A stretch of DNA of 64,000 nt, taken from contig SKCR01007814.1 of NCBI GenBank assembly GCA_019454045.1, positions 124,001 to 188,000 of the forward strand. Direction: 5' to 3'. Below the pieces are notes generated by a model, which saw nothing but the letters and a program-made list of their open reading frames with translations, had not been told where the DNA came from and did not search any database. Each line of letters opens with the position of its first letter. Position 1 is the first letter of the stretch. The position numbers and the translations under genes were made by a program. Shown in pieces: positions 1 to 64,000 of the stretch. Source of the stretch: Zanthoxylum bungeanum. Taxonomy: Eukaryota > Streptophyta > Magnoliopsida > Sapindales > Rutaceae.

Positions 1-1014
1 AAATATTAATTAAAGAGAGAGAACGATTAATTTGGAATTAATCGATAAAATTAATATATTCGATATATTAATCGAAATTGGATTTCGACGCGGAATTAAA
101 ATTAGATTTTAATTCGGGCGAACGAATTAATTTAGAATTAATTCGTTAGCGACGTGAATAGTGAATTCGCTAGGCGTAATCATTTAATTACGACGCAACG
201 GAAAATTCGTTAATTTGGAATTAGCGAACCCGAGCCCGAGATTGATTGCTAGCGCATTCGCATTTCGAATTCGAGCACGGCACGCAAGTCACATCAAGCG
301 TCAAATCACTAGTCGCATCAATTGTCAAATCACTTGTCACTTTGAGTGATGTGACATGACAAGTTGTCACTTTAATAAAGTGACTTGATGTAAAAGTAGA
401 AGTGATGGGTAAAAGGTGAAAAACATTATTTGCTTTTTGTTTTTTGACTTTTTGGAATATGAAAAGGTTTGGTATATATATGTTTTATTTATTTTTGGAA
501 AATAAATGAATAATATATATTACATTTTTTCTTTTTCCTCACCATAAAATTCGGTCTTCTCTCTCTCCTAAAACATAGTACACGGTTTTCACTCTTTGGA
601 GCCAAAACCTCTTCTCTCTTCTCACGGTCTCCTTGACCGATTATCTTCTTCATTTTTTCTGGTTTTTCACACAAAATGGAGAAGCAAAGATCTTGTTACA
701 AGATCTATGTGCTAGCACACTCTTGGAGTTATCCTAAGGTGATAGGGAAGTGAGTTTGTGAGCATGGAAAAGCTTGAAGCTTGAAGCTTCAATGGTGTTC
801 ATCCATGGCCGATTTTTGAGGTTCAAAGAGGAGCAAAACCGAGCACTCCGCTGCAGTACAAGGACGCCACTGCCGCGCATGGAGAGAGCAGTGCATTTTT
901 CATCTTCAATCGCATCCAACCGATCAATGTGAGTTTATTCCGCACCTCCTTTGATATGTAGTCAACTCGTTTTTATGCTTAAAATGATCCTTGGGACTTG
1001 ATTGAAACTCTACA
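1..1014 (+). mobile_element. Copia K: 3' part of an LTR
   Basis: The sequence follows the copia D LTR from its palindrome array onward and is near-identical to 39131-40144 at first, then more diverged. It ends in CA exactly at 1014, at the position where the D LTR ends. The next base belongs to a gypsy LTR, so 1014 is the right-hand terminus of a copia element (3' LTR or solo LTR) inserted in the 5' LTR of gypsy A. The beginning lies upstream of the window. A TATA-like run sits near 473-480. No coding sequence is seen; the small ORFs are not conserved between LTR copies. Confidence 0.8.
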
Positions 1015-1097
1015 CTAAGTCCTCATGGGATCGATACTTTTTATACTACTTGAACGATATGTGCGCTTGCGTTATACACATATGATTACGCCGGTCA
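1015..1097 (+). repeat. Gypsy A 5' LTR, last 83 bp
   Basis: Matches the final part of the A 3' LTR (from about 8255 to 8337) with few changes and ends in CCGGTCA. The rest of this LTR was displaced upstream by copia K. The first 5 bases (ctaag) should be duplicated at the left end of K if K inserted here. Confidence 0.85.
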
Positions 1098-1103
1098 TGT
1101 TTT

Positions 1104-1121
1104 TGGCGCCGTTGCCGGGGA
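1104..1121 (+). promoter_or_regulatory. Primer binding site, tRNA-Asp type (gypsy A)
   Basis: The 18 bases TGGCGCCGTTGCCGGGGA are complementary to the 3' end of plant tRNA-Asp, the known primer for Athila/Tat-type gypsy elements. They lie 6 bases after the LTR end, as in gypsy B and C of this window. Confidence 0.9.
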
Positions 1122-1171
1122 ACTTATTTATCTTTCATTATTAGTTTTGAGGTTAGATACGTTACTATTTG

Positions 1172-1294
1172 GAGGTTGCACCACCAATTCCCATTCGAGA
1201 CAGTTGAGAAGGGAAAGGCGACAAGGCCAAGAAGCAATTGTTAACATGGAACCTGAACCTTTATAGGTTGCACCACCAATTCCCATTTGAGACA
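1172..1294 (+). repeat. Rearranged gag start with 29-bp direct duplication
   Basis: A 29-base segment beginning aggttgcaccaccaattccc occurs at about 1172-1201 and again at about 1266-1294. In gypsy B it is present once. The copy at 1172 replaces the part of gag that holds the B start codon, so A has lost the normal gag N-terminus and keeps only the later coding frame. Template switching during reverse transcription would produce this. Confidence 0.7.
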
Positions 1295-1305
1295 GAACCA
1301 TTCCG

Positions 1306-3738
1306 GTGGTTGATGGCCTCATTTCATGTATTGTACTTCCTCCCTTACCAGCAAATGCAGGTGACATCAAAACTTGCATTCAAATGATTCAGCAATCAGT
1401 GCAGTTTGGGGGAAAAGCAACTGAAGATCCTAATACCCACATCAGCAACTTCCTGGAAGTTTGCGGTACTTTCAATTACAACCGAGAAGCTGAAGAAGTA
1501 ATGAGACTGTGTGTTTTTCCATACTCCTTGAAGGACAGAGCTAAAGCTTGGCTACATTCACTTCCAGCAGGTTCTATCAGAACTTGGAACACTTTAGCCA
1601 CCAAATTTCTTGCAAAGTACTTTCCACCAGCCAAAACTGGAAAACTGAGGAATGACATCACATCCTTTGTACAACAAGAATCAGAAACTCTCTATGAAGC
1701 TTGGGAAAGGTACAAAGATTTGCTCCGGAAATGTCCTCACCATGAGATTCCAAAATGGCTTCGAGTCCAAACATTCTATAATGGACTTTCTGGAATAATG
1801 AGAACCACAATTGATGCTGCTGCTGGAGGAGCGTTGATGGCAAAAGGAGAAGAACAAGCTTGGGACCTAATCGAATAAATGGCCAACAACAATTCATTGT
1901 GGCCAACAGAAAGAAGCATGATTCAACGAATTGCTGGAATTTATGAAGTTGGAGCCAACTCAGCAGTCAATGCCAAACTGGATCAAATATGCAAATTCAT
2001 GGAGACTCTCGGCATGCAAAGTAACATTGGATCCCCAAATTCATCATATGGAGAAGCACCAGAACAAAATCAACTTGAAGAAACAGTGAATTATGTCAAC
2101 AATTTCAACAGACAGGGGAACAATCCATATTCCAACACCTACAATCCAGGGTGGAGGAATCATCCCAATTTCTCATGGAGCAATAATTCAGGGCAAAAGA
2201 ACTATTCACCACCAGGATTCCAACAGCAAAACCAGGAGTTTGAAAAAGAACCATAAATGAAAGAATGGATTGCAGAGATATTCAAAAAGCAACAAGCAGT
2301 ATATGATGCTATATTTCAAAGCCAATCTGCTTCCATCAAAGCACTGGAGAATCAAATCGGACAACTGGCCAATGCTCAGAGTTACAGACCGCCAGGTACC
2401 CTTTCTAGCAACACAGAACCAAATCCAAGGAACATGGGAAATGAGCAGTGTCATGCCATCATATTAAAAAGTGGTACTGAAATCAACAAAGATGTTGGAG
2501 CTAAAAAAACTGATGAAGATGTTCCAAAAGAAACAGGGCAACAAATGGAGGAAAAAGAAGCAAAGGAAAAAGAACAGACCACTCCACCTCCACTTTTTCC
2601 TCAGAGTCTTCAGAAAAACAAACTGGACAAGCAGTTTGCTCGTTTCCTGGAGGTGTTCAAAAAGCTGTACATCAACATCCCATTTGCATAAGCCTTAGAA
2701 CAAATACCTAGCTATGTAAAATTCATGAAAGACATTCTTTCACGAAAATGGAGATTGGGAGATTACGAGACAATAGCATTGACGGAAGAATGTAGCGCCA
2801 TTATTCAGAGGAAGCTTCCCCCGAAGTTGAAAGATCCTGGCAGTTTAACCATTCCTTACATCATAGGAGAACATAACTTTGGTAAGGCTTTATGTGATTT
2901 AGGTGCAAGTGTTAATTTGATGCCTTTTTCTATTTTCAGGAAACTGCAGATTGGAGAAACATTGCCCACCTCAGTTTCTCTACAACTTGCTGATAGAACA
3001 CTCGTATTTCCAAGAGGCGTTGTTGAGAATGTGTTGGTTAAGGTTGACAAATTCATTTTCCCAGAAGCTTTTATTATCCTTGATATGGAGGAAGACGCAG
3101 AAGTGCCAATCATCCTCTGGAGACCATTGTTGGCTACAGGTCGAACCATTATTGATGTACAAAAATGAGAATTAACCATGAGGGTACAGGTCCAGGATGT
3201 AACATTCAATGTTTTCAAGTCCATGAATTTCCCAGATGATGAAAAGAAGGAGGAATGTTTCAGACTTGATGTGATACACAGTACCATTCAGAACTCCAAT
3301 GCAATGCAAAGTTCTATTGACAAACTTAAAACATGTCAATTGCCTGTAGAGCCTAAAGATAAAGCATCTTTTGCACTGAAAGAGCCAATTCTTGCACTAC
3401 AAGCAACAGAAGAGAAAGAGATCCACCAGCTCAACAAATTAGAGGAATTTCACAATCAGTCTTTTGAGGATGCCAAATTGTACAAAGAAAAAGGCAAGAA
3501 AAGACATGATGAGAAGTTAGTGCGCATACAACTGGAACCAGGGCAGAAGGTACTGTTAAACAAATCAATGGTGAAATTCTTCCCATGGAAGCCAAAATCA
3601 CGGTGGTCAGGTCCATTTGTGATCACCAAAGTTTTACCAGATAGAGCCGTTGAGATACATGATCCTGACTCCAACAAAACTTTCAAGGTTAAAATCAGGC
3701 GTGTTAAGCACTACTGGGGAGAATCGTTTGAGCAATAA
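1306..3738 (+). pseudogene. Gag-protease-integrase tail, four in-frame stops (gypsy A)
   Basis: One frame runs the whole length and aligns with the intact gypsy B protein. Its order is: gag domain (AKAWLHSLPAGS region near 1540), a Q/N-rich spacer, an aspartic protease with DLGAS (about 2897-2911) and a flap/ILW-RP region near 3110, then the integrase C-terminal segment (GQKVLL...SRWSGPF, about 3541-3620). Stops are at 1876, 2254, 2689 and 3166. Three of these correspond to GAA or GGA codons in B, that is, single G-to-T changes. There is no frameshift. As in B, reverse transcriptase, RNase H and the integrase core are missing. The normal N-terminus is disrupted. Confidence 0.85.
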
Positions 3739-3810
3739 AAAGAAAGTGTCACACTTTCAGATCCAGCCTAATGATCGAGAAGTCAAGTCTAGCTGATGAC
3801 TTTAAACTTA

Positions 3811-3840
3811 GCACTCGCAGGGAGGCAACCCATGCAATTT
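3811..3840 (+). other. Conserved post-pol motif marking the cargo slot (gypsy A)
   Basis: Contains CAGGGAGGCAACCCATGCAA, found in the same position after the pol remnant in gypsy B (33827-33856) and on the minus strand in gypsy C (51182-51210). GGGAGGCAACCCA is a familiar sequence after pol in Athila-type elements. In this window everything unusual the gypsy elements carry begins just after it. Confidence 0.75.
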
Positions 3841-3909
3841 GTGTATATATTGTGATTTGGTATGATTTAATTTTGTGTGTTTAGTTTTTGCAGATTAAGA
3901 CATTTCAAG

Positions 3910-4458
3910 ATGGAAGAAGCTCTCGCAAGTCTTCGCAAGCAATTTCCTTCTCTCCCTCAAAAATCTCTGATGAAAGTTTACAGAACTCGCTTGGAATGGA
4001 TGAGGTTACTGATAATCAAATGTATTCCTACTGACATTCATTGGGTAATTGAAGCACGGGTCAGATTGGCAGGTGAGTCTTCTGACTCTTTTAGTTCACA
4101 TCTGTCTGGTTTTGGAAGAAGCACCTATGCAAAGAAACGTAGAGCTAAGCAAATGGGTGTTTGTTACAAATGTGTACGCTGGAATTACAATACTCGTTGT
4201 CGTTCTTTAGGAATGGTGTCTGATAATCGTGAAGATAAAATTAAATTCATTAGGGATGGCTTGAGTAAGGAGTCTGTAGATGTTATATCTTCGACTCTTG
4301 AGACGCATCCCAGTGGATATGTTCATATAGCCATTCACAAGTTACACACACAATTCCAAAAAGAAAGACAACAGTTAAGTATTGGGAATCTGACTCAAAA
4401 AGACCATGTTTGCCAATTTATAAGAAAATTGGATGGGAAGCTTGTCCTTGACGCATAG
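3910..4458 (+). CDS. Small basic Cys-cluster protein resembling plant-virus nucleic-acid-binding proteins (open copy, gypsy A)
   Basis: 182 residues from the ATG at 3910; an in-frame extension to 3877 is less likely because TTTTTGCAG, a good splice acceptor, lies between. Residues 67-80 read GFGRSTYAKKRRAK, then Cys85-x2-Cys88 and Cys97, then an acidic/basic helix with KFIRDG at 112-117. A GRS-Y/F-A-basic run, a short Cys cluster and an FI-x-x-G segment, in that order and spacing, are the signature of the nucleic-acid-binding proteins of carlaviruses and vitiviruses (Pfam Carla_C4 / Viral_NABP), which bind RNA and act as silencing suppressors. Both the N-terminal 65 residues and the C-terminal 60 lie outside that core. 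The frame is open here and has one stop in gypsy B. The assignment rests on motif reading, not a search. Confidence 0.6.
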   Translation: MEEALASLRKQFPSLPQKSLMKVYRTRLEWMRLLIIKCIPTDIHWVIEARVRLAGESSDSFSSHLSGFGRSTYAKKRRAKQMGVCYKCVRWNYNTRCRSLGMVSDNREDKIKFIRDGLSKESVDVISSTLETHPSGYVHIAIHKLHTQFQKERQQLSIGNLTQKDHVCQFIRKLDGKLVLDA

Positions 4459-4705
4459 ACGTTAATCAAGCTGTAAATTCTTGTACATATTATATCTCTT
4501 TATATTTTCCTAATAATTGTGATTTGTTTTGTTGTTTTGTTTTCTTTTCTCCGACAGGATCCAGACCTTTTTGACTATCACGATTTATTTTACTATTTTG
4601 CTACTAATCGTCATTTGGAAGATACTTGTGCTATTTTTACTCACCCTTTTCAGGTACTATAAATTCAACTCATCATTGCACTTTTGAAGACATCCAGAGT
4701 AAAAC
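4459..4705 (+). other. Spacer between the two cargo genes with an exon-like island
   Basis: A pyrimidine-rich stretch ends in CTCCGACAG at 4549-4557. It is followed by 96 bases (4558-4653) that stay open for 32 codons (starting DPDLFDYHDLFYYF) and end CCTTTTCAG followed by gtac. That is the form of an internal exon with acceptor and donor. Gypsy B has the same island at about 34575-34672, but with a 2-base insertion that breaks the frame. No product is recognised. The island may be a captured host exon or part of a spliced subgenomic RNA that leads into LOG. Confidence 0.4.
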
Positions 4706-5310
4706 ATGGAAGCCACTTCAAGAAGACGAGTTGAAAACATCTGTGTGTTTTGCGGTAGTAGTGTTGGTACTAAACCACAATATGTAGAAGCAGCACAAGA
4801 ATTGGGTCGAGTCTTAGCTGCAAGGAATATGCACTTAGTATATGGCGGAGGCAATCTTGGGCTAATGGGGATCGTTTCAAAGGCCATACAGGAAGGAGGC
4901 AGTCATGTTTTGGTAATCATCCCAAAACCCTTGGCAGAAGCAAATCTTATTGAATCATCAAACGGAGAGGAACTGATCGTGCCAGGTATGTCTGAACGAC
5001 TGGTAGAAATGATTAATTATGCTGATGCTTTTATTGCTTTGCCAGGTGGCTTAGGCACATTGGAGGAAAGTTTTATAGTGTTATATCTTGGGCGAACCTG
5101 AACATACACCAGAAACCAATTGGGCTGTTTAACGTTGATGGATTTTATGATTTTCTTTGTGTGTTTCTTGATGATGCCCGGAGAAATGGGTTCGTGTCAA
5201 AACCTTTAAAAGAACTCCTCTTTACTGCCAGAACTGCTCCGGATCTACTTGACCAACTCTTAGCCTATGAACCACAAGTTGACCATATCCTTTCAAATAT
5301 AAATTGGTAA
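4706..5310 (+). pseudogene. LOG: LOG-type cytokinin-activating phosphoribohydrolase, frameshifted (gypsy A)
   Basis: Starts MEATSRRRVENICVFCGSS and follows the LOG family through YGGGNLGLMG, the conserved Arg of MSERLVEM and the PGGxGTxxE motif (LPGGLGTLEES). A 2-base insertion near 5085-5090, relative to gypsy B, shifts the frame and gives a stop at 5099-5101. The downstream frame continues the family pattern (IHQKPIGLFNVDGF) and ends at TAA 5308. The basic, LxLxL-ending tail of the B copy is absent. The gene joins the element's 3' noncoding region at aattggtaag, a short sequence also found at the equivalent point of gypsy C. The full Gly motif YGGG is kept here but not in B. Confidence 0.85.
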
Positions 5311-6365
5311 GAAATAGCTGTGTAAGGAATTCTCACTCCTGATACGTATTTCAAACCTATTTCAAAATAAGTTAATTTTTGTTTATTTCCTTTTGAATTA
5401 TTTAATTTGTGAATTCTCCATAATACTGACTAAAATGAATCTTCATATGCTCAGTTAGCAGGTATTATCAACATACAAGGAAACAAACGGACATGAGCTA
5501 AAATTGAAAAGTTTGTAATATCCAGTGCTTTAGTTCATTTGGAGGAAGCATCTCAAAAAGTGATGGAATAAAAAAAAATAAATTACGTCTGGGATCCGAG
5601 TAATTAAGTCTGTAAGGGTGTTTTAACACCTAGTGCCCTAAAACCAACTGGTTTGGGAGTCACTGGCCCAAAGCTCGCTACATGGATAAAAAAGATGACA
5701 GAAAAAATATATATATCTGAAATCTGAGTAATTAAGTCCGTAGGGGTGTCTTAACATCTGGTGCCCTAAAGCCAACTGGTTTGGGAGCTACCGACCCAAC
5801 ACTCGCTACATAGATGGAAGATATTGTATATAAATAAAAAATAGAGAAAAAATCAAAGAGAAAAATCCGAAAAATCAGAAAATTTATTCCATTACTACAA
5901 AAAGGTGTGAATTCTGATAAAACTTTAGGACAAAAAAAATTACTCTCTTATCAACTATACTTATGATTGTTGTGGGCAAAAATGAGTTGTTTAATATTTT
6001 ACTGGCTGTGTATATGAAGCATGGTAAAAATAATCGGAGAATTTACTTTTTCAATAATTTAGAATGAAACAAAACAACTAGTAAATTGGAGTAGAAGTTT
6101 CACCTAATTAGTCTCTAACTTCTTTATTCTCTTTTCTCTTGTCTTTTTGCTTTTGTGTGCATTAGTTTCACTACCTTTTTACTTTTATAAAATGTTTGTG
6201 GGTATCATTGTTGTAAACCCTTACGAGACTACAACTCGTCCACTAGGGACACCTAGGGGTTTAAAGGCTTGTTGCATATGCTAAATTCAACCGTGATCCC
6301 TACGAAAATGGCTTTGTTAAATTTTATTATGTTATTTTATTTTGCTCGAGGACTAGCAAAATGTT
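5311..6365 (+). other. Gypsy A 3' noncoding region with tandem duplication
   Basis: No coding sequence. Homologous to 47222-48300 of gypsy C on the other strand, so it belongs to the element and not to the cargo. It contains two copies of a unit of about 100 bp at 5588-5697 and 5716-5815, each with the core gccctaaa(a/g)ccaactggtt. An A-rich run at 5570-5582 corresponds to the long poly-T of C. The end (tgctcgaggactagcaaaat) leads into the polypurine tract. Confidence 0.75.
5588..5815 (+). repeat. Two-copy tandem repeat (about 100 bp units)
   Basis: Units at 5588-5697 and 5716-5815, each with gagtaattaagtc(t/c)gta(a/g)ggtgt and (t/c)aactggtttgggag. The same pair is present in gypsy C at about 47777-47874 and 47900-48000 in reverse orientation, so the duplication predates the split of the two elements. 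Confidence 0.75.
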
Positions 6366-6378
6366 AGGTTTGGGGGTG
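6366..6378 (+). promoter_or_regulatory. Polypurine tract (gypsy A)
   Basis: AGGTTTGGGGGTG directly precedes the 3' LTR start TGATGAG. The same sequence, reversed, is at 47209-47221 in gypsy C. It would prime plus-strand DNA synthesis. Confidence 0.8.
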
Positions 6379-6663
6379 TGATGAGTGGTAAATGTATCAC
6401 TATTTTTCACTCATTTAACTTAATATTTTGTATAGTTTCTTGAGTTTTTTGAATATTTTGATGCGTTTTGTGTTATTTTGTAGATAAAGAAAGTTTCAGG
6501 ACATTCTGGAGGTGATTTGAAGCAAAATTGTGAAAATTGGCAAAAAGGGTATTTTGGTAATTTTGGAGCATCGCGACACCGAAACCCTTGGCGTCCCGAC
6601 CTCTAACGTGCGCCGGAGGCTGCTAACATGCACCAGGTCAACAAGTAAAAGTTTGACAAGTTT

Positions 6664-6860
6664 GACTTTGCTAACGTGAGCCGTGCCACGTGTCATCATC
6701 ACAAGCGATCCGCTAACGTGCGTCGCATGCCACGTGTCAAAAATTCAACGAGCCGACATCAGCCAGCCGCCTTGCCACATGTCACCTTATCGCTTCAGCC
6801 GCCCTGCCACGTGTCAGATAAGACCAGAAGCAACGAATCAGGAAATGCCACGTCAGCGCG
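6664..6860 (+). promoter_or_regulatory. CACGTG (G-box/ABRE-like) cluster in gypsy A U3
   Basis: Three perfect CACGTG motifs in the context gcCACGTGtca, plus near matches (CACATGTCA, CACGTCAG), lie within about 170 bp, ending some 70 bp before the TATA box. The equivalent segments of H and C have more copies. This is the core bound by plant bZIP and bHLH factors; regulation by light, ABA or stress is an inference. Confidence 0.6.
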
Positions 6861-6910
6861 TCGCGCCACACAAGTCTTGCGCGGCCCGACTCGCTCCACT
6901 TACTCGGGCC

Positions 6911-6917
6911 TATAAAT
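6911..6917 (+). promoter_or_regulatory. TATA box of gypsy A LTR
   Basis: TATAAAT in the context gggccTATAAATtcgg, at the same relative place as in LTRs B (29476), C (46401 and 53908, minus strand) and H (16578, minus strand). Confidence 0.65.
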
Positions 6918-7200
6918 TCGGCTCGAATTTTCAGTTTCAAATGTACCACATCCTCTGAATTCTCTGATGTAAATAGGGAGTTCTCTTCTTAGTGTTTTTT
7001 AAAATTTCAGTTTTAATTACGTTTTGTAATAGTAATTTTCTTCTATAATAGTAATAGTAATTTTCTTTCTTAAACTTTTTTACTCTTACTATTCAACCGT
7101 GAGGAGGTAACTTCTCCATGCTAAGGTAAAATGGTAATTCTTTTAATATTCCTATTTAGATTAATCTCCCTTAAAATATAATATATAAACTATTTAAAAT

Positions 7201-7434
7201 CTGACTTAATGAGGATACCGCCATACTGGTCGGTTGGTTATTCAATTTAATCTGGTTAAACCTGACTTAATGAGGATACCGCCATACTGGTCGGTTGGTT
7301 TATTTATTGTTCCGCCTTTATGGCTGGTTTATTTTGGTTCTGCCTTTATGGCTGGTTTATTGACAAATATTACCGCCTTAATGGCTGGTTGGATTTAATT
7401 TTACTTAATCAGGTTACCGCCTAAATGGTTGGTT
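7201..7434 (+). repeat. Short tandem repeats in gypsy A R/U5
   Basis: A 39-bp unit is exactly repeated at 7201-7239 and 7262-7300, followed by shorter related units with ccgcc(t/a)..atggctggtt. The set recurs in all gypsy LTRs here: 16087-16290 in H, 29800-29945 in B, and 45943-46120 and 53448-53620 in C. No function is known to me. Confidence 0.7.
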
Positions 7435-8337
7435 GGCAAAATTATCACAAGTATATATATTATATTATGGGAGATATCTAAATAGTAAATAGTAGAAGTT
7501 AATTCCTTTTACCTTAGCATTTCATTTTATTGTAATTTATTATTCCACAATTACTTTTTAGCAATTTTACTTTATGTCTTTTAAGTTCTTACCAACTTTA
7601 GCTATGTGTTGTAACTAAGTTAGTTATCTAGGGTTGTGATAAAATCTAATATCACCGGTTTATAAGGGGTTAGATTATAATTTGGGTAATTAAAAGATTT
7701 ATTTATTGAGTAATAATCTTAATACTTTTTATTAACTGGCCACTAATAAAATTGACTAGGTAAACTTAAAATGAACTAGACATAGGGATTTTAAGTTTAA
7801 AGACCTTAGACTCAATAGCCCACGATCTTCTTTGAGGATAGATAACCCTTTAATAGATTTCCTTACAGGATAGGAATATACCTGTTGGGCGGGGGTAGTC
7901 ATAATTGGAACTTAATCTTAATGAATCTAGGTAATTTGGTTGACATAGACATATGGTTCAATTGGATTATACTAGGTATTTGTAAATGATCATCGAAAAA
8001 GGCTTTTACATAATTTAATATTCCAGATTAATAAATCAATATTTTACCCAACTATAATATAACCACTTCATCTTTAAATAATATTGGAAGAATTCACAAC
8101 CCTATATAGTTTTATAATTTGAATTTTCATTAATCTACTTTCACGTAATTTAATTTACTTGTTTTAAATTTAGAATCATCGTCATTTTAAATCAATCAAA
8201 CAACCTGTTAGATACTAGTAATCACTCGACCTCATAAAATTAATAGATTAGGTTCTAAGTCCTCGTGGGATCGATATTTTTTATACTACTTGAACGATAC
8301 GTGCGCTTGCGTTATACGCGTGTGATTACGCCGGTCA

Positions 8338-9539
8338 ATGCTTAATCCATTATACTTGTCAAAAGGACTCCTTAATTTCCTAATCAGAACTAAGGATTAG
8401 ATCCTTAAAGTATGACGAAGAAATTGAAGGATCTTCATAGATCTATTCTTAGATCTTAGAAGTATTAAATTACAATTAATAACTCTTGGAGAGTTAATGG
8501 CTATTCTCAAGGAGATAAAGCCGAAGTTTGCAATAAGGCAAGTAGCGCAAGGCGCACCTTACTTCGATATTCTAGAAACCCAAGGCTTGGCCAAAGGCTT
8601 CTAGGATATAGAAAAGGGAAAATGAAAAATCATTACGGTCTTCTAGGAAGACAAATGACATATCCCAAGATGTCTGCTTAAACTGTGGCAAATGGGATCA
8701 CTGAAGCGTGACTGCCGTATGGACAAAGCAGACATGAAGGAATTGAAGACGAGCAAGGCTCTAACTTCAAATATGTTTGTCATAAATATGTTCACTACTA
8801 GTATTAAAATTGGATTTTAAATACTAAGTGTGATACATAAATATACATTGATGTGCAGAATCTGCTATGAGCAGGATACTGACTTCAATTGAGATTAATC
8901 TGCGAATCGAAAACGGGACGAAAGTCGCTGTTTTACCGTAGATACCTAAGTTTAGGAACTACCATTCGGGTGTGTACTTAAATTAGGAAACTGTTATAAT
9001 GTAACTAGTTTGACTAGAAACATTATCTCTATATTGAGTATAACTCGTTGCGAGTATACCTTTATATTCTAGAACACTAAAGTGTTTTATTTTATAAAGA
9101 TGATATTGAGATAAACACATTAGATGTGAATAACAATATTTATATTTTGAATATAAATAAATCTCAAACATATAATAAACACATTAGATGTGAATAACTG
9201 ATTTGATCAGATAAGACTTATTTGTGGCAATGTTGTCTGGGACACATTAAACAAGACTCGTATATCCACACTTTTAAAGAGTGGATACTAGGACGGATTT
9301 GATTCCATTGAAATGATGTCTACGAATCTAGTTTATTAGGTAAAGTACCTAAAATACCTTTTACTTGGTAAAAGTGTAAGTGCCATCGATCTGTTAGCCC
9401 TCGTTCATAGTGACGTAAGTAGGCCCATATCTAGCTCGGCTAGAGGTTGATATGAGTATTTCCTGACCTTTTCGGATGTGGCATCGCGTTATGGTTATGT
9501 GTCTCTTATGAAACACAAACACGAAGTAGACAAATAGAT
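8338..9539 (+). pseudogene. Copia G gag to integrase start, decayed
   Basis: Aligns with copia I from the gag C-terminus onward. A zinc knuckle is still visible near 8671-8720 (CLNCGKW..H) but is broken by a frameshift and stop. The protease-to-GAG-pre-integrase stretch follows (9215-9400), with many stops and indels. It ends just after the segment matching the integrase residues before the catalytic core. Confidence 0.7.
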
Positions 9540-10338
9540 CATACATGGAATCCATTTCGGACTCATGGCACTTTGTCATGATAGGGAGTCGATACCTTGT
9601 ATCATTTTCTCATACGTAGTCAGTTTCCTCAATAAGATTGACATCTTTATGAGGTGAGATCATAAATCCATACCTCCGAGGTTGTTTTCTGATTCTCTCC
9701 GACTAACGCGGTTCTTTTGTATTCGAAGATTGTGGTATAGTTTCATCCTTGATGAACTGTTTGTGTTCCATTAAAGAATCGGTGCCTTGAGCAGTATTAC
9801 TCTGATTCTTCATCGAGTTTTCCTTTCCTCCCACTTACCACTGCATTTAGGTATTCCTCTTAGGAAAAACGCATGGCGAGCAACAATTAAATTGTTCTCA
9901 AGTGAGTTGTATAAGTACTATACTTTGGTTTCCCTAGGATAACCAATAATTAGGCACTTATCTATTTTGGGTTCTAGTTTGGTATCATCCAAACATATGC
10001 CCAGCATCCCAAATCTTCAGGAGTGAGAAAACCCAGTTTCTTTCCTGTTCATATCTAATATGAAATCTGTCAAACAGATTTTCATGGAACCTTATTCAAA
10101 ATAAGTATTGCACTGTTAAATGCTTATCGTTTGAAGGAAAATGGTAGCTCAAAGCGACTCATGATTAACCTTATCATGTCCAATAAAATTCGTTTTCTCC
10201 GTTCGGACACACCGTCAAACTGACGTGTTCCGGGAGGAGTCATCATTGAAAGAATACTATACTCTTTCAAGTATTTGAGAAACTTATTGCTTAAGTATTT
10301 TTCCATCTCGGTCTTACTGTGACGGTTTTAATACTATA
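9540..10338 (-). pseudogene. Copia G integrase segment, inverted
   Basis: In this plus-strand element the stretch reads on the minus strand. Residues with PPGTRQFDGVSERR (near 10210) are the copia integrase core, and the segment runs through the linker to the start of the RT region near 9545. Plus-strand homology to copia I stops at about 9539 (before atacatggaatcc) and resumes at about 10339 (atgtttggacagtag). Elements D and E keep the normal order, so the inversion is private to G. Confidence 0.75.
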
Positions 10339-11626
10339 ACAACTATGTTTGGACAGTAGTTGTTGTACCGCAAGGCATTGTGCCTATTGGTACTATAAAA
10401 GTCTTCAAGGAAGACATACGTGGATTGCAACATACCAACGTACTAAGCTAGGCTTGTAGCAGAAAGGTATCGTTATCAACATTGTGTTGATTACAACGAA
10501 ATCTTTTACCTATTGCCATGTTAAATCCATTTGGATAATGCTTGCGGATGCTGCATGTTTCATTTATGAAATATGGTAGTTGAACGAAAAATCGTTTTCC
10601 TGAAAAAGGAAACTTTTTGGAGGATGTTTACAACATCCTGACGATTTTGTCGTATTAAAACTAGCAAACAAGGTTCGCAGGTTATTCGATCATTGTTTGG
10701 ATTGAAGCAAGCATTAGATTCTTGGAATTATCATTTTGATGTAATCATAATGGTTTATGATTTAATTCAAAACGAGAAATGATTCTTGTGTATATAAGGA
10801 GGTTAGTGGGAGCGCACTGAAAGTGACTGTCCTAAATAATGATGATATGTCATTTCTTGGAAATGATATTCCCATATTACAATCAGTGAAAGCTTGGCTT
10901 TCATGAAAATTCTCCGTAGAATTCTTGGGAGAAACAACCTTTATTCTAGGAATAAAGATCTACTGGGATAGATTTAAAGTTGTTAACACTCTCTGAGAAC
11001 TCGTACATTGAAAAATTTACGTGACCTGGTGTCTCATATGCTTTGAGCATATGAAGTCACAAACAGGTCAATCCAAGTGATAATCACTGGATTGATGTTA
11101 AGAACATCTGTTAGTATCTTAGAGAACTAAGGATGTTATCTTAAACTATGGAGAAGGAGAACTTGAAGTGACTGGGATCACTGTTGCAAGTTTCCTAACC
11201 GATAAAAATGACTATAAGTCGTAACAACGGTACTATACAGTTTGAATAACTGAACAGTGAGCTGGAAATCTTCCAAGCAAGATACTGTTACCGAATAAAC
11301 AACAAATGCGGGTTATTGCTGCGTCTGAGGCAGCAATAGAAGCCATTTGGGTCGATGATAAATCTAATTAGATTAGATATAGTTTTGTTAGCAGCTGAGC
11401 TAGGCGTCAGCACAGGCTAAAAAATTAATGGTCTCATCAACGATCCAGATACATACTTCGACTATTCATCTGATTCGTTCGGATCATACATCGTGGCGAT
11501 GTGATGATCGAATAAATCGCATCAGACGATAATCACGCAAATCCGCTGACGAAAGTCTTTCCTCAGCAGTTTGAGCGAACCGTACATAGTTTGGGTGTAT
11601 GACACTCGAGTGACTGGCTATAAGCC
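10339..11626 (+). pseudogene. Copia G reverse transcriptase and RNase H, decayed
   Basis: Homologous to copia I RT (about 10339-11000) and RNase H (about 11130-11580; the tgagctggaaatcttccaag segment is visible), with numerous stops and frame changes. It shares with D and E a frameshifting change at the aacgag(a)aatgatt position near 10770, where copia I has an open frame. Confidence 0.7.
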
Positions 11627-11637
11627 AAGTGGGAGAT
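11627..11637 (+). promoter_or_regulatory. Polypurine tract (copia G)
   Basis: AAGTGGGAGAT immediately before the 3' LTR. The identical sequence precedes the LTRs of copia I (25397) and D (55471) and is found reversed in E (37547-37557). Confidence 0.8.
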
Positions 11638-13562
11638 TGTTGGACAATTATGACCCATAGCGTCACTATTTGTACAAATCATGGTGTTGTTATACAAATT
11701 AACTATGTGACAAGGAGATTGCACTCTTATCATTTGTGATTAGATCACCTAGATGTATAAATGATATGAGGTCCTTATGATTAGTTCCTGGATTGAGATG
11801 ATATGAGACAGTATCAGTCCTCGAAGGATTATTCATTAAATATCCCTAGTCAGAGTATTATCGAGATTGGACATCGATAATGCGTAAAAGACTATTATTA
11901 CACTTGTCCGCGTTGTGAGGGCACAATATCATAGTTCCCATATATTTGGGTATTGGATACTCATGCAAGTGTAATAGGAGGTTGTGTTTTTCCGATGGTA
12001 CGAAAAACAGCTTCGCTCTGGATAGACCCCTCGGAATTCCATTGGTAGTATGACTATTTTTCTATGGATGTCCGAAATCAGGGTAGGTGTATTTGGTCTT
12101 AACCTGAGACTTGCACCGTTAATACTTGCGACAATCAATATGCTTTGGTTTTGGTCGTCCAAGGCTTTAACCAGTTCTGTGTACACCTCTGCTGGGTATA
12201 TTGAGAATCGTAGTGTATTGACTGTGATGTCAAGATGGAAGTATCACTCCAGTCATAGTGGAGATGATGTCAAGTAGGATACGGAACTAGTACTCTTAAG
12301 TACTGCAGTCATCGGGATGATATGACTAGGTCATGTTCATCCGATTATAGAGACTAGTTACCAGACATCCGACATGTTCTTCGTACGGGGCAGACATAAT
12401 TCCAGCCCCAGGCCTAGCACGTGACATCTGATACTGGATCGCAATACAGAATACTACGTATACTACGCCTGACATAGATTGTATATTCCAGTAAGAATAT
12501 TTCTGGAGAATTGGGTAGGCACGGTGCTTTGCTAGAAGCCAACCATGTCTTGTAAATCCGTAAGTATGTGGTACGAGTTACACACTTAATCGGATAGTCC
12601 GATAATCGGATTTACTGCCAACATATCCAGAGGTCTCTTGGGTCGCTTCCCAAGGATTCACCGATGACAGCTGACTTAAACTAGAATTAATCTGGGATTA
12701 ATTTAGAGAGAGAAAATTAATATGGGATTAATTGAGGCTTTATTTAATCTGGGATTAAATGTGTTCGGAAGAGAGAGAACGCGAATAATTTGGAATTAAT
12801 CGGTGAAATAAATTTAATAGTTAAATTTGATTTTTCTATTTAATTTATTGATATGGGCTAAAATTAATATATCAGATGTATTAATCGGAATAAGATTTCA
12901 TTAGGAAATTAAAGTCGGACTTTAATACGAACGAACGAATTAATTTAGAATTAATTTGTAAACGACGTTCGTAATATATTTGCGAGGCATCGTTATTTAA
13001 TTAAATTACATTTAATTATTTAGCGATGAAAGTTCGTTTAATCGGATTAAACGGATCCGAGCCGCGACAAATATTCGTAGAGACATTTGAATTCAAATGT
13101 GGGGCCCACTTCACATGTGGTAGTTGGGAGGTTAGTTGGCATTTATTTCAAGCCACCAACTTTCCAACTACCTTGGAATAGTTTTGGTGAAACCATTTAC
13201 CCAACCACCATGTTTAGGTGAAAAGGGTAAATTGGTTTTTCCAAAAGGCATCTCTCTCTCTCATTACACAACACACAAAAGAACTAAAAACCCTAGCTTT
13301 CTCTCTACTATGGGCGTGAGCTTCATCTCACTCTCTCTTTGATTTTGTTGCAAATTCAAAGAAGCTAGCACTTCAAGAAGTCTTCTAATGTGATAGGGAA
13401 ACCAACTCAAAGCATGGAATCAACAAAGGAAGGATCTTGGAGATCTTCTTCATTCAAAATTTTACAAGCTCAAATCATTTCAATGTAAGTAATTCCGCAA
13501 CTTATAATGAGTTTATGAACACCTTTTCTTGCTTGTTAGATCCTTGGCATGTTCTAAGAACA
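11638..13562 (+). repeat. Copia G 3' LTR
   Basis: 1925 bp, starting TGTTGGACAATT and ending AAGAACA. It carries the palindrome array at about 12682-12960, including a compensated palindrome at 12742-12760, and a region with tctctctctc before the putative leader. Clearly diverged from the I and D LTRs, so it is a different subfamily or older. Confidence 0.8.
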
Positions 13563-15066
13563 CTAACACATGGAACTGTGAAACTACCAGGATCTTTCAA
13601 CTTCGGTGGAAGTTTTCTCTGGATGATGGCTCTGCATTCTTCCGTTAATGCTACTGTCTCGTAGTCTCCCAATTTTCAGTGGATACATTGATTCCAAAAT
13701 ATTTATTGATTTCAGTACCGCTTTTCAAAGTAATGGCTTGGCATTGCTCCTTCCCTCGGTTCCTTGGATTTGGTTTTTTGTTGCTAGGAATGTTACATGG
13801 CGGTCTGTAACTCTGAGCATTGGCCAGTTGTCCAATTTGATTTTCCAGTGCCTTTATAGAAGCTGATTGGCTTTGAAACATAACATCATTTTTTTTAACT
13901 GGGCTAGCACTTCTGCTATTCCTGGCTTTTTTTCATGCTACTGGCCTTTGTTTTGCTGTTGGAATCTGGGTGGTGGATAGTTCTTTTGCCCTTAAATGTT
14001 GTTCCATGCGAAATTGGTATTATTTCTCCACCCTGGGTTGTAGGTGTTGGAAAATGGATTGTTTCCCTGTCTATTGAAATTGTTGACATAATTCACCGTC
14101 TCTTCATGTTGGTTTGTCTATGGTGCTCCTCCATATGGTAAACTTGTGGATCTAGTATTACCTTGCATGCTAAGAGTTTCCATGAATTTTCATATCTGAT
14201 CCAGCTTGGCATTTACTACTGTGTTGGCTCCAACTTCATAAATTCCAGCAATTCTTTCGATCATGCTCATTTCTGTTGGCCACAATGAATTGTTGTTGGC
14301 CATTTATTCAACTAAATCCCAGGCCTGATATTCTCATTTAGCCATTAAAGCTCCTCCAGCAGCAGCATCGATTGTGGTTCTCATTATTCCAGAAAGTCGA
14401 TTATAGAATGTTTGGACTTGAAGCCATTTTGGAATCTCATGGCGAGGACATTTCCGGAGCAAATCTTTGTACCTTTCCCAAGCTTCGTAGAGAGTTTCTG
14501 AGTCTTGTTGTACAAAGGATGTGATGTCATTCCTCAGCTTTCCAGTTCTGGCTGGTGGAAAGTACTTTGCAAGAAATTTGGTGGCTAAAGTGTTCCAAGT
14601 TTTGATAGAACCTGCTGGTAGTGAATGTAGCCAAGCTTTAGCTCTGTCCTTCAAGGAGTATGGAAAAAACGCAGTCTCATTGCTTCTTCAGCTTCTCGGT
14701 TGTAATTGAAAGTGCCGTAAACTTCCAGGAAGTTGCTGATGTGGGCATTGAGATCTTCAGTTGCATTCCCCCAAACTGTACTGATTGCTGAATCATTTGA
14801 ATGCATGTTTTGATGTCACTTGCATTTGCTAGTAAGGGAGGAAGTACAATACAAGAAATGAGTCTGTCAACCACCGAAATGGTTCTGTCTTGAATTGGTA
14901 TTGGTGGTGCAACTTCCAAAGGTTCAGGTTCCATGTTGACTAAAGCTTCTTGGCCTTCTCGCATTTCCCTTCTCAACTGTCTGATGGTTCTTTCAATTTC
15001 CGGGTCAAGCAGTCGGAGTACAAAGATTCTGGTTCGTCTCATGAAGTTTCTGAGAACCTGAAACAC
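13563..15066 (-). pseudogene. Gypsy H gag-protease, broken
   Basis: The N-terminal part (about 15042-14677) matches B gag up to IQQSVQFGG, then a frameshift. The central gag domain is open at 14654-14334 (AKAWLHSLPAGS to GGALMAK). The spacer region (13881-13651, SIKALENQIGQLANAQ) follows after further damage. A deletion of about 250 bp relative to B joins the spacer to a segment just before the protease, near 13665. Copia G then interrupts it. Confidence 0.8.
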
Positions 15067-15151
15067 AAGAAAACAAAAACAATAAGTAAAAAGAAAATTA
15101 GATACAAGTAAAAGTATCTAACCTCTAAACTAATAGTGAAAGATAAATAAG

Positions 15152-15169
15152 TCCCCGGCAACGGCGCCA
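15152..15169 (-). promoter_or_regulatory. Primer binding site, tRNA-Asp type (gypsy H)
   Basis: Reverse complement of TGGCGCCGTTGCCGGGGA, 6 bases from the LTR end at 15176. Confidence 0.9.
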
Positions 15170-15175
15170 ATAACT

Positions 15176-17299
15176 TGACCGACGTAAACACACGCGTATA
15201 ACGCAAGCGCACGTATCGTTCAAGTAGTATAAAAAGTATCGATCCCATGAGGACTTAATTTATTAATTTTATGAGGTCAAATGATTACTAGTATCTAACA
15301 GGTTGTTTGATTGATTTGAAAAGGTGACGGTTCTAAATTTAAAAACATGTAAATAAAATTGTTCGAAAGTAGGTTTAAAAAAATTCAATATTAAAAACTA
15401 TCTAGGGTTGTGAATCTTCCAATATCATTTTAAAGATGAAGTGGTTATCTTATAGTTAGGTAAAATATTGATTTATTAACCTGGAACACTAAATTATGTA
15501 AAAGCCTCTTCCGATGGTCAATTACAAATACCTAGTATAATCCAATTGAACCATATGTCTATGTCAACCAAATTATCTAGATTTATTAAGATTAAGTTCC
15601 AATTTGGCTACCCCCGCCCGACATGTATATTCGTATCCTGTAAGGAAATCTATTAAAGGGTTATCTATCCTCAAGGAAGATCGTGGGCTATTGAGTCTAA
15701 GGTCTTAAACCTAAAATCCATTTTTCCAAGTTCATTTTAAGTTTACCAGTTCAATTTTATTATTGGCCAGTTAATGAAAAATCATTAAGATTAAGACTCA
15801 ATAAATAAATCTTTATATTACCCAAACTATAATTTAACCCCTTATAAACCGGTGATATTGGAATTCATCACAACCTCAGATATCTAACTTAGTTACGACA
15901 CATAGCTAGGGCTAATAAAAACTTAAAAGTAAAAGACGTAAAGTAAAAATGCTGAAAGGTAATTGCGGTAAAGTAAAAGCTGAAAAGTAAATTGCAATAA
16001 AATAAAATGCTAAGGTAAAATGATCAAATTTTACTACTACTAATTTAGATATCTCCCATAATATAATATATAAAACTTGTGATAACATTACCAACCAGCT
16101 ATATAGGCGGTAACCTGATTAAGTCAAATTAAGTCCAACCAGCCATTAAGGCGGTAAAAAGATTTGTCCATGAACCTGCCATATAGGCGGTAAGAAAGTT
16201 TAATTACCAACCGACCAATCTGGCGGTATCCTTGATTAGTCAGGTTTAAACCAGATTAAAATGAATTACCAACCGAACAATATAGCGGTATCTTTTTTAA
16301 GTCAAATTTTAAATAGTGAATATATTATATTTATGGGAGATTAATCTAAATAGCAATAGTAAAAAAATTAATTTTCACCCTAGCAGGGGGAAGTTACCTC
16401 CTCATGGTAAATAGTAAAAACTGTAAAAAAAAATAAAGAAAGTAAATTACTATTATTACAGAACGTAATTAAAATTAATTACAAAACTTAAATTAAAAGA
16501 AACTAGAGAGAGAACTCTCTATTTACATCAAAGAAATGAGAAAGAATGGTACAACTGAAACTGAAATCTCGAGCTAAATTTATAGGCCTCGGTGGGCTCT
16601 AGGCGTCGCTACGCCAGCTTCTTTGGACGTGGCATGCTGAGGTGATGACACGTGGCGATTCTGGATAAGGTGATAAGGTGACAGGTGGCAAGGTGGTTGG
16701 AGCTCAATTATTGTGACACGTGGTGGCTTCTGATTGGCTGATTCCGATTCTTATCCGCCACATGTCAGATAAGGATAAGTCAGTCAATAATTGATGCTGA
16801 CGTGGCGACACCTGGCAATTTAACTGTCGGCATCATAGAATTGCGACACGTGGCACGCTGTGATTGGTTGATGATGACGTGGCATTTTGACTTGGTCAAC
16901 ATGTGATGTGGATGATGACGTGGAGTGACACGTGGCGATGGCGATTGTTGGCACCGTAGGATGATGACACGTGGCACGGCGCACGGTAGCAGATCGGCTG
17001 TGATGGTGACATGTGGCACGGCGCACGTTAGTAAAGTCAAATTTTCTCAGATTCTGATTTATGGACCAGGCGCACGTTAGCACTGTTCGGCGCATGTTAG
17101 GCATCGTGACGCAGAAAATTACCAAAATGCCCTTTTTCCAATTTTCACTATTTTGGTCCAAATCACCTCCAGAATGTCCTGACTCTTTATTTATCTACAA
17201 AATAACACAAAACACATCAAAATATTCAAAAGACTCAAGAAACTATACAAAATATTAGGTTAAATGAGTGAGAAATAGTGATATAATTACCACTCATCA
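15176..17299 (-). repeat. Gypsy H 5' LTR
   Basis: 2124 bp between TGACCGACG (complement of CGTCGGTCA) and CACTCATCA. TATA box at 16578-16584 on the minus strand. The ccgcc/ggtcggttgg repeats lie at 16087-16290 and the CACGTG cluster at 16640-16985. Confidence 0.85.
16620..17000 (-). promoter_or_regulatory. CACGTG cluster in gypsy H U3
   Basis: Five perfect CACGTG motifs, each in the context gaCACGTGg, with several TGACGTGG relatives, lie upstream (minus strand) of the TATA box at 16578. Short ORFs across this stretch are by-products of the repeats. Confidence 0.6.
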
Positions 17300-17341
17300 T
17301 ATGCTTATTAGATCATTGGCTAGTTATTAGAGAACCAGACA
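17300..17341 (+). repeat. Copia I 5' LTR, last 42 bp
   Basis: The sequence tatgcttattagatcattgg recurs near the end of the 3' LTR at 27291-27310, which pairs the two LTRs. Ends ..GACA directly before the primer site. Confidence 0.75.
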
Positions 17342-17342
17342 A

Positions 17343-17356
17343 TGGTATCATGAGCC
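17343..17356 (+). promoter_or_regulatory. Primer binding site, initiator tRNA-Met-like (copia I)
   Basis: TGGTATCATGAGCC is close to TGGTATCAGAGC, the site complementary to the initiator tRNA-Met used by most plant copia elements. It has one extra base compared with that consensus. Copia D (40146-40159) and E (63031-63044, minus) have related versions. Confidence 0.75.
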
Positions 17357-19535
17357 TATTTAAGCATGAAAATTATTAGGGTTTATAATCTTGAATTTGG
17401 TTATTTTTGATTGGAGCATGATTTTATGAAATTGATTGTTTGAGTATGCTTAGATTATGATAACTTAGAGTTATGCATGATTAATTTTATGAAAACATTA
17501 ATTAGATAATTTTTCCCAAATTTTTTGGCTTGGCCTAATACATGATGAACCCTAAGCTCATGGTGATTTTGATTTTTTAGACCATATGATGTGTTTAATA
17601 TGATTGGATATATTGATTTGTGATTTAATTTGATTGAAATCAAAATTGATGAAAAAATCCCATGATTGCCGTGAATGAAAGAGCATGTTAATGACTTGAT
17701 TTTGTTTCACTAATGTTGGACATGTATTGAAAATAATAAAGCATGATTAATTAATTAAATTGGTGTTTTGGAAATGTTAATTTAAATAATTAATTATGGC
17801 TATACACTATAATTAAATAAATTATGATATTTGGAATATTAGAATTTAATTAATTAGGCTTAATTTGGAATTGGGCTAAAATTGTTATATTTGGGCCTAA
17901 TGGGCTTGGTTGGGCCAAGTTTGTTTAGGACAATTGGATTGGATACAAATTGAGCCTAAAACCATACCATTAAGTCCAAATATAATAAATGGGCCTTTAA
18001 ATAATTAATTGGGCCTAATGGGCCAAAATTAATTTTATGGCAAAAGGTGATTCCTTATTGGGCTTTGGTTGCCAAAGTCCATGCCTTAAGAAATTAATTG
18101 AAAGCCCATTGGTCTTTAATTAAAATAACATTGGATGTTAATTGGGCTTTGAGACCCATTAAGATTAGATTTAGAATCTAAATCGTAAAGGCACATTAAA
18201 AGTGTAATTATTTAATTTGGAATTAAATAAAGAATTAGTATTGAATACAAATTAAATTGGATTTAAAATTGTAGTTCAATATAATTAAAGAATACGCACT
18301 TTGAGTGCTTATTCTCAAACGAGTTGGACTCGCGCAAATCAAATTGTTGTTTGAACATTGGATGATCACTTAATTCAAAGATTAATTAATTGGATTAGAT
18401 TGATTCAATAACATGTTTTATATGAATACATGGATGTATTGTATGAATAACGTATATCAGATGGATATTAGATGGGTGAGGACAATTTTGGAAATTGTTG
18501 TAATAAATTTAGAATTTATTAAATTGGACATGCGTGTCCAGCCTTTATCTCTCGGCTCTTTGTAATTCTCTTCTCACCAATTCCCCTCAATGTTAATGAG
18601 GTTTATTTATTATATTATGTAATTGGGTAGAAGTTAGAATAGTGCTAGCTGGGGAGAGGAAATGGAGTGTTTTGTTCTAGGAATAATTTGTGAGATATCC
18701 ATCAGCATATCATTATTAATTTTATTTATCGCGCCTTATTATGCTTTTAGAATGCATGCTTAAGGTTTTATGATGAGACCTAATCAAAGATAATTAATTG
18801 GTTACCAATTACACGAAAAACCCTCAATCAAACATTAAGCGTTTTCCTTCCATTGAATGGTTCTTTCTCAAGATCCAAGATTGGCATTGGTTTGTTGGCC
18901 AAAGTCAAGATCAATGTCCATCGCGGATGTGTTTGAACCATGAAAGATGTGGTCCATATCGCATGTCTTGGGTAAGTTGTGATTTTTTGGCCAAAGTCAA
19001 GGTCACTTCTTGTTCATCGACATGGATTATGAAGTTTTCCAAGGTCAATGGGTCCCGCTTAACTAGAATCATTAAGCTTGTTGAGCCAAAGCCAAGGCTT
19101 AGTTGATTCAGAGGAAAAATTTAGGAAAATATATTAGATATATTGGCATATATATTGTATTTATGTTTCGGACTTGGAGGTCCAGCTACCGGATCTAGGA
19201 ATTGGATGAGATCCTATTGATCTTAGAGATCTACCTAGTTAAATATCATACAGCTTGTCGGCCAAAGTAAAGGTTGTGTGTTATTTAATGGGATTCTAGC
19301 CCACTAGGAAACTAGGTTTCCCGAGTACTCAACATAGGGTTAGAGGCTCGCCGAAAAATAGTAGGAGGCTAGTATTGAATTTGCAATTTCGTTCAAATAC
19401 TTGCCAAATACGCGCTTTCAAACTATTTCGTCATTTTAAATATTTATTAGTTGGACTAATATTCTATTATTTTCTTGTAACAGGTGGACTGTACCCAAAA
19501 ATTGTTAATTGAATAGTTAGACTATTGTAATTAAG
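17357..19535 (+). other. Copia I leader (2.2 kb, noncoding)
   Basis: AT-rich, with no open frame of note. The first part has repeated gggcctaatgggcc-type words (17880-18130). The second part has four copies of a ggccaaagtcaagg-like motif (18896, 18990, 19085, 19262). Homologous leaders are at 40160-42990 (D) and 60430-63030 (E, minus). A leader this long is unusual for copia elements and probably holds packaging or dimerisation signals (inference). Confidence 0.65.
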
Positions 19536-20400
19536 ATGAATGGAAAGATCGGGGTTAGAGACATTATCATGGGCGAAAATGTCTTTAATGGCGTGAACTT
19601 TCCTGACAGGGATATGAACCACAGGATTGTCCTGGGGGCTGAGAGGATGCTCTATAGGATAGAGAGACCTCTCAGGCCTAAGCCCGGAAATGAGCAGCCG
19701 CTTGAGCTTGAGCTTTGGAAGACTCAAAGCGATGAAAACTCAACTCCTTAATCTGTCATGCTCACTGTGATGACTCCTCAATTTCGTCGCCAAAATAAGG
19801 GATTGGATCCCTATACTATGATGATAAAATTGAAGGACCTTCATCGATCTAACCTTAGATAGTAAATGTATGAATTGCAGAAGAAGCTATTCCGCTCTCA
19901 AATGTCTGATGGTACATTTGTCGAGCACCATGTGTCGCAGATGATTGCTGACATTGAACAACTGGTCAGCTAGGCATAACCTTTGAGGCTGAGACTTCTA
20001 CAGATTTGATCTTGCAGTCTCTTTTTGATAGCTGAAGCGGGTTCATCATGAACTACAATATGATGAACGAAGACCATACTCTTGGAGAGCTGATGGCAAT
20101 GCTGCTTGAAGCAGAAAAAGAGCTATTGAAGGCGCACTTCGCTTCAACATCTCAGTCTGCCAAGGCTTGGCCAAAGGCTATTGGAGGTGTAAAGAATTAG
20201 AAGAAGAAGAAGGGCAAGGTCAAATCGTCAAAGTCTTCTGGGAAGGCAAAGGACAAATCCCAAGATGTATGCCTGCAGTGTGGCAAACGGGGTCATTGGA
20301 AGCGTGACTGCCGTGAGTACAAGGCGCACATGAACGAAATCAAAACGAGCAAGGCACCAGCTTCAGGTATGTTTGTTATAGAAATAAACATGTCTACTTC
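19536..20400 (+). pseudogene. Copia I gag, frameshifted
   Basis: Starts at the ATG at 19536 and stays open for 71 residues (to 19751; includes NGVNFPDRDMNHRIVLGAER, typical of TNT1-94-like gag N-termini). A frameshift lies between there and the zinc knuckle at 20270-20311, which is intact: Cys-x2-Cys-x4-His-x4-Cys in CLQCGKRGHWKRDC. The knuckle is in the same frame as pol. Confidence 0.8.
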
Positions 20401-21061
20401 TAGTTTTAAAAATTGGATTTTTAATTCTGGTTATAGTACTCATATATGTACTGATGTGCAGGATCTGCAGATTAGCATGAGACTGGCCTCATGAGAGATA
20501 GACCTCCGAGTTGGAAAAGGGACTAGAGTCGCCGTTTTGGATGTTGGGACTTACATTTTGGAACTGCCATCGGGGCATGTACTAAATCTTTCAAACTGTT
20601 ATTATGTACCTAATTTGACTAGGAATATTATATCTGTATTTTTATTAGCCCAATATGGGTATACTTGTGTTTTTAGAAACACTGGATGTTTTATGTATAA
20701 AAATGATATGGAGATATGCAGTGCTGATATGAATAACGGTCTTTATATTTTAAATATAAATCAATCTCAAGCATATAATGTAACAAACAAAAGGCTTAAA
20801 CTAAGTAACAAATAGGAAACTTATATGTGGCAATGTCGTCTGGGACACATTAACAAGACTCGCATATCCACACTTTCGAAGAGTGGGTACTTGGACAGAT
20901 TTGATCCAAATTCATATGACGTCTGCGAATCTGGTTTATTAGGCAAAATGCCTAAAACACCTTTTAGCGGTAAAGGTGCACGTGCCGCCGAACTGTTAGC
21001 CCTCGTTCATAGTTACGTATGTTGGCCCATGTCTAGCCAGGCTAGAGGTGGATATGAATAA
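20401..21061 (+). pseudogene. Copia I protease and GAG-pre-integrase region
   Basis: The protease active-site motif, normally D-S/T-G, reads NSG at 20423-20431, so the catalytic Asp is lost (GAT to AAT). Downstream, 20537-20815 (ELPSGHVLNLSNCYYVPN) and 20825-21061 (LGHINKTRISTLSKSG, ending ARGGYE) are the protease tail and the GAG-pre-integrase domain. In-frame stops are at 20813 and 21059; there is no frameshift. Confidence 0.8.
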
Positions 21062-21682
21062 TTCGTAACCTTTACAGATGATGCATCGTGTTATGGTTAT
21101 GTGTATCTTATGGGACACAAGTCAGAAACCTTTGAGAAATTCAAAGAGTTTCGACACGAAGTAGAAAAATAGACCGGTAAAAGTATTAAAACATTACGGT
21201 TGGACCGTGGTGGAGAATACTTGAGCAATGAGTTTATTGATCACTTGAAAGAGTATGGTATTATTTCACAGTGGACTCCTCCCGGAACACCTCAATTGAA
21301 TGGTGTGTCCGAACGGAGAAACCGAACTTTGTTGGACATGGTAAGGTCAATGATGAGTCGTACAGAGCTACCTATTTCCTTCTGGGGATATGCATTGAAC
21401 AGTGCAATACTTATTTTGAATAAGGTTCCATCAAAGTCTGTTCAACAGACTCTGTATGAAATATGGACATGAAAGAAACCGGGTTTCTCATTTCTGAAGA
21501 TTTGGGGTTGCTGGGCATACGTTAAACGTTTCGATGGTACAAAACTTGAACCCAAATTTGATAAGTGTCTATTTGTAGGTTATCCTAGGGAAACCAAAGG
21601 ATATTACTTTTACAACCCACAAGAGAACAAAGTATTTGTTGCTCTATATACGGTTTTCCTCGAAAGGGAATTCCTAAATACA
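21062..21682 (+). pseudogene. Copia I integrase
   Basis: Continues in the same frame. FTDDASCYGYVYLM, then the DRGGEYLSNEF block (21200 onward) and the SQWTPPGTPQLNGVSERRNR block are the copia integrase core, with catalytic acidic residues present. The WGCWAYVKRFDG and VGYPRETKGYYFYNP stretch of the integrase C-terminus follows. Stops: one near 21170, in a Gln position of the family, and TGA at 21470. Confidence 0.8.
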
Positions 21683-22911
21683 GTGGTTAATGGGAGGAAA
21701 GTAGAACTCGATGAAAATCAGAGTGATACTATTCCTGGCACCGATTCCTTAATGGAACAGGAACAGTTCATCAGGTATGAGACTGTACCACAATCTTCGA
21801 ATACAGAAGAACCGCGTAGGTCAAAGAGAGTCAGAAAACAACCTGAGAGGTATGGGTTTCTGATCTCACCTCATGTGGATATTAATCTTATTGAGGAAGA
21901 CGAACTGGCTATGTATGAGGAAGCGATACAAGGTATCGACTCCGGTTTATGGCAAGATGCCATGAATTCCGAAATAGATTCCATGTACACCAACCAAGTT
22001 TGGACACTGGTTGATGCACCAGAAGGCGTAAAGCCTATTGGTTGCAAATGGGTCTTTAAGAGGAATAACGATATGGATGGCAACATACAAATGTACAAAG
22101 CTAGGCTTGTAGCGAAAGGGTATCGTCAACGACATGGTGTCGATTACGATGAAACTTTTTCACATGTTGCCATGATTGAATCCATTCGGATAATGCTTGC
22201 TATTGCTGCATATTTCAATTACGAAATATGGCAGATGAATGTCAAAACCATTTTCCTTAACGAAAACCTTTTGGAGGATGTTTATATGCAAAAGCCTGAT
22301 GGTTTTGTCGTACCAAAACATATGAACAAGGTTTGCAAGTTAAATCGATCCATTAATGGATTGAAGCAAACATCGCGTTCTTGGAACCAACGTTTTGATG
22401 AGATCATAAAAGAATATGATTTCATTCAAAACGAGGATGATCCTTGTGTATATAAAAAGGTTAGTGGGAGAGCACTGACATTCATTGTCCTTTACGTTGA
22501 TGATGTATTGCTTATTGGCAATGACATTCTCATGCTACAATCGGAGAAAGCTTGGCTTTCATTAAAATTCTCCATGAAAGATCTGGGAGAAGCAGCCTTT
22601 ATTCTGGGAATAAAGATCTACCGGGATAGATCTAGAAAGCTGCTTGGACTATCCTAGAGCACGTACATTGACAAAGTGTTGAAGAGATTCAACATGGATC
22701 AGTCTTAGATGGGATTGTTGCCAGTGTCACATGGTGTCACTCTATCTAAGGACATATGTCCTAAAACTCAATATGAGAGAGACAACATGAGTTGGATCCC
22801 ATTCGCTTCTGTAGTCGGATCGATCATGTATGCCATAATATGTACACGACCTGATGTCTCCTATACTTTGAGCATGTGTAGTCACTATCAGGCCGATCCA
22901 GGTGATGGTCA
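21683..22911 (+). pseudogene. Copia I reverse transcriptase, first part
   Basis: Open for 324 residues from 21683 to 22657: linker (RRSKRVRKQPERYGF), WQDAMNSEIDSMYTNQVWTL, KWVFKRN, KARLVAKGY, and the catalytic YVDD at 22492-22503 in LYVDDVLLIGND. Two stops follow, at 22655 and 22706, then 22709 to 22911 in the same frame (thumb/connection region, SYTLSMCSHYQADPGDGH). Solo LTR J splits the frame at 22912. RT residues look complete, but stops prevent a functional polyprotein. Confidence 0.85.
22907..22911. repeat. Target site duplication of solo LTR J (left copy)
   Basis: ggtca at 22907-22911 is repeated at 24821-24825 on the other side of J. Confidence 0.85.
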
Positions 22912-24820
22912 TGTTGGTTTCTAATGTGGTCCCAAGATCATATTTAAGCATTGAAAAGAATGAATACTCAAAGAAGGATGGTGGAATCATACATACAATG
23001 AACAGATTTTGAGATGTGTTGAAGACAAAATTTCCTCCCTTGTTGATCCTTTGAAGTTTCGGCCAAGGAGGTTCTTTGAAGAAGATGAATAAGCTCCAAG
23101 ATTTGTAAGGATTCCAAGCTCTTGAGATGGTTTCCCTATCACCTTGTATTGATTCTTGAAGTGTGCTAGCAAGTGAAGAAGAAAAACAATTTTTGCTTCT
23201 TGTTCTTAAGGCTCACGGTTTTGGCCTAATTGGGAGAGAGAGAGATTTCTTTGTTTTTGGTATTTTTTTTCTAAAAACAATAATGAATAATGCTTTACCA
23301 AATTTTGGTATATGCTTTCAAAAAGTCAAACCAAATTTTGGAGCCAAAAATGCATTAAAGGTTCACAACCACCTCCATCATGAATAGTGACTAGTTGTCA
23401 CTCACCAAAAAGGCGAATTGACATCCATCACTAAAGTGACATGTGATGTGATGAGTGATGTGACTTGTGGCCGCACTTGATTCAAAATCAGAGTGGCCTC
23501 GCAAACACATCCCGGGCTCGGTTTCGTTAATTCCAAATTAACGAATTTTTGGTTGCGACGTAATTAAATCAAATTTACTATTCACGTCGCTCGCGAATTA
23601 ATTCTAAATTAATTCATTTGCCCGAATTAAAATCCAATTTTAATTCCGCGTCGAAATCTAATTTCGTTTAATATATCGAATATATTAATTTATCGATTAA
23701 TTCTGAATTAATCGTTCTCTCTCATCAAATAGTATTTTATCCCAGATAAAATATCTCTGTAATTAATCCAAGATTAATTATGTTCGAATCATACGTCATC
23801 GGTGAATCTTCGGGAAGCGACCCAAGAGATCCCTGGATATGTTGACAGTAAATCCGATCGTCGGACTATCCGAACACGTACGTACCTCGTACTACATTTT
23901 TACCGATTTACGAGACATGATTGGCTTCTAGCAAAGCACCGTGCCTACCCAATTCTCCAGAAATATTCTTAATGGAATATACGATATTTATCAGGCGTAG
24001 TATACGTAGTATTGCGTATAGCGATCCAGTATCAGATGTCACATGCAAGGCCTGGGGCTAGAATAGTGTCTGCCTCGTACGAAGAATATATCAGATATCA
24101 GGCAACTAGTCTCTTTAATCGGATAATCATGACCAAGTCATATTATCCCAATGGTTGCAACACAATAGAGAACCAGTTTTGTATCCCTGCGTGATCATCA
24201 TCTCCATATGAATGAAGTGATACTTCCATCTTGACATCACACCCAATACACTACGATTCTCAATAAACCCAGAAGAGGCGTACACAGAACCTGTTAAAGT
24301 ACTGGACGACCAAAACCAAAGCGTATTGATTGTCGCAAGTACTACTGATGCAAGTCTCAGGTTTAGACCAAATATACCTACCCTGATGCGGATTCCCATA
24401 GACATATAGTCATACTACCATGGGATTCCATGGGGTCTATCCAGAGCGAAGCTGTTTCCGTACCATCGATAAACACAACCTCCTATCACACTTGCATAAG
24501 TATCCAATACTTAAATATATGAGAACTATGTCGTTACGCTTCCATAACACACACAAGTGCAATACTAGTCTATTCTGCATTATCGATGTCCAGTCTCGAT
24601 AATACTACGACTAGGGATATTTAATGATTAAACCTTTATGGATTGATATTGTCTCATATCTTATAATCCGGAACTAATCATAAGGACTTTTATCATTTAT
24701 ATATTCAAGTAATCAAATTACAAAATGATAAAAAGCAATTTCATTGCTACATAATTAATTTGTACAAAAACCACAATGTCTGTTACAAATAGTGACACTA
24801 TTGGTCATAATTGTCTAATA
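22912..24820 (-). mobile_element. Solo copia LTR J (minus strand)
   Basis: 1909 bp, starting tgttggtttctaatg and ending at attgtctaata, with no internal region. It interrupts copia I pol exactly between the codons for ...GDGH and W..AVK, and is flanked by the 5-bp duplication ggtca. It carries the palindrome array near 23510-23790 in reverse. The outer end reads TA where CA is expected. A solo LTR forms by recombination between two LTRs of a former complete element. Confidence 0.9.
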
Positions 24821-25396
24821 GGTCACTGGATGGCGGTTAAGAATATCCTTAAGTATCTTAGACGAACTAGGGATGCATTCTTAATTTATGGAGATGGAGA
24901 ACTTGAGGTAACTGGGTTTACCGATGCAAGTTTCCAAACCGATAAAGACGACTGTAAGTCATAATTCGGGTACATATTTTGTTTAAACAACGGAGCAGTG
25001 AGCTGGAAATCTTCCAAGCAAGAGACTGTTGCCTATTCAACAACAGAAGCGGAATACATCGCTGCAGCTGAAGCAGCAAAAGAGGCAATTTGGATCTATA
25101 AATTCCTAATTGGATTAAGAGTAGTTCTGTTAGCAGCTGAGCCCGTTCCATTATATTGTGACAATAACGCGACTATAGCGCATGCTAAGGGACCGCGGTC
25201 TCATCAACGATCCAAGCATGTACTTCGATGTTTCCATCTGATTCATGAGATCATACATCGTGGCGATGTGAAGATCGTGAAGGTCGCATCAGATGACAAC
25301 ATTGCAGATCCGCTGACGAAAGCTATTCCTCAGCAAACGTTTTAGCGACATGTACATAGTTCATGTGGTAGATACTTGAGTGACTGGCTATAGGCC
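24821..25396 (+). pseudogene. Copia I RNase H
   Basis: Resumes pol after J in the same frame: HWMAVKNILKYLRRTRDA, TGFTDASFQTD, stop at 24962, then 24998-25345 open with STTEAEYIAAAEAAKEA, LYCDNNATIAHAK and DNIADPLTKA, the RNase H acidic and end motifs of TNT1-94-like elements. Confidence 0.85.
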
Positions 25397-25407
25397 AAGT
25401 GGGAGAT
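25397..25407 (+). promoter_or_regulatory. Polypurine tract (copia I)
   Basis: AAGTGGGAGAT directly before the 3' LTR. Confidence 0.8.
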
Positions 25408-27335
25408 TGTAGGACAATTATGACCCATAGCGTCACTATTTGTAAAAGACATTGTGGTTTTTGTACAAATTAACTATGTGACAATGGGAATTTCTATTTT
25501 ATAATTTTGTAATTAGATTACTTGAATATATATAAATGATAAAAGTCCTTAGGATAAGTTACGAATTATAAGATATGAGACAATATCAATCCACGAAGGA
25601 TTAATCATTAAATATCCCTAGTCGTAGTATTATTGAGACTGGACATCGATAATGCGGAATACACTAGTATTGCACTTGTGCGTGTTATAGAAGCGTAACA
25701 GCATAGTTCTCATATATTTAAGTATTTGATACTTATGCAAGTGGGATAGAAGGTTGTGTTTACCGATGGTATGGAAACAGCTTCGCTCTGGATAGACCCT
25801 TCGGAATCCCATTGGTAGTATGAATATATGTCTATGGGAATCCGATTCAGGGTAGGTGTATTTGGTATTAACCTGAGACTTGCATCGCTAATACTTGCGA
25901 TAATCAATACGCTTTGGTTTTGGTCGTCCGGGACTTTAACAGGTTCTGTGTACGCCTCTTCTAGGTTTATTGAGAATCGTAGTGTATTGGGTGTGATGTC
26001 AAGACAAAAGTATCACTTCAGTCATATGGAGATGATGATCACGTAGGGATACAAAACTGCTTCTCTATTATATTGCAACTATCGGGATAATATGACAAGG
26101 TCATGATTGTCCGATTATAAAGTCTAGTTGCTTGTGATCCGATATATGCTTCGTACGGGGCAGACATTATTCCAGCCCCAGGCCTTGCATGTGACATCCG
26201 ATACTGGATCGCAATACGAATATTACGTATACTACGCCTGACAAAGATTATATATTCCTTAAATAATATTTCTGGAGAATTGGGTAGGCACAGTCATTTG
26301 CTAGAAGCCAACCATGTCTTGTAAATCGGTAAAAATGTGGTACCGGGTACGCACATGTTCGGATAGTCCGACGACCGGATTTACTGCCAACATATCCAGG
26401 TTTCTCATGGGTCGCTTCCCGAAGATTCACCGATGATGTTTGACTTGAACATAATTAATATGAGATTAATTATAAGAGAGAGAAAATTAATCTGGGATTA
26501 ATTACGGTGAGAATTTATCTGGGATAAAATTCGATAAGAAGAGAGAGAACGATTAATTTGGAATTAATCGATTAAATAATATATTCGATATATTAAATAA
26601 AATTAAATTTCATAACGGAATTATAATTGGATTTTAATTCGGGCGAAAAAATTAATTTAGAATTAATTCGCGAGCAACGTTTGTAATAATTTTGCAAGGC
26701 ATTATTACTTAATTTAATTGGATTTAATTACGTCGCGATGGAAAATTCGTTTAATCAGATTAAGCGAACCCGAGCCCGAAGTGTGTTGAGCAAGCCACTT
26801 GAATTTTGAATTAAAGTTGGTCCCACCAAGTTATATCACTTGTCCGTCAAGTGTCAAAGTTGATTGACAGGAGTAGTTGGGGACATTAAATTCAATTTTC
26901 CCTCCAAAGATTTGCTTTAGCTTTATGGAAAAGCATATACCAAATTTTAGAGACTTTTGGTATTAGGTTTTTTAGAAAAACAAAACATAAAAATTAAAAA
27001 GCTCTCTCATATCCCTATTCTCTCCAATTGCCGTGAGTTGCTCCTCTTGGTTTAGAAATTTTGCTTCAAAATTTCTTATTTGCTAGCACATCAAAGAGTC
27101 TTCCAAGGTGATAGGGAAACCATTCCCAAGAGTTTGGAATCAAAGATCAAGCTTGGAGCTTAATCAAACATACAATCAAAGGAGATCTTGGAGCACTTCT
27201 AAAAGGAGGAAATTTTTGATATTCTCTACATCCACTCAACTGATCGTTGTAAGTATTTTTCCGCAATCTTATTTCGAGTATTCATATGTTTTATGCTTAT
27301 TAGATCATTGGCTAGTTCGTAGAGAACCCAAAAGA
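25408..27335 (+). repeat. Copia I 3' LTR
   Basis: Starts TGTAGGACAATT (one change from TGTTGG) and runs to about 27333-27339; the exact end is uncertain because the terminal CA is not clear. The last 40 bases match the 5' LTR tail at 17300-17341. Palindrome array at about 26447-26680. Confidence 0.75.
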
Positions 27336-27567
27336 AACAAATTGCAATGAAATGACAGTCAAAGAAACTTTTCTATATGAACAGTTGTTTACCATCAAAC
27401 AGTAGGATGTCCCTTGGTATGCTGACTATGTAAACTACATAGTATCAGGAAAATGGCCATTGGAATGGACACATCAGCAACACAAATAGTTCATTAAGGA
27501 AGTCAAGAACTATGTCTGGGATTAACCATACCTATTCAAACGTTATACCGATCAATTACTGAGACAT
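27336..27567 (+). pseudogene. Shard of gypsy pol between RNase H and integrase (relic L)
   Basis: One frame with three stops reads VKETFLYEQLFTIKQ, PWYADYVNYIVSGKWP, then VKNYVWD and PYLFKRYTDQLLRHC. PWYAD..NY.V.G and YLFKR...LLRHC are the start of the integrase zinc-binding region of Athila-type gypsy pol. It is bounded by the end of copia I and the start of copia F, so both inserted into the same old gypsy element. It is the only piece here of the pol region missing from A and B. Confidence 0.75.
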
Positions 27568-28849
27568 TGTTGGATAATTATGACCCATAGTGTCACTATT
27601 TGTATAGATCATGGTGTTGTTGTATAAATTAACTATGTGACAAAGGAGATTGCTCTCTTATCATTTGTGATTAGATAACCAAGATGTATAAATGATAGGA
27701 GGTCCTTATGATTTGTTCCTGGATTGAGAATGATATGAGACAGTATCAGTCCACGAAGGATAAATTATTAAATATCCCTAGTCAGAGTATTATCGAGATT
27801 GGACATCGATAAATGTGTAAAATACTAGTATTACACTTGTGCACGTTGTGAGGGCACAAATGACATAGTTCTCATATATTTGGGTATAGGATACTCATGC
27901 AAGTGTAATAGGAGGTTGTGTTTTACCGATGGTACGGGAAACAGCTTCGCTCTAGATAGACCCCCTCGGAATTCCATTGGTAGTATGACTATGTGTCTAT
28001 GGAAGTCCGAAATCAGGGTAGGTGTATTTGGTCTTAACTTGAGACTTGCACCGCTAATACTTGCGACAATCAATATACTTTGGTTGTGGTCGTCCAGGGC
28101 TTTAACCGGTTCTGTGTACGCCTCTGCTGAGTATATTGAGAATCGTAGTGTGTTGGGTGTGATGTCAAGACGGAAGTATCACTCCAGTCATATGGAGATG
28201 ATGATCGCGCAGGGATACAGAACTGGTTCTCTAAAGGGTTGCAACCATCGGGATAATATGACTTGGTCATGATTATCCGATATTAAAGAGACTAGTTGCT
28301 CGTAATCCGATATATGTTTCGTACGGGGTAGACACTATACCAGCCTCAAGCCTTGCATGTGATCATCCGATACTGGATCGAAATACGCAATACTACGTAT
28401 ACTACGCCTGATATAGATCCTTATATTCCTGTAAGGATATTTCTGGAGAATTGGGTAGGCATGGCGCTTTGCTAGAAGCCAACCTTGTCTTGTAAATCGG
28501 TACAAACATAGTACTAGATGAGAGAAAATTAATCTGGGATTAATTGCAGAGATATTTTATCTGGGATAAAATATCATTTAAAGAGAGATAATGATTAATT
28601 TGGAATTAATCGATTAAAATAATATATTTGATATATTATACGAAATTGGATTTCGACGCTGAATTGAAATTAGATTTTAATTCAGGTGAACGAGTTAATT
28701 TAGAATTAATTCGTAAGCGACATGAATAGTGATTTCGCTAGGCGAAATCATTTAATTACGTCGCAACTGAAAATTTGTTAATTTGGAATTAGCAAACCCG
28801 AGCCCGAGATTGTTTACGAGCGCATTCGCATTTCGAATTCGAGTGCGGC
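27568..28849 (+). mobile_element. Copia F LTR, left part
   Basis: Starts TGTTGGATAATTATGACCC, follows the other copia LTRs through the palindrome array (28520-28720), and stops at gagtgcggc where gypsy B begins. In copia D the LTR continues from the equivalent gagcgcggc without a break, so B is inserted here. The remainder of F lies beyond 64000. Confidence 0.85.
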
Positions 28850-29368
28850 TGATGAGCGGAAAATATATCAATATTTACCGCCCCTTTAACTTAATATTTT
28901 GTTTAGTTTCTCGGGTTTGATGAACGTTTTGATGTGTTTTAGTTTATTTTGCAGATAAAATAATATCGGGTCTCAATGAAATCATTTAGGATGAAATATG
29001 GGTCAAATAAGGGCAATTATTGGACTTGATATTTTAATTTTGGAGACTGGAAACTTGAAAGGGCGTTTTGACGAAATGCAGTTTTGGAAATTCCAGTTTT
29101 GCACATCTGTCGTATTTTGGGCATACCTTTTTACTCAGATATTGGATTGAGCTGATTCAAGTTCCAGATTAAAGAAGACTCAAAGATCTACAACTTGGAA
29201 AGACAAAATAATTTCTAATTCTGAAGATTTCATGCCCGAAATTGATGAACTATCCAGAAGTGTGTAATGTGTAATTATTAAAGTCACTTTCAATCATTTT
29301 CAAAGCAAAAAAATAAATTAATAAAAAAATAATAAAAATTATCAAATCATCACCAAACATGATAAGAG

Positions 29369-29455
29369 ATTAGTGGAGCAATTAATAATGGATTTGGTGG
29401 AGCAATTAGTGGAGCAATTAGTGGAGCAATTAATAATTGATTTGGTGGATGATTT
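29369..29455 (+). repeat. Tandem gtggagcaatta repeat in B U3
   Basis: Four copies of agtggagcaatta or ggtggagcaatta alternate with tggatttggtgg or tgatttggtgg, ending some 20 bp before the TATA box. Present only in this LTR. Confidence 0.7.
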
Positions 29456-30052
29456 GATGGAGGCAAAATTTTGCCTATAAATACCAAGCCATTTCATTTG
29501 TAAAATTAATACTTTCTTCTAAGGAATTCCTTAAGAATACTAAGAAGATTGTATCTTGTTTGTTTATTTACAGCTTTCAGTAATTAATTTTCGTTTTCGC
29601 ACTTTCTTTTCTTTACTTTTCAGTTTTTACTTTCCGCAATTTACTTTTACGCACAGTAATTTTCTTTATTTAATTTTCAGTTTTTACTTTTCAGTAATGA
29701 GGAGGTAACTCCCATTTGCTGGGGTAAAAGGTAAAACTTTTATTACTAATATTTAGATTAATCTACCTTAATTATAATATATAAACTAGTTAAAACCTGA
29801 CTTAACGAGGATACCGCTATATTGGTCGGTTGGTAATTATTTACATTGGTTTTAACCTGACTAAACTGGATACCGCCTGATTGGTCGGTTGGTAATTAAT
29901 TATTAATTTGACTTAATCTGGATACCGCCTATATGGCTGGTTGGTAATTATCATGCAAAGTTAATATATTATATTAAGGGAGATATCTAAAATAGAAGTA
30001 ATAAAAGTGGATCCTTTTACCTCAGCATTTTCTTTTATTGTAATTTTACTTT

Positions 30053-30200
30053 ATTTACTTTTCAGCAATTTACTTTTCAGCAATTTACTTTTTAGCAATT
30101 TACTTTCAGCATTTACTTTTCAGCATTTAATTTTCAGTATTTAATTTCAGCATTTACTTTCAGCATTTACTTTCAGCATTTAATTTTCAGTATTTTACTT
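30053..30200 (+). repeat. Tandem tttacttttcagca repeat in B R/U5
   Basis: About ten imperfect 12-16 bp units, nine of which include TTCAG after a pyrimidine run. The units resemble 3' splice sites. Confidence 0.75.
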
Positions 30201-30980
30201 TATGTCTTTTATTTTATTTAAGTTTTTTTTACTACCCGTAAATATGTGTCGTAACTAAGCCAATTATCTGGGGTTGTGATGAAATCCAATATCACCGGTT
30301 TATAAAGGGTTAAATTATAGTTTGGGTAATTTAAAGGTTTACTTATTAAGTTTTAAGCTTAATGCTTCTTGTTGTCTGATCACCAATAAGATTGATGTGG
30401 TAAATCTAAAATGAACTAGACATAGGGATTTTAGGTTTCAGCCTTAGACTTAATAGCCCACGATCTTCCTTGAGGATAGATAACCCTTTAATAGATTTCC
30501 TTACAGGATAGACATATACCTGTCGGGCGGGGTAGCCATAATTGGAACTTAAACTTAATGAATCCAGATAATTTGGTTGACATAGACATATGGTTCAATT
30601 GGGTTAAACTGGGTATTTGCGTCTGACCATCGACATAGGCTTTTGCATAATTTAGTGTTCCAGGTTAGTAAACCGATTTATTACACAAACATAAAATAAC
30701 CACTTCATCTTTAAAATGATATTGGAAGAAATCACAACCCTAGATAGTTTTTAATATTGAATTTTCTTAAAACCTACTTTCGAACAATTTTATTTACTTG
30801 TTTTTAAATTTAGAATCGTCACCATTTCAAATCAATCAAACAACCTGTTAGATACTAGTAATCATTTGACTTCATAAAATTAATAGATTATATATTAAGT
30901 CCTCGTGGGATCGATATTTTTATACTACTTGAACGATACGTGCGCTTGTGTTATACGTGTGTTTACGCCGGTCAAGTTTT

Positions 30981-30998
30981 TGGCGCCGTTGCCGGGGA
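30981..30998 (+). promoter_or_regulatory. Primer binding site, tRNA-Asp type (gypsy B)
   Basis: TGGCGCCGTTGCCGGGGA, 6 bases after the LTR end at 30974. Confidence 0.92.
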
Positions 30999-31105
30999 CG
31001 TATTTATCTTTCTCTATTAATTTAGGGGTTAGATACGTTACTTGTATCTAATTTCTTTTTACTTATTGTTTTTGTTTTCTTGTGTTTCAAGTTCTCAGAA
31101 ACTAC

Positions 31106-33787
31106 ATGAGACGAACCAGAAGCTTTGAACTCCGATCCCTTGACCCAAAAATTGAAAGAACCATCAGACAGTTGAGAAGGGAAAAGCGAGAAGGCCAAGA
31201 AGCTTTAGTCAACATGGAACCTGAACCGTTGGAGGTTGCACCACCAATTCCCATTCGAGACAGAACCATTCCGGTGGTTGACAGACTCATTTCCTGTATT
31301 GTACTTCCTCCCTTACCAGCAAATGCGTGTGACATCAAAACATGCATTCAGATGATTCAGCAGTCTGTTCAGTTCGGGGGGAATGCAACTGAAGATCCTA
31401 ATGCCCGCATCAGTAACTTCCTGGAAGTTTGCGGTACTTTCAACTACAACAGAGCATCAGAAGAAGCAATGAGACTGCGAGTTTTCCCATACTCCTTGAA
31501 GGACAGAGCTAAAGCTTGGCTACATTCACTAACAGCAGGTTCCATCACAACTTGGAACACTCTAGCCACCAAATTCCTTGCAAAATACTTTCCACCGGCC
31601 AGAACTGCAAAGTTGAGGAATGACATCACATCCTTTGTACAACAAGATTCAGAATCCCTCTGCGAAGCTTGGGAAAGGTACAAAGATTTGCTCCGGAAAT
31701 GTCCTCACCATGAGATTCCAAAATGGCTTCAAGTCCAAACATTCTATAATGGACTTTCTGGAATAATGAGAACCACAATTGATGCTGCTGCTGGAGGAGC
31801 ACTAATGGCAAAAGGAGAAGATCAGGCTTGGGATTTAATTGAAGAAATGGCCAACAATAATTCTTTGTGGCCAACAGAAAGGAGCATGATCCAAAGAATC
31901 GCAGGAATTTATGAAGTTGGAGTCAACACAGCACTGAATGTCAAGCTGGATATGATTTGCAAAAATCTGGAAACTCTTAACATGAAGGTTAATGGTGGAT
32001 CCACAAGTTCATCATATAAAGGAGCACCAGAACCAGTTCAGCATGAAGAGACAGTGAATTTTGTCAACAATTTCAACAGACAGGGGAACAATCCATATTC
32101 CAACACCTACAACCCAGGGTGGAGGAACCATCCCAATTTTTCATGGAGCAACAATTCAGGCCAACAACAAAACTATCCACCACCTGAATTCCAACAACAG
32201 AACAAAAGCCAGGAGCAGGCAAATGAACCAGGAATAACAGAAGTGTTGACCCACTTGAAAAAGTTAGAAGAAAAACACGACTCTCAAGCAGCAAGATATG
32301 ATGCTATGTTTCAATCCCAATCAGCATTAATTCAAAGTCAATCTGCTTCTATTAAAGCACTGGAGAATCAAATGGGACAACTGGCAAATGCTCAGAGTTA
32401 CAGACCGCCAGGTACCCTTCCTAGTAACACTGAGGCAAATCCAAGAAACATGGGGAAGGAACAATGTCATGCCATCATGTTAAAAAGCGGTACTGAAATC
32501 AACAAAGATGTTGGAGCCAAAACAACTGCTGAGGAAGTTCCAAAAGAAACAAAGCAACAGATGGAGGGAAAAGAAGCAAAGGAAAAAGAACAGATCACTC
32601 CACCTCAACCTTTTTCTCAACGTCTTCAGAAGAACAAATTGGACAAGCAGTTTTCTCGGTTCCTGGAAATCTTCAAAAAGCTGCATATCAACATTCCATT
32701 TGCAGAAGCGTTGGAAAAAATGCCCACCTATGCCAAATTCATGAAAGATATTCTTTCACGAAAGCGGAGATTGGTAGATTACGAGACAGTAGCATTATCA
32801 GAAGAATGCAGTGCTATCATTCAGAGGAAACTTCCCCCGAAGTTGAAAGATCCTGGCAGTTTCACTGTTCCTTGCGTCATAGGAGAACATAACTTTGGTA
32901 AGGCTTTATGTGATTTAGGTGCAAGTGTTAACTTGATGCCTTTTTCTATTTTCAAGAAATTACAGATTGGAGAAACAATGCCAACTTCAGTCTCACTACA
33001 ACTTGCTGATAGAACGCTCGTATTTCCAAGAGGCGTAGTTGAGGATGTGCTGGTCAAGGTTGACAAATTCATTTTCCCAGCAGATTTTATTGTCCTTGAT
33101 ATGGAGGAAGACGCAGACGTGCCAATCATCCTCGGGAGACCGTTCTTGGCTACAGGTCGAACCATTATTGATGTACAAAAAGGAGAACTAACCATGAGGG
33201 TACAGGACCAAGAAGTAACATTCAATGTTTTCAAGGCCATGAATTTCCCAGATGATGAAAAGAAGGAGAATTGTTTCAAACTCGATGTGATGCACAGTAC
33301 CATTCAGAACTCTGATGAAAGACAAAGTTCTACTGACAAACTTAAAACATGTCAATTGCCTGTGGAGCCTAAAGATAAAGCATCTTTTACAATGAAAGAG
33401 CCAATTCTTTCTCTACAAGCAATAGAAGAGAAAAAGTTCCACCAGCTCAACGAATTGGAGGAATTTCACAATCAGCCTTTTGAAGATGCTAAATTGTACA
33501 AAGAAAAGGGCAAGAAAAGAAATGATGAGAAGTTAGTGCGCATACAACTGGAACCAGGGCAGAAGGTACTGTTAAACAAATCAAGGGTGAAATTCTTCCC
33601 ATGGAAGCCAAAATCACGGTGGTCAGGTCCATTTGTGATCACCAAAGTTTTACCAAATAGAGCCGTTGAGATACATGATCCTGACGCTAACAAAACTTTC
33701 AAGGTTAAAAACAAGCGTGTCAAACACTACTGGGGAGAATCATTTGAGCGACAAAAAGAAAGTGTTACACTTTCAGATCCAGCTTAA
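31106..33787 (+). CDS. Fused gag-protease-integrase-tail protein, intact (gypsy B)
   Basis: 893 residues from the first ATG (31106); the frame is open from 31082. Order: retrotransposon gag domain at about 100-225 (AKAWLHSLTAGSITTWNTL, EAWERYKDLLRKCP), a Q/N-rich spacer at 300-500 with repeated QSQSA, no zinc knuckle seen, an aspartic protease at about 590-700 (DLGAS near 602, ILGRPFLATGR near 674), then directly an integrase C-terminal segment at 785-885 (PGQKVLLNKSRVKFFPW, SRWSGPFVITKVLP). Athila-like pol normally has RT, RNase H and the integrase core between the last two; here they are cleanly missing in frame. The product could form particles and mature itself but cannot copy or insert DNA, so a helper is needed. 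A carries the same fusion, so the deletion is ancestral. Confidence 0.9.
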   Translation: MRRTRSFELRSLDPKIERTIRQLRREKREGQEALVNMEPEPLEVAPPIPIRDRTIPVVDRLISCIVLPPLPANACDIKTCIQMIQQSVQFGGNATEDPNARISNFLEVCGTFNYNRASEEAMRLRVFPYSLKDRAKAWLHSLTAGSITTWNTLATKFLAKYFPPARTAKLRNDITSFVQQDSESLCEAWERYKDLLRKCPHHEIPKWLQVQTFYNGLSGIMRTTIDAAAGGALMAKGEDQAWDLIEEMANNNSLWPTERSMIQRIAGIYEVGVNTALNVKLDMICKNLETLNMKVNGGSTSSSYKGAPEPVQHEETVNFVNNFNRQGNNPYSNTYNPGWRNHPNFSWSNNSGQQQNYPPPEFQQQNKSQEQANEPGITEVLTHLKKLEEKHDSQAARYDAMFQSQSALIQSQSASIKALENQMGQLANAQSYRPPGTLPSNTEANPRNMGKEQCHAIMLKSGTEINKDVGAKTTAEEVPKETKQQMEGKEAKEKEQITPPQPFSQRLQKNKLDKQFSRFLEIFKKLHINIPFAEALEKMPTYAKFMKDILSRKRRLVDYETVALSEECSAIIQRKLPPKLKDPGSFTVPCVIGEHNFGKALCDLGASVNLMPFSIFKKLQIGETMPTSVSLQLADRTLVFPRGVVEDVLVKVDKFIFPADFIVLDMEEDADVPIILGRPFLATGRTIIDVQKGELTMRVQDQEVTFNVFKAMNFPDDEKKENCFKLDVMHSTIQNSDERQSSTDKLKTCQLPVEPKDKASFTMKEPILSLQAIEEKKFHQLNELEEFHNQPFEDAKLYKEKGKKRNDEKLVRIQLEPGQKVLLNKSRVKFFPWKPKSRWSGPFVITKVLPNRAVEIHDPDANKTFKVKNKRVKHYWGESFERQKESVTLSDPA

Positions 33788-33826
33788 CGTTCGAGAAGTC
33801 AAGTCTGGCTGACGACTTTAAACTTA

Positions 33827-33856
33827 GCGCTAGCAGGGAGGCAACCCATGCAATTT
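33827..33856 (+). other. Conserved post-pol motif marking the cargo slot (gypsy B)
   Basis: Same CAGGGAGGCAACCCATGCAA word as in gypsy A and C, 40 bases after the stop of the fused ORF. The next 70 bases end in TTTTTTGCAG, a possible splice acceptor, 17 bases before the ATG of the following gene. Confidence 0.75.
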
Positions 33857-33926
33857 TTGTATATATTGTGATTTGGTGTGATTTAATTTTGTGTGTTTAG
33901 TTTTTTGCAGGTTAAGACATTTCAAG

Positions 33927-34475
33927 ATGGAAGAAGCTCTCGCAAATCTTCACAAACAATTTCCTTCTCTCCCTAAAAAATCTATAATGAAAGTTTACAA
34001 AGCTCGCTTGGAACGGATGAGGTTACTGACGATCCATGGTGTTCCTAATGACATTCGTTGGGTAATTGAAGCACGAGTCTGATTGGCAGGTGATTCTTCA
34101 GACTCTTTTATTTCACATCTGCCTGGTTTTGGAAGATGCACATATGCAAAGAAACGAAGAGCTAAGAAAATGGGTGTTTGTTACAAATGTGCATGTTGGA
34201 ATTGCAATACTCGTTGTCGTTCTTTAGGATTGGTGTCTAATAATCGCGAAGACAAAATTAAATTCATTAGGGATGGCTTGAGTAAGGAGTCTTTAGATGA
34301 TATATCTTCGACTCTTGAGACGCATCCCAGTGGATATGTTCACAAAGCCTTTCGCAGATTACATACACAATTTCAAAAAGAAAGACAACAGTTAAGTCTT
34401 GGGAATCTGACTCAAAAAGACCCTGTTTGCCAATTTATAAGAAAATTGGATGGGAAACTTGTCTTTGACGCATAG
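33927..34475 (+). pseudogene. Virus-NABP-like small basic Cys-cluster ORF with one stop (gypsy B)
   Basis: Same length and frame as the open copy in gypsy A (182 codons), interrupted only by TGA at 34080 where A has AGA. The core is present after the stop: GFGRCTYAKKRRAK, then CYKCACWNCNTRC with five cysteines (A has three), then KFIRDG. As in A this resembles the nucleic-acid-binding proteins of carla- and vitiviruses. Differences from A are mainly substitutions with no indel, which suggests the frame was kept until recently. Confidence 0.6.
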
Positions 34476-34740
34476 ACGTTAATCAAGCTCTAATTCTTGT
34501 ACATATTATATCTCTTTGTCTTTTCCTAATAATTTTGATTTGTTTTGTTGTTTTCTTTTATTTTTTCCGACAGGATCCAGACCTTTTTGACCATATCACG
34601 ATCTATTTTACTATTTTGTTACTAATCGTCCTTTGGAATATACTTGTGCTATTTTTACTCACCCTTTTCAGGTACTATAAATTCAGCTCGTCAATGCACT
34701 TTTGAAGGCATCCTGATTTGAGAAAGAAATACATAAAAAC

Positions 34741-35394
34741 ATGGAAGCCACTTCAAGAAGACGAGTTGAAAATATTTGTGTGTTTTGCGGTAGTAGTGTT
34801 GGTACTAAACCACAATACATAAAAGCAGCACAGGAATTGGGTCGAGTCTTAGCTGCAAGGAATATGCACTTAATATATGGCGGATGCAATCTTGGACTTA
34901 TGGGGATCGTTTCAAAAGCCGTACAGGAAGGAGGTAGTAACGTTTTAGGAATCATCCCAAAACCCTTGGCAGAGGCAAATCTTATTGGATCATCAAACGG
35001 AGAGGAACTGATGGTGCCAGGTATGTCTGAACGACTGGTAGAAATGATTAACCGTGCTGATACTTTTATTGCTTTGCCAGGTGGCTTGGGCACATTGGAG
35101 GAAATTTTTATAGTACTATCTTGGGCGAACCTGAACATACACCAGAAACCAATTGGGCTGTTTAACGTTGATGGATTTTATGATTTTCTTTGTGTGTTTC
35201 TTGATGATGCCTGGAGAAATGGATTCATATCTAAACCTTTAAAAGAACTCCTATTTACTGCCAGAACTGCTCCGGATCTAATAGACCAACTCTTAGCCTA
35301 TGAACCACAAATTGACCATGTCCTTTCAAAGATAAATTGGTCTGAGGATGATCGTGGTAAGAGGCGTCGTGTTAATCTGGATCTTAACCTTTAA
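34741..35394 (+). CDS. LOG: LOG-type cytokinin riboside 5'-monophosphate phosphoribohydrolase, full-length and intronless (gypsy B cargo)
   Basis: 217 residues, the usual length of plant LOG enzymes, which release active cytokinin bases from their nucleotides in the cytosol. Seen: CVFCGSS at 13-19, the Rossmann loop YGGCNLGLMG at 46-55, Arg98 in MSERLVEM, PGGLGTLEE at 113-121 (the PGGxGTxxE signature), NVDGFY at 142-147. Native plant LOG genes have several introns; none are here, so it was captured from mRNA. Two oddities: Cys49 replaces a Gly of the conserved YGGG (gypsy A keeps YGGG), and the C-terminus ends in a basic stretch plus LDLNL (213-217), an LxLxL pattern as in EAR repression motifs. 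The ATG at 34741 matches the A copy. Activity is uncertain because of Cys49. Confidence 0.88.
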   Translation: MEATSRRRVENICVFCGSSVGTKPQYIKAAQELGRVLAARNMHLIYGGCNLGLMGIVSKAVQEGGSNVLGIIPKPLAEANLIGSSNGEELMVPGMSERLVEMINRADTFIALPGGLGTLEEIFIVLSWANLNIHQKPIGLFNVDGFYDFLCVFLDDAWRNGFISKPLKELLFTARTAPDLIDQLLAYEPQIDHVLSKINWSEDDRGKRRRVNLDLNL

Positions 35395-35425
35395 TCTCCT
35401 GTAGAATTTCAGCTAACCAGGTATT

Positions 35426-37546
35426 TGTTGGTTATTATCTAGGTCCCAAGATCAAACAAGCAATGAAAATCATGTGTGAATACATCAACGGAGGTAGCGG
35501 AATACTCACATCGATCGGTTGAGTCGATTTGAAGACGATTGAAGCCACAAAACCCACTGGTTTGGTGCGCCCACTGCTGCAGTTCATGCTCACTGGTTTG
35601 GCAGTTTCGGGTCTCATTTTGAAGCTCCAAACTCCATCGGATGAGTCCCGCCTCATGGGTGAACCTCCCTACCACCTTCGCAAGTCTCGTAGTGTGCTAG
35701 CACTTGCGGTTTTTGCCACAAAAACCCAACTCTTGCTTCCCATTGCTCACGCCATTTTGGCTTCAAAAACCAGTCCACTTTTGTAGTTTGGGCGTGAGTT
35801 TGAAGGAAGAGAAAAAGAGAGAGAAGAAAGTTGTGTAATTATTTGCAAAAGTGTAAATCAATTTTCTTTTATATTTTCCAAAATATAAAAATGATTTACC
35901 ATTTACTTTAATTCAAAATCAAGTAAATGTTGGAGCCAAAAAGCTAAAGATGCTTTCCAACCACTTGCATCAACTATTCACATCAACTTTAAGTCATATC
36001 AACTTTAATAAAGTGACATGTCTTTCAATCAATCAATCACATCAATCAATCACATCAATCAATCACATCACTCAAAGTGACATTTGATTTGACGCTTGAT
36101 GTGACGAATTATTTGACGCTTGATGCGACTTGCGTTGCCGCACTCGAATTCGAAATACGAATGCGCTCGCAATCACACTCGGGCTCGGGTTCGCTAATTC
36201 CAAATTAACGGTTTTTCCGTCGCGTCGTAATTAAATGATTACGCCTAGCGAATTCACTATTCACATCGCTAACGAATTAATTCTAAATTAATTCGTTCGC
36301 CCGAATTAAAATCTAATTTTAATTCCGCGTCGAAATCTAATTTCGTTTAATATATTGAATATATTAATTTAATCGATTAATTCCAAATTAATCGTTATCT
36401 CTCTCTCGACGATATTTTATCCTAGATAAAATATCTCTAATTAATCCTAGATTAATTTTCTCTCTCTTCTATATAATCCCAGATTATTTAAGAGTGCGAG
36501 TTATGCGTCATCGGTGGATTATCGGGAAGCGACCCATGAGATCCCCGGATAAGTTGGCAGTAAATGCGGTCGTCGGAGTATCCGAATCACGTATGTACCA
36601 TGTACTACGTTCTACCGATTTACGAGACAAGGTCGACTCCTAGCAAAGCACCAAGTCTACCCAATTCTCCGGACATATCCATTTAAGAATATTAAGATTT
36701 GTATCAAGCGTAGTATACCATTGTATTGTGCATATCATCCCAGTATCGGATAGTCACGTGTTAGGGCTGGGGCTGGATAAGTGTCTGCCCCGTCCGAAAC
36801 ACATATCGGATGTCTGGTAACATAGTCTCTATAATCGGATATTCATGACCTGGTCATAATATCCCGATTGGATGCGCATCACTCAAGAGCACTAGTACCG
36901 TATCCTGTGTGACATCGTCTCCACTATGACTGAAGTGATACTTCTGTCTCGACATCACACCCAATACACTACGACTCTCTGATAAACCCAGAAGTGGTGT
37001 ACGCAGAACCGGTTAAAGCCCTGTACCACCAAGACCAAAGTCTATCGATTATCGTAAGTATTAGCGATGTAAGTCTCAGGTTAAGACTATACACACCTAC
37101 CTTGATTTCGGCCTCCCATAGACACATAGTCATAATATCAATGGGATTCCGAGGGGGCTATCCAGAGCGAAGCTGTTTCCCGTACTATCGGTGAAACACG
37201 ACCTCCTATCGCACTTGCATAAGTATCCGATATTTATATATATGAGAACTATGCCGTTGTGCCCTCACAACGCACACAAGTGCAATACTAGCCTATTCCG
37301 CATTATCGATGTCCAGTCTCGATAATACTCCGGCTAGGGATATTTAATGATTAAACCTTTGGGGATTGATACTGTCTCATATCATTCTCAATCCAGGAAC
37401 TAATCATAGGGACCTCTCTTCATTTATATATCTATGGTGATCTAATCACAAATGATGAGAGTGCAATTTCCTTGTCACATAGTTAATTTGTACAACAACA
37501 CCATGATATGTACAAATAGTGACGCTATGGGTCATATTATCCAACA
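35426..37546 (-). repeat. Copia E 3' LTR
   Basis: 2121 bp from tgttggttattatctagg to tattatccaaca. Nearly identical to 63046-64000 where they overlap; one difference is three versus two copies of a (aatcaatcacatc) unit near 36020-36065. Palindrome array at 36186-36480. ORFs seen in the LTR (35435-35786) are shared with the other LTR copy only because the sequence is repeated; they have no family match. Confidence 0.85.
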
Positions 37547-37557
37547 ATCTCCCACTT
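37547..37557 (-). promoter_or_regulatory. Polypurine tract (copia E)
   Basis: Reverse complement of AAGTGGGAGAT next to the LTR. Confidence 0.8.
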
Positions 37558-37974
37558 GGCACATAGCCAGTCACTCGAGTGTCCCACACCCGAACTATGT
37601 ACGGTTCACTCAAATTGTTGAGGAAAGGTTTTCGTCAGCGGATTTGTTTGATAATCGTTTGACGCGATTTATACGATCATCACATCGCCATGATGTATGA
37701 TCCGAACGAATCAGATGATATAGAAGTATATATCTGGATCGTCGATGAGACCTTTAATTCCTTAGCATGTGCTGACGCCTAGCTCAGCTGCTAACAGAAC
37801 TATTTCTAATCTAATTAGATTTATTTTCGATCCAAATGGCTTCTATTTCTGCCTCAGCTGCAGCAATAATCCGCATTTGTTGTTTATTCGGCAACAGTTA
37901 TCTTGCTCGGAATATTTCTAGCTCACTGTCCCAGTGTTCAAACTTAATAGTACCGTATTATTTATGTTGGATAA
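37558..37974 (-). pseudogene. Copia E RNase H end, decayed
   Basis: Homologous to the last part of copia I RNase H, read on the minus strand, with several indels and stops. Interrupted at 37974 by copia D and continued at 57667. Confidence 0.7.
37970..37974. repeat. Target site duplication of copia D (left copy)
   Basis: attta at 37970-37974 recurs at 57662-57666, directly after the D 3' LTR. Confidence 0.9.
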
Positions 37975-40144
37975 TATGACCCATAGCGTCACTATTTGTA
38001 CAGATCACGGTGGTTGCTGTACAAATTAACTATGTGACAAGGAAATTGCACTCTTATCATTTGTGATTAGATCACCATAGATGTATAAATGAAGAGAGGT
38101 CCATATGATTAGTTCCTGGATTGAGATGATATGAGACAGTATCAATCCCCGAAGGATTAATCATTAAATATCCCTAGCCGAAGTATTATCGAGACTGGAC
38201 ATCGATTATGCGGAATAGGCTAGTATTGCACTTGTGCGCGTTGTGAGGGCACAACGGCATAGTTATCATATATATAAGTATTGGATACTTATGCAAGTGC
38301 AATAGGAGGTCGTGTTTCACCGATGGTACGGGAAACAGCTTCGCTCTGGATAGACCCCTCGGAATCCCATTGGTATTATGACTATGTGTCTATGGGAGGC
38401 CGAATCGAGGTAGGTGTGTATAGTCTTAACCTGAGACTTGCATCGCTAATACTTGCGATAATCGGTAAACTCTGGTCTTGGTGGTACAGGGCTTTAACCG
38501 GTTCTGGGTACACCGCTTCTGGGTTTATCAGGGAGTCGTAGTGTATTGGTGTGATGTCGAGACGGAAGTGTCACTTCAGTCATATTGGAGTTGATGTCAC
38601 GCAGGATACGGTACTAGTGCTCTTGAGTGTTGCGCAACCAATCGGGATATTGTGACCAGGTCATGTATATCCGATTATAGAGACTATGTTACCAGACATC
38701 CGACATGTGCTTCGGACGGGCAGCAGACACTTATCCAGCCCCAGCCCTAGCACGTGATTATCCGATACTGGGCCGATATACACAATACTACGGTATTCTA
38801 CGCTTGATACAGATCTATATATTCCTGTAAGAATATTTCTGGAGAATTGGGTAGGCATGGCGCTTTGCTAGAAGCCAACCTTGTCTTGTAAATCGATATA
38901 AACGTAGTACGAGGTACTTACGTGTTCGGACAGTCCGACGATCGTATTTACTGCCAACATATCCGGAGATCTCATGGGTCGCTTCCTGAAGATTCACCGA
39001 TGACGTATTACTCGCACTTTGATTAATCTGGGATTAATTAGAAGAGAGAGATAGAATTAATCTGGGATTAATTCGATGAGAGAGAAAATTAATCTGGGAT
39101 AATTGCGGAGATATTTTATCTGGGATAAAATATTAATTAAAGAGAGAGAACGATTAATTTGGAATTAATCGATAAAATTAATATATTCGATATATTAATC
39201 GAAATTGGATTTCGACGCGGAATTAAAATTAGATTTTAATTCGGGCGAACGAATTAATTTAGAATTAATTCGTTAGCGACGTGATTAGTGAATTCACTAG
39301 GCGTAATCACTTAATTACGACGCGACGGAAAATTCGTTAATTTGGAATTAGCGAACCGAGCCCGAGAGTGATTGCGAGCGCATTCGCATTTCGAATTCGA
39401 GCGCGGCACGCGAGTCACATCAAGCGTCAAATCACTAGTCACGTCAATCGTCAAATCAATTGTCACTTTGAGTGATGTGATATGACATGTCGTCACTTTA
39501 TTAAAGTGACATGATGTGAATATAGAAAAGTGATTGTTTGAAAGTTGATAGGACTTTTGTATATATATTTTATTCATTTACTTGGTAAATGGAATAAAGA
39601 TATATGTATATAAAAATCATTCTCTCTCTTGGACCATGTGCAGTACACGGTTTTTGGTCAAATTTTTGGTCATTTCACGTGACCCTCTCTCTTGGTTTTG
39701 GCATTCACGTTTTTACACAAAATGGAGCCAAAACTCTTCATCTTTCTCTCCTCTTCATTCACGGTTCTTGCCGATTTCTTCTCAATTTTTTTCTGGTTAG
39801 ACCGCGATTTTGAGAAGCAAGTGAAGAAGGATGGTGCTAGCACACACACATGGGTTATACTTAGGTGATAGGGAAACGAATTTGTGAGCATGGAATCTCA
39901 AAGCTTGGAGCTTTAATGGAGTTCATGCATGGCCGATTCTTGGAGGTTCAAGGAGGAGCAAAATCGCACAGCCCATTGCAAGAAGAAGCCATTGCCGAGC
40001 TTGGAGGGAGCTTAAAAACGCATCTTGTTCTTCATCCATCAAAACCGAATTCAATGTGAGTTGATTCCGCCACCTCCTTTGATGTGTTCATATGTGGTTT
40101 TTTATGCATGTTTGTGATCTTGTGGACTTGATTAAATTCCAACA
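37975..40144 (+). repeat. Copia D 5' LTR
   Basis: TGTTGGATAATATGACC to TTAAATTCCAACA. Palindrome array at 39021-39272, TATA-like run near 39556, gtgctagcacacacacat near 39834. Pairs with 55482-57661. Confidence 0.9.
39021..39272 (+). repeat. Array of short palindromes with constant 3-base loop (copia D 5' LTR)
   Basis: At least eight adjacent hairpin-type units, each an arm, a 3-base centre (TGG, TAG or TCG) and the reversed arm: gaattaatc-tgg-gattaattc, attttatc-tgg-gataaaat, cgattaatt-tgg-aattaatcg, taatatat-tcg-atatatta, cgaaat-tgg-atttcg, aattaaaat-tag-attttaatt, cgaattaatt-tag-aattaattcg and others. Units are separated by purine-rich gagagaga spacers. The same array is in every copia LTR of the window. 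Confidence 0.9.
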
Positions 40145-40145
40145 T

Positions 40146-40159
40146 TGGTATCTAGAGCC
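40146..40159 (+). promoter_or_regulatory. Primer binding site, initiator tRNA-Met-like (copia D)
   Basis: TGGTATCTAGAGCC, one base longer than the common TGGTATCAGAGCC, two bases after the LTR end. Confidence 0.8.
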
Positions 40160-42989
40160 ATTGATGCATGAAAACCGAAATTAGGGTTCTTGGCAAATTT
40201 GGGGCTTTTTGATTTTGGCTTGATTCTGACAAATTGATTGTGTAAGAATGCTTATATATGATCTAATTTGAGATATATGTAATCAATTTGACAAAAAAAA
40301 TTATTGGATTGATTTTCCCCAATTTGCAAATTTTGGTCAAAACTTTAATTTGGGTAAACTCGATTTAGGCATGATTTGGTTGAATTGTTTGATGCATTAT
40401 GCTTGAATGAGGTTGAATTGAAGTTGTGCATGATCAATTTCAAGAAAATTGGATTAGATCAATTTTCCCCAATTCTTAGGTTGAATTTGAAACTTGAAAT
40501 TGGGCAAAATGTGTTTAAGCATGTTTTAATTGAATTGGATGTTTAAGTATGCTTAGAACATGTTTAATTGAGATTGTGTGTGAACAATTTCATGAAATTG
40601 GATTGGATTCAATTTTCCCCAAATTGGAAGCTTGGCCGAAAATTGGAAGAACCTAATGTCTTGGTAATTTTGTTTTGTTTGATCATTGGATGACTTAAAA
40701 CAATTGGTTTAATGTGTTTGAAGTTCAATTGGATTGAATTTTGATTTGGAACATTTTTCCCTTTTAAAGTGGCTTGGCCGATTTTAAAGAACATTGAATT
40801 CTTTGTGATTTTGTTTTTTTAATTCATTGGATGAATTGAATTGATTTGGGAAATTAAGATTGTGGACTCAATTGGATTGAAACCGAATCGAATTGAAAAA
40901 CCCCTAATTGCCGAGACTTGAAAGCATGTTAATTGGGTTTGATTTTAATTGAATTGTGTTGGACACTATTTGGTTGTTAAAGTGCATGATTAATTAGGCT
41001 AATTGATATTTTAGAAATGTTAATTGGGTAATTGATTGTGTATTACACTTAGGTTAATTAATTGTGAAATTTGGAATTTTATAAGTTAATTAATTTGGGC
41101 TTGATTTTGGAAATTGGGCTTGTTGTTGGGTTGTAATTGGGCTTTTGGGCTTTGTTGTAACAAAGTTGGGTTTAGGCAAAATTGGTTGGATCCAATTAGG
41201 CCCAAAACCGAATCCAAAAGGTCCAATTATGACTTAATGAACCTTAATTATTTAATTGGGCCTAATGGGCCAAAATTAATTTAAAGGCTTATGGGGTAAC
41301 TCCCGGATTGGATTTTGGTTGTTCGGTTTGACCCGAGTTGACCAAAAGTCCACGCCTATAGAAATTAATTAAAAGCCCATTGGACTTTAATTAAATAAAA
41401 CATTAGATGTTAATCGGGCTTTGAGACCCGTTGCGATTAAATTTGGAATTTAAGTCGTAAAGGTTCGTTAATAAAAGTGTAATATTTAATTTAGAATTAA
41501 ATAATGAATTAGAATTAAATACGTATTAAATTGGATTTAATTATGTTATTTAATTTAATCGTCGTAGAAATTGTACTTTGAGTACGTGTTTGCAAAACGA
41601 GTTTGACTCGAACAAAAATCAAATCTTTGTTTGAACATTGGATGATCACTAATATTCAAGATTAATTAATTTGATTGATTGATTGATAACATGCTTGTAT
41701 GAACACATGGTTGTGATGTTTGAATAATGTATATCGGATGGATATTAGTCGGGTTGGGCGATTTTGGAAATTGTAATAAATTTGATTTATTAAATTGGAC
41801 CTGCGTGTCCAGCCTTATCTCCTATTTCTTTGTTCTCTTCTCACCTATTCCCCTCCATGTAAAAGAGGTTTCTTTAGAAGTGTAGTGTAAGGGTAGAAGT
41901 AGAAGTATACAAGTGCTAGCGGGAGAGAGAAAGTGAGAGATTTGATCTAGGATCAATGTAAAATATCCATCCGCATATCATTATTATTTTATTTCATACT
42001 CGCTTTATTATGTGTTTAGAATGCATGCTTAAGGGTGTATGATGATGAGACCTTAACAATGATAATTAAATTGGTAGCCAATTTGCACGCGAAAAACCCT
42101 CGTTAAATATCATGCGTTTTTCCTTCCATTGAGTGATTCTTACTCAAGATCCGAGATTGGCAGGGGTTGTTGGCCAAAGTCAAGCCCTTGTCCATCAAAG
42201 ATGTGTTTTAATCACGAGGCTTTGTTCTATATCGGTGTCGTGTCCAAGTTGTGGTTTGTTGGCCAAAGTCAAGACCACTTCTTGTCCATTGACATTGATT
42301 ACGAAGCTTCCATGTCAATGGGTCCGCGCTTGACTGGAATCATTAGGTTTGTTGTGCCAAAGCCAAGGCCTAGTTGATTCAGAGGAAAAAGGTTAGGGTA
42401 CACATTCGATGTATAGGCATATATAAGATATATGTTTGGGACTTGGATGTCCACCTACTGGATCTAGGAGTTGGATGAGATCCAATTGATCTTCGAGATC
42501 TACCTAGTTAATTATCATACAATTTGTTGGCCAAAGTCAAGATTGTGTGATATTTAACAGGATCCTAGCCCACTAGGAAACACGGTTTCCCGAGTACTCG
42601 ACAGAGGGTTAGAGGCTCGACGAAAAATAGTGGGAGGCAAGAATGAATTTGCAGTACTCGTTCAATTACTCGCCATATGCGCTCATTTAAATTATTTCGT
42701 CATTAGATTAAATGTTAGTTAGACTAATATTTAAATTGTTGTTTTAATAAACAGTTGGACTGTATTATACTTGATTATATATAATTGGATTATATTAATC
42801 AATATATTTGAATTAATTAATTTCAGTTTACAGTTGATTTTATAATTGGATTATAGTAATCAATGTAATTGAGGTTAATTAATTTGGATTATATTTGATT
42901 ATATAGTTGGACTATTATAATCATTATAATATATAAAGTACCACTAATCGTTGATTAAATAGTTGGACTATTGTAATCAAGATAAAATT
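40160..42989 (+). other. Copia D leader (2.8 kb, noncoding)
   Basis: AT-rich with no coding sequence recognised. Repeated tttggcttgattt/caattttcccc words at 40300-40900, gggcctaatgggcc words at 41080-41290, four ggccaaagtcaag motifs (42171, 42259, 42357, 42528), and a degenerate run of gttggactattgtaatca units at 42740-42990. The I leader has the same organisation but is shorter. Confidence 0.65.
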
Positions 42990-42990
42990 G
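42740..42990 (+). repeat. Degenerate palindromic repeat ahead of the lost gag start (copia D)
   Basis: About six variants of ttgattatatagttggactattgtaatcaa, themselves imperfect palindromes. In copia I a single unit precedes the gag ATG; here the ATG position reads ATAAAA, so translation of gag cannot start there. E has the same at about 60540-60760. Confidence 0.6.
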
Positions 42991-45050
42991 AAAAGTTGGA
43001 TATTTAAAATATAATCTAGGATTAAAATATTTTAAATGATTTAATTTTCAAATTGGGAATAAATAATAGGTTGCTTTATTGGATAAAATAACTTATTATA
43101 CCTTAAGCCCAAAATTAAGCAAGATAAGTAGAGCATAAAATCTTTGGAAGATTTTTGTAATGATGACTTTAATGCTTAATTTAATATACTTGTCATAAAT
43201 CTAATTTTGGATTTAAGAAGTATTAAAATTGCAATTTATAATTCTTGGAGAATTAATTGACTATTCATGTAAAGTCAAAGTTTGCAATTGGGCATGTAGC
43301 ACGAGGTGCACATTCCTTTCAATATTATAAAAACAAGGCTTGGCCTAAGGTTCCTAAAATATTGAAAAGGATAATTGACATATCCCAAAGTGACTACCAT
43401 TTGGATATGGAAGACACGAAGGAATTAAAGAAAGGGCGAGGCTCTAACTTTAAAAATGTTTGTCTAAGTTATGTTCACAGCTAGTATTGAAATTAGATTT
43501 TAAATACTTAGTGTGGTACATAAAATATATGTATTCAGAATCTGCTTTGAGCAGGATACTGACTTCAAGCTGAGATTGCTCTGCTGCGAATCGGAAACGG
43601 GACGAAAGTCGCTGTTTCGACCGTAGATACCTAAGTTTAGGAACTGCCCTTCGGGTATGTACTTGAATTAGGAACTGTTATAATGTAACTAGTTTGACTA
43701 GAGACATTATCTCTTTATCAGTGTTTAATCCGTTGCGGATAAAACCTTTATATTATAGAACACTGAGTGTTTTATTATATAAAGATGATACTGAGATAAA
43801 TATATTAGATATAAATAACAGAATTTATATTTTGAATATAAATAAAAAATCTCAAACATATAAATTGACAAATAAATAGCTCAAATTGATTTGATCAATA
43901 GAGACTTATTTGTGGCATTGTTATCTAGGACACAATTTAATTAGACTCGTATATCCACACTTTTGAAGAGTGGATACTAGGACTGATTTGACTATTCAAA
44001 TAAGGTCTGCGAATCTAGTTTATTAGGTAAAATACCTAAAATACTATTTGCTTGGTAATAGTGTTAGTGCCACCGATCTGTTAGCCCTATTCATGGTGAA
44101 GTAAGTGGGCCCATATCTAGCTAGGCTAGATGTGAACATGAATATTTCGTGACCTTAACGGATGTGGCATCACGTTATGGTTATGTGTTTCTTTTGAAGA
44201 ACACAAATCAGAAACTTTAAAGTTTCGACACGAAATACATAAACAGATCGGCTATAGTATTATTCCGCCACGGTAAGACCGTAATGGAAAATACTTAAGC
44301 AGTAAGTTTCGAACATACATGAAAGAGTACGGTATTCTTTCATATGAGGACTCCTCCCGAGACATGTCAGTTAGACGATGTGTCCGAACAGGATTAACCG
44401 AATTTTGTTAGACATAATAAGATTAATCACGAGTCGCTTTGAGCTACCATTTCCTTCCATAAGATATTACTAACAGTGCAAAACTTATTTAGAATAAGGT
44501 TCCATATAAATCTGTTTGACAGATATCGTATAGGATATGAACAGGAAAGAAACGAGGTTTCTCATTCCTGACAATTTGGGTATGCTAGGCATAACGTTTG
44601 GATGATACCAAACTAAGGACCCAAATTGGATAAGTGCCGATATAGGTTATCCTATGGGAAACCATAAGTATAGTACTTATACATCTCACTAGAGAACAAT
44701 TAGATTGTTGCTCTCCATGCGGTTTTCCTAAGAGGAATACCGATATGCAGTGGTAAGTGGGAGGATAGTATAACTCGATGAAAATCGGAGTAATACTATT
44801 CTAGGCACTGAATCTTAATGGAACATATATAGTTCATCAAGGATGAAACTATACCATTAATCTTCGAATACACAAGAACAAAGGAGTGATACGAGGTATC
44901 GACTCCCTATTATGACAAAGTGTCATGAGTCCGAACTGGACTCCATGTATATCAATATGTTTGGATAGAAGCAAGCATAAGGTTCTTGGAACTGACGTTT
45001 TGACTCAAAACGAAATAATTCTTGGTATATAAGGAGGTTAGTGGGAGAGG
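42991..45050 (+). pseudogene. Copia D gag to RT, decayed
   Basis: Homology to copia I can be followed from the gag zinc-finger region (about 43257-43484, KAWPKVPK and ISQSD) through protease and GAG-pre-integrase (43600-44100) and integrase (44100-44600) to RT. Stops and indels break every frame. Near 44955-44965 a deletion of about 350 bp relative to E joins the RT start to a later part at a shared atgtttgga. Gypsy C interrupts at 45050 in the stretch before the RT catalytic motif. Confidence 0.75.
45046..45050. repeat. Target site duplication of gypsy C (left copy)
   Basis: agagg at 45046-45050 recurs at 54713-54717. Removing C restores the copia sequence ttagtgggag..gcactga seen in copia I and G. 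Confidence 0.92.
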
Positions 45051-47208
45051 TGACCGGCGTAAACACACACGTATAACGCAAGCGCACGTATCGTTCAAGT
45101 AGTATAAAAATATCGATCCCACGAGGACTTAATTCCTACTGTTGTTATTAATTATTGAATCTATTTATTTACAAATATCTAATTAAAGGGAGAATAGAAT
45201 TGATTGCTTGATTGATTTGGTTGATTGAAGATTTGCTAAATAAATAAAAAGATAAAAGAAAATACTAAGGAAAATAATAGACACAAAAATCTAAGGTTGT
45301 GATTTCTTTTAATATCATTTAAAAGATGAAGTGATTATTTTATGTTTGTGTAATAAATCAGTTTACTAACCTGGAACACTAAATTATGTAAAAGCCTCTT
45401 CCGATGGTCAATTACAAATACCCAGTATAACCCATTAAACCATATTCCTATGTCAACCACATTACCTGGATTCATTAAGTCTAAGTTCCAATTATGGCTA
45501 CCCCCGCCCGACAGGTATATTCCTATCCTGTAAGGAAATCTATTAAAAGGGTTATCTATCCTCAAGGAAGATCGTGGGCTATTAAGTCTAAGGCTGAAAC
45601 CTAAAATCCCTATGTCTAGTTCATTTTAGATTTACCATTTCAATCTTATTGGTGATCAGACAACAAGAAGCATTAAGCTTAAGACTTAATAAATAACCTT
45701 TTAAATTACCCAACTATAAAATAATCCCTTATAAACCTGTGATATTAAAAGTCATCACAACCCCTAATTAACTAACACATAACTAGGACTATAAAAATAA
45801 AATACATAAAATAAAATGACATAAGGTAAAATGCTGAAAAGTAAATTACAATAATAAAATGCTAAGGTAAAAGGAATTACTTTTACTACTACTAATTTAG
45901 ATATCTCCCATAAAATAATATATAAACTTGTGTTGATTTACCAACCGACCAGTCTGGCGGTATCCAGATTAAGTCAAATTAAGTCCAACCAGCCATTAAG
46001 GCGGAACCAAAAATAAATTTACCAACCGACCAGTCTGGCGGTATCCTTGATTAGTCAGGTTTAAAACAGATTAAAATTAAATTACCAACCGACCAATATA
46101 GCGGTATTCCTTATTAAGTCAATATTTTAATTAGTTAATATTATTTTTTTAAGGGAGATTAATCTAAATAGCAATAGTAGAAGAATTACCTTTCACCCTA
46201 GCTGAGGAAATTATTTCAACATGGTGAATAGTAAAAACTGTAAAAAGTAAAAAGTAAAAATTAAATTACTATTATTACAAAAAGTAATTAAAATTATTTA
46301 CAAAACTAAAATAAAAAAAACTAAAAAATAAAAATAAAAATTCTAGAGAGAGAAATCAAGAGAGAGAAAGGTACACTTAAAAACTGAAAATTCGCGGCCT
46401 ATTTATAGCAAAAATAATTTACTGTTCGGGTATTGTTCTCGCGTCGCGACGCTAAGGCGTTGCGCGTCGCGACGCTCATTTGTCGACGTGGCACAATGAG
46501 ACGGCGACACGTAGCAAGGCGGCTGACTGTACAACTGACACGTGTCAAGGCGGCTAATTCTCAATTATTATGATGACGTCATGCTGACGTCATGCTGACG
46601 TGGAGGCGACGTGGCGATGACGTGGCGTGGCGGCTGACTGTACAACTGTCGGCACAATGGGATGGCGACACGTGGCGACACGTGTCAAGTTGTGATTGGC
46701 TGAGGCTGACGTGGCATGTTGACTCGGTTGACCTGCTGACGTGGACGATGATGTGGCATGACACGTGGCAAGGTTGACTCGTTGACCGCTGACATGGCTG
46801 ATGACGAGGCGACACGTGTCAAGTCTGAGTGTCGGCAGCATATGATGATGACACGTGGCACGGCGCACGTTAGCAGATCGGCTGTGATGGTGACACGTGG
46901 CACGGCGCATTTTAGCAAAGTCAAACTTTTCAAATTGTTGACCGTTGACCATGGCGCATTTTAGCAGAACCGGCACACGCTGGGCGTCGCGGCGCGAAGT
47001 GCTCTAGCGTCGCGACGCGCAGAAGACCAAAATATCCCTGATGACGCATTTTTGTCCGGTTTTGCCCCAAATTGCCTCCAGTGCTGTCCAAACTTTATTT
47101 ATCTGCAAAATAACAATAAAACACATCAAAACGTTCATAAAACTCAAGAAACTATACAAAATGTTAAGGTAAATGAGTGGGAAATAGTGATATAAATACC
47201 ACTCATCA
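45051..47208 (-). repeat. Gypsy C 3' LTR
   Basis: 2158 bp from tgaccggcg to cactcatca. TATA box on the minus strand at 46401-46407. CACGTG array at 46530-46905. Pairs with 52558-54712; differences are mostly single-base indels in A/T runs. Confidence 0.92.
46430..47020 (-). promoter_or_regulatory. CACGTG array flanked by GCGTCGCGACGC palindromes (C 3' LTR)
   Basis: Seven perfect CACGTG motifs plus several TGACGTGG, TGACGTCA and TTGACC words within about 380 bp, just upstream of TATA in the direction of transcription. On both sides lie the 12-bp perfect palindrome gcgtcgcgacgc (46441-46452, 46464-46475 and 47011-47022) or near copies. The same layout is at 53944-54530 in the 5' LTR. Confidence 0.65.
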
Positions 47209-47221
47209 CACCCCCAAACCT
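47209..47221 (-). promoter_or_regulatory. Polypurine tract (gypsy C)
   Basis: cacccccaaacct is the reverse complement of AGGTTTGGGGGTG, as in gypsy A. Confidence 0.8.
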
Positions 47222-48001
47222 AACATTTTGCTAGTCCTCGAGCAAAATACAAAATAAAATAACATAATAAAATTTAACTAAGCCATTTTCGTAGGGATCA
47301 CGGTTGCATTTAGCATATGCAACAAGCCTTTAAACCCCTAGGTGTCCCTAGTGGACGAGTGTAGTCTCGTGAGGGTTTACAGCAATGATACCCACAAACA
47401 TTTTACAAAAGTAAAAAGGTATTAAAACTAATGCACACAAAAGCAAAAAGACAAGCGAAAAGAGAATAAAGAAAGATAGTGACTAATCAGGTGAAAATTC
47501 TACTCCAAGTTACTAGTTGTTTTGTTTCTTTCTAAATTACCGAATAAGTAAATTCTCCGATTATTTTTACCATTCTCCATATACACAGCCAACAAAATAT
47601 TAATCAACTCATTTTTGCCCACAACAGTCATAAGTGCAGTTGATAAGAGAGTAATATTTTTGTCCTAAAGTTCTATCAGATTTCACACCTTTTTGTAGCA
47701 ATGGAATAATTTTCTGATTTTTCTGATTTTTTCTTTGATTTTTTCTCTATTTTTTATTTATATACAATACCTTCCGTCTATGTAGCGAGCTTTGGGTTGG
47801 TGGCTCCCAAACCAGTTGGCTTTAGGGCACCAGGTGTTAAGACACCCCTACGAACTTAATTACTCAGACTTCAGATATATATATTTTTGCAGCATCTTCG
47901 ATCCATGTAGCGAGCTTTGGGCCAATGACTCCCAAACCAGTTGGTTTTAGGGCACTAGGTATTAAAATACCCTTACAGACTTAATAACTCGGATCTCGGA
48001 C

Positions 48002-48035
<34 letters not shown>

Positions 48036-48607
48036 CCATCACTATTTAGAGATGCTTCCTCCAATTAAACTATAGCACTGAATATTACAAACTTTTCAAT
48101 TTTAGCTCATGTCCGTATGTTTCCATGTAAGTTCATAATACCTGTCAACTGAACATATGAAGATCCAATTTAGTCTGTGTTAAGGAGAATTCACAAATTA
48201 AATAATTCAAAATGAAATAAACAAAAATTAACTTATTTCGAAATAGGTTTGAGATACGTCTCAGGAGCGGAAATTCCTTACTCGGCTATCTCTTACCAAT
48301 TCCACCTTTTTAGTCAAAATAAAAACACAAAAAATGCAAAATATTTTTGTAATTTTGAAAAATTTTCAATTTTATTTTTTTTTTTTTTTGAAAAATTTTG
48401 AACTAAAAATAAAAAATAACATACTACTAAAAACAAGGTACTAATCAATTAAAGAACTCCTATTGATTTTAACGGAATTTTGTTGCATAAATGAAAAATT
48501 TTAACGGAAAGTATTAACATAAAAGTTATGCACCCCCAAACCTAAATTAAGCATTGTCCCTAATGCGTTCAAAACATAAACAAAATGTAGGAACAATGGT
48601 ACCGAAT
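47222..48607 (-). other. Gypsy C 3' noncoding region
   Basis: Up to about 48300 it is homologous to gypsy A 5306-6365, including the two-copy repeat (about 47777-47874 and 47900-48000) and the run of 29 T at 48004-48032 that corresponds to a shorter A-run in A. From 48300 to 48607 it is AT-rich, unmatched, and follows the ORF2 stop. A second T run lies at 48376-48390. Confidence 0.7.
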
Positions 48608-49638
48608 TTATGCGTCAGTCTCGTCCTCGTCGCTATCTGAAAGTGGATATGGTGGCATCTGATTCTCCTGCATTCCCATATGTCGTGCCATTCTTTGCTG
48701 CAGTTGAACCAAATATCTCAGCTTCGTTTCCACTCTGGCGACTCTCTCAGGCAAGGTATGAGACTGTGTTGCTCTGCGTGACTGTGAGGGTGGCTGCTGT
48801 GGAGCAGCTGCAGGTGCTGAGGAAGATGGTCCAGTAGGTATTTGTCTCTCTGTTCGGAGTTGCTGGATTATGCGGGCTGTTAAGGCTGTCATGGGTTGCA
48901 TTGGTTCTTCTCTGGGATCAACAGGAACCATACCCAAAGTACAAAGTGATGTGATCAGGTAGCAGTATAACAGACCTGCCTGTGTTGATCTTGCAGCCCA
49001 GGCTATATTGTTGAGATTAACTGTCCAACATCAATAGTAAAGCCCTCCAGAATGCAATATAACAAGATCATGCGTTCCTTTGTGACATAAGTAATGTGTG
49101 ATCCTGGTAACAACGATCGGGTCACAAAATGGAACCATACCTTTGCTTCAGGTTTGAGTAATCTTGAACTTATCTTCTGGTGTTCCCCATTACTACTCAA
49201 TACCCAAGCCGCATTAGGAACACACAATGTTTCTGTTAAATGTGTAATATCAATCTCCTCCTTAACTGCAGAGTATTCATCAGCTTCCATATCAGGTAAT
49301 CCATAGAATCTGTTAATTGTAGTAGGATCAAATGCTACTTGTTGATTTCTAACCATTGCTACATATGCACGATGCTCATAAGCATTAGCGTAAAACTCCC
49401 GTACAATAGCTGTATAAGCGGGGTGAGGCTGCAAACAAAGCTTTTGCCAGTGTCTGGTTGCAATGATCCTGTCAATCTCTGGGAATAGTCCGGGGCAGAT
49501 TTCAAAACCCCTCTCCATAATATGAATTTTTCTAGTCATTCCCTCTTCGAATCTCCTTTCTGCAGCTGCCGAAACAAATTTTGTAGTGTCAAAACTGGGT
49601 TCAGCAGATGTTGAAGCTCTGAATCTCTTTGGTGGCAT
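48608..49638 (-). pseudogene. ORF2 of gypsy C: putative plant transposon protein domain, one frameshift
   Basis: Starts at the ATG at 49638 (MPPKRFRASTSAEPSFDTTKF) and is open to 49003 (211 residues). FYANAYEHRAYVAMVRNQQV, INRFYGLPD and MILLYCILEG are typical of the 'putative plant transposon protein' domain (Pfam PF20167, from memory), common in plant repeats and of unknown function. After VGQLIS the frame changes by one base: the alternative frame reads NNIAWAARSTQAGL and continues to the stop at 48608, with a Ser/Pro/Gln-rich part, a predicted coiled coil (RVARVETKLRYLVQLQQR) and an acidic end (SDSDEDETDA). Total about 340 residues. The single indel could be a sequencing error. Confidence 0.75.
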
Positions 49639-50880
49639 TTTTCAGAAATTTCGGCAGAATCTCCTCTGTTTTCCTCAAATCCTCAACAACACAAAACAAC
49701 AAAATTACCGCAAACACTCCAAATCAATCGATCACCGCACTTCGCCCCCAATTACTACGAATCAAATTAATTCAACAATCCAACACTTCGCAATTCAAAA
49801 TTCACAGTCAACCAATTCACAATTCAATTTTTCAATTTACCCAATTACCAAATCAATTTTTTAATCAAATCATTACCGTATTTTCAAATTCTGATTTTGG
49901 CAGTGATACTCTCGGCAGTGTATTTGGTTGGCAGTGATGGTGAAGGAGGTTCTCGGCAAGGATGGCTTGGTTCCGGTTTGCGACGGTGGTGGCTAATATT
50001 CGGCAAGACAGTGGCAATTTGGCTCGGCAATGGGCTGGTTTGTCTCAGTTTAGTCGCAGGTGATGACTTCCGGTTTCGGCTGCTGTTTGGTCGATGGAAG
50101 GCCGATTTGATTCGTTGGCTCGCGGTTGAGTCAAGGCAAGGGTGGCTCGCGGTGGTTGCTCACGGTGTGGATCTCGACTTGTGGCGGCTGGACCTTGGTT
50201 GGTGAAGACTCTTGCGGTTTCGGTGGTGGTGGAGATTTGAGAGAAAATGGTGAGATCTGGGTAGTTTCGGCTTGGTGGTTCATGGCTCGGCAAGGGTGAG
50301 GTTTGCGACTAGTTGGTCTCGGCTGGTGGATCTTGGTGGCTCGGTGGTGGTTCACGGCTTCTCGTTTGGTGGCTCAGTTGATGGCTTCTGGTTCGGTTCT
50401 GTGATGTCTTGGAAGTGGGTCACAGCTCTGGTAATGGATTCGTGGTGGGTAGTTTTGGCCAGATGGTGGTGCTCGGAATCGGCGATGAAGGTCTCGGCAA
50501 GGATGAAGAGGGTGTCGATCTCGACGGTGGTGGTTAAGCCTCGGCGAGACAGTGGCAGTCTTGGTGGATCTCGGCTTGGTTCGTTGGTGGCTGCTCACGG
50601 TGTGGATCTCGGCTGGCGAAGACTCGGTCACGGCAAGGGTGGCTCGCGGTGGTTGTTGGCTGGATCTAAGTGAGGGTGGCTGGTTCGGTTTTGGTGGTGT
50701 TTGAGGAAGAAGATGATGATGGGTTTTGGTTGGATGATTTGGTTCACGGTGGGGATGAAGGCTCCCTGTGTGGTGGTTGTGAGTTGAGAGAAAATGGTGA
50801 GATCTGTGAGAGAAACGGGTTCTGGTCTCGGCGGCTGCTGTTTTTGGGCTTGATTTTGAGTCAGTGTCGCGACGCCAAAA
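49639..50880 (-). other. Proline-coding, GC-rich stretch upstream of ORF2 (gypsy C)
   Basis: Much less AT-rich than its surroundings, with internally repeated words such as ggtggctcgcggtggttg (50146 and 50640) and gctcacggtgtggatctcg (50159 and 50590). On the minus strand it reads as short Pro/Ser/His-rich frames, on the plus strand as Gly/Trp/Val-rich frames; none is conserved or long. It resembles the 5' UTR or first exon of a host gene and may have been captured with ORF2. Ends near paired tcgcgac words (50868 and 50891). Confidence 0.5.
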
Positions 50881-51181
50881 ATGCCTAGCGTCGCGACACT
50901 AGGTTTAGGGTTAGGGTTTTGACTCGGGATTTTTTTTTTTTTTTGGCAAAACCATGTCTTGCGACGGATAAATCCATAGGGACGCCTCTTAAGAAGTGTC
51001 TTTTTACTCGGTCGTCTCCTGGATCAACTTTGTATCTTCGTGATTTTGTCAAATTTTTATTTTGAAAATCCCGCTTGTACTGGCCTCTTTGTCCTGAAAA
51101 ATTCCGTTTTTAATTTTTCCTGCAAAACTAACACAAAAAATTAAAAAGTTCACACAAAATATGAAAAATAAATTACAACAA
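50881..51181 (-). other. Noncoding stretch after the cargo-slot motif (gypsy C)
   Basis: No gene. In the element's direction it begins AT-rich after the slot motif, with ttagttttgcag (splice-acceptor-like) near 51118-51130, and ends in the T/A run near 50931-50944. It corresponds in position to the short introns or spacers ahead of the virus-like ORF in A and B. Confidence 0.5.
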
Positions 51182-51210
51182 AATTGCATGGGTTGCCTCC
51201 CTGCTAGCGC
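51182..51210 (-). other. Conserved post-pol motif marking the cargo slot (gypsy C)
   Basis: Reverse complement of GCGCTAGCAGGGAGGCAACC..., the same as 33827-33856 in gypsy B. Lies 40 bases after the ORF1 stop. Confidence 0.75.
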
Positions 51211-51251
51211 TAAATTTTCGTCTTCAGCCAGACGTGACTGAAATTTATCTG

Positions 51252-52421
51252 TTAAGGAGGTTTCAGTGTCGTTTTGGATGTCCGATTAAAGACAATCCCG
51301 TGAGCGTTGCTTTTGAAGGGTCTCTTCCAACGGTAAAGTGGCAAAAAGAATTTTGTCTCATTCAGTGCTCGTGCCACCTTTTTGCTCATTGTTGTTCCAG
51401 TGGTTCCTGCAAAGAAAGAAAGAAAATTAGGAGGTCTCGTATGGTGCTTGACTTGGAATGGAAGTTCCATTCTGTCAAGCTTCTGGGTGATATCTTTGAT
51501 TTGTACTCCCCAAAACAGCGATGTTTTTCCTGAATGCTCTGGATTTTTATTAAGGTCAGACATTTGCTCCTCCATTTCCTCTGTTTCTTGCGCCACCTGA
51601 GGATGAAAAGATGAGTCAGACATTAGGTCTTCATCCTCTGATTTGGGTGAATTGATTGGCTCAAGTTGATCTTCTTCAAACATTTGTGAAATGGAATCTC
51701 CAAGATCTTCGTTTTGAGGATTCAGAATTCTATCCTCAATTTTTGATGCAGTTGGTACAAATGTTTCAGCTTCATCCTCGTCAGAATCTGAATAATAGAA
51801 ATCAAATCGAGACTTTGTCGGTTCAAGTTCCTGAACTGATACCTCTGGTTGTTGATACTGCTCAGCCTCCTCCTCTGTTGACGTGTCATTGTGAAATGAT
51901 TGGTACTCGAAGGCTTCATCAGTGTCATCTGAGAATGGTTCTTGAGGTATATAGTTCTGGTTTTCTGTTAATTGTCTGATCTGATCTGTCATTCTCTGTA
52001 TGGATTCTGTTTGACTCTGAATTTGTGCATCAAATTGAGCTGCTTGTTCTTTGAATATGTGAATCAATTGATCTTCCTCGGATGGTTCTGGTTCTTGATA
52101 AGGATCGAAGGAAGATGGTGGATAAGATGAAAAATGTGGCTTTCTGAAATGTGATGGCTCGTCATACCATGAAGGATCTTGATAGTTCTGCCACCCTGAA
52201 TGGTAGTTGTATTCGCAATAATCGCTTGGGTGGTCACCATTACATATGTCACATATCCACATTGAATTCTGTTGAGCAAATGTAGTATAACTTGGTTCTG
52301 GCATCCAGTGATAATCATTGGGCTGGACAACAGGCCACAGAAAACTGGACTGTTGCTCCCAGATTTGGGGTGTATCTTCTTGTAAAGCACGTAATCTTTC
52401 AATCTCCCAGTAATGTTCCAT
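51252..52421 (-). CDS. ORF1 of gypsy C: acidic gag-like protein with zinc knuckle
   Basis: 389 residues from the ATG at 52421 (MEHYWEIERLRALQ). Near the N-terminus CDICNGDHPSDYC forms Cys-x2-Cys-x3-His-x4-Cys, the knuckle spacing seen in plant Athila/Tat-type gag. It is followed by an aromatic-rich part, then a coiled coil with repeated QSQTESIQRMTDQIRQL that resembles the QSQSASIKALENQ spacer of B gag. The middle is strongly acidic (Glu/Asp-rich). The C-terminus is basic. No main gag domain, protease or integrase tail is seen, so this looks like a gag remnant reshaped into a separate protein. The frame is fully open, which fits a recent insertion or a retained role such as RNA binding. Confidence 0.7.
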   Translation of the reverse strand: MEHYWEIERLRALQEDTPQIWEQQSSFLWPVVQPNDYHWMPEPSYTTFAQQNSMWICDICNGDHPSDYCEYNYHSGWQNYQDPSWYDEPSHFRKPHFSSYPPSSFDPYQEPEPSEEDQLIHIFKEQAAQFDAQIQSQTESIQRMTDQIRQLTENQNYIPQEPFSDDTDEAFEYQSFHNDTSTEEEAEQYQQPEVSVQELEPTKSRFDFYYSDSDEDEAETFVPTASKIEDRILNPQNEDLGDSISQMFEEDQLEPINSPKSEDEDLMSDSSFHPQVAQETEEMEEQMSDLNKNPEHSGKTSLFWGVQIKDITQKLDRMELPFQVKHHTRPPNFLSFFAGTTGTTMSKKVARALNETKFFLPLYRWKRPFKSNAHGIVFNRTSKTTLKPP

Positions 52422-52533
52422 TTGTAAGTCACCTGAAATCAAAAGAAAGAAATAAAAATTACAGATAAAAATAAAGAAAATTAGATACAAGTAAATTAGA
52501 TAGCTTCAAAATTAACAACTCAAGAAATATAAG

Positions 52534-52551
52534 TCCCCGGCAACGGCGCCA
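52534..52551 (-). promoter_or_regulatory. Primer binding site, tRNA-Asp type (gypsy C)
   Basis: Reverse complement of TGGCGCCGTTGCCGGGGA, 6 bases from the 5' LTR. Confidence 0.92.
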
Positions 52552-52557
52552 AAAACT

Positions 52558-54712
52558 TGACCGGCGTAAACACACACGTATAACGCAAGCGCACGTATCG
52601 TTCAAGTAGTATAAAAATATCGATCCCACGAGGACTTAATTCCTACTGTTGTTATTAATTATTGAATCTATTTATTTACAAATATCTAATTAAAGGGAGA
52701 ATAGAATTGATTGCTTGATTGATTTGGTTGATTGAAGATTTGCTAAATAAATAAAAAGATAAAAGAAAATACTAAGGAAAATAATAGACACAAAAATCTA
52801 AGGTTGTGATTTCTTTTAATATCATTTAAAAGATGAAGTGATTATTTTATGTTTGTGTAATAAATCAGTTTACTAACCTGGAACACTAAATTATGTAAAA
52901 GCCTCTTCCGATGGTCAATTACAAATACCCAGTATAACCCAATTAAACCATATTCCTATGTCAACCACATTACCTGGATTCATTAAGTCTAAGTTCCAAT
53001 TATGGCTACCCCCGCCCGACAGGTATATTCCTATCCTGTAAGGAAATCTATTAAAGGGTTATCTATCCTCAAGGAAGATCGTGGGCTATTAAGTCTAAGG
53101 CTGAAACCTAAAATCCCTATGTCTAGTTCATTTTAGATTTACCATTTCAATCTTATTGGTGATCAGACAACAAGAAGCATTAAGCTTAAGACTTAATAAA
53201 TAAACTTTTAAATTACCCAACTATAAAATAATCCCTTATAAACTGTGATATTAAAAGTCATCACAACCCCTAATTAACTAACACATAACTAGGACTATAA
53301 AAATAAAATACATAAAATAAAATGACATAAGGTAAAATGCTGAAAAGTAAATTACAATAAAATAAAATGCTAAGGTAAAAGGAATTACTTTTACTACTAC
53401 TAATTTAGATATCTCCCATAAAATAATATATAAACTTGTGTTGAATTTACCAACCGACCAGTCTGGCGGTATCCAGATTAAGTCAAATTAAGTCCAACCA
53501 GCCATTAAGGCGGAACCAAAAATAAATTTACCAACCGACCAGTCTGGCGGTATCCTTGATTAGTCAGGTTTAAAACAGATTAAAATTAAATTACCAACCG
53601 ACCAATATAGCGGTATTCCTTATTAAGTCAATATTTTAATTAGTTAATATATTATTTTTAAGGGAGATTAATCTAAATAGCAATAGTAGAAGAATTACCT
53701 TTCACCCTAGCTGAGGAAATTATTTCAACATGGTGAATAGTAAAAACTGTAAAAAGTAAAAAGTAAAAATTAAATTACTATTATTACAAAAAGTAATTAA
53801 AATTATTTACAAAACTAAAATAAAAAAAACTAAAAATAAAAATAAAAATTCTAGAGAGAGAAATCAAGAGAGAGAAAGGTACACTTAAAACTGAAAATTC
53901 GCGGCCTATTTATAGCAAATAATTACTGTTCGGGTACTGTTCTCGCGTCGCGACGCTAAGGCGTTGCGCGTCGCGACGCTCATTTGTCGACGTGGCACAA
54001 TGAGACGGCGACACGTAGCAAGGCGGCTGACTGTACAACGACACGTGTCAAGGCGGCTAATTCTCAATTATTGTGATGACGTCATGCTGACGTGGAGGCG
54101 ACGTGGCGATGACGTGGCGCTGACGTGGCGTGGCGGCTGACTGTACAACTGTCGGCACAATGGGATTGGCGACACGTGGCGACACGTGTCAAGTTGTGAT
54201 TGGCTGAGGCTGACGTGGCATGTTGACTCGGTTGACCTGCTGACGTGGCGATGATGTGGCATGAACACGTGGCAAGGTTGACTCGTTGACCGCTGACATG
54301 GCTGATGACGAGGCGACACGTGTCAAGTCTGAGTGTCGGCAGCATATGATGATGACACGTGGCACGGCGCACGTTAGCAGATCGGCTGTGATGGTGACAC
54401 GTGGCACGGCGCATTTTAGCAAAGTCAAACTTTTCAAATTGTTGACCGTTGACCATGGCGCATTTTAGCAGAACCGGCACACGCTGGGCGTCGCGGCGCG
54501 CAGTGCTCTAGCGTCGCGACGCGCAGAAGACCAAAATATCCCTGTTGACGCATTTTTGTCCGGTTTTGCCCCAAATTGCCTCCAGTGCTGTCCAAACTTT
54601 ATTTATCTGCAAAATAACAATAAAACACATCAAAACGTTCATAAAACTCAAGAAACTATACAAAATATTAAGGTAAATGAGTGGGAAATAGTGATATAAA
54701 TACCACTCATCA
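52558..54712 (-). repeat. Gypsy C 5' LTR
   Basis: 2155 bp, same ends as the 3' LTR. TATA box on the minus strand at 53908-53914; CACGTG array at 54030-54410. Confidence 0.92.
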
Positions 54713-54717
54713 AGAGG

Positions 54718-55470
54718 GCACTGACAATGAAATTCCCATAAAACACTCGGTGAAAGCTTGGCTTTCATAAGAATTCTCCGTAGAATTCTGGGAGTAACAC
54801 CTTTATTCAAGGAATAAAGATCTACGGACTAGATTTGAGTTGGTAACACTCTCTGAGAAAATTGTACATTTAAAATGTACTTGTATGGTGTCTCATACGC
54901 TTTGAGCATATGGAGTCATAATCGGGTCAATCCAAGTGATAGTCACTGGATTGAAGATTAAGAACATCTGTTAGTATCTGAGAGAACTAAAGATGTTGTC
55001 TTAAACTATGGAGATAGAGAACTTGAAGTGACTGGGATCACTGCTGCAAGTTTCCAAACCGGTAAATACTGCGGTACTATAAAGTTTGAATATCGGTGCA
55101 GTGAGCTGGAAATATTCCGAGCAAGATAACTGTTGCCGAATTAACAACAAATGCGGATCATTGCTGCAGCTGAGGCAGCAATAGAAGCCATTTGGATCTA
55201 TAATATATCTAATTAGATTAGATATAGTTCTGTTAGCAGCTGAGCTAGGCATCAGCATAGGCTAAAGAATTAAAGGTCTCATCGACGATCCAGATATATA
55301 CTTCTATATCATCTGATTCGTTCGGATCATACATCGTGGCGATGTGATGATCGTGTAAATCGCGTCAGACGATAATTAAAGCAAATCCGCTGACGAAAAC
55401 CTTTCCTCAGCAATTTGAGCGAATTGTACATAGTTCGAGTGTTAGACACTCGAGTGACTGGCTATGTGCC
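54718..55470 (+). pseudogene. Copia D RT end and RNase H, decayed
   Basis: Resumes copia D after gypsy C: remains of the RT catalytic region (54718-54860), thumb, then RNase H (55000-55400, with tgagctggaaatattccgag and gctgaggcagcaatagaagcc visible). Several indels and stops. The same lesions appear in E. Confidence 0.75.
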
Positions 55471-55481
55471 AAGTGGGAGAT
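55471..55481 (+). promoter_or_regulatory. Polypurine tract (copia D)
   Basis: AAGTGGGAGAT before the 3' LTR. Confidence 0.85.
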
Positions 55482-57661
55482 TGTTGGATAATATGACCCA
55501 TAGCGTCACTATTTGTACAGATCACGGTGTTGCTGTACAAATTAACTATGTGACAAGGAAATTGCACTCTCATCATTTGTGATTAGATCACCATAGATGT
55601 ATAAATGAAAGAGAGAGGTCCATATGATTAGTTCCTGGATTGAGATGATATGAGACAGTATCAATCCCCGAAGGATTAATCATTAAATATCCCTAGCCGA
55701 AGTATTATCGAGACTGGACATCGATAATGCGGAATAGGCTAGTATTGCACTTGTGCGCGTTGTGAGGGCACAACGGCATAGTTCTCATATATATAAGTAT
55801 TGGATACTTATGCAAGTGCAATAGGAGGTCGTGTTTCACCGATGGTACGGGAAACAGCTTCGCTCTGGATAGACCCCTTGGAATCCCATTGGTATTATGA
55901 CTATGTGTCTATGGGAGGCCGAATCGAGGTAGGTGTGTATAGTCTTAACCTGAGACTTGCATCGCTAATACTTGCGATAATCGGTAAACTCTGGTTTGGT
56001 GGTTACAGGGCTTTACCGGTTCTGGGTACACCGCTTCTGGGTTTATCAGGGAGTCGTAGTGTATTGGGTGTGATGTCGAGACGGAAGTGTCACTTCAGTC
56101 ATATTGGAGTTGATGTCACGCAGGATACGGTACTAGTGCTCTTGAGTGTTGCGCAACCAATCGGGATATTGTGACCAGGTCATGTATATCCGATTATAGA
56201 GACTATGTTACCAGACATCCGACATGTGCTTCGGACGGGGCAGACAGACACTTATCCAGCCCCAGCCCTAGCACGTGATTATCCGATACTGGGCCGATAT
56301 ACACAATACTACGGTATTCTACGCTTGATACAGATCTCATATATTCCTGTAAGAATATTTCTGGAGAATTGGGTAGGCATGGCGCTTTGCTAGAAGCCAA
56401 CCTTGTCTTGTAAATCGATATAAACGTAGTACGAGGTACTTACGTGTTCGGACAGTCCGACGATCGTATTTACTGCCAACATATCCGGAGATCTCATGGG
56501 TCGCTTCCTGAAGATTCACCGATGACGTATTACTCGCACTTTGATTAATCTGGGATTAATTAGAAGAGAGAGATAGAATTAATCTGGGATTAATTCGATG
56601 AGAGAGAAAATTAATCTGGGATTAATTGCGGAGATATTTATCTGGGATAAAATATTAATTAAAGAGAGAGAACGATTAATTTGGAATTAATCGATAAAAT
56701 TAATATATTCGATATATTAATCGAAATTGGATTTCGACGCGGAATTAAAATTAGATTTTAATTCGGGGCGAACGAATTAATTTAGAATTAATTCGTTAGC
56801 GACGTGAATAGTGAATTCGCTAGGCGTAATCACTTAATTACGACGCGACGGAAAATTCGTTAATTTGGAATTAGCGAACCCGAGCCCGAGAGTGATTGCG
56901 AGCGCATTCGCATTTCGAATTCGAGCGCGGCACGCGAGTCATATCAAGCGTCAAATCACTAGTCGCGTCAATCGTCAAATCAATTGTCACTTGAGTGATG
57001 TGATATGACATGTCGTCACTTTATTAAAGTGACATGATGTGAATATAGAAAGTGATTGTTTGAAGTTGATAGGACTTTTGTATATATATTTTTATTCATT
57101 TACTTGGTAAATGGAATATAAAGATATATGTATATAAAAATCATTCTCTCTCTTGGACCATGTGCAGTACACGGTTTTTTTGGTCAAATTTTTGGTCATT
57201 TCACGGACCCTCTCTCTGGTTTTTGGCATTCACGTTTTACACAAAAATGGAGCCAAAACTCTTCATCTTCTCTCATCTTCCATTCACGGTTCTTGCCGAT
57301 TTTTCTCAATTTTTTCTGGTTAGACCGATTTGAGAAGCAAGTGAAGAAGGATGGTGCTAGCACACACACATGGGTTATACTTAGGTGATAGGGAAACGAT
57401 TTGTGAGCATGGAATCTCAAAGCTTGGAGCTTTAATGGAGTTCATGCATGGCCGATTCTTGGAGGTTCAAGGAGGAGCAAAATCGCACAGCCCATTGCAT
57501 GAAGAAGCCATTGCCGAGTGGAGGGAGCTTAAAAACGCATCTTGTTCTTCATCCATCAAAACCGAATTCAATGTGAGTTGATTCCGCCACCTCCTTTGAT
57601 GTGTTCATATGTGGTTTTTTATGCATGTTTGTGATCTTGTGGACTTGATTAAATTCCAACA
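55482..57661 (+). repeat. Copia D 3' LTR
   Basis: 2180 bp, pairs with 37975-40144. Palindrome array at 56543-56795. Followed by the attta duplication and then copia E. Confidence 0.9.
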
Positions 57662-57666
57662 ATTTA

Positions 57667-60430
57667 ATCGTTTGGAAACTTGCAGCAGTGATCCCAGTCA
57701 CTTCAAGTTCTCCTTCTCCATAGTTTAAGATATCATCTTTAGTTCTCTGAGATACTAACAGATGTTCTTAACTTCAATCCAGTGACTGTCACTTGGATTG
57801 ACCCGATTGTGACTCCATATGCTCGAAGCGTATGAGACACCAAATCAAGTACATTTTAAAAGTACAATTTCCAGAGAGTGTTAACCAACTCCAAATCTAT
57901 CCCAGTAGATCTTTATTCCTCGAATAAAGGTTGTTACTCCCCAGAATTCTACGGAGAATTTCTATTGAAAGCCAAGCTTTCATCAATTGCTATATGGGAA
58001 TTTAACTGTCAGTGCGCTCTCCCACTAACCTCCTTATATACACAAGAATTATTTCGTTTTGATTCAAATCAAAACCAATATGATTATTTCAAAACGTCAG
58101 TTCCAAGAACCTTATGCTGCTTCAATCCAAACATGGATCGAATAACCCGCAAACCTTGTTTGTCGGTTATACAAAATCGTTAGAATGTTATAAACATCTC
58201 CAAAAGGTTTCCTTTTCAGGAAAGCGATTTTGATCTATAACTGACACATTTCATAAATGAAATACGCAGTTATCAACAAGCATCTTCAAATGGATTTACC
58301 ATGGCAACAGGTAAAAGGTTGAATCGTTATTAACACAATGTTGATAACGATACCTTTCCGTCAAAAGCCCAGCTTTGTACGTTGGTATGTTGCCTCCATG
58401 TATGTCTTCCTTGAAGACGTTAATGTACCAATAGGCACAATGCCTTGTGGTACAACAACTAGTATCCAAAATAGTTTTTATACATGGAATCCATTTCGGA
58501 CTCATAGCACTTTTCCATAATAGGGAGTCGATACCTCGTATCACTTCCTCAAAACGTAGTCGGTGGATATACCTTCATAAGATTGACATCTTTATGAGGT
58601 TAGATCAGAAACCCATACCCTATGTTGTTTTCTGACTCTATCCGATCTACTAGTTCTTGTGTATTTGAAGATTAATGGTATAGATTCATCATAGATGAAC
58701 TATTTTGTGTTCCATTAAGGACTTCGTGCCTAGAACAGTATTACTCTGATTTTCATCGAGTATCACTATCCGCACTGACCACTGCATATCGGTATTCCTC
58801 TCAGGAAAAAACCGCATGGTGAGCAACAATCACATTGTTCTCATGTGAGATTTATAAGTACTATACTTATGGTTTCCCTTAGGATAACCTATATTGGCAC
58901 TTATCCATTTCGGGTCTTTTAGTTTGGTATCATCCAAACGTTATGCCTGGCATACCCAAATTATAAGGAATGAGAAACCGTGTTCTTCCCTGTTCATATC
59001 CTACATGACATCTGTCAAACAGATTTATATGGAACCTTATTCTAAATAAGTTTTACACTGTTAATACATATCCTATTGAAGGAAACAGTAGCTCAGAGCG
59101 ACTCGTGATAAACCTTATCATGTCCAACAAAATTCGGTTTTAGTTCGGACACACCGTCTAACTGACGTGTCTCGAGAGGAGTCCTCATTTGAAAGAATAC
59201 CGTACTCTTTCATGTACGTATTAAAACTTACTGCTTAGGTTTTCCATTACGGTCTTACCGTGGCGGAATAATACTATAGCCGATCTGTTTTATTTACTTC
59301 GTGTCGAAACTTTAAAGTTTCTGATTTGTGTTCTTCAAAAGAAACACACATAACCATAACGTGATGCCACATCCGTTAAGGTCACGAAATATACATGTTC
59401 ACATCTAGCCTAGCTCGATATGGGCCCACTTACTTTACCATGAATAGGGCTAACAGATCGGTGGCCCTTTTACTATTACCAAGTAAATAGTATTTTAGGT
59501 ACTTTACCTAATAAACTAGATTCGCAGACCTTATTTGAATAGTCAAATCAGTCCTAGTACCCACTCTTCAAAAGTGTGGATATACGAGTCTCGTTTAATT
59601 ATGTCCTAGACAACAATGCCACAAATAAGTCTCTATTGATCAAATCAAATTGAGCTATTTATTTGTCATTTTTATATGTTTGAGATTTTATTATATTCAA
59701 AATATAAATTCTGTTATTCACATCTAATGTGTTTATCTCAGTATCATCTTTATATAATAAAACACTTTAGTGTTCTAGAATATAAAGGTTTATCCGCAAC
59801 GGATTAAACACTGATATAGAGATAATGTCTCTAGTCAAAATAGTTACATTATAACAGTTCCTAATTTAAGTACATACCCAAGGGTAGTTCCTAAACTTAG
59901 GTATCTACGGTCGAAACAGCGACTTTCGTCCCGTTTCCGATTCGCAGAGAAATCTCGGCTTGAAGTCAGTATCATGCTCATAGCGGATTCTGAACATCAA
60001 TACATATATTTTACGTACCACACTAAGTTTTTAAAATCCAATTTCAATACTAGTAGTGAACATAACTTTGACAAATATTTTAAAGTCAGAGCCTCGCCCT
60101 TTCTTTAATTCCTTCGTGTCTGCCATATCCAAATGTTAGTCATTTTGGGATATGTCAATTATCTTTTCAATATTTCACAAACCTTTGGCCAAGCCTTGGG
60201 TTTCGGAATATCGAAATGATGTGCACCTTGTGCAACTTGCCCAATTGCAAACTTTGACTTTTCTCCACTAGAATAGTCAATTAATTCTCCAAGAATTATT
60301 AATTGCAATTTTAATACCTTTTAAATCTAAAGATAGATTTATTGTCAAGTATATTAAATTAAACACTAAAGTCATCATCACATAAATCTTCCAAAGATTT
60401 TATGCTCTACTATTTGCTTAATTATGGGCT
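57667..60430 (-). pseudogene. Copia E RNase H to gag, decayed
   Basis: Read on the minus strand: gag knuckle region (about 60060-60300), protease and GAG-pre-integrase (59430-60000), integrase (58950-59430), linker (58480-58950), RT (57870-58480), RNase H start (57667-57780). Same broken reading frames as D and G. Unlike D it keeps the 350 bp around 58140-58490, and unlike G it has no inversion. Copia D interrupts at 57662. Confidence 0.75.
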
Positions 60431-63030
60431 TAGATATAACAAGTTATTTTATCCAATAAAGTAACCTATTATTAATTCCCAATGAAAATTAAATCATTTA
60501 AAACATTTAATCCAAGGATTATATATTTTAAATATCCAACTTTTCAATTTTATCTTGATTTCAATAGTCCAACTATTTAATCAATTTAATAAGGTACTAT
60601 TTATTATAATGATACAATAATCCAATTATTTAATCAACTATAATTTTAATTCAATTATATTGATTACTATAATCCAATTATAAATCAACTATATATCGAA
60701 TGAGTTTGTATATAGTCCAACTATATATATATTTAAAACAACATAAAATATTAGTCCAACTAATACTTTTGATTAATATGACGAGTAAAATATAGATGAG
60801 CGCGTTTAGCGAGTATTCGAACGAATGTTGCAAATTCAATACTTGCCTCCCACTAATTTTCGTCGAGCCTCTAACCCTCTGTCGAGTACTCGGGAAACCG
60901 TGTTTCCTAGTGGGCTAGGATCCCGTTAAATATCACACAATCTTGACTTTGGCCAACAAATTGTATGATAATTAACTAGGTAGATCTCGAAGATCAATTG
61001 GATCTCATCCAACTCCTAGATCCAGTAGGTGGACATCCAAGTCCCAAACATATATCTAATATATGCCTATATATCGAATATATACCCTAACCTTTTTCCT
61101 CTGAATCAACTAGGCCTTGGCTTTGGCACAACAAACCTAGTGATCCCAGTCAAGCGCGGACCCATTGACATGGAAGCTTCGTAATCAATGTCAATGGACA
61201 AGAAGTGGTCTTGACTTTGGCCAACAAACCACAACTTGGACACGACACCGATATGGAACAAAGCCTCGTGATTAAAACACATCTTCGACGGACAAGGGCT
61301 TGACTTTGGCCAACAACCCCTGCCAATCTCGGATCTTGAGCAAGAATCACTCAATGGAAGGAAAATAAACGCTTGATATTTAACGAGGGTTTTTCGCGTG
61401 CAAATTGGCTACCATTTAATTATCTTTGTTAAGGTCTCATCATCATACACCCTTAAACATGCATTCTAAATACATAATAAAGCGAGTATGAAAATAAATA
61501 ATAATGATATGCGGATGGATACTTTACACATTGATCCTAGATCAAATCTCTCCCTTTCTCTCACTCAAGCTAGCACTTGTATTACTTCTACCCGTTACAC
61601 TACACTTCTAAAGAACCTCATTTACATGGAGGGGAATAGGTGAGAAGAGAATACAAAGAGAATGAAGGTGATAAGGCTGGACACGCAGGTCCAATTTAAT
61701 AAATCGAATTTATTACAACAATTTCTAAAATTGCCCCACCCGACTAATATCCATCCGATATACATTATTCATACAACACAACCACGTATTCACACACATA
61801 AACATTCTATCAATCAATCTAATCAAATTAATTAATCTGATAATTAAGTGATCATCCAATGTTCAAACAACGATTTGATTTTGTTCGAGTCAAACTCGTT
61901 TTTGCGAATAAGTACTTAAAGTACGAATTCATTAATTAAATTAAACTACATCATTAAATCTAATTTAACATGTATTTAATACTAATTCACTATTCATTCC
62001 AAATTAAATATTACACTTTTATTTAATAAACCTTTTACGATTTAAATTCCAAATTTAATCGTAACGCGTCTCAAAGACCGATTAACGTCCAACGTCAATT
62101 CAATTAAAGTCCAATGGGCTTTTAATTGATTTCTTAAGGCGTGGACTTTTGGTCAACTCGGGTCAAACCGATAACCAAAGTCCAATCCGGGATTTACCCC
62201 ATAACCCCATAAATCAATCTTGGCCCATTAGGCCCAATTAAACTTTAAAGGTTCATTAAGTCGCATTTGGGCTTTATGGTTGTGGTTTTAGGCCCAATTA
62301 GATCCAATCCATTTGGCCTAAACCCAACTTGATAAAATCAAGCCCAATAAGCCCAATTACAACATTAAAGTCCAATTTCCAAAATTAGGCCCAATTAATT
62401 AAATACACAAAATCCAATTTCATATTCATTAATCTAAAGTGTATTACATGATTAATCAACTAAATCAATATTTCTAAAACCCATATTAGTCCAATTAATC
62501 ATGCTCATTATCATTATCATATGTCCAACACATAAATGAAAAAATCAAACCCATTTACATGCTTAAGGTCTCAGCCAAGGGAGGGATTTTTCCGATTCGA
62601 ATTCAATCCAATTAATTTCACAATCGATATTAAATCCTTATCCCGAATGATTTCCAATACATCCAATGTTCAAAAATCAAAAGATACCAAGACATTAGGG
62701 CATAATTCCATTCGGCCAAGGTGATCAATTGGGGATTTTATGTTCAATTCAAAATCCAATCCAATTAGTTTCAAATTAACATTATCCTAAATGATTCCAA
62801 CTCATCAAATGAATCAAAAACAAAAATTCCAAGAATTCCAAAATGATCATCATATTCGGCCAACATGATATTTTTGGGGAAAATTATTCCAAATCAATTT
62901 TCAACAAATTGGTCCAACCAAAATGCAATTAGACATGTTATAAGCATACTTAAACAATCAATTCATTCAAATCATGCTCAAAACAAATTTACCCAAATTT
63001 TAAGCCCTACAATTTCATGCTTGAACCTAT
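60431..63030 (-). other. Copia E leader (noncoding)
   Basis: Homologous to the D leader in reverse, with the gttggactatt repeats at 60540-60760, the ttggccaa motifs (near 60950, 61219 and 61310) and the ggcccaattag words (62220-62400). ORFs at 61106-61354 are shared with D only through sequence repetition. No gene is seen. Confidence 0.65.
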
Positions 63031-63044
63031 AGCTCTTGATGCCA
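63031..63044 (-). promoter_or_regulatory. Primer binding site, diverged (copia E)
   Basis: The minus strand reads TGGCATCAAGAGCT next to the LTR end, a diverged form of the initiator tRNA-Met site. Confidence 0.6.
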
Positions 63045-63045
63045 T

Positions 63046-64000
63046 TGTTGGTTATTATCTAGGTCCCAAGATCAAACAAGCAATGAAAATCATGTGTGAA
63101 TACATCAACGGAGGTAGCGGAATACTCACATCGATCGGTTGAGTCGATTTGAAGACGATTGAAGCCACAAAACCCACTGGTTTGGTGCGCCCACTGCTGC
63201 AGTTCATGCTCACTGGTTTGGCAGTTTCGGGTCTCATTTCGAAGCTCCAAACTCCGTCGGATGAGTCCCGCCTCATGGGTGAACCTCCCTACCACCTTCG
63301 CAAGTCTCGTAGTGTGCTAGCACTTGCGGTTTTTTGCCACAAAAACCCAACTCTTGCTTCCCATTGCTCACGCCATTTTGGCTTCAAAACCAGTCCACTT
63401 TTGTAGTTTGGGCGTGAGTTTGAAGAGAGAAAAGAGAGAGAAGAAAGTTGTGTAATTATTTGCAAAAGTGTAAATCAATTTTCCTTTTATATTTTCCAAA
63501 ATATAAAAATGATTTACCATTTACTTTAATTCAAAATCAAGTAAATGTTGGAGCCAAAAAGCTAAAGATACTTTCCAACCACTTGCATCAACTATTCACA
63601 TCAACTTTAAGTCATATCAACTTTAATAAAGTGACATGTCTTTCAATCAATCAATCACATCAATCAATCACATCACTCAAAGTGACATTTGATTTGACGC
63701 TTGATGTGACGAATGATTTGACGCTTGATGCGACTTGCGTTGCCGCACTCGAATTCGAAATACGAATGCGCTCGCAATCACACTCGGGCTCGGGTTCGCT
63801 AATTCCAAATTAACGATTTTTCCGTCGCGTCGTAATTAAATGATTACGCCTAGCGAATTCACTATTCACGTCGCTAACGAATTAATTCTAAATTAATTCG
63901 TTCGCCCGAATTAAAATCTAATTTTAATTCCGCGTCGAAATCTAATTTCGTTTAATATATCGAATATATTAATTTAATCGATTAATTCCAAATTAATCGT
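63046..64000 (-). repeat. Copia E 5' LTR, part
   Basis: Matches 35426-36390 almost base for base. Continues beyond the window. The palindrome array begins at about 63800. Confidence 0.88.

Follow-up and report, generated by a model that had tools for sequence, protein, structure and literature searches.

Athila-type Ty3/gypsy retrotransposon copies in Zanthoxylum bungeanum carrying a homologue of flexivirus nucleic-acid-binding proteins and a LOG-type gene

The stretch of Zanthoxylum bungeanum DNA analysed here, 64,000 nucleotides long and referred to as the window, holds two Ty3/gypsy elements with the anatomy of the Athila type, A and B, in each of which a remnant of the pol region is followed by a small, virus-like ORF and then by a gene of the LOG type (Table 1). 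As the initial annotation had stated, order and spacing are the same in both elements (small ORF at 3910-4458 and 33927-34475, LOG gene at 4706 to about 5310 and 34741-35394), and either gene has one open copy out of two: the small ORF of B contains one stop, and the LOG gene of A is frameshifted by 2 bp and truncated at its 3' end. When the window was searched by tblastn at E<=1, two copies of each gene, those of A and B, and no others were found. Element A is colinear with B, the two being 89-94% identical across coding and spacer parts. Apart from the remnant listed in Table 1, the left LTR of A has been replaced by sequence from another element, and soon after the LOG gene of B, at about 35425, other transposon sequence starts, the 3' end of B lying outside the view. 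Repeated copies of another transposon family (1-959, 35425-40144, 55063-57661 and 63045-64000) fill much of the window, and it is this family that interrupts both the left LTR of A and the region behind the LOG gene of B.

Table 1. Coordinates of the elements and genes discussed, numbered within the window
Feature	Position	Strand	Remarks
A, left LTR remnant (3' end)	1015..1097	+	92.8% identity to 8255-8337
A, primer binding site TGGCGCCGTTGCCGGGGA	1104..1121	+	exact match
A, broken gag - protease-like - integrase C-terminus	1198..3738	+	tblastn; 89% DNA identity to B from 1198
A, post-pol leader common to B and C	3781..3893	+	ends at splice-acceptor-like AG of TTTTTGCAG
A, virus-like nucleic-acid-binding ORF, 182 codons, open	3910..4458	+	Pfam Carla_C4, Viral_NABP
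A, LOG gene, truncated and with frameshift near 5082	4706..~5308	+	2-bp frameshift; junction removes 3' end
A, 3' region from C-type element	5302..6378	+	polypurine tract immediately before 6379
A, right LTR	6379..8337	+	matches LTRs of B, C and fourth element
Fourth related element	13565-17299	-	LTR, primer binding site, gag pieces; broken off ahead of accessory region
B, left LTR (TG...CA)	28850..30974	+	
B, primer binding site	30981..30998	+	exact 18-base match
B, single 893-codon ORF: gag - protease-like - integrase C-terminus	31106..33787	+	
B, post-pol leader to splice-acceptor-like AG, common to A and C	33797..33910	+	
B, virus-like ORF	33927..34475	+	length as in A; one in-frame stop; 4/4 cluster Cys
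B, LOG gene, 217 codons, open, intronless	34741..35394	+	
C, complete sister element	45051..54712	-	LTRs 99.07% identical; 5-bp target repeat CCTCT in flanks
C, accessory ORF, Transposase_32 (PF20167)	49003..49638	-	128.9 bits, cut-off 45
GCCACGTGTC repeats	6685-6815, 16647-16975, 46667-46901, 54171-54405		

The assignment to the Athila type is based on the primer binding site, the LTRs and the gene layout, as A and B are without the RT, RNase H and integrase domains that a phylogeny would use. The 18-base primer binding site, which is complementary to tRNA-Asp and lies 6 nt behind the CA of the LTR, occurs exactly in A, B, C and one further element, that is, four times in the window where none is expected. 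A tRNA-Asp primer binding site close to the LTR end, 5 bp behind it, has been described for Calypso and Diaspora. With Athila, Calypso and Diaspora the present elements share the sequence and place of this site, long LTRs and an accessory gene in sense orientation that lies behind pol and ahead of the 3' LTR; they differ from them in that this place is taken by an env-like or Athila ORF-1 protein there and by a relative of flexivirus nucleic-acid-binding proteins (NABPs) plus a LOG gene in A and B, and in that A and B have no RT. By name or domain typing, the nearest polyproteins are Ty3-type gag-pol proteins. In the 893-aa product of B, Retrotrans_gag is matched with 82.1 bits, protease families stay below the Pfam cut-off, and no RT, RNase H or integrase-core match was obtained from Pfam at E<=1. 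The enzymes that an autonomous element encodes (RT, RNase H and integrase) are thus not all present in B, with which A is colinear. Among seven related proteins inspected, one (P0284) likewise has the protease joined to an integrase C-terminus, and the RT-less reading frame may therefore not be confined to the window, unless P0284 is a gene-model error.

Element C informs on how the accessory region is delimited. It is a young and non-autonomous, Athila-like element, whose 389-codon ORF at 51252-52421 has weak similarity to the polyprotein of B. According to the alignment, A, B and C have a common leader as far as an AG and diverge thereafter; the left block of A stops at 3893, the AG of TTTTTGCAG, and those of B and C stop alike. 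The leader of A at 3781-3893 corresponds to 51239-51120 on the minus strand in C, and the motif GGGAGGCAACCCAT is found exactly in all three elements. A and C have in common this leader and everything from 5302 onward, the Transposase_32 ORF lying between the two in C. On the right side of A, identity with B extends to 5308 and identity with C begins at 5302, the overlap being the 7 bases AATTGGT. Hence, A is a recombinant of a B-like and a C-like element, which is most simply attributed to template switching during reverse transcription; the junction at 5302-5308 is also what removes the C-terminus of LOG in A. Judged from these breakpoints, the accessory region behaves as an exchangeable cassette or putative exon that starts at the splice-acceptor-like AG.

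For the small ORF, the initial annotation had proposed a comparison with the Carla_C4 and Viral_NABP profiles, and the ORF of A passes both Pfam cut-offs, with 28.9 bits (cut-off 20.9) and 26.6 bits (cut-off 23), respectively. Among 5.8 billion proteins searched, 348 homologues were found at E<=1, and a precomputed Carla_C4 annotation is present on all 120 homologues among the matches listed. When 54 members of the family were scanned singly, 48 matched Carla_C4 and 48 Viral_NABP at E<=1e-3, six missing each, with best E-values of 1.5e-8 and 1.2e-8. The length is well kept, being exactly 182 aa in 66 and 180-184 aa in 79 of the best 120 of the 348 homologues, and mean column identity in the 54-sequence alignment is 67%. 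Named species among the matches listed (n=6) are Xanthoceras, Populus (two), Acer, Rhamnella and Orobanche, so that the virus-like gene is present across several eudicot orders; homologue clusters contain up to 566 and 315 members. As in the Cys-rich NABPs of carlaviruses and other flexiviruses, a basic motif (KKRRAK, residues 75-80) adjoins a cluster of four cysteines (Cys 85, 88, 93 and 97), and the Pfam scores lie above the cut-offs. Across 100 aligned sequences the basic motif is retained together with the cluster (spacing CX2CX4CX3C), which is complete in 81 of them; at one of the cluster positions A has Tyr, being among three sequences with Tyr there, where 97/100 have Cys. The viral fingers are reported as CX2CX9CX4C and CX2CX12CX4C (PMC3689765 among other sources), and the finger spacing CX2CX9-12CX4C was not found in the plant family. 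Due to this other Cys spacing, the plant protein is regarded as a homologue that may work alike and is not classed as a carlavirus protein. Further differences are its length (182 aa, compared to about 100-140 aa for the viral proteins), an extra conserved C-terminal third and the fact that it is encoded by a retrotransposon.

AlphaFold models are poor (pLDDT 62.8 and 67.9, pTM 0.37 and 0.35), their quality being too low for fold assignment, so that viral fold matches were used by kind only and none singly. With the model of pLDDT 67.9 as query, Foldseek gave 31 matches to viral models at E<=10 and none at E 0.001; the top eight are all flexivirus proteins, as are 19 of the 31, and several are named RNA silencing suppressor. 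Several of the matched species presumably belong to the flexiviruses, to which they were assigned here. By sequence, no match to the small ORF was obtained in the PDB (best E 0.19), and a scan of viral contigs with three queries gave no relative. From its profile matches, the small ORF is homologous to the flexivirus nucleic-acid-binding proteins, and published accounts describe these viral relatives as suppressors of RNA silencing (PMC7588395, PMC12172455, PMC3689765), in line with the initial annotation.

Among bacterial and archaeal genome contigs, the sole match to the small ORF is DAIEQH010000041.1 (3330 bp, here L001). It is filed as Candidatus Nomurabacteria yet encodes a plant-type retrotransposon and, judged by its content, is likely plant contamination of a bacterial bin. 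In L001, an integrase (rve and H2C2 domains, integrase C-terminus) is followed by a 182-codon ORF that begins 205 nt after the pol stop, and a pyrimidine-rich CAG lies within the interval corresponding to the leader end; its integrase protein aligns to A and B by the C-terminal part only. The L001 protein passes Viral_NABP (34.2) and, with 19.8, is just under the Carla_C4 cut-off of 20.9. The flanks of L001 are in turn matched by the flanking translation of two other homologues, on the upstream side by that of P0013 and on the downstream side by that of P0047 (0/300 shuffles as good, each), and the same two flanks gave no match to A (151/300 and 247/300 shuffles as good). Compared with L001, dN/dS of the ORF is 0.278 for A and 0.302 for B, there is no indel in 182 codons, and differences at codon positions 1, 2 and 3 number 47, 35 and 69 for A and 46, 28 and 69 for B, an excess at the third. 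Taken together, the order of integrase and ORF in L001 and the dN/dS values of 0.28 and 0.30 without an indel mark the ORF as an accessory gene that is old in the lineage and has been under selection. The case of only two copies, both evolving neutrally, which had been named beforehand as speaking against any such function, therefore does not apply to the small ORF. That the virus-like ORF could be a host gene trapped next to the element was also considered and is unlikely given L001 and clusters of up to 566 members. Within the window the picture is different: A-B dN/dS is 0.64 (Fisher p 0.20), which is near neutral, and changes assigned to branches are 5 silent and 18 replacing in A and 5 and 10 in B, with 11 undecided. 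Both copies in the window are damaged and, by their substitution patterns, are decaying now in a lineage that was earlier constrained.

The second gene is open in B, and its product matches Lysine_decarbox with 120.4 bits, aligns over its full length with Arabidopsis At2g37210 (E 2.2e-58) and is 50-55% identical to named Populus LOGL10 proteins. PGGxGTxxE and YGGG are motifs of LOG proteins. The Lysine_decarbox domain and the PGGxGTxxE stretch are both present, PGGxGT and the flanking Glu residues being kept, and at one Gly of the YGGG stretch, which is retained in all other aligned LOGs (23/24), B has Cys. Unlike plant LOG phosphoribohydrolase genes, those of A and B are intronless and located inside an LTR element. 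From its sequence, the gene product is predicted to release active cytokinin. As proposed initially, Ka/Ks was determined between A and B for both ORFs: in LOG, differences are biased towards silent ones (dN/dS 0.29, Fisher p 5.5e-4), the value for the virus-like ORF being the near-neutral one given above.

The initial interpretation is supported in part. While the small ORF does occur in Athila-type elements elsewhere and under purifying selection, a fixed pairing with LOG has less support: in L001 no LOG gene lies behind the virus-like ORF, in C another gene occupies the slot, and linkage outside the window amounts to two leader matches. These are P0130 and P0131, LOG homologues with 63-65% identity, whose leaders match the translated A/B spacer upstream of LOG (0/300 shuffles as good, each); the leader of one further LOG homologue, P0138, did not match it (73/300 and 77/300 shuffles as good). 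The two leaders could represent element-borne LOGs elsewhere or a common 5' untranslated region of a host LOG. L001 resembles the spacer between the small ORF and LOG weakly (1/200 shuffles as good for A, 16/200 for B). Two LOG copies in one window are not proof of a fixed pair, and LOG is likely a later pick-up by the element. In the annotated LOG gene model P0128 from Xanthoceras, two LOG halves are separated by about 45 residues with similarity to the gag-protease linker of A/B-type elements; this model is either a further LOG associated with gypsy sequence or an artefact of annotation.

Overall, A and B are RT-less copies of an Athila-type Ty3/gypsy element, in which the flexivirus-suppressor homologue probably shields the element RNA from host silencing and the LOG gene, likely captured later from the host, is predicted to release active cytokinin. 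Such an element would move by enzymes supplied from a complete relative, and its accessory exon would be expressed through splicing to the AG just upstream (3893/33910). The small basic, zinc-finger-like protein would then be a nucleic-acid binder that counteracts silencing or, alternatively, acts on transcription, like p12 of chrysanthemum virus B, and LOG could raise cytokinin in the cell expressing the element.

What LOG contributes can be read in another way. The virus-like gene could be a conserved accessory and LOG a one-off, useless passenger, that is, a processed host transcript which was captured by template switching in one subfamily and multiplied with it, and we regard this as possible, if somewhat doubtful. 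That plant LTR elements transduce genes is well documented (PMC7264820), L001 does without LOG, and both copies have suffered, the one of A through frameshift and truncation and the one of B through Cys at a conserved Gly. The excess of silent differences between A and B argues against a passenger; a shared functional past before capture could not produce it, but host-like constraint on one lineage could. Two further points against it are the A/B spacer found with the P0130 and P0131 LOGs in other sequences and the position of the element LOGs in a tree of A, B and 111 of 120 listed hits, in which A and B fall into a 30-tip clade (support 0.965) with 0 NCBI-labelled tips, 17/111 being labelled in the whole tree; P0130 and P0131 belong to the same clade. 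Labels were assigned by hand, and 9 hits were left out by length, including the NCBI-labelled P0128 and P0136. A clade without labelled tips is the appearance expected of masked transposon genes. LOG is plausible as a growth-promoting add-on, yet may be a passenger.

The role of the small protein admits another reading as well, according to which it is no silencing suppressor but serves Athila elements in the packaging, nuclear transport or transcription of their RNA, and the flexiviruses either took theirs from such elements or have only the basic/Cys module in common with them. This we consider unlikely, even though the C-terminal third of the plant proteins, past the Viral_NABP match that ends at residue 120, is conserved as well, and one viral relative, p12 of chrysanthemum virus B, is a nuclear transcription activator that causes overgrowth (PMC7588395). 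The antisense accessory proteins of Retand, which are proposed regulators, point in the same direction (PMC11963269). These TRP28 ORFs resemble the small ORF as conserved accessory proteins with predicted nucleic-acid binding between pol and the 3' LTR, and differ from it in their antisense orientation, domain and lineage. On the other side, the Viral_NABP match covers 88 residues and so goes beyond the Cys/basic core, and the published viral relatives are suppressors. Most economically, the small ORF would encode an Athila accessory protein with a counter-silencing or regulatory role; as the gene recurs in many plants and its changes mostly preserve the protein, it likely serves the element.

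That the genes are no cargo at all but chance neighbours of LTR remains is suggested by the nested transposons of the window and is nevertheless highly improbable, being ruled out by an arrangement repeated in A, B and, for the virus-like gene, L001, with the same order and spacing after the integrase remnant in A and B and a position before the polypurine tract and right LTR in A.

A more far-reaching version of the counter-silencing reading can be formulated, in which Athila elements of flowering plants would carry a virus-type silencing suppressor as a standard accessory, by common descent with RNA viruses and in an exchangeable exon slot, to which one branch added LOG, blinding silencing and pushing host cell division in the manner of a viral accessory operon. 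In this full form it appears quite unlikely to us. To our knowledge, no function has been assigned to the accessory ORFs of Athila elements. A conserved protein related to tested viral suppressors provides a named and directly assayable candidate for the escape of LTR retrotransposons from RNA silencing. It also points to gene flow, in one direction or the other, between positive-strand RNA viruses and retrotransposons, and LOG aboard would represent a hormone gene carried by a retrotransposon.

With respect to known systems, a precedent for such capture is a Gypsy element of orchids with an AlkB m6A demethylase, likewise a Ty3/gypsy element with a captured gene of a kind also found in flexiviruses and proposed to counter host control (PMC9289625); the gene is a different one and reported from Phalaenopsis only, whereas the virus-like gene described here occurs in several eudicot orders. 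Reviews on accessory ORFs and gene capture, as far as their accessible text goes, name neither a virus-like gene of this type nor LOG (PMC7264820, PMC13317346). In the same vein, no carlavirus-type protein or LOG joined to an LTR element was found in the open-licence literature, although Steinbauerova et al. (2011), who treated extra ORFs, could describe the ORF. In the survey of Neumann et al. (2019), extra ORFs were counted from 250 codons up, according to its accessible part, so that an ORF of 182 codons would fall below this minimum.

Finally, the LTRs themselves contain a repeated 10-mer, GCCACGTGTC, with 14 occurrences where 0 are expected, all of them inside four LTRs of the A/B/C-type family and none in the left LTR of B. 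The 10-mer includes CACGTG, the core of the G-box, and the arrays are possibly bZIP/bHLH-responsive repeats of the U3 region.
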